Of a stretch of 29,629 nt of DNA, positions 1-29,629 are shown one piece after another (position 1 is the stretch's first letter; every line of letters begins with the position of its first letter). Both the position numbers and the translations under genes were made by a program. Origin of the DNA: a virus; IMG/VR virus record IMGVR_UViG_3300020454_000054, positions 1-29,629 of that record. One strand, 5' to 3'. Below the pieces are notes generated by a model. The model saw only the letters and a list, made by a program, of their open reading frames with translations. It made no database searches and was not told where the DNA came from.

Positions 1-6
1 ACCTAT

Positions 7-56
7 AATACCAGAGGTGAGAGGATTAAACGCTCAATCCTCTGGTATTTTTTTTT
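7..56 (+). terminator. Intrinsic terminator of the upstream unit
   Basis: An 11-bp perfect stem pairs AATACCAGAGG (7-17) with CCTCTGGTATT (39-49). It encloses a 21-base loop and runs into a tract of nine T (48-56). This is a typical rho-independent terminator and probably ends a transcription unit lying outside the window. The next start codon (68) follows only 11 bases after the T tract, so the adhesin cluster is either expressed by read-through or starts within those few bases. Confidence 0.88.
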
Positions 57-67
57 AATTAATTCTT

Positions 68-634
68 ATGGCAGCCATTTTACAGTTAGATCTTATTGTA
101 CCTCCTAGTTATAGTGTAAACCTACTTGCTGTTACAGATGCGTCAGTCTATCCAGATGACCCACCTTTAGTATCAGCACCAAGTATCGAAATAGAGATAC
201 CTGGGTTTGGGACAAAAATCTTACCTTTTAAACCCTTAGAGACAAACATTTTTGCATCCGATACTTTAGGAATAACTGAAGCTGGATGTAAACAACCCCT
301 TCCAGATGGTATATATCATCTGAAATACTCTGTTGCACCTGCATATAAGAATTATGTGGAGAAGACAATTATGCGTATAGATAAACTTCAAGAGAAGTTT
401 GATAATGCATTTTTGAAACTCAACATGATGGAGTGCGACAGTGCTTTAAAAACACAATCAAGCGTTACTCTTAATACAATTAATTTCTTTATTCAAGGAT
501 CTTTAGCTTCTGCTAATAATTGTGCTGAGAAAGATGCATTAAAACTATACAATCAAGCACATGATATGCTTGATACATTTATAAAATCAAATTGTGGTTG
601 TACAGGAAACAACTACAAAGTAAACTTTATTTAA
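68..634 (+). CDS. Conserved phage virion-type protein, function unknown
   Basis: The protein has 188 residues and its ATG lies just after a terminator. The first half (about 1-105) looks beta-rich, and the segment LPDGIYHLKYSVAP (residues about 78-91) is a pattern I associate with small structural proteins of Bacteroidota phages. The second half is helical with Cys near 122, 151 and in the C-terminal CGC (about 176-178), and may oligomerise. There is no signal peptide, membrane segment or catalytic motif. The first six residues, MAAILQ, are the same as those of the fibre protein starting at 9710, but the rest does not match. It is followed after one base by the zinc-ribbon-like gene, so it probably belongs to the same operon as the tail adhesins. 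A tail or neck accessory role is an inference from position only. Confidence 0.75.
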   Translation: MAAILQLDLIVPPSYSVNLLAVTDASVYPDDPPLVSAPSIEIEIPGFGTKILPFKPLETNIFASDTLGITEAGCKQPLPDGIYHLKYSVAPAYKNYVEKTIMRIDKLQEKFDNAFLKLNMMECDSALKTQSSVTLNTINFFIQGSLASANNCAEKDALKLYNQAHDMLDTFIKSNCGCTGNNYKVNFI

Positions 635-635
635 T

Positions 636-749
636 ATGGCACAGTGTGCAGGATGTGGAGCAAAGGTGGGCTGTGGATGTAGATTAAAAAATGGTCTATG
701 TTCTTCCTGTCAAGCTAAGTTAAACGCAGCCAAGAAAGGTAAAAAGTAA
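636..749 (+). CDS. 37-residue zinc-ribbon-like microprotein
   Basis: A short ORF lies between two real genes, with one base before it and five after it. Reading the codons gives a protein with CxxC at residues 4-7, CGC at 13-15 and CxxC at 22-25, then a Lys-rich tail. The pattern CxxC, CxC and CxxC suggests a small zinc-ribbon or knuckle. Short proteins of this type, with the segment VGCGCRLKNGLC, are familiar to me from the structural regions of Bacteroidota phages, but their role is unknown. The precise fit between neighbours (TAA-T-ATG upstream) and the regular Cys spacing make it a likely real gene in spite of its size. Confidence 0.75.
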   Translation: MAQCAGCGAKVGCGCRLKNGLCSSCQAKLNAAKKGKK

Positions 750-754
750 GATAT

Positions 755-3601
755 ATGTTATCACCCAAACTAACCAATTGCAAGGGATGTGCAAACATTC
801 CTGATTTATTGAGAAGAATAGACTGCAAGTTAGCAGAGCTAGGGAACAACTTATACAACAATGTTGTATTTATGTTGAATAAACCTATTGCTACTAGTCA
901 GATCTCTGAATTGTTAGTATATAAGCGTGTATTACAACATAGATATTGTGATACACATTATGCAAAAGGGTGCCCAGATGTTAGTACAGAGGATATTGCT
1001 AGCAAAGTTATTCGTCTTACTTCCGGGTGTGTACCACATTGTGGTGAACCAACTGTATGTGAAATAACTACATGTGCAATAACTACTTGTCCTAATCCTA
1101 GCACTACTACTACTAGTACATCCAGTACAAGCACAACTAGTACTACTTCTACAAGTACTACTAGCACTACTACTACTACAATCTATCCAGACTGTAGAGT
1201 TGAAGGATGCTTTACTGAAGTACAAAATGTTAATTGTGTGTGGACCTCAATGTTAAGAGGATCAGACTCACGTGATAAAGTATTTTCATGGAATCCAGTA
1301 TCAAATCAAGTACAAGAATTTGAACTTTCAAATGATCCAAGTAGTATAATCGGTGGAGGCTTTACTTCCTTAGGTGCAACTAGTGATACATTATTCCAAA
1401 TCCATACTGCACCAACTGATGCTTCTGGTGATGATGATGAACTAAAAGTTAGAAGATGGAACATACAAAATGGTCTATCTTATCTAAATGAGTATATTGT
1501 TCCTCCTATTCAAGGTTCACCAGATCAAGGAGGTGCTATACCTTCAGGTACTGTAATTGAACGTTGGAGTTATGCAGGTTTTGTTCCTATAAATACAAAT
1601 AGTCTATATGCTACTACATATTGGCAGGATAGTGCGGTAGCAGGTGGTATAGTTAATGACTCAGATAAATTGTATAAAATAGAACTTGGAGCAGAAGGTA
1701 TTGTTACTGTTACATATGTGTTCTCTGCACCTGGTTTTATATCTCCTGCTTTAAATAATTTATATCTGGATTCAACTAATGATAAATTAATAGCTTTTTC
1801 TACTACATACAATCCTAACGATCCTATTAATGGTAGAGATGAGCATTTAGTTCAGTACGATGTAATTAGTGGTGTAAAAGAAGTAGATTTAGATTTATCT
1901 ACATTAGGTATAACTAGTCCAGGAGCTCCACCTGTAGTGTTTGATGGATATAACATTCAAAGATCAGACCTGCAATTTTTACAGTTTGAAGATAAAAACT
2001 ATCTAGTTGTATCTGGTCTTGTAGTTTATGAAATGGATATTAATCCTCCATACAATACTACACTCGTAAACGGTAATACAGAGTTCTATGGTCCAGGACA
2101 ATTTAACAATCAATACAGACAGAATCGTTCTGCAACAGGAACATGTAGCACTAGATCGCTATTACTTACACCAGGTACAACAACTACCACTACAACACCT
2201 GCACCTACAACTACTACAACTAGTAGTTCAACAAGTACATCCACTAGTACCTCTACGAGCACTTCTACGAGCACTTCTAGTACAACTACTAGTACTACTA
2301 CCCCTGTACCTACAACAACAACTACAACAACTGTAGCACCTACTACTACAACTACAACAACCGTTGCACCAACAACAACTACTACCACAACTGTAGCACC
2401 AACCACTACAACAACAACTACTCCTGTGCCTACAACCACTACTACTACAAGTAGTTCTACATCTAGTACAACAACCACAACCACTACTGTAGCTCCAAGT
2501 GTTAAATTAAACTGGGACTTAGAAACTACTACAGCTTCTGATATAGACACTGTTAGTATGGAGATATTTGTAAATGGAGTATCTGCAGTTACATCATCAA
2601 TTACAACAGCAGCTAATCCAACTACTGGTACACATCTTTGTAATGATGGTGACACTATATTAGTGAGAATAACAAATAGTAAGTCAGGATCACATGAGTT
2701 TACTAATAGAATAACACTTGATGGTAGTATTGTAGTAAATAATACATCTACAGAAACTGACTCAAAAGTTACTGATTATACTTTTACTAAATCTGCTGGT
2801 ACACAAGAGATGGATATGATTGGAAATGTAGCTGCACCAATCACAATGAATTGGGAATTTGAAGGTGTAGAACCTAGTAGTACTAAGTCTTGGAGAGATA
2901 CAACACTTGAAATATTTAAGAACGGAGCTTCAGTGGTAGGTCCTTTAACATTTAATTCAGGTAACGCTACTGGTAGTGGAACATTTTCAGCAGCTGCTGG
3001 AGATGTAATAACTCAAAGTGTTGTTACAGATAATAATCCTTCAAATTATCCACAATTTGTAGACGTGGAACAATATAAAGGAAGTGTATCTGGAGGCTTG
3101 AGTCTACTAGATAATAGTGCAGGTTATATAGCAGCTAATGGTAATAGAACAGATACATTAACTTCATTAACCTTATCTGCTTCACCAACCGATCCAAAGT
3201 TAAAATATAAAGTTCTTTGTAGTGCTGCTCAAACTTCTACTATTACAGTAGATATAGAAGATACTGAAGATGGAGCTCAACCACAGTTCTTAAGTGTAAC
3301 CCAAACTTCTACAGCTGATACATTCTTTGAACAACCTTCTGATCCAACAAGTAATGGTACATATACTCAATACTACTTTACTGAAGGTGAGACTTATGAG
3401 TTAGAAATGTCTTACAAGAAATTAGGTCCTGGAGAAAATGATACTATATTCCAATCAGCGACAGGTGCAGGTTCTTCGTTAGTTTCAGATACTGACACAG
3501 GTACAGCTCAAAGTTTAATAGGACCTATTAATACTACTTTTACTCCAACTAATGTAGCTTCTGGACCTGTAGTAATCGGATTTAGTCAAACATCACCATA
3601 A
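755..3601 (+). CDS. Large modular tail adhesin with beta-propeller-like domain and two Thr-rich linkers
   Basis: The protein has 948 residues and no signal peptide. Residues 1-112 form a helical, Cys-containing head, probably the attachment or trimerisation part. A Thr/Ser linker (116-142) follows. Residues about 147-470 are repeated beta-strand units of the kind CVWTS...VFSWNPVSNQVQEF, which look like a beta-propeller. A second long Thr-rich linker (475-581) contains four period-10 TTTTTTT(V/P)(A/V)P-like units. Residues about 583-690 and 692-800 are two related beta-sandwich modules starting VKLNW and ITMNW, and the remainder (about 805-948) is also beta-rich. Rigid extended linkers between beta domains are typical of fibres or adhesins that reach for carbohydrate receptors. 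The order is seen directly; the receptor-binding role is an inference from architecture and from the collar fibre nearby. Confidence 0.8.
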   Translation: MLSPKLTNCKGCANIPDLLRRIDCKLAELGNNLYNNVVFMLNKPIATSQISELLVYKRVLQHRYCDTHYAKGCPDVSTEDIASKVIRLTSGCVPHCGEPTVCEITTCAITTCPNPSTTTTSTSSTSTTSTTSTSTTSTTTTTIYPDCRVEGCFTEVQNVNCVWTSMLRGSDSRDKVFSWNPVSNQVQEFELSNDPSSIIGGGFTSLGATSDTLFQIHTAPTDASGDDDELKVRRWNIQNGLSYLNEYIVPPIQGSPDQGGAIPSGTVIERWSYAGFVPINTNSLYATTYWQDSAVAGGIVNDSDKLYKIELGAEGIVTVTYVFSAPGFISPALNNLYLDSTNDKLIAFSTTYNPNDPINGRDEHLVQYDVISGVKEVDLDLSTLGITSPGAPPVVFDGYNIQRSDLQFLQFEDKNYLVVSGLVVYEMDINPPYNTTLVNGNTEFYGPGQFNNQYRQNRSATGTCSTRSLLLTPGTTTTTTTPAPTTTTTSSSTSTSTSTSTSTSTSTSSTTTSTTTPVPTTTTTTTVAPTTTTTTTVAPTTTTTTTVAPTTTTTTTPVPTTTTTTSSSTSSTTTTTTTVAPSVKLNWDLETTTASDIDTVSMEIFVNGVSAVTSSITTAANPTTGTHLCNDGDTILVRITNSKSGSHEFTNRITLDGSIVVNNTSTETDSKVTDYTFTKSAGTQEMDMIGNVAAPITMNWEFEGVEPSSTKSWRDTTLEIFKNGASVVGPLTFNSGNATGSGTFSAAAGDVITQSVVTDNNPSNYPQFVDVEQYKGSVSGGLSLLDNSAGYIAANGNRTDTLTSLTLSASPTDPKLKYKVLCSAAQTSTITVDIEDTEDGAQPQFLSVTQTSTADTFFEQPSDPTSNGTYTQYYFTEGETYELEMSYKKLGPGENDTIFQSATGAGSSLVSDTDTGTAQSLIGPINTTFTPTNVASGPVVIGFSQTSP
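1100..1180 (+). repeat. Thr/Ser-rich linker-coding repeat
   Basis: Codons ACT, ACA, AGT and AGC encode 27 Thr/Ser residues (residues 116-142 of the 948-residue adhesin), joining its helical head to the propeller-like domain. It is imperfect at the base level, with mixed synonymous codons. Confidence 0.9.
2177..2497 (+). repeat. Long Thr-rich linker with 30-bp periodic units
   Basis: This stretch encodes residues 475-581 of the 948-residue adhesin. It starts with TTTTTTTPAP, passes through an alternating Ser-Thr tract, and then has about four 10-residue units of the form TTTTTTT followed by VAP or PVP, a period of 30 bp. The units differ at synonymous positions (ACA, ACT and ACC are mixed; GTAGCACC versus GTTGCACC), so they are not recent perfect copies. 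The opposite strand and other frames give Val- or Gln/Leu-rich open frames here that are only shadows of the repeat. Confidence 0.92.
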
Positions 3602-3613
3602 ATTGAATCAACT

Positions 3614-6535
3614 ATGACAATAATTATAACATTAAGTTTTGCTGGAAATGAAACAGGTCCTTTTGATCTGTATTCTGACGCAGATAATTTTGCTGTAGCT
3701 TTTGCAACTAATGTAGCAAAGGCAGATTTATTAGCTGGTTATGAAGTTGAAGCTCCAGCAGGAACAACAACTGTTAGATTAGATGATTTAGGTGCTTTAT
3801 GTACTCCTAGTACAACAGATATATTTACATGTGCAAGTCCACCAGATTGTGGATTTACTGGTGTAATTTTATGTAATAGTTTTACAACAACAACTACTAC
3901 ATCATCATCTAGTACTAGTACAACAAGTACAACATATTTCCCAGACCCATTTGGTGTACCATGTATATGGTCTACTAATGGAGGAACTTCAGGTTTACTT
4001 GGTGTGTATGACTTTGATACAAACACACTAACGGATGTATTAGTTCCTAATGACTTTGTTGAACTTCCATCTGAAATTAGATCTATATGTGCTACAGAAG
4101 ATAAACTTTGGATAGTTAGTAATGTTGACCAAGGATCTAATCCAAACAATGACTTTGATGATGTTGTTTACATTAGAGAGTGGGATATAGATGCTACTGG
4201 TGTATCTCCTGTATTAACTTATGTAAGAGAGATAACACTTGAATCAGGTCAATTCCAAGGTTCTTTTAATGCAGGTAGTTCTGTATGGGCTATCGCTGCT
4301 AAAGATAATGATACACTTATTGTTGGGGTAGGTAATACCCATACAGCACCAGCAGGAACTGGTGGTTCTGGTCAACGTTGGGCTCATGAGTTTAGTATAT
4401 TAAATGGAGGAAACATTACGATAGGTAATAACGATTTATTAGGTAGCAAACAGATAGGTAGTACCAGTGGTGGTAATTCAGTCTATAGTAAATTAAGTAA
4501 TTTTACTTATACAAACTCAGATCAACTTGTAGTTGGATGGTATAAGTTAGACACTAATGCTACACCTCAGTATACACATTACATCCAAGTATTTAATGGA
4601 ACTCCATCCGATGCTGACTTTGGTTTAAATAATCAAGCTATTCAACAAATTACTCTTGAGGAAAATGGATATCCAGCATTTACACCTGCTTTTACAGGCC
4701 CAATGGATGTACCTTTCTGGGGCTTTAATAGTTTAGCACAAGTGCTACAACCAGAAACTTTAGATGTTTACACAATAAATCAATTACCTTTTTATGAGCT
4801 AACATTTGCTACTAGTCTAAATGAGTATGAATACCTAACTTCAGCTACACACTGTTCTAATATTAAATTTGATATAGCAGATAGTGCTTACTGTATTGAA
4901 AACGCTAGGTGGTTCCCTCCTTTCTTCTTTGATTCAGAGGGTAATCCAGCTAAACCGTCTAACGGAGGTGTATATGATCCTACTCCTCAACAATTCCAGT
5001 TTGCTGGAATGACTTGTACAGCAAGTATAGCAGAGAATGTAAATGCTTTTGATGATGTTAGACAATCTATAACTGAAAGCTACCTAGGATGTAGTGGTCT
5101 TTTAAGACCTGCATCGAGTGTACCTATTACAAGAGCAGTAAGTGGTAGCAACTTTAGTATTACAATTGAATTCCCTCAAGCAATGAATGACTTGTCAATC
5201 AGAACTGCTGTTTTAAATAGTAATAGTGATCTTACAAGTGGAGATGTATACTATGTAGAAACTAATGGTGGAACTCCAACACTTTCTATAAATCAAGGAT
5301 GTCTGGCTCAAGTTATAGGTAATAGATTTGGTGGTGGTATAGGTCCTGATGGACAACCTTCTGATAATCTTTCAGATGGAGACGATAGTGGTGTAGAAGT
5401 TAAAGTTACTGCTCCTAGCGACTATACATCTATGACTATCTATGGTAACGCACCAAGTGGTGGACCATTATTATTAGGATGTCCTCCTGTCAATTGTGAC
5501 AACATGATATTTGTAGAACAAGGAGGAACTACATGTAATACCTTTACTAATCCTGAAAGTGCAGGACGTTGTGTGGAACCCCCAATTGTTCCGATGGATC
5601 AGGTTTCTTATAATAAAATATTTGTTTGGAATAAGATTGCAGATACATGTACAGAAGTAGGACCTCCACCAGGTGAAGGTTTTGCATCAGGAGATATTTC
5701 TATAGGAGATAATATAGTTGTAATATCAGCATTCTATAATAACCCAGGATCTCCTTCAATCAAAAGGACCTTTATCAAATATGACTGTACAGTTATAAAT
5801 GGAGTTCCTTCAAATTTACAGTGGGATGAGAAGCAATATGTGCTACCTACTTTCTGGGATGACTTTGCTGGTACCTTTATTCCAAACATTGAAGTAATTA
5901 ACGATAACCAAATAGGTGTAACAGTTAAGAAATATCCTGCAGATGGAGCCCCATGTTGGTTCGATGTAAGATTCTTAATTTGTACATTCCCTGAAACAGG
6001 TGAGGAAATGATAGTTGATGAACAGTTCCAATTACCATGTGGTAGTGGAGATTCTGGAGATCTAGTAGTAACATATAAACCAGACGGTGTAACACTTAAC
6101 AAATTAATAACATTACAAACTGTAGAACCAGAGGTTGTAAATGGTGTGTTAGTTGGTAAACTTGCAGTTTGTCAGTACGATATAGCAACAGGAACCTTAG
6201 AGGTAGTTACTAAAGCAGAAGATTTTATAGATGATTCTGGTATTGGTGCTTCTCTTGCAATAGTAGATGGAGAGCTCTATGCAGGTTCATCAGTTTGGGC
6301 TAAAGTAGATTGGAACTATCCATACGCATGGACTATACTTCCTGATAGTGAATCACCATGTGCAGCTGGAGGAGCTGGTACAATACCTGCTTGTAGAATA
6401 AGTGATGGTTTTGAACCTAGTCCAGTAACTACCACTAGTACTACTACAGATCCTAATACCACAACTACAACAACCACTATACCCGGAGTAAGAACAATAT
6501 TTACTAGATTTACAGGATTTATAGAACAAGAATAA
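3614..6535 (+). CDS. Large modular tail adhesin: GPF module, Thr linker, two propeller-like domains
   Basis: The protein has 973 residues. Residues 1-65 are the repeated fibre module with the signature GPFDLYSD (about 15-22), shared with five other proteins here. A Thr/Ser linker lies at 91-107. Residues about 110-430 are beta-strand repeats beginning near PCIWSTNGG, similar in style to the propeller of the preceding adhesin. Residues about 430-627 form a separate beta-rich region. A second propeller-like region starts near C628 (NMIFVEQGG, then YNKIFVWNK) and runs to about 925. A second Thr linker (939-955) leads to an 18-residue tail. It starts 12 bases after the previous stop and is followed after one base by the protease gene. 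It is probably a receptor-binding or surface-decorating virion protein; the substrate is unknown. Confidence 0.8.
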   Translation: MTIIITLSFAGNETGPFDLYSDADNFAVAFATNVAKADLLAGYEVEAPAGTTTVRLDDLGALCTPSTTDIFTCASPPDCGFTGVILCNSFTTTTTTSSSSTSTTSTTYFPDPFGVPCIWSTNGGTSGLLGVYDFDTNTLTDVLVPNDFVELPSEIRSICATEDKLWIVSNVDQGSNPNNDFDDVVYIREWDIDATGVSPVLTYVREITLESGQFQGSFNAGSSVWAIAAKDNDTLIVGVGNTHTAPAGTGGSGQRWAHEFSILNGGNITIGNNDLLGSKQIGSTSGGNSVYSKLSNFTYTNSDQLVVGWYKLDTNATPQYTHYIQVFNGTPSDADFGLNNQAIQQITLEENGYPAFTPAFTGPMDVPFWGFNSLAQVLQPETLDVYTINQLPFYELTFATSLNEYEYLTSATHCSNIKFDIADSAYCIENARWFPPFFFDSEGNPAKPSNGGVYDPTPQQFQFAGMTCTASIAENVNAFDDVRQSITESYLGCSGLLRPASSVPITRAVSGSNFSITIEFPQAMNDLSIRTAVLNSNSDLTSGDVYYVETNGGTPTLSINQGCLAQVIGNRFGGGIGPDGQPSDNLSDGDDSGVEVKVTAPSDYTSMTIYGNAPSGGPLLLGCPPVNCDNMIFVEQGGTTCNTFTNPESAGRCVEPPIVPMDQVSYNKIFVWNKIADTCTEVGPPPGEGFASGDISIGDNIVVISAFYNNPGSPSIKRTFIKYDCTVINGVPSNLQWDEKQYVLPTFWDDFAGTFIPNIEVINDNQIGVTVKKYPADGAPCWFDVRFLICTFPETGEEMIVDEQFQLPCGSGDSGDLVVTYKPDGVTLNKLITLQTVEPEVVNGVLVGKLAVCQYDIATGTLEVVTKAEDFIDDSGIGASLAIVDGELYAGSSVWAKVDWNYPYAWTILPDSESPCAAGGAGTIPACRISDGFEPSPVTTTSTTTDPNTTTTTTTIPGVRTIFTRFTGFIEQE
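3884..3934 (+). repeat. Thr/Ser linker-coding repeat
   Basis: This encodes 17 Thr/Ser residues (91-107 of the 973-residue adhesin) between the N-terminal GPF module and the first propeller-like domain. Confidence 0.88.
6428..6478 (+). repeat. Thr-rich linker-coding repeat near the C-terminus
   Basis: This encodes residues 939-955 (TTTSTTTDPN followed by seven Thr). Only 18 residues follow, so the linker leads to a very short C-terminal tail instead of a folded domain. Confidence 0.85.
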
Positions 6536-6536
6536 T

Positions 6537-7958
6537 ATGAAATTAACACAAGACATACTAGATAAGATCAATGAGATCCATAAAAAATATCCTAATGCTA
6601 CATCTGTTGGATGGGGCAAGAAGATAGTTAATGGTGTTCATAATGGTGAGTATGCAATTAGTATTTCTGTTGCTAACAAAAAACCATTGTCTGAACTCAA
6701 ACCAGAAGAGGTGATAGAATCTAAAGTTAATATAGGAGGTGTAGAAATTCCAACAGATATTAATCAACAAGCACAAGCAGAATATCTATCTGTTTGTGGA
6801 GACAATCTATCACCTGGAGGTTGTGGATATATGTTTTCAGCTGTTAACAATTCAAATAACAGAGCTACTAATCAAATTATAATGGGAGGTATATCTGTGT
6901 CATCAGATAACAACGATTGTACAGTAGGAACATTAGGTGGTATTGTAAGACATACAGCAAGTGGCTGTGTTGTGGGTTTAACTAATCGTCATGTAACTAT
7001 TGGAGAACCATCATTTACAGCTTACCGAGATCCAAATGGTCTTATACAAAATGAATTTGATCCTCCTAATAGAATCTTTCAAACAGGTGAGGGATCTTGG
7101 AACTCATCAACTAGTTTAGGTGTAAGTTTAGCATACACTCCTGCAGCTCCATCATCTAGTGGTCAAAGTATTCAATGTGATGCTGCACTTGTATCAATAG
7201 AACAAAGTAGATTTGATACTACTATTGTTCCTGTTAATGAAAGATCTTGGAATCAACAAGGTTTACAATCTATAATGGGTAACAATCCACCACCTTTTGC
7301 TACTACAAATGAAATAGATAATTTAGAAGTTACTAATCCTCGTGCCTATAGTACTGGAAGAACACTTGGACCAAAAGGTTTAATGCCTAATTGTCCTATG
7401 GTTATAGTGCAAGTAGGGGTAAGTGTAAATGTTCCAGGAAACTGGGAAAGACCTCATGGACTCTGTCCTGTTGATTCACAGGGTAATATAGTAGGTACTT
7501 CTACACCAGTAAGTTATGATAATATAATTAAATATGCAAAACCTATACCAGCTGATCCTAACAATCAAGCAATTAATATATTTGAAGGAGACGTTAATGA
7601 ACAAAACCAAAATCTAGTCAACGGATGTTACAATCCTGTTTGGAAAGGTGACTCAGGTTCATTCCTACTAGCTGATATAAATGGAACAGTTAAAATAGTA
7701 GGACTGGTATTTGCAGGTTCAGTAGGAGGTACGACTGATAGTGGCGTTGCTTTATTTACGTATGGATTTGCATGTAGAATAGATAAAGTAGCAGAACAAT
7801 TAGGAATAGAAGCTTATGTAGCAGGTAATCAAATGGTTGATCCCTCTACTATCGAATATAAAACAATTAATGGTCTAAGTTCAGACCCAACAATAACATG
7901 TGATGGAGAAGTATATTCTCAAATGGGTCTCACTGATACATTACAAGATAACTGTTAA
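6537..7958 (+). CDS. Trypsin-like serine peptidase (chymotrypsin fold) in the tail-fibre cluster
   Basis: The protein has 473 residues. The three catalytic motifs are in the right order. LTNRHV places the His at 152, CDAALVSI places the Asp at 215, and GDSGS places the Ser at 373 with an oxyanion-hole glycine before it. A late strand-like segment KIVGLVFAG (386-394) follows the Ser as in the family. Residues about 22-75 (SVGWGKK, YAISISVANKKPLSEL, then GGVEIPTDI) match the N-terminal region I know from bacterial trypsin-like proteins of unknown role. No signal peptide is visible, which suits a virion component or a cytosolic late protein. Flanked by adhesins, it may process fibre proteins, cleave host surface proteins or be ejected. 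The activity is well supported, the target is not known. Confidence 0.85.
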   Translation: MKLTQDILDKINEIHKKYPNATSVGWGKKIVNGVHNGEYAISISVANKKPLSELKPEEVIESKVNIGGVEIPTDINQQAQAEYLSVCGDNLSPGGCGYMFSAVNNSNNRATNQIIMGGISVSSDNNDCTVGTLGGIVRHTASGCVVGLTNRHVTIGEPSFTAYRDPNGLIQNEFDPPNRIFQTGEGSWNSSTSLGVSLAYTPAAPSSSGQSIQCDAALVSIEQSRFDTTIVPVNERSWNQQGLQSIMGNNPPPFATTNEIDNLEVTNPRAYSTGRTLGPKGLMPNCPMVIVQVGVSVNVPGNWERPHGLCPVDSQGNIVGTSTPVSYDNIIKYAKPIPADPNNQAINIFEGDVNEQNQNLVNGCYNPVWKGDSGSFLLADINGTVKIVGLVFAGSVGGTTDSGVALFTYGFACRIDKVAEQLGIEAYVAGNQMVDPSTIEYKTINGLSSDPTITCDGEVYSQMGLTDTLQDNC

Positions 7959-7978
7959 ACAAATAAAATAATAAAATT

Positions 7979-9127
7979 ATGTCAACACAAAATTGCTCAA
8001 ACTGTTATAACGGCTGTACTGAAATTACTTCAGACAAGTGCGTTAAATATACAGGTGTAGATGTTCCTATATTGGGAATACAAAATGGAGACTCTCTATC
8101 TTTTGTAGAGCAAGCTCTTATTACCTTTTTAGGTTCTACACTTGATGGTACAGGTATACAACCTGTAGTCCCTCCATCAGATATATGTCCTGTAGTACAG
8201 GCTAATCTGGATGAATGTAATCCCTTATCTTTAAATAATTACCTTGTAGGTATCATTAAAACTATTTGTGAGTTAAATGATGAAATACAACAACTAAGTG
8301 GGAGCGGAAACACTGACAAACAATCTTCACCTGCATATAATGTAGAGTGTGTATCCGGAGTTTCAGATAATACTAGTACACGAGATGTCCTACAACAAAC
8401 CATAATAAAGTTATGTGAAGTTGAGCAATCACTGAATACTTTTATTACCGATGTTACTACTAACTACGTACAAATTGTTGACATAAATACGTACATAGAG
8501 AATTATCTTAAGAGTGACCCTAGTCAAAATCTGATAAGTAATAGAATGGTTCCTTTTTCTGCACAACCTTATTTCGGAGAATTAAGTGTATTTGATTCAT
8601 CAGGAGCAGGTATAGGAATTTGGGATAGAATATTCTTATGTAATGGACAGAACGGTACACCAGACTTAAGAGGTAGAGTTCCTGTTGGATCTACATCAAT
8701 GGGTAGTACTGCTATGGATGCAGAGGTTGATCCAGCTCTTGCAGGTAATCCTGCATATGATTTAAACAATGCAGTTGGTACTAATAGTATAACATTACAG
8801 TTAGCTCAAATACCATCTCACACTCATAGTGCTAGTGTAGTTACATCTATAACTCCAGCAGATCATTGTCATTATACAATGAATGTAACTTCTACTAATG
8901 TATCAAATCCTCCTAATGCTGGTAATTATTTATTACAAAGTCAAGGAACTGGTGGTAACTTAGGATATGCTCTAAGAGGAACTGATGCTATACCTGATAT
9001 AGCAAAAACAGATGATGTTACACTAAGTGCAAGCAGTACACCAACTATTCAACCTGCTGGTGGAGGAGTGCCACATGATAACTTCCAGCCTGGACTTGGA
9101 TCATATTATATAATTTACATACCTTAA
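7979..9127 (+). CDS. Tail fibre with T4 gp12-like collar (receptor-binding) domain
   Basis: The protein has 382 residues. The N-terminus is Cys-rich (CSNCYNGC at 6-13, then SDKCVKYTGVDVPILGI), a head I associate with fibres of Bacteroidota phages. Residues about 55-180 are mostly helical and could trimerise. The C-terminal part carries collar-domain marks: FLCNGQNGTPDLRGRVPVG (219-237), an SHTHS metal-binding motif (280-284) and the ending HDNFQPGLGSYYIIYIP (366-382). In the phage T4 gp12 and Mdp families, this region forms an intertwined trimer that binds metal through the HxH histidines and contacts host surface sugars. It follows the protease after 20 bases and is probably the short tail fibre or receptor-binding tip. 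Confidence 0.88.
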   Translation: MSTQNCSNCYNGCTEITSDKCVKYTGVDVPILGIQNGDSLSFVEQALITFLGSTLDGTGIQPVVPPSDICPVVQANLDECNPLSLNNYLVGIIKTICELNDEIQQLSGSGNTDKQSSPAYNVECVSGVSDNTSTRDVLQQTIIKLCEVEQSLNTFITDVTTNYVQIVDINTYIENYLKSDPSQNLISNRMVPFSAQPYFGELSVFDSSGAGIGIWDRIFLCNGQNGTPDLRGRVPVGSTSMGSTAMDAEVDPALAGNPAYDLNNAVGTNSITLQLAQIPSHTHSASVVTSITPADHCHYTMNVTSTNVSNPPNAGNYLLQSQGTGGNLGYALRGTDAIPDIAKTDDVTLSASSTPTIQPAGGGVPHDNFQPGLGSYYIIYIP

Positions 9128-9138
9128 TACTAAAAACA

Positions 9139-9450
9139 ATGGCATACTTACCTACTAATCCTTGTTGTACCGATGTGGTTGTGAACACTCCCTGTGGATG
9201 TTCTAGCACTGTAACGTGTGATCCATGTGCAACAAACGTACATTATTCAAAGTCTATTACATATAATGGACCTATATTACCTTGTTCTAATGTAGAACCT
9301 TGTGATGATTTAAACGTTGCTTTATCTAAAATTGATGCACTTTTGTGTGAATTGAAGAATCAACAAGTAACCAATACATCAGATATTTCTTCTATTAAAC
9401 AACAAATATTACAAATAAACCAAACCTTAAATACTTGTTGCGGATCGTAA
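9139..9450 (+). CDS. Small Cys-rich protein with C-terminal coiled coil
   Basis: The protein has 103 residues. About the first 55 contain many cysteines (CC at 9-10, CGC at 19-21, single Cys at 26, 29 and later), as in the head of the preceding collar fibre. Residues about 57-98 have a heptad-like pattern (LNVALSKIDALLCELKNQQV and ISSIKQQILQINQTL) expected to form a coiled coil, and the protein ends CCGS. It has no known domain. Its stop codon overlaps the next start as TAATG, so the two are probably translationally coupled. It could be an adaptor or trimerisation partner for the neighbouring fibres; this is inferred from form and position. Confidence 0.75.
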   Translation: MAYLPTNPCCTDVVVNTPCGCSSTVTCDPCATNVHYSKSITYNGPILPCSNVEPCDDLNVALSKIDALLCELKNQQVTNTSDISSIKQQILQINQTLNTCCGS

Positions 9451-9707
9451 TGGAAGCATTTATACAATTAACTACTGCAGGAAACAATACTGGACCCTTC
9501 AATCTTTTTTCAGATGTGGATGGGTTCACTACTGCTTTTGAATCTGGCGTTACTAAAGCTCAGTTACTAACTGGTTTTACAACAGCTTTAATACCAGATT
9601 ACACTACTATAGTAAAGGTAGTGTCAGAAGGTTTTTGTACAAACTTTGTTAACATTACATTAGAGGATACCACTACAACAACAAGTACAACAATAACACC
9701 ACCATAA
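9450..9707 (+). CDS. Stand-alone GPF module ending in a Thr linker
   Basis: I choose the ATG at 9450, which overlaps the previous stop as TAATG, in preference to an in-frame TTG at 9435, because the module shared with the neighbours starts at that ATG. The 85-residue protein has the signature GPFNLFSDVDGF near residues 14-25. From residue 74 to the last residue it is only TTTTTSTTITPP, so the linker leads to a stop with no domain after it. It looks like the anchor part of a fibre that lost its distal domain, or a free adaptor subunit. The next gene starts after two bases with another copy of the same module. Confidence 0.75.
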   Translation: MEAFIQLTTAGNNTGPFNLFSDVDGFTTAFESGVTKAQLLTGFTTALIPDYTTIVKVVSEGFCTNFVNITLEDTTTTTSTTITPP

Positions 9708-9709
9708 TT

Positions 9710-10861
9710 ATGGCAGCAATATTACAGATAACATTAACAATAGACGGACAAGCAGGACCATTTGATTTATTTTCAGATGTAGATAACTATGCAGTGGCTT
9801 TTGATACTCAAGTATCAGCTGCAGCTATGGTTGCTGGATACCAAGTAGAGGCTCCTGATGGTACAACTAATGTAAAAGTTTGTTCTACTGGTACATGTGA
9901 AAACTGTGTAATATTGCCAGCAAATTGTCCTACTACTACAACTACAACAAGTAGTTCTACAAGCACTACAACAAGTACAAGTAGTTCAACTACTACATCT
10001 ACCACAACAGTGCAACAAGTCATGATAAAATGGGAACTTACAACCAATACTCCAGGTTCTCTACTTGATACTTTTCCACAGTCATCTATTTTAAATATAG
10101 CTGTAGATGGAGTTAGTCAAGTAAATGCAGGTATTGCAGGAAGCGTAAACATAGTTAGTGGAAACTTTAATATAAATGTAGGAAGTGTACTGACAGCAAC
10201 AATAGAAACAGATAGAGTTGGAGAATATACATTTACACATCAAATATCTAAAGATGGTTCATTCTATCAACCGGCAGATGTGTGTAGTTTCTGTATAGAT
10301 AGCTTTACAACAGCTCTGTCTCCTGCTTATACAGAGAATGGGGCTAATCCTGCTGTAGACTTAACATTTATAGCTAGTACTCGAAAAGAAACTACTACTA
10401 CAACAACAAGCAGTACTTCAAGTAGCACAACAACAACTAGTACTACTCCAGTACCTACCACCACTACTACAAGCACAACGTGTGACTGTAGTTTGAATGG
10501 AGGAAGTGCAGTAGTAGTAGCTGGAACAACCACTACAACAACTACAAAAATTCCTATACCAACAACTACTAGTACTACAACTCAATTTTTATTTAATGCT
10601 TTAATATCACAACAATCAAGTGCTACTCAAAATGCTGGTATATGTAACTATTCTCTAGACAACTTTATATTCAAAAATGGAGTAACTGCTGATGCAGCAG
10701 TAGGAGATATTCTATATATTTCACCAACATCAGGAGCTACATTTAATGGAGGAGGTAATTGGTGGCATTATAAAGGTAATACTACTAGTGCTGGAAATAC
10801 ACAATATATTGAGGTGAATAGTAGTGGGGAGGTTATATCAGAGTTCCCTTGTTTCGCATAA
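9710..10861 (+). CDS. Modular fibre: GPF module, WE-type beta domain, C-terminal adhesin module
   Basis: The protein has 383 residues. Residues 1-68 carry the repeated GPFDLFSDVDNY module. A Thr/Ser linker (75-100) leads to a beta-sandwich-like domain (about 104-224) opening VMIKWEL, related to two domains of the 948-residue adhesin. Further linkers occupy 228-257 and 273-291, with a CDC segment between them. Residues 293-383 form a terminal domain with VGDILYISP, a GNWWHY aromatic patch and the ending EFPCF, resembling a module near residue 1900 of the muzzle-type protein at 15780. The aromatic patch could bind sugar. It lies in a run of four genes sharing the same N-terminal module and is probably an alternative or accessory tail adhesin. 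Confidence 0.78.
   Translation: MAAILQITLTIDGQAGPFDLFSDVDNYAVAFDTQVSAAAMVAGYQVEAPDGTTNVKVCSTGTCENCVILPANCPTTTTTTSSSTSTTTSTSSSTTTSTTTVQQVMIKWELTTNTPGSLLDTFPQSSILNIAVDGVSQVNAGIAGSVNIVSGNFNINVGSVLTATIETDRVGEYTFTHQISKDGSFYQPADVCSFCIDSFTTALSPAYTENGANPAVDLTFIASTRKETTTTTTSSTSSSTTTTSTTPVPTTTTTSTTCDCSLNGGSAVVVAGTTTTTTTKIPIPTTTSTTTQFLFNALISQQSSATQNAGICNYSLDNFIFKNGVTADAAVGDILYISPTSGATFNGGGNWWHYKGNTTSAGNTQYIEVNSSGEVISEFPCFA
9932..10009 (+). repeat. Thr/Ser linker-coding repeat
   Basis: This encodes residues 75-100 of the 383-residue fibre. The 15 bases ACAAGTAGTTCTACA at 9947-9961 are identical and in the same frame at 2447-2461, inside the linker of the 948-residue adhesin. Confidence 0.88.
10391..10582 (+). 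repeat. Paired Thr-rich linkers around a CDC segment
   Basis: This encodes residues 228-291 of the 383-residue fibre: a Thr/Ser tract with a PVP break, a short segment CDCSLNGGSAVVVAG, and a second Thr tract with KIPIP. It joins the WE-type beta domain to the C-terminal adhesin module. Confidence 0.85.
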
Positions 10862-10878
10862 ATATAAATTAACAAAAT

Positions 10879-11115
10879 ATGGCAATAACAGTAAACATAA
10901 AATTAACTTCAGTTGGAAGCTGTGTAAGTGTCGTTGATCTTTATTCTGATCATGATAACTACACAACAGCTTTTGCAACAGGTATATCGGCAACTATCCT
11001 TACAAGTATAGTGGGGTATAACACTGGTAATGTTCCTGTAGGAGCTACTACTGTTAGAATACAGAATAATAATATTCAATGTAATAACTTTGTTGATGTT
11101 CCAATAGTATTCTAA
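10879..11115 (+). CDS. Stand-alone GPF-like module protein
   Basis: The 78-residue protein is essentially only the repeated N-terminal module. VVDLYSDHDNYTTAFATGI near residues 18-36 corresponds to the GPFDLYSD region of its neighbours, although the GPF triplet itself is replaced here by SVV. The segment GATTVRIQ and the CNNFVDVPI end match the closing strands of the other copies. There is no linker and no second domain. It starts 17 bases after the previous stop, and the next gene follows after one base. It may be a minor subunit that caps or binds the same attachment site as the longer fibres. Confidence 0.75.
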   Translation: MAITVNIKLTSVGSCVSVVDLYSDHDNYTTAFATGISATILTSIVGYNTGNVPVGATTVRIQNNNIQCNNFVDVPIVF

Positions 11116-11116
11116 T

Positions 11117-11779
11117 ATGATGACAGTAATTATACAGGCTAGTAATATAGGTAATGATGCTGGTCCTTTTAACTTGTTTTCTCAAGTAAACGGATTTACA
11201 GAAGCTTTTGAGACTGATATAACCAAAGATCAATTGCTTGTAGGTTTTGTATCTTATAATGTACCTGATGGAACTACAATTGTAAGAGTGATGTCTAACA
11301 GTCCTGAGTGTACTAACTATGTTGATAAAGAAATAGATGCTCCACCAAGTTGTCCAGACAGAACATTAGTATTTCAGATATGTAATGAAAATTCATTGTT
11401 AGATGACAACTTTGATATATATCTTAATGGTGTAAATATAGGAGCAGTTGACTTAAGTCAGAATGCACAAGTAGGTAGTGTATTTATAGCGACCCTTACA
11501 CCTATGATAATAACTCAACCTGATTTTGTATGTCCATTAAATAATATGACGATATATAATTTTGATCCTCAGCTTCTTTCTAATAGAAATACTATAGAGA
11601 TGAAGAACACAAAGAACAATGGTAACGGTAATCAAGGAACTATACAGGTTAGAAATTATAAAAACGGAGCAGGAATATCATTAATAGAACCTTGTACAGT
11701 AACAGATTTTACATTTAGTGGTGCTTCAGGATTGGATTTTAGTTTTCAATTCTTCTATAGTGAGTGCTGTAATGAATAA
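11117..11779 (+). CDS. GPF-module fibre-like protein with unknown C-terminal beta domain
   Basis: The protein has 220 residues. Residues 1-72 are the repeated module (GPFNLFSQVNGF, then DGTTIVRV and the CTNYVDKEI end). It is joined directly, without a Thr linker, to a C-terminal domain (about 78-220) rich in short strands, with FDIYLNGVNIG near 103-113 and several cysteines including the final CC pair. I do not recognise this domain. It is the last gene before a pair of terminator hairpins, so it closes the adhesin operon. A virion decoration or fibre role is inferred from the module and position. Confidence 0.75.
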   Translation: MMTVIIQASNIGNDAGPFNLFSQVNGFTEAFETDITKDQLLVGFVSYNVPDGTTIVRVMSNSPECTNYVDKEIDAPPSCPDRTLVFQICNENSLLDDNFDIYLNGVNIGAVDLSQNAQVGSVFIATLTPMIITQPDFVCPLNNMTIYNFDPQLLSNRNTIEMKNTKNNGNGNQGTIQVRNYKNGAGISLIEPCTVTDFTFSGASGLDFSFQFFYSECCNE

Positions 11780-11785
11780 TAAAAA

Positions 11786-11815
11786 AAGTTCTCTTTTGTT
11801 GGTTTTAGAGAACTT
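11786..11815 (+). terminator. First of two tandem hairpins after the adhesin operon
   Basis: A 9-bp perfect stem pairs AAGTTCTCT (11786-11794) with AGAGAACTT (11807-11815) around a T-rich 12-base loop. No long T tract follows directly, so it probably protects the 3' end or assists the hairpin just after it. Confidence 0.6.
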
Positions 11816-11848
11816 CTCCTAGGGGCTATAATGCCCTTGGGAGTTTTT
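11816..11848 (+). terminator. Intrinsic terminator of the adhesin operon
   Basis: CTCCTAGGGGC (11816-11826) pairs with GCCCTTGGGAG (11833-11843), an 11-bp stem with two G-T wobbles and a TATAAT loop, followed by TTTTT (11844-11848). It is a good rho-independent terminator 37 bases after the last fibre gene. Confidence 0.85.
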
Positions 11849-11859
11849 ATTTATAACCA

Positions 11860-11880
11860 AACTAATTATAAAGAATAACC
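11860..11880 (+). promoter_or_regulatory. Intergenic block shared with 29556-29581
   Basis: AACTAAT followed by TATAAAGAATAACC recurs in the gap after the last gene, where AACTAAT and ATTATAAAGAATTACC are spaced slightly further apart. Of the 16 bases ending in ACC, 15 are identical. Both copies lie between transcription units, which suggests a phage regulatory site such as a promoter or an activator site; the function is inferred. Confidence 0.5.
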
Positions 11881-11898
11881 CTGATGGTTAAGTTTTTT
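11876..11898 (+). terminator. Weak third hairpin with T tract
   Basis: TAACC (11876-11880) pairs with GGTTA (11886-11890) around a 5-base loop, followed by AG and six T (11893-11898). The stem is short, so terminator function is uncertain; it overlaps the block shared with the other gap. Confidence 0.35.
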
Positions 11899-11920
11899 AT
11901 GTAAAATGAAATAATTTATC

Positions 11921-11928
11921 TATCTTTG
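11921..11928 (+). promoter_or_regulatory. Bacteroidota-type -7 promoter box
   Basis: TATCTTTG fits the TAnnTTTG consensus of Bacteroidota housekeeping promoters. It lies 28 bases upstream of the metallophosphoesterase start and after the terminators, where a new promoter is expected. No clear -33 TTG element is seen at the usual distance, so strength and identity are uncertain. Confidence 0.5.
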
Positions 11929-11956
11929 AGATATTTTCTAATTAAATACGATATAT

Positions 11957-13201
11957 ATGTCTGAGAATCAGAGTCTTCTTAATCAACTGAAAGAGTTGTT
12001 GAGAAGAAAAAGAAGTGAACAGTGGTATGCTGATAAATTAGGTATCACAGTTGACGAAGTAAAAGAATTGAAAAAAGAACTTAAGGGTAAGAAATATGAT
12101 GAAGGAGATAAGTTTTTAGATAACGCAACTAACAGTAAACAATTCGAAGAAGCAGTAAGAAAAGTAAGTAATGAACAAGGGACAATTGAAAGCACAATAA
12201 CTCTAGACTTTGAACCAAAAAGTGATATAGAGTTAGCACAATTACACAAAATAGACCTAGAAAGGTATGTTATTACAAACTACTGGTCTAAAGTTCTTCC
12301 TAGTGGGAAGTTCACATCTTCGGTCTTTTCTAGAAGAAAAGGTGCGAAAGATTATACAGCTGAAGATTTCAGCAAGTTCTTAAAGAACTATAAGTCAAAC
12401 TACATTCCAATCCCTTCACCTAAAAGAGATGATTCGAAACTAATTGCAGATGTTGAGTTATCTCTTTCTGATTACCATTTAGCTAAGAAACATGTTGATG
12501 GAGATAATGATCCACAGGTAAGGGTCATGAGATTCTTTGATGTTGCAGAGAATCTAACAGACAAGGTTAGATCAGTTTATGATATAAACAAGGTAGTCTT
12601 TCCTATATCTAATGACTTCTTTCATACAGATAACTATCACAAATCTACAACTAACGGTACTCCTCAGGATATAATGATGGATTATGCATCAGAGTATGAA
12701 TTGGGTTTTAACGTTCTGGTAGATACTATTAAGATGTTAAAGGCTAATAGTGAACATGTAGAAGTAATACTTGTACAAGGTAATCATGATAGAACTAAGT
12801 CTTATTATTTGGCTCACGCTTTGGATATATATTTTAAAGCTGATGACAATATAACTTTTGTAAGAGAAGAAGGTTTAATAAAAGCTACAGTGGTAGGTAA
12901 AACATTTATTGGTTTTCATCACGGTAACTGTAAAATTGATGCCCTTCCTCTATTATTTGCAACACATCCAACTTATAGTAAATGGTTTGGTGATGCTACA
13001 TATAGAGAAGTACACACAGGTGATAAACATCACTATATGGCTAAAGAAATAAAAGGGGTTAGAATACAACAGATGCCTAGTTTATCTGGAGCAGATAGAT
13101 GGCATAAAGATAATAACTTCGTACATAGTGTACGAGCTGCTTTAGCCTTAGTATATGATAGTGAGGTAGGAAAGGTAGCTGAATTTGAAGAAAGAATATA
13201 A
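11957..13201 (+). CDS. Calcineurin-like metallophosphoesterase with N-terminal helical DNA-binding-like region
   Basis: The protein has 414 residues. Residues about 14-45 (SEQWYADKLGITVDEVKELKKEL) resemble a helix-turn-helix. The metallophosphoesterase motifs follow in order: SDYH (Asp172, His174), SNDFFHTDN (219-226, in place of GDxxD), GNHD (275-278), GFHHGN (319-324) and GDKHHY (355-360, in place of GHxH). These residues would hold a two-metal centre and cleave phosphodiester bonds, as in SbcD/Mre11-type nucleases or other phosphodiesterases. It opens a new unit behind a terminator and promoter-like box and leads into the neck genes, so it may act on DNA ends during packaging or repair, or be a structural-operon passenger. 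The enzyme class is secure; the substrate is not. Confidence 0.85.
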   Translation: MSENQSLLNQLKELLRRKRSEQWYADKLGITVDEVKELKKELKGKKYDEGDKFLDNATNSKQFEEAVRKVSNEQGTIESTITLDFEPKSDIELAQLHKIDLERYVITNYWSKVLPSGKFTSSVFSRRKGAKDYTAEDFSKFLKNYKSNYIPIPSPKRDDSKLIADVELSLSDYHLAKKHVDGDNDPQVRVMRFFDVAENLTDKVRSVYDINKVVFPISNDFFHTDNYHKSTTNGTPQDIMMDYASEYELGFNVLVDTIKMLKANSEHVEVILVQGNHDRTKSYYLAHALDIYFKADDNITFVREEGLIKATVVGKTFIGFHHGNCKIDALPLLFATHPTYSKWFGDATYREVHTGDKHHYMAKEIKGVRIQQMPSLSGADRWHKDNNFVHSVRAALALVYDSEVGKVAEFEERI

Positions 13202-13203
13202 CT

Positions 13204-13344
13204 ATGGCAACAAAGTATGGAAAGCCTACACCAGGTAAGAATGTAAAAGCACCAAAGATTCGTCCCTATAATATGAAAAAGAATTATATGAGAGAGGCTG
13301 ATCAAATGGGAGGAATACAAGGATTTGGTAACTCTAAAAAATAA
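13204..13344 (+). CDS. 46-residue basic protein, unknown
   Basis: A short ORF fills the space between the phosphoesterase (two bases before) and the next small gene (two bases after). The codons give a Lys/Gly-rich protein with segments TKYGKPTPGKN, PYNMKKNYMREADQMGG and a GFGNSKK end. It has no Cys, membrane segment or known motif. The tight spacing on both sides and its ATG context support a real gene. The basic composition suits a DNA- or capsid-associated minor protein, but this is only a guess. Confidence 0.65.
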   Translation: MATKYGKPTPGKNVKAPKIRPYNMKKNYMREADQMGGIQGFGNSKK

Positions 13345-13346
13345 AT

Positions 13347-13550
13347 ATGGCACCCAAATTAAAACCAAGCAGCAAAGAATACTTAAGAGATTCAAATGGT
13401 AGAATGCTTCAGAAGTGGGAATGGAAACATTACACAGTAGCAAGTACCTCTACTGCCGAACTCAAAAAACTATTAACTAGTCCCTCTATGACCAGAAAAA
13501 AGAATGTCATACAGAGAGAGCTTGACAAAAGAAAATTATGGCAACACTAA
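13347..13550 (+). CDS. 67-residue basic protein, unknown
   Basis: The protein is basic, with LRDSNGRMLQKWEWKHY in the middle and a helical end (TRKKNVIQRELDKRKLWQH). Its last 13 bases overlap the start of the ring-type gene at 13538, so translation is probably coupled. I do not recognise a family. Small basic proteins in this place of Bacteroidota phages may be minor head or neck proteins. Confidence 0.65.
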   Translation: MAPKLKPSSKEYLRDSNGRMLQKWEWKHYTVASTSTAELKKLLTSPSMTRKKNVIQRELDKRKLWQH

Positions 13551-14263
13551 GAAAATTAGTTTCAGACATTCGTGGAACACATAAAATCTTATCTACTGAT
13601 GCACTTATCACAGACAGAGTTATTGCGTCTGAGATAAGAAATCAGTCACAAATGTTAATAAAAAGAGAAACTAATTTAAGAAAGTTATGGGCTAGTGATA
13701 CGTTATACACTACTATCAATTGTTTAGAGATGAAGGAAGTTCCAATCTCTGAATGTTGTGACTATGTAGATGAATGTACAGTATCAAGAACTATAAATAA
13801 GTTACCTAGAATATCTGAAGGTAACTATCAATATGTAATACAAGGTGTATACTCCATAGATGCTATGGGAGGTAGAGGCACCAAGTTAAAAGAAATAACT
13901 ATTAATAGATACTTAAATCTATTAAAATTACCTGTAGTAAAGAATGATTATTACTTCTGGATCTCCAATGGATATCTGTATGTAAACAATCCTTTACTAA
14001 AGGCTATTAGAATGGCTGCATTTTTTGAAGAAGATGTGCCAAGTGAAGTATTGTATCCAGAATGTGGATGTGGTGGTAACGTATCAGATGAAGAATACTG
14101 CATAAATCCTTTAGATAAGGAGTATGCTTTACCTGGTTACTTAGAGTCTTCTGCTCTAGGATTAGTATCACAAAAACTATTAGCTACATACTTCCAAATT
14201 AAAACCGACATGACTCAAGAGGGTATAGATGGACAAGCTCCAAATGCCCAACCGACTCAATAA
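13538..14263 (+). CDS. crAss-like neck/ring structural protein
   Basis: The protein has 241 residues. The N-terminal stretch, with SDIRGTHKILSTDALITDR and ASEIRNQS, followed by RKLW, CLEMKEVPISECC and VIQGVYSID, is a pattern I recognise from conserved structural proteins of crAss-like and related Bacteroidota phages encoded near the portal-to-tail region. A helical N-terminus (about 1-55) is followed by a mixed alpha/beta body with YYFWISNGYLYVNN (about 140-153) and a Cys cluster CGCGG (176-180). In the known phiCrAss001 virion, proteins of this region form stacked rings below the portal. Which ring this one forms cannot be told from sequence alone. Its gene overlaps the previous one by 13 bases. 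Confidence 0.75.
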   Translation: MATLRKLVSDIRGTHKILSTDALITDRVIASEIRNQSQMLIKRETNLRKLWASDTLYTTINCLEMKEVPISECCDYVDECTVSRTINKLPRISEGNYQYVIQGVYSIDAMGGRGTKLKEITINRYLNLLKLPVVKNDYYFWISNGYLYVNNPLLKAIRMAAFFEEDVPSEVLYPECGCGGNVSDEEYCINPLDKEYALPGYLESSALGLVSQKLLATYFQIKTDMTQEGIDGQAPNAQPTQ

Positions 14264-14272
14264 TAACTATGT

Positions 14273-14752
14273 ATGTCAAGAGTAGCAGTTGACTGGCGAA
14301 GTGCAAGTAAAAAGAATTATGAGGACTTCTGTAAGAAGCACCCTTTAATATCTCTAACTTTCGATGAGTGGAGAAATATTCTTTATGGCTTTAACGAGTC
14401 TTTCAAACACTACATCTTGGAAACAGGAGAGAAAGAAAAACTACCCACTGGATTTGGAGAGTTTTCTGTAAATAAAAAGAAAAGAAGAAGAACTAAAGGT
14501 GTTAATGGAAAAGAGTTTGTAAACCTACCTATTGACTGGCAAAAAACTAGAGAGAAAGGAAAGGTTATATACAACTTCAATTATCATACTGAAGGATACT
14601 TTTTTGGATGGATGTGGTTTAAATCCACTGCAAGATTTAGAAACTCAGATCTGTGGTACTTTAAACCTTCAAGACGAACATCTAGAGATCTTTCTCACTA
14701 TTTAAAAGCAGATCCTAAATACCAACACATTTATCATGAATGGAAAAAATAA
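14273..14752 (+). CDS. Conserved crAss-like structural-block protein
   Basis: The protein has 159 residues and is rich in basic and aromatic residues. The segment KLPTGFGEFSVNKKKRRRTK (about 61-80) is strongly basic, and NLPIDWQKTREKGKVIYNFN, YHTEGYFFGWMWFK and WYFKPSRRTSRDLSHYL form a run I know from a conserved family encoded in the neck region of crAss-like phages. There is no enzyme motif. It lies 9 bases after the ring-type protein and 3 bases before the next neck gene. The basic patch may contact DNA or another ring protein; a neck or packaging role is inferred. Confidence 0.72.
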   Translation: MSRVAVDWRSASKKNYEDFCKKHPLISLTFDEWRNILYGFNESFKHYILETGEKEKLPTGFGEFSVNKKKRRRTKGVNGKEFVNLPIDWQKTREKGKVIYNFNYHTEGYFFGWMWFKSTARFRNSDLWYFKPSRRTSRDLSHYLKADPKYQHIYHEWKK

Positions 14753-14755
14753 GTT

Positions 14756-15769
14756 ATGTCATACTACTATAAATACGATTTTGTATCCCCAGAGCCTCTA
14801 TATGCTACAGTAAAAGAAGAGCTTAAAAGTTATTTTGATACTGGTGCAGTAGATGATTTATTATTCCCCACCTATCTAGACAAGTGTCTAAGAAAGATGG
14901 GTAGAACAACTTATAAAATTACTACAGAAGTATTATTTATAGAAGACTTTGAGGCACGTCTACCAGATAACTTTCATGCAGTGAGAGAAGCTTGGATGTG
15001 TGCTGTAATACCAGGAAACCCTTATCCAGCAGCTTCATCATTTTATAGTCAAGCTGCAAATGCTACTACTATTCAAGTTGCACCTCTAACTATAGGAGGT
15101 ACCCCTTGTAATAATCCTGATTGTCAACACCCAAGTTGTGATGGTACATGTATGCCTGAAATAGTACAAGCTGTATATAAAACAAACAGTGAAATACCTA
15201 GAGCATATAGAAGAACTTATCTACTTAAACCAGGAAATATATCAGCACGTAAAAGCTGTACTGTAGATTACACTAACTCCTGGAGTCAGTACAATCAACT
15301 GGCTTTATCTGGTCGTGATTTTACACCAGGTTCTTCCTCTTATGATTCATTTGATGTAAGAGATAATAAATTTGTTACTAACTTTAGAAAAGGTGTAATA
15401 CATTTAGTATTCTATTCTACTGATTATGATAAAACAGGTAATCAATTAGTTCCAGATAACTATCGTGTTAGAGAATATATAGAGTCATTTATTAAATTTA
15501 AAGTATTTGAAACTTTAACTAATCAAACCAATGATGAAACATTTAATCAGTTACAAACTAAATTAGCTTACCATAAACAAGTGATGGATGAAGCATGGAT
15601 AATGGCAGAAACAGAACTTAAAAAAGAAACAGCTTATCAGAAACAGAGAAGAGTTGTTACAGATCTTAATCGAAACAATATGTATGAATTACCTGATGCA
15701 AAATCTCAAGTATCAGGAAGATACTCCAACAGATATAATACTTTGTGGAGACGTAATGGGTGGAGTTAA
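14756..15769 (+). CDS. crAss-like neck/ring (tail tubular-type) protein
   Basis: The protein has 337 residues. Its N-terminus (YYKYDFVSPEPLYATVKEELKSYF) and LDKCLRKMG, EDFEARLPDNFHAVREAWMC resemble the conserved ring or tail-tubular protein encoded just before the muzzle gene in crAss-like phages. A Cys/His cluster (C118, C123, H125, C128 and C132, in PCNNPDCQHPSCDGTC) may bind zinc in an inserted loop. The C-terminal third is helical (about 240-310), followed by a basic, Arg-rich end. Position directly before the muzzle gene, 10 bases away, supports an adaptor role between portal and muzzle. The exact ring is not certain. Confidence 0.75.
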   Translation: MSYYYKYDFVSPEPLYATVKEELKSYFDTGAVDDLLFPTYLDKCLRKMGRTTYKITTEVLFIEDFEARLPDNFHAVREAWMCAVIPGNPYPAASSFYSQAANATTIQVAPLTIGGTPCNNPDCQHPSCDGTCMPEIVQAVYKTNSEIPRAYRRTYLLKPGNISARKSCTVDYTNSWSQYNQLALSGRDFTPGSSSYDSFDVRDNKFVTNFRKGVIHLVFYSTDYDKTGNQLVPDNYRVREYIESFIKFKVFETLTNQTNDETFNQLQTKLAYHKQVMDEAWIMAETELKKETAYQKQRRVVTDLNRNNMYELPDAKSQVSGRYSNRYNTLWRRNGWS

Positions 15770-15779
15770 TAAATAGTTT

Positions 15780-18700
15780 ATGGCTACTAGAAAAGAAATA
15801 GAAGACGCAAAAGCTAAAAAAGCTGCTGCTGCTAAAAAAGATGATAAAGCTCAGAAAGGGCAAGTGAGGCTTGAATTTAATCAAGCTCAGACTGGCCTTA
15901 ATATGGATAGCACTATCAATCAAGTAAAGACAGGTAGTCTTACTTATGCATTGAATGCTACTGTAGAGAACTTTGACTCTAGTTCTGTAAACTATCAGAA
16001 TGAACCTGGTAATGAACCATGTTTAACATTCCCTGATGGTTTTCAACTTATAGGTAATTATACTATTTCTGAGAAAAAGCTAAATATATTCTTTCTAGCT
16101 AACCCTCTTACTGGCGATAGTCAGATTGGTTTTCAATATAATAATGACTGTGTATATCAAGAGGTACCACTTGGAGATGCTAGATGTTTAAATTTCAACA
16201 TCGATTACCCCATACACAAAGTTGTTCATAGAATAACAAACTGTAGTACAGAAATATATTGGACAGACGGACTCAATCCTAGAAGATATCTAGATCTAGA
16301 CAACATTCCCTATCTTATAGATCCTAATTCAGACCCTGAATGCGACCCTGTACTAACAGGAAACGTAGACTGTAACCAACTTAAAATACAACCTAACTTT
16401 GATATTCCATTTGTAGAAGTTAATCAAGTAGTAGATGTAGGATCATTAGTTGCTGGTACTTATCAGTTTGCGGTACAATATTCAGATGCAACAGGTCAAG
16501 ATTTAACTTCTTATTATTCTGTTACTAATCCTACACCTATTTCCGATCCTTTAATAACCACTGTAAACTTCAATTACCCCGTGGGTAAATCAATAGAAGT
16601 AAAAGTATCTAACTTAGATCTAACAGGACAATATCAGTATTTTAATTTAGCTGTAATAAAAACTATCAATGAAGGAACAACAGTAGAATTAGTAGGAACT
16701 TATAATATTACTGAAGCAGAAGAAATTATCACCTACACTGGTGCAGACCAAAATCCTATACAATTATCTATTGCTGACATCTTTGAGAAATATCCTTACT
16801 ATGATGTAGCACAAGACTTGACATCTGTTCAAGATACTTTGATATGGAGTAATTTAACTTCAGTAGATAGAATAAACTATCAACAAATAGCTAGTCAAAT
16901 AACCCTACAATGGGAAAGTTATAGACTTCCTGCTGGAGAAACTTATGCTAATGAATTAAATGCAGTAAACTATCGTGGATACATGCGTGATGAAGTGTAT
17001 GCATTTGATATAGTGTTTCTTTTAAAGAACGGAAAACAAACAGATGCATTTCATATACCAGGTCCTCTAGTAGATCCTAATCCTCAACCGGATGTTCCTA
17101 ACACTAATGATGATTTTATCGGAGAACCTGAGTACTATGTAGGAGATGTAGGATACAGCCCTTACTGGAAGATATATAATAATGCTACAGTGGTAGGTCC
17201 TTTTGGAGAACTACCAACAGATCCAGACTACAAAGGACCATGGAACTATGGAAACTTTGCATATTGGGAGTCTACAGAAAAGTATCCTTGTAATACAGAA
17301 ATGTGGGGAGATTTAGCTGATCAACCTATTAGACACCATAAGTTTCCAGATGTATCTGTAAGTGGTATTGTAGAGAATCCTGCAATTGTATATGACGGTA
17401 ATAACATTGTACCTACAATGCAAGATGCAAATGCTCTATATCCTCTAGGAGTAAAAATTGATAATGATCAGATATCACAACTGATTCAATTATCTAGTCT
17501 TACACAAGAACAGAAAGATGATATTGTAGCTTTTAAAATAGTAAGAGGAGATCGTGGTACAAACAGATCAATAGTAGCAAAAGGTATTCTTAGAAATGTA
17601 AATAAGTATGTAAAAGATGACCAGGACTATTACTATCCTAACTATCCATATAATCAAGTATCTGGAGAGGACTCGTTCTTACAAGAGAATAACAATGCTT
17701 GGAATTATAAATCTAAGTCATGGCTTTTATATATGCCTGACAAGGCTGTAGATTTTTTCCTTGGACCTTGGTATAGTGCATATGGTATAGAGATAGATGT
17801 AAATGATGAAGATGGAGTATTTGTATATACTAGTATTGAAAATGGTAAACAAACACAAGCCACTATTTCACCTAATTGTATTTTAGAAGTTTGTTCCTTA
17901 ACAAGACCTGTAGCTCTGAAAGGTGTTATAACAATAGGACCTGGAGACTTTGATGTATGGATTGGTGCTCATAGCAGTAACTGCCAATTCATCTGGATAC
18001 CTGGCACTGATAAAGGCCCTTGTAGTAGATATGAATTAAAATGGAAAAATCCATTTAACAATTTTAATTTTGATGGAACAGTAAATTGTTCTGCTACTCT
18101 AAATTGGGGTAATAATATTTTTGAAGGTATTGACAGAGTTAATGTGATTACAAATGCTGACCCTGAATTTGATGTTTATGGTACAAACAATATTGATTTT
18201 GATGAAAATCCTGGAGGAGCACCAAACGGAGCAAGTTATGGATATGAAGGAAATCACCCCTATGCACCTACTTGGCGTGAACCTTCTGGTAGTTGCTGTT
18301 CAAATCCTCGTATTTTTCTAACTCAAATTTATCCAGGACCTTGTACTGAACCAGATCCTGATAATCCAGAAGAAAACTATGACGTAATATCATATCCTCC
18401 AAATACCTTTGATCCAAATTACCCCTGTCCGGATTCTGATGATGAAACAAGAGCATGTCAGACATGTGTTAAAGTAGAAGAAAATCCAGATAATATACAA
18501 CCTTGGCCAGGTCCTGGATTTGGACAACCTACTAATCCTCTTCCTCTTTTTGATGACAGTGTTGCTAGTAATGCTGATTATACCGGACCTGGATTTCCAA
18601 CTCCAGTAAATGAGTGGGATACTTTTACTCCAGCTGAAAATGCAAATGACACTGGTTCTGGAGCACAAAATAATGATGTCTCTAAAAGACACAGTAGAAG

Positions 18701-21700
18701 ATCCTGTTTAAAATGTGACAGAGATATACCTATTAAACCATTAGATGGGGCTGACTATGAAGAAGCAAAAGATATTCTAGATAAGCAAATCTTTAATTCA
18801 CCAGACACATCTTTTGGACAACCATTTTTAGGAAGTGTACTTAAGCTAGAAAGTGTAATGTTTGGAGCAGGTAAGGCTCATTTTGTAGAGGTTAAAGACA
18901 ATGCTAAATACAAATTGCTTAGTAAAGAAGCACAAGAAGATGCATTATCAAGTTCAGAAAGAGTGGCTAGTATGGGTGCAAATGGTGAGTTTGATGCTGG
19001 TATAATGTTTACCGTCTATCAGTCATATCTTACTATATACATAAATGGTATTACAAGAAAGAATTATGCAATGTCTTTCAACTCAAGAGCAAACTATGAT
19101 TATCATTTTCCTATCAGCAATAATACTGACGGTGGTATCAAGCAAAGAGAAATAGATCTTACTAGATATCTTATACCAGGTGTACAATCTTTTAATAATA
19201 ACCAACCTCCAATTAACAATTGGAATAGAGAATCTTCAGTCTTTATTGATACTACTATCAGTGATGATATTTTAGCACTTCCTTTACCTCAAAATACTCC
19301 ATCTTTACAAGGAGCAGACGGTGAATCTAGTATGGTAGAATACTCAAGATTTGCCATAGGAGAATCTGGAGCTTGTGATAAACCAGGACAAGAGCAAGAT
19401 ATAAAGGTAGTATCATATTACGCTTCTATGAAAAATATCATCCCTAATCAATGGGGACAGATCAACTCCTTTAAAAGAATAGATACAGGTTACCAGAAAC
19501 TTGTAACAGCTACTGGAACAGATACAGTATTTGGTGGAGATGTATTCATATCTAGATTTGCATTTAAAACTAAAATACCATTCTTTATAGATAATAGAGT
19601 AAATGCACCAGACGACTCAGATATATTCTTTGATGAGTTAGGTAATGTTGCTTATCCTAAATACTGGCATTCTGCTAGATCTATCCTAGAACCTTATACT
19701 GTAACAGCAGGAGACGATGATCAGTTAATGTATAATCTTATATCAACTAAAGCACATAATCTTGATTGTCCTAGTGATCCTTCTTTAATTGGTCCACCTC
19801 CTAATGACCAAGAACCTTATGCAGGAACTTATAGATCATTTTATGATGGGTATATGTATTTATTTGCATATGGTGTTCCTAACTTCTATTGTGAAAGTGT
19901 ATATAATACAGACTTAAGACAAGCATTTAATACACAAGAAGGAGACTTCTGGCCTCATGTTAGTTCTGGTATTCCTGATGATTGGGTTCAAGAAACTAAT
20001 GTACCAATTGCACAGGACAATACTTATTACTATAATGTAACATACTCTAAACAGAATAAAGAAAATGTGTTTAGTCAAATGCCTCCAGATTGGAGTGATG
20101 TATGTTATACGTTTTATCCATTTAGAGCTATATACTCAGACACCCAAGGGGATAGTTCTGATAACAGAGTTAATAACTGGTTAGTTTACAGAGCTTTATC
20201 TTACCATGATTTCCCACAAAACTTCGGTAACTTAACATCATTAGATGGTATGATGGACAGAGGTATATTGGCAAGATTTGATAATAAAGCTTTATTGTAT
20301 AATAAACTATTAACGATTGACACTAACAATCCTCAAGCTGCATACATAGGTAATCCTAGATTATTCGATGGTGCACCTCCTATAGATTTTGCAGAAACAG
20401 ACTTAGGATACTTAGGATCTCAAAATAAGTTTCTACTTAAAGTTCCTTATGGAGCAATAACTGCTGATGCTAAAAGAGGTCAGATATTCTTAATGAGTGG
20501 TAACAAAGCTGTAGATCTAACTAAATTTGGATCAGGTGTAAATAGATTTATTACAAATCATTTACCATTTGAAATATTAGAATACTTCCCAGATGCATAT
20601 GTAGACAATCACTTTAAAGGAATAGGACTACACGGAGTGTACGATAGTAAATTTGATAGAGTTATCATTACTAAGCTAGACTATATTCCTCTTGATGATA
20701 ATATAAGATATGACAGTGGAAGTCAACGTTTTTATGTAGATCAAGTTATTGATGATCAGATAGTTGAAACAGAAGTATTTTTATTTGATAGAGAATATTT
20801 CTGTAGTAAGTCATGGACTTTATCTTTTGATTTTAGTACTAAGAGTTGGATATCTTTTCACTCCTATCTACCTAATTTCTACATTGGAGAAAACAACTTC
20901 TACTATTCTGGTATAAATAGTTGCTGTACACAGTTTACTGCTGTATTAGATACTCCAGATAGAAGTAGAATTGAAGATGAAGAACCACAAATAGAAATGG
21001 TGGTAGCTGCAAATATTGGTTCAGTGTTACCAATTACAACTACCTCTACAAGTACAGAGGCACCTTTATTTACTACTACTAGTACTACAACTTTCAATGA
21101 TTGTCAATTTGATATAGGTTTAGCTGAAGAACTAAGTTGTGGATTAGAAGGAATTGGACTTATTACCATTCCTACTCCTACTACTACAACAATTTGTTCT
21201 AGACCTGCACCTCTTGCACAAGCTACTTTTACAGAAGGTTATCAGATTATGACTGAACCTACTCCTATTATAGGATCATCAAGTGCAGCAAGTGCATGTG
21301 CTATAGGAGCATTTTTAGCAAATCTAAATAGTAATGATGAGGCTGTAGCTATAAACTTCACATTCGAATATTCAGGAACATCAGCTAATTTTGCTAATGT
21401 ATCTATAGGAGAAGTTCTTTATCTTGGTGATGATGATTCTTGTACAAGAGTTCCTGATGGTTGGTATACTAGTGTAGATATAAACTCTTATCAAACTGCT
21501 AATTATGTTGAAGATGGTATATTAAGAGAACAAGTGCCATGTGATTGTAATACATTAACTACTACAACTACTATGTTTACTGGAGATCTAGATGAATGTT
21601 GTGGGCTTATTTATAATGATGATGATGGTAATGTAGTTCTTCAAAATGTAGAACAAGATTGGGTTAACTATGCCTATATAAATATTCCTGGTTATACTTC

Positions 21701-22583
21701 TGGTAAGTTAGCTGTTGGCCCAACTGCTCTATACGGAGTTTCACCAGGTATCAGTACATCATTTAAGAAATGGACAATTACAACAAGCCCATGGACTGTA
21801 GTAGCAGATTCAGATTTAGTAATAGCTGATAATGCATTTGGTACAACTGCTGGAGTGGTAGTTAAAGATGACAGTGCAATTATTGCAATAGATACAGCTC
21901 AAGGATATATAGTAGAAATAGATACAACAAGTGGAATTCCATCACAGAAAATTCTTTTACAATCTGGTTACACATATCCTACTAATTTATTATATACAAC
22001 TGAAGGCAAACTAATAACAATTAGAGAAGTAACAGCAACAGGAGCATTTGAATATGTTCAGTGGGATTATGATAACGCAGTAGCAACTCCAGAGATAGTT
22101 TCTACTATTACTAGTAGTGAATTTAGTGGAGTGGATATAACAATCCATTCGTGTGACTGTGACATTATAATTGTATGTAAAAGTGCTATCAATACTCAAT
22201 ACTATGCTCAGTTTTCTGTGGCACCTTTCTCTCCATTTGAAGTAGTTCTAGAAGGAAATAGTTTGGGTACAGGAAAGATTGAAAACTACTTTAGTCCAAC
22301 AAACATAACTCAACTTGCATCATGTGTTAGTCCAAGTGGAGGACCAACAACCACAACAACTAGTACTACGCTTGCTCCAACAACAACTACCACTACAAGT
22401 ATACAACCTAATTGTTCTAAGTGGGAAATTACTGGACCAATAGCAATAAGTTATACAGATTGTAGTGGACTACCACAAGTCGTATCTGTTGCAACAGGTC
22501 AGACTAGATTCATTTGTGCAAATACTAATACACCTGGTGCTTTAGGACCATCAGCTACACTAATAGGTGCTTGTGATATATAA
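15780..22583 (+). CDS. Muzzle / P22 gp10-like stabilisation protein with added adhesin modules
   Basis: The protein has 2267 residues. After a Lys/Ala-rich start, residues about 25-1735 hold the crAss-like muzzle core. Marks are NPRRYLDLDNIPY, TYQFAVQYSDATGQ, VNYRGYMRDEVYAFDIVFLLKNGKQ with DAFHIPG, and near the end KSWISFHSYLPNFY and FYYSGIN. The muzzle surrounds the tail exit and seals the DNA channel. From about 1753 the protein changes character: Thr linkers (1753-1771, around 1801-1804 and 1927-1931, and 2190-2207) separate an adhesin module (about 1806-1922), a propeller-like domain (about 1937-2185) and a final domain (2212-2267). In relatives I expect the core to continue into a conserved C-terminus; here that part appears in the next gene. 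A stretch at about 835-980 is Cys-, Pro- and Asp-rich and may be an insertion. Confidence 0.85.
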   Translation: MATRKEIEDAKAKKAAAAKKDDKAQKGQVRLEFNQAQTGLNMDSTINQVKTGSLTYALNATVENFDSSSVNYQNEPGNEPCLTFPDGFQLIGNYTISEKKLNIFFLANPLTGDSQIGFQYNNDCVYQEVPLGDARCLNFNIDYPIHKVVHRITNCSTEIYWTDGLNPRRYLDLDNIPYLIDPNSDPECDPVLTGNVDCNQLKIQPNFDIPFVEVNQVVDVGSLVAGTYQFAVQYSDATGQDLTSYYSVTNPTPISDPLITTVNFNYPVGKSIEVKVSNLDLTGQYQYFNLAVIKTINEGTTVELVGTYNITEAEEIITYTGADQNPIQLSIADIFEKYPYYDVAQDLTSVQDTLIWSNLTSVDRINYQQIASQITLQWESYRLPAGETYANELNAVNYRGYMRDEVYAFDIVFLLKNGKQTDAFHIPGPLVDPNPQPDVPNTNDDFIGEPEYYVGDVGYSPYWKIYNNATVVGPFGELPTDPDYKGPWNYGNFAYWESTEKYPCNTEMWGDLADQPIRHHKFPDVSVSGIVENPAIVYDGNNIVPTMQDANALYPLGVKIDNDQISQLIQLSSLTQEQKDDIVAFKIVRGDRGTNRSIVAKGILRNVNKYVKDDQDYYYPNYPYNQVSGEDSFLQENNNAWNYKSKSWLLYMPDKAVDFFLGPWYSAYGIEIDVNDEDGVFVYTSIENGKQTQATISPNCILEVCSLTRPVALKGVITIGPGDFDVWIGAHSSNCQFIWIPGTDKGPCSRYELKWKNPFNNFNFDGTVNCSATLNWGNNIFEGIDRVNVITNADPEFDVYGTNNIDFDENPGGAPNGASYGYEGNHPYAPTWREPSGSCCSNPRIFLTQIYPGPCTEPDPDNPEENYDVISYPPNTFDPNYPCPDSDDETRACQTCVKVEENPDNIQPWPGPGFGQPTNPLPLFDDSVASNADYTGPGFPTPVNEWDTFTPAENANDTGSGAQNNDVSKRHSRRSCLKCDRDIPIKPLDGADYEEAKDILDKQIFNSPDTSFGQPFLGSVLKLESVMFGAGKAHFVEVKDNAKYKLLSKEAQEDALSSSERVASMGANGEFDAGIMFTVYQSYLTIYINGITRKNYAMSFNSRANYDYHFPISNNTDGGIKQREIDLTRYLIPGVQSFNNNQPPINNWNRESSVFIDTTISDDILALPLPQNTPSLQGADGESSMVEYSRFAIGESGACDKPGQEQDIKVVSYYASMKNIIPNQWGQINSFKRIDTGYQKLVTATGTDTVFGGDVFISRFAFKTKIPFFIDNRVNAPDDSDIFFDELGNVAYPKYWHSARSILEPYTVTAGDDDQLMYNLISTKAHNLDCPSDPSLIGPPPNDQEPYAGTYRSFYDGYMYLFAYGVPNFYCESVYNTDLRQAFNTQEGDFWPHVSSGIPDDWVQETNVPIAQDNTYYYNVTYSKQNKENVFSQMPPDWSDVCYTFYPFRAIYSDTQGDSSDNRVNNWLVYRALSYHDFPQNFGNLTSLDGMMDRGILARFDNKALLYNKLLTIDTNNPQAAYIGNPRLFDGAPPIDFAETDLGYLGSQNKFLLKVPYGAITADAKRGQIFLMSGNKAVDLTKFGSGVNRFITNHLPFEILEYFPDAYVDNHFKGIGLHGVYDSKFDRVIITKLDYIPLDDNIRYDSGSQRFYVDQVIDDQIVETEVFLFDREYFCSKSWTLSFDFSTKSWISFHSYLPNFYIGENNFYYSGINSCCTQFTAVLDTPDRSRIEDEEPQIEMVVAANIGSVLPITTTSTSTEAPLFTTTSTTTFNDCQFDIGLAEELSCGLEGIGLITIPTPTTTTICSRPAPLAQATFTEGYQIMTEPTPIIGSSSAASACAIGAFLANLNSNDEAVAINFTFEYSGTSANFANVSIGEVLYLGDDDSCTRVPDGWYTSVDINSYQTANYVEDGILREQVPCDCNTLTTTTTMFTGDLDECCGLIYNDDDGNVVLQNVEQDWVNYAYINIPGYTSGKLAVGPTALYGVSPGISTSFKKWTITTSPWTVVADSDLVIADNAFGTTAGVVVKDDSAIIAIDTAQGYIVEIDTTSGIPSQKILLQSGYTYPTNLLYTTEGKLITIREVTATGAFEYVQWDYDNAVATPEIVSTITSSEFSGVDITIHSCDCDIIIVCKSAINTQYYAQFSVAPFSPFEVVLEGNSLGTGKIENYFSPTNITQLASCVSPSGGPTTTTTSTTLAPTTTTTTSIQPNCSKWEITGPIAISYTDCSGLPQVVSVATGQTRFICANTNTPGALGPSATLIGACDI
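21036..21092 (+). repeat. Thr/Ser linker-coding repeat at the end of the muzzle core
   Basis: This encodes residues 1753-1771 (Thr/Ser broken by EAPLF), where the muzzle core stops and fibre-type modules start. Confidence 0.85.
22347..22400 (+). repeat. Thr-rich linker before the last muzzle module
   Basis: This encodes residues 2190-2207 (TTTTTSTTLAP and six Thr) between the propeller-like domain and the 56-residue terminal domain. Confidence 0.85.
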
Positions 22584-22585
22584 AT

Positions 22586-23452
22586 ATGAAGACAATACAT
22601 TTAAAAATAACATCTGCTAGTCCGAACGTAGGACCTTTTAAGATCACTACTGATACTAATGTTACATTAGCTACTGAAGTAAGTTTGAGTGCATTAGTCG
22701 TAGGATTAACTTATGAAGTAGAGGATAATGTAAACGTTGTAACTTTAACATCTAATGGAGATTGTGAGTTTGAGAAAAGCTTTCCTGTTATAAATACTAT
22801 GAATGCTAATGAGTATCAAAAGTTAAGATTTACACCTACAAGAACAGGATGTTTATGGACACATCTTAGAAATGATACTTTATATAATTACTATTATGGA
22901 GATATCAAACCTTATGTAATTGAGTATCCATTTGCATATAAGTATCATGACCAGATACTACAGAACATAAAAGACTATAGTAAAGTGTATACATATATAC
23001 CATCAACTCTTGGAGAGTTTGATTCTAATAGTAAAATACAAACAGACGATAAATACTTTAACAAGGCTGTTTTATATAATGGTCAACAATCAACAGGTAT
23101 TATTGAACTTGTTCCTAAACCAATGAATAACTTAAGTCAATATCTACAATACCCAATATTAAACACTGATAGTAAAACTATTACTTTTGCAAAGACAGAT
23201 AGTTTTTACCAGTACAATACTTTTTGGGCATTACAGATAGATGATCAAGTACCTCTATTTAAAACATCCTGTGAATCCAAATCAATAGATAAGGTGGTGA
23301 ATCAGGATAATATGAACTATGGTGACTTATCATTTAAGAAGTCACAACTAAGAGCTAAGAACGTAAAGGTGAGACATATATTAGACAACTCCTCTACTAC
23401 ACATATTGTGAGTCAGTTTATTGTAGCACCAGCACAAATATCATATAAGTAA
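22586..23452 (+). CDS. Separate muzzle C-terminal domain behind a GPF-type module
   Basis: The protein has 288 residues. Residues 1-68 are a diverged copy of the repeated fibre module (NVGPFKITTDTN, then VNVVTLTSNGDCEFEKSF). From about 72 the sequence resembles the C-terminal part of crAss-like muzzle/stabilisation proteins: CLWTHLRNDTLYNYYYG, VIEYPFAYKYHDQILQNIKDY, KAVLYNGQQSTG, KTITFAKTDSFYQYNTFWAL, SIDKVVNQDNMNY and the closing VKVRHILDN, VSQFIVAPAQISYK. In relatives I remember this following the FYYSGIN region in one chain, so the domain here is probably a detached part of the muzzle, encoded two bases after it. It would reassociate with the 2267-residue core. The next gene overlaps its stop as TAATG. 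Confidence 0.75.
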   Translation: MKTIHLKITSASPNVGPFKITTDTNVTLATEVSLSALVVGLTYEVEDNVNVVTLTSNGDCEFEKSFPVINTMNANEYQKLRFTPTRTGCLWTHLRNDTLYNYYYGDIKPYVIEYPFAYKYHDQILQNIKDYSKVYTYIPSTLGEFDSNSKIQTDDKYFNKAVLYNGQQSTGIIELVPKPMNNLSQYLQYPILNTDSKTITFAKTDSFYQYNTFWALQIDDQVPLFKTSCESKSIDKVVNQDNMNYGDLSFKKSQLRAKNVKVRHILDNSSTTHIVSQFIVAPAQISYK

Positions 23453-25917
23453 TGGCATTAACAGCAGGCAAAGCAAAAAAGATGTTAGACGATGGAACAG
23501 TCCATGGGAGAGCTCTGACGGATAAGCAGAAGAGATACTTCGGTGCTATAGCTGGAGGTGCTACGCCTATGAAAAAAATCAACGGTGGTTGGTTAGACAA
23601 GTATGCAATGGGAGGAAGTCTTCCTGGTGCATCAGGTATGATGTATGGACGTTCTAATACAATGCCTCCATTATTTACTCAATCAGAAATGAAAGCTCCT
23701 TCATTTGCAGATTCATTAGCTAAAGCTAAGTCAGGTGGTAGATGCTGGCCAGGATATAAAACAGTTCCTGGTAAGACAGCTTTTAGTAAAGGAAGTTGTA
23801 AGAAAGCTCAAGAGGGAACAACACAAGAAGAAAATACAGTTATGTATGGAACTCCAGAGTATGAGGCTGCATATAAAGAAGGTAGATTTAAAGATGTACC
23901 AAATCCATTAGATGAAGTAGTTGTTAGAGCAGGTGTTGATTATGAAAAGTATCCTCTTTATGATAAACTCTCTGAACAACAGAAAGAGTATTTTTTCGAT
24001 AAGGGATCAATTGGTAGAGGTGTAAGAAGAGCTGCTCAAACAGATAGAGGATTGTATGAAGACACATTAGATGTTGTCAATCCTATATTATATACAGCAA
24101 TAGGTAGTGCTGGTCTTATGTCTCCACTAGGTCGTGCTCTTGGAGTTTCTAGCAGATTTACAGGTAGTAGATTGATGAATAAAGTTATTAATCCAGTTCT
24201 GAACTTCAAACCTTTTAATCCTGGTTCTTATGGTGGAGCTACTACAAAAACATTAGCTGGAACTATAAGAAACAGAAATATATTAGATGCTGTTGGACTT
24301 GGATATGGTACTTATAATCTACCTGAGGTTTCAAGAAATCTATATAATGATCCTTCATTAAGCACAGCAGGAGACTTTGCTTTAAATACTTTAAACTTTA
24401 TACCTTTATTGGATACAAGTTATAGAGGTTTTACTAACAGTTTTAATTTGAGATCAGGATTAAATAAAACTCTTGAAAGAATTAAGAATCCTTTTAGAGA
24501 TAATAAAAATTACATGAGCACTGGACCAAGTCCTTTTGGTTTTGGAAAAGGTCCTAAATATGATGCCACACAATTTAATTTAGCTAGGACAAACAATCCA
24601 GCTTTTATGCAGAGATATGATAACTATGTTTATCAACAAGGAGACCCTACATTAATGGCACAACTTAACGCTTTTAAGAGACAAGAACGTATAGTCGAGA
24701 ACCAGATTAATAACCTCTTAAACGTAAAAGCAGAATCTATAGGTGGTGATGTAGTTAGAATGGCTGACGGTAGTTTGGAATTTACTAAACCAATGACAAA
24801 TTTTCCTGGTTCAACTTATAGTACTGTTTTAAGACCACCAGAAGCTAAAGCTCAAATTCCTGGTATAGCGAGCCTACTGAACGAAAAGAACCTGATACAG
24901 GGACAGATTAACAGGCTTAACACTACACTTAGAGGTGCTAAATATTCAAGACAGAATTTAGATAAACTACAAAAAACAGGAGTATTTACTAAAATAGAGA
25001 ATCCTGTTCTATCAAGTGATCTAAAATACTATGCTGATAATCCTAACACTCTAGGTTTCTATGATATGTATGGAGATCTAGACAGATTACCTAATACATC
25101 AACTATTAATTTAGGTAGATTGGAAGACTGGTATCCTAATTCAACTGTCAGATATAATAGAGGTAAAACTGTAACAATACATGAAGACGGTCATGCTTTA
25201 AATGCTGGAGGAAGAGGTACAAAGCCTATTTATAATAGAGACATAAATGCAGCTATGAACAGGAGACCTAAGGGCTATGACAAATTAACTCCAAAACAAC
25301 AAGAAAGAGTTAAATATTTAACTGAGCCCACTGAAGTTCATTCGAGAATAGATGAATTAAGAATGCAATACATACCTAAGAAATATTGGGGAACAGATGA
25401 TTTTTACAATATTAGTGATGACCTTTTAAATAAGATTATATCAGATGGATTGGCAGGTAAAACATCAGTAGATCCTAAATTCTTTAATCTCATAGGAGAT
25501 AAGACAAACTTTAAGAATTTATTTAAAGCTCTACCTGCAGTGGCAGCTCCTATTGCTGTTGGTGCAAGTCAACAAAAGACCGGTGGTAATGTACCTAAAA
25601 TGAAAAACGGTGGATGGCTAGATAAATATGAGGTGATAGAAGATGACATGGGACAGTTAACCAACCCAGGAAAGATAACTAAAATAAACTCCAACAACAT
25701 AACAATGAAAGGAGTAGACTTTCCTGTGCTAGGAATATCTGACACTGGTGATAAGAAAATGATGTTACCAGGACAGGACTATACATTTGATGGAGAGTCT
25801 GTTACAGAGTACCCTATGAAGAAGAAACAGGGAGGATCCTTGGTCAAATTAGATCAATTAACTAACTTTACAAACTATAATACCCCACAACCAGGTGGCT
25901 GGTTAGACAAATACTAA
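23452..25917 (+). CDS. Ejected cargo-type virion protein with HExxH metallopeptidase motif
   Basis: The protein has 821 residues. The N-terminus (LTAGKAKKMLDDGTVHG, TDKQKRYFGAIAGGATPMKK) is a pattern I know from large virion proteins of Bacteroidota phages. GGWLDKY occurs three times, at 45-51, 720-726 and as the last seven residues (815-821). A motif CWPGYKTVPGK...GSCKK lies at 98-118. HEDGH (577-581) fits HExxH zinc peptidases, and TEPTEVHSRIDELR about 47 residues later offers E628 as a third ligand. Residues about 210-350 contain helices that may touch membrane (AIGSAGLMSPLGRALG). In crAss-like virions, proteins from the genes after the muzzle are cargo stored in the tail and head and sent into the host. 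A peptidase domain would then act in the host envelope or cytoplasm; the target is unknown. Confidence 0.75.
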   Translation: MALTAGKAKKMLDDGTVHGRALTDKQKRYFGAIAGGATPMKKINGGWLDKYAMGGSLPGASGMMYGRSNTMPPLFTQSEMKAPSFADSLAKAKSGGRCWPGYKTVPGKTAFSKGSCKKAQEGTTQEENTVMYGTPEYEAAYKEGRFKDVPNPLDEVVVRAGVDYEKYPLYDKLSEQQKEYFFDKGSIGRGVRRAAQTDRGLYEDTLDVVNPILYTAIGSAGLMSPLGRALGVSSRFTGSRLMNKVINPVLNFKPFNPGSYGGATTKTLAGTIRNRNILDAVGLGYGTYNLPEVSRNLYNDPSLSTAGDFALNTLNFIPLLDTSYRGFTNSFNLRSGLNKTLERIKNPFRDNKNYMSTGPSPFGFGKGPKYDATQFNLARTNNPAFMQRYDNYVYQQGDPTLMAQLNAFKRQERIVENQINNLLNVKAESIGGDVVRMADGSLEFTKPMTNFPGSTYSTVLRPPEAKAQIPGIASLLNEKNLIQGQINRLNTTLRGAKYSRQNLDKLQKTGVFTKIENPVLSSDLKYYADNPNTLGFYDMYGDLDRLPNTSTINLGRLEDWYPNSTVRYNRGKTVTIHEDGHALNAGGRGTKPIYNRDINAAMNRRPKGYDKLTPKQQERVKYLTEPTEVHSRIDELRMQYIPKKYWGTDDFYNISDDLLNKIISDGLAGKTSVDPKFFNLIGDKTNFKNLFKALPAVAAPIAVGASQQKTGGNVPKMKNGGWLDKYEVIEDDMGQLTNPGKITKINSNNITMKGVDFPVLGISDTGDKKMMLPGQDYTFDGESVTEYPMKKKQGGSLVKLDQLTNFTNYNTPQPGGWLDKY

Positions 25918-25921
25918 TAAT

Positions 25922-28900
25922 ATGAAAGCTCAAATATTAAAAATAGCAGGCGTAAAGTCTGAAAAAGAATTCTACAAAAAGTTTCCTACAGAGGCAGCTT
26001 TTATGAAGAAACACGGAAAAGAACTAGCTAAGCTTAAGAAAGCTGCAGTAGGTGATGTTATTGAATACACTGATGTAGACGTTGGTAATAACCGTAAAGT
26101 AATTGATGGTACAGAACTTCTAAAGGATGTTAACAAAGATGTTCTTTCTGGATTTGATCAGTTTAAAGATAGAGCCTATGAGCTTGGTGTCGACTCTTTA
26201 ACTACTGAAGATGAGAAAGAAGATTATGCATATAAAGCAAAGATAGATGCTATATATAATAACATGAATAAGAAAGATGATGGTGATTTATTTGGTAGTC
26301 TAAAAGGTATAGGGGGAATGTTAAGTAAGTTAAGTAGTGGTGGTCCTGAAGGATCTGTAGAGGTTGGGGAGTTAGAAATGGGAGATGTTGATTTTGGTAA
26401 AAAAGGTGGTAAGTTTAAACCACACATGATGTATGATCCTAAGACTGGTAAAGGATATAAGGCTAATAAACTAGCTGATCATTTACGTATGGACAAGAAG
26501 GGATATACACACAAGAAACCACCTAAAGCACAATTTGGATTTGATCAGATAGACTTTAGTTCTGAGAACTATACAGACGATATGAACTTTGGTCAAAAAG
26601 CAGGTAAGTTTGTTACTGAAGATCTTGGAAAAATACTTCAGGATCCTGCAAGTAAAGACATCATGATGGGTATAAGTAAAATAAAGGGTCAGAAAGATGC
26701 TTTAAAAGATCTACTTCAGATGCAAAAAGTTAGTAGTATTACTAGACAAGCTGCTATGACTAAACCAGAAGAAATAGAAAGAGAATATGTAAGACCAGAA
26801 GATATAATGAATACAGGAGAAGAGTTCTTTCCTATCTATGGTGTAGGTACAAATGTACTTGCTAAGAACGGACAGACGATGAATATGTTTGGTAGTGCTG
26901 GATATGCTCCTCTAAATAATACTAGCCAGGTTAAGAGGTTTGAAGATGGAGGTGGTGTAGATCCTTACGCACAGATATTTAATGTTGGAGGAGATATGTT
27001 ATATGGAAACAAAGCTGATAGAGATGCAGGTAGTAATATTGGTGGTGGTATTGGTAGAGGTATAGGTACAGCTATTGGTGGACCACTCGGTGGGGCTGTT
27101 GGTGATTTTATCGGTAGTGGTATAGGAGGTTTAATAGACACTAATGATAATAAACAAGATATAGCTAGAGATGCTATTGATACAAATATTGCCGATATGA
27201 CTAATATGAGAATAGGTCCTCAGATACATGCAGGTTATGCCTCTCATATGAAAAAAGGTGGAAAACTTCCTGGCCCTAATAATGACTATGGAATGATAGG
27301 AGCACCAGGTCCACAAATGTTAAAAACCTTTGATGGTAAGAACTTAAATAACATGTTGCAAAAAGCTTCTAGAATGCCAGATACACTTAAAGAAGGTGGA
27401 TCAGTAGCAGGTGGTGGTAATGTTAAAACTCTATGGGGTGGAGATGTTAGTGCTGTTGCATATAATCCATACATTGGTGGAGACAGTATGTTCTTCTCTG
27501 GTAACTCACATGATAAAAAAGATCCTAAGACAGGTGAGACAGGTATAGGAGTAGCTTATGGGCCACAATCTATAGCTACAAATCAACCAGTGGTAGAAGT
27601 TGAAAATGAACCAGCTCAATTAATTGAAGAGAATGGTCAAGAGAATCTAGTTATATATGGAGATCTAAAAATACCTAAAGAGTATTCAGATGAGATAGGT
27701 GATCCAGAAGCTGGAGGTAAGAAATTTAAACACTATGTAAATAACCTTAACGATGAGGAAGCAAGAATAAATAAACAAATGGGAAAAGCAGTAGAAAATG
27801 CTGGAGATACTGAAAACACTAAATGGGGCAAACTAGTGACATCAACTTCAGATGCCATAATAAATGGTGGCGACATGAAATTACAAGACATAGCTAATAA
27901 GAAAAGAATATTAGCTGATTTACAAGAAGCTCTTAATGACACCTTTAATGAAAAAGGTATAGATGGTAATAAGTTTATATCTAAAGGTGAGATACAAGCT
28001 GTTAAAGATACAGAAGACTATGCTAAGAATGGTGGCAAGATGGAAACTTATACAGACTATGCAGAAGATGGAACTAAGATAAAGAAACTTAAGAAGATAG
28101 AAAAAGAGTTACACAAAGCCTCCAATATGCACAAGAGTCAAGCTAAGAGAATCGGTAAGATGGTGAATGCAAAAGATGGTGCAGGTGTTCCTAAAGCACA
28201 AGGAGACGGTCAACAAAATACTAGTGAAGATCAAGGCCTTGAGTTAAATGAACTTCCTATAACATTTAAAACTAAGGAAGAAGCTATCGAAGCTGGTTAT
28301 GAAGAGTTCCCAGAAGACTCAGGTAAGTTTAGAAAAGTGAAAGTAGAAGCTACAGATGAAGTAGAAGCTGTAGATGCTACTGGTTCTGATATAGGTAAAA
28401 TGCCTGCTAACCAGAAGTATGATAGTAAGACAGGTTTAGCTGGTGGTGTAACTGAAGCAGACTATGAAAAACTTGTAACAGAAAATACTTGGTTTAATTG
28501 GGATAACTTTGATCGTAGAAAGCCAGAAGATGTAATGAGATTCCAAAGAGAATTTAATAAAAGAAACAAAGATGCAGGTATTGATGTATCACTAAGTGTA
28601 GATGGTATTATTGGTAAAGAAACTTCTAGTGCTAGATTCACTCCACCGGTAGAAGCACAAGATCCTAAAGATCCTGTTTATGAATATGCTACTGTGGAGG
28701 GAGAAGAAGTAACTACTGAGACTACTACTACAGTAAAACCGGTTACACCTTTTGATGCAAATATACTTAGAAGATTATTTGACAGAGATATAGATAATGA
28801 TCTGGATTACAACCAGATACTACCTGAAATGAATGCAGCTGCAAACAATCAACTTGAGCCTGTATATGCACAAAGCTTTCAACCTAGACTAAGAGTTCCT

Positions 28901-29554
28901 TATGACATTAGTTTACAAGATCAGAGAAATATGGTTAACTCTCAGTACCGAGCTCTGTCTCAGAATCCTGCATTAGCAAACAATCCTGCAGCATTAGCAG
29001 CAGCACAAGCTCCTTTCTTTGACGCACTTAATACTATTGGTGCTGAGGAGTTTAGACAAAATCAAGCAATGAAAGATACGGTATACTCTGGTAATCTTGA
29101 AGCTATCAACAATGCTAACATGTTAAACATGGGTATTTATGACAAGCAACAAGAGAGACAAGCTCAAGCTGTGGCTAATACTAAAGAAACACAACAAGAG
29201 ATTGTTAAATCTATAGCTGATAAATATCAGCAGAACAAACTAGAAAACAGAAGAGAAAAAGTTGTACGTGAATTATTTCCTAACTTTAGATTTAATGAGA
29301 CATTAGATTTATTTAATCAAGGAAATGCACAATTCAATATACCTGGTGGAGGACAAACATCTCCTCTTGGACCTTATGCAAATCTACTACAAATATTAAC
29401 TGGTGGTGGAATTGGTAGTGGACAAGGTAACAATACTACTACTGAAACTACTACTGTGGCAGAGAGTGCACATGGAATGAAACTAACACCTATAAAGAAA
29501 AAAGTAAAAAGGAATCAGAAAAACAGTAATATTTTGAGACAATTCAAAAAATAA
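25922..29554 (+). CDS. Large ejected cargo-type virion protein with glycine zipper and peptidoglycan-binding motif
   Basis: The protein has 1210 residues. The start (ILKIAGVKSEKEFYKKFPTEAAFMKKHGKEL) is typical of large virion proteins of crAss-like phages. Residues 374-406 are a run of GxxxG steps (GIGRGIGTAIGGPLGGAVG), a glycine zipper expected to insert in membranes. Residues about 868-905 (DVMRFQREF, then VDGIIGKETSSA) match the peptidoglycan-binding-1 repeat. Short GG motifs after Lys or acidic residues recur at 162, 343, 446, 492 and 704. The C-terminal 230 residues are Gln/Asn-rich and helical, with SFQPRLRVPYDISLQDQRNM (about 982-1001) and a basic end. It follows the metalloprotease-type cargo by four bases and probably helps form the channel through the envelope during DNA entry. 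Lytic activity is not shown. Confidence 0.78.
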   Translation: MKAQILKIAGVKSEKEFYKKFPTEAAFMKKHGKELAKLKKAAVGDVIEYTDVDVGNNRKVIDGTELLKDVNKDVLSGFDQFKDRAYELGVDSLTTEDEKEDYAYKAKIDAIYNNMNKKDDGDLFGSLKGIGGMLSKLSSGGPEGSVEVGELEMGDVDFGKKGGKFKPHMMYDPKTGKGYKANKLADHLRMDKKGYTHKKPPKAQFGFDQIDFSSENYTDDMNFGQKAGKFVTEDLGKILQDPASKDIMMGISKIKGQKDALKDLLQMQKVSSITRQAAMTKPEEIEREYVRPEDIMNTGEEFFPIYGVGTNVLAKNGQTMNMFGSAGYAPLNNTSQVKRFEDGGGVDPYAQIFNVGGDMLYGNKADRDAGSNIGGGIGRGIGTAIGGPLGGAVGDFIGSGIGGLIDTNDNKQDIARDAIDTNIADMTNMRIGPQIHAGYASHMKKGGKLPGPNNDYGMIGAPGPQMLKTFDGKNLNNMLQKASRMPDTLKEGGSVAGGGNVKTLWGGDVSAVAYNPYIGGDSMFFSGNSHDKKDPKTGETGIGVAYGPQSIATNQPVVEVENEPAQLIEENGQENLVIYGDLKIPKEYSDEIGDPEAGGKKFKHYVNNLNDEEARINKQMGKAVENAGDTENTKWGKLVTSTSDAIINGGDMKLQDIANKKRILADLQEALNDTFNEKGIDGNKFISKGEIQAVKDTEDYAKNGGKMETYTDYAEDGTKIKKLKKIEKELHKASNMHKSQAKRIGKMVNAKDGAGVPKAQGDGQQNTSEDQGLELNELPITFKTKEEAIEAGYEEFPEDSGKFRKVKVEATDEVEAVDATGSDIGKMPANQKYDSKTGLAGGVTEADYEKLVTENTWFNWDNFDRRKPEDVMRFQREFNKRNKDAGIDVSLSVDGIIGKETSSARFTPPVEAQDPKDPVYEYATVEGEEVTTETTTTVKPVTPFDANILRRLFDRDIDNDLDYNQILPEMNAAANNQLEPVYAQSFQPRLRVPYDISLQDQRNMVNSQYRALSQNPALANNPAALAAAQAPFFDALNTIGAEEFRQNQAMKDTVYSGNLEAINNANMLNMGIYDKQQERQAQAVANTKETQQEIVKSIADKYQQNKLENRREKVVRELFPNFRFNETLDLFNQGNAQFNIPGGGQTSPLGPYANLLQILTGGGIGSGQGNNTTTETTTVAESAHGMKLTPIKKKVKRNQKNSNILRQFKK

Positions 29555-29555
29555 T

Positions 29556-29594
29556 AACTAATCTGATTATAAAGAATTACCAAAAGAGATTAGT
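29556..29594 (+). promoter_or_regulatory. Inverted repeat and shared regulatory block after the cargo operon
   Basis: ACTAATCT (29557-29564) and AGATTAGT (29587-29594) form an 8-bp inverted repeat with a 22-base loop and no T tract, so a standard terminator is not supported. The loop holds ATTATAAAGAATTACC (29566-29581), which matches 15 of 16 bases of the block at 11865-11880. TACCTTGG (29596-29603) is close to a Bacteroidota -7 box (TAnnTTTG). The last 75 bases of the window hold no gene. Confidence 0.5.
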
Positions 29595-29629
29595 CTACCT
29601 TGGATAATTCTGTAAATAATAATACATTT

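Follow-up and report, generated by a model that had tools for sequence, protein, structure and literature searches.

Genes at the protease locus

The window analysed here is the whole stretch of 29,629 nucleotides, a 29.6-kb IMG/VR fragment. The following features were located in it:

2840..3598, + strand: C-terminal adhesin module (about 250 aa) of ORF 755-3601, found at the C-terminus of the protease protein in many relatives
3614..6535, + strand: upstream adhesin, 973 aa, in a gene order common to most crAss-like relatives
6428..6484, + strand: Thr-rich linker before the tag of the upstream adhesin, read from the sequence
6485..6532, + strand: tag GVRTIFTRF (6485-6511) and the last seven residues, TGFIEQE, from tag tests across relatives
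6537..7958, + strand: NAL1-like serine protease, 473 aa, stand-alone gene (ATG at 6537, stop at 7958)
6537..6776, + strand: NAL1_N-type N-terminal domain, residues about 1-80, from PF25608 matches in relatives and profile alignment to NAL1
6990..6992, + strand: His152 of the triad (LTNRHV), from the sequence and the alignment of relatives
7179..7181, + strand: Asp215 of the triad (CDAAL), same basis
7653..7655, + strand: Ser373 of the triad (GDSGS), same basis
7979..9127, + strand: tail fibre/collar protein directly downstream of the protease (PHROG 8763, E 1e-17; PHROG 8469, E 2e-14)
13538..14263, + strand: tail ring protein CrAss_Ring_2 (Pfam, above cut-off)
14756..15769, + strand: tail ring protein CrAss_Ring_1 (Pfam, above cut-off)
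15780..22583, + strand: muzzle-type tail protein whose C-terminal modules are Thr-rich, aligning to a csAssE-Sib gene annotated as muzzle protein

The two ring proteins together with the muzzle-type protein indicate a crAss-like tail, and judged by this gene content the protease ORF lies in an adhesin/fibre operon of a crAss-like phage. No major capsid, portal or terminase gene was annotated in the 29.6-kb fragment. By its muzzle protein the phage is closest, among isolates, to Leptolyngbya phage Lbo-JY46 and Cellulophaga phages phi17:2 and phi4:1; the genus of phi17:2, Lightbulbvirus, is unassigned in the taxonomy. The muzzle gene was common to nine IMG/VR records, and the protease was present in eight of them, the match being absent from the ninth, a fragment of 16.8 kb.

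Several other features were observed in the window. The N-termini at 3614, 9435, 9710, 10879, 11117 and 22586 share a related short domain, with GPF-[DN]-[LI]-[FY]-S-D in most of them, and a similar GPF-D-L-Y-S-D-type domain follows the protease in loci L076, L079, L093 and L094. An exonuclease-like gene (11957-13201; PHROG 704, E 1e-52) lies within the structural operon. Downstream of the muzzle gene, the large protein of ORF 23452-25917 carries an HExxH-like motif, HEDGH (25180-25194), and may possibly be a metalloprotease, a reading without Pfam support; in ORF 25922-29554 the stretch 28535-28639 resembles a peptidoglycan-binding motif by eye, with no Pfam hit.

Conservation, fold and predicted pocket of the protease

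His152, Asp215 and Ser373 were found exactly at the residues and in the motifs that the original prediction had named, in the order H, D, S and with GDSG around the serine, as in S1/PA-clan proteases. Profile-guided scans recovered relatives on about 115 IMG/VR contigs (count from tables). Retention of the triad among relatives had been set beforehand as a test of that prediction, and H-D-S was aligned in 84 of 90 distinct sequences at identities down to about 25%; five of the remaining six were incomplete or unaligned at a triad column and one carried a change of D to E. GDSGS was near invariant among relatives at 25-30% identity. Because the seed pattern used for finding relatives included the His motif, only the conservation of Asp and Ser is unbiased. 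The triad pattern is not due to chance and is strongly conserved.

Protein A0A7S9XDX3 of Virus NIOZ-UU157 matched over near full length (39% identity, TM 0.86-0.90). No protein-search match was obtained in GenBank phages, nor in plasmids except for a marginal Streptomyces hit (E 0.07). This hit, L207 3872-5752, is a Streptomyces canus plasmid protein annotated as DNA/RNA non-specific endonuclease, and it is its N-terminal part that resembles the protease. Two seed scans of GTDB genomes returned no relative, a result that, with seeds this narrow, argues only weakly for absence. Profile search gave no protease in four cultured or sequenced relatives, phi17:2, Lbo-JY46, csAssE-Sib and FpV4, the alignment search having been run without a positive control. 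In the literature, with mostly open-access coverage, no report of a trypsin-like protease in crAss-like phages was found.

An AlphaFold2 model built from 64 sequences was confident (pLDDT 87.4, pTM 0.91) and remedied the poor model obtained with eight sequences (pLDDT 36.7). The top PDB match of this model in Foldseek was rice NARROW LEAF 1 (NAL1; E 2e-18), followed by Streptomyces griseus protease B and alpha-lytic protease (E about 1e-7 to 1e-6), and these matches point to a double beta-barrel fold. The family profile also matched NAL1 (E 2.6e-9). PF25608 was matched by 4 of 31 relatives (best E 1.6e-5), so that a NAL1_N domain before the protease domain is indicated by the family profile and these four members, the window protein alone falling below the Pfam cut-off. 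PHROG 20754, 'protease', was matched by the window protein (E 8.9e-8) and by 26 of 31 family members, and this profile also matches two control genomes. By profile search and model, the window protein belongs with NAL1, a chymotrypsin-fold serine protease. At the level of the predicted fold, and with the neighbouring genes in agreement, the original idea of an S1-fold serine protease inside a fibre operon is upheld; the family match that it assigned to the N-terminal region is real, the family being of NAL1 type and detectable for the window protein only through its relatives.

The word 'trypsin-like' has to be dropped: the closest relative of solved structure is NAL1, and the predicted S1 pocket is of another kind. 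When the pocket was assigned by inspection, counting back from Ser373, most rows carried Pro, Gly and Gly at the positions aligned with 189, 216 and 226 (Pro367, Gly394 and Gly410 in the window protein). Position 367, where trypsin has Asp189, was Pro in 79 of 87 aligned rows and Asp in none. Such a pocket argues against Arg/Lys specificity; it looks chymotrypsin-like rather than trypsin-like, and the predicted P1 preference may be like that of S. griseus protease B or alpha-lytic protease.

A C-terminal tag on the upstream proteins

The ORF directly upstream of the protease gene was found to end in a short strand-like peptide with the core T-[IV]-[FYW]-[TM]-x-[FW], which stops 1-7 residues from the C-terminus. 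A strict regular expression for this tag matched 47 of 66 ORFs directly upstream of a protease and 1 of 386 control ORF ends taken from other adjacent ORF pairs; by clade, the counts were 28/29 against 0/199 for crAss-like phages and 19/37 against 1/187 for other phages. As this expression had been shaped on the same data, a matrix was trained on the crAss-clade tags only and applied to non-crAss loci, where the upstream ORFs scored well above controls (medians 3.5 versus -3.6, p = 2e-10, and 17 of 37 above the controls' 99th percentile); p-values of this kind overstate the case because the relatives and rows are not independent. Roughly one in two non-crAss upstream ORFs, including those of L177, L181 and L198, lacked the strict tag.

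The association was also approached in reverse by exact scans of 2.9 million IMG/VR viral contigs with three back-translated tag patterns. These scans returned 21, 6 and 9 stretches, of which 21/21, 5/6 and 9/9, respectively, lay on protease-bearing contigs. Profile search of the 27 stretches from the first two scans detected the protease in 25. Of the others, L209 is a small part of a contig on which the protease had been found before, and L232, where the plus-strand ORFs near the match are all short, is probably a chance hit. The nine stretches of the third scan were matched to known carriers by contig name. The tag is new here, as is the association between it and the protease gene.

With linkers masked, the tagged upstream proteins fell into three larger groups and two single ones, some links between the large groups being at E < 1; the tag is carried by proteins of several unrelated families. 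Its codons vary at every position, through synonymous changes and swaps among Phe, Tyr and Trp, which points to constraint at the protein level. A DNA signal is unlikely for the same reason. A copy of the first strand of the GPF-D-L-Y-S-D domain was also considered as the origin of the tag and rejected (matrix test, p = 0.97). The recurrence of the tag before the protease gene across unrelated viruses suggests that the tag and the enzyme work as a pair.

Modular fusions and the proposed role

In the window the protease stands alone, and the last module common to its relatives is found instead on ORF 755-3601. Many crAss-like relatives have a longer adhesin of about 770 to 1285 aa that begins with the protease as its N-terminal module and continues with Thr-rich linkers and exchanged modules; the same modules recur in neighbouring adhesins. 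When fusion was defined as a C-terminal extension of at least 100 aa, 38 of 82 distinct relatives were fused and 44 alone; on a tree of these 82 sequences, 11 changes between the two states were counted, at least seven of them forced by well-supported branches. In non-crAss loci, Thr/Ser/Pro-rich linkers occurred in 26% of protease ORFs, 32% of their neighbours and 3% of distal ORFs.

Tandem proteases were also observed. In locus L148, which has five tandem protease ORFs, a tag-like strand closes each of the four ORFs that precede a protease and is missing from copy 4, after which no protease comes; this pattern was noticed post hoc, and only one of the four ORFs satisfied the strict expression. 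ORF 3302-5989 of this locus also holds a degenerate second copy without the His and Ser motifs. Tagged ORFs in head-to-tail order were found in L148 and L068, and the ORF before the second tandem protease was untagged in L052 and L117.

The roles suggested at the outset, which were fibre maturation, shedding of bound fibres and cutting of host surface proteins, had to be re-weighted in view of the fusion of the protease to adhesin modules in relatives and of the conserved tag on the upstream adhesin. The reading that we tentatively favour, with a chance somewhat short of even, is a fibre-borne NAL1-like protease of the host-adhesion apparatus, docked through the tag and acting on host surface proteins. 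A flexible Thr/Pro-rich tether usually carries the short beta-strand-like tag at the end of the neighbouring adhesin, and docking of this tag on the protease would hold the enzyme among the adhesive arms; in many relatives the enzyme is also joined covalently to further adhesive modules. On contact with a cell, the protease would most likely cut host surface proteins near large hydrophobic residues, and thereby expose or clear the receptor or release bound fibres. The tandem arrays of L148 and L068, like the tag and the linkers, are consistent with docking. Counting against this reading are the non-crAss upstream ORFs that lack the strict tag, the untagged ORF in L052 and L117, and the negative profile searches of the four relatives named above. 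A more general version, in which a strand tag on unrelated adhesins serves as an adaptor that recruits NAL1-like proteases to the virion and lets tandem tagged proteases link head to tail, seems to us plausible but rather to be doubted.

The main rival is a maturation protease whose cut within the tag of the upstream adhesin at assembly, following the aromatic residue for instance, would free or activate the fibre. The closeness of the tag core to the C-terminus, the interchange of Phe, Tyr and Trp at the aromatic position and a predicted Pro/Gly/Gly pocket that would suit a large hydrophobic P1 all speak for it; the tag-like C-termini on some tandem proteases and the fusion of the protease to untagged adhesive modules are accounted for more poorly, and we consider it unlikely, though a serious contender. 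Alternatively, the protease might be no part of the virion but act within the host or during lysis, sharing the operon and nothing more; this is improbable, since it has been fused repeatedly to Thr-linked adhesin modules and its position amid fibre and tail genes is conserved.

Type V pili of Bacteroidetes are built by protease-driven donor-strand assembly, and by analogy the protease could trim a subunit into which the C-terminal tag strand of the adhesin then inserts. The strand-like tag next to the protease gene and the head-to-tail tagged ORFs would suit such assembly, but the tag is unlike the first strand of the GPF-D-L-Y-S-D N-terminal domain in the matrix test already mentioned, and we give this alternative little credence. 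Least probable is a catalytically dead domain kept for its fold: the degenerate copy in L148 indicates that dead copies can arise, but the retention of the triad across nearly all distinct sequences and the near-invariant serine motif in distant relatives run counter to it.

The known phage adsorption enzymes mostly target polysaccharides or peptidoglycan, and a fibre-borne protease, if true, would add protein barriers to this list. The tag offers a concrete and cheap test with one peptide (GVRTIFTRFTGFIEQE) and one enzyme; if it is a docking signal, it would also be a handle for finding adhesin-protease pairs in many uncultured phages.

Among known systems, the tail barrel and muzzle of phicrAss001 (PMC10172136) have homologues of ring 1, ring 2 and muzzle in the window, and a search of the text of that atlas for the terms 'protease' and 'peptidase' found neither. 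The NIOZ-UU157 protein is similar to the window protease, yet it is uncharacterized and unannotated. PHROG 20754 is a shorter profile of 324 positions that bears only the name 'protease', with no tag. S. griseus protease B and alpha-lytic protease, which are free bacterial enzymes, share the fold, the alignment covering the protease domain only. Plant NAL1 has been reported to form oligomers and to have cellular substrates. With NAL1 (PDB 7y77, 8pmg, 8hau; Pfam PF25608/PF25819), the phage protein shares the N-terminal and chymotrypsin-fold domains, TN-x-HV and GDSGS; it differs in its identity of about 16% over the structural alignment and its scores below the Pfam cut-offs, and in being encoded in a phage adhesin operon, with relatives fused to adhesin modules.
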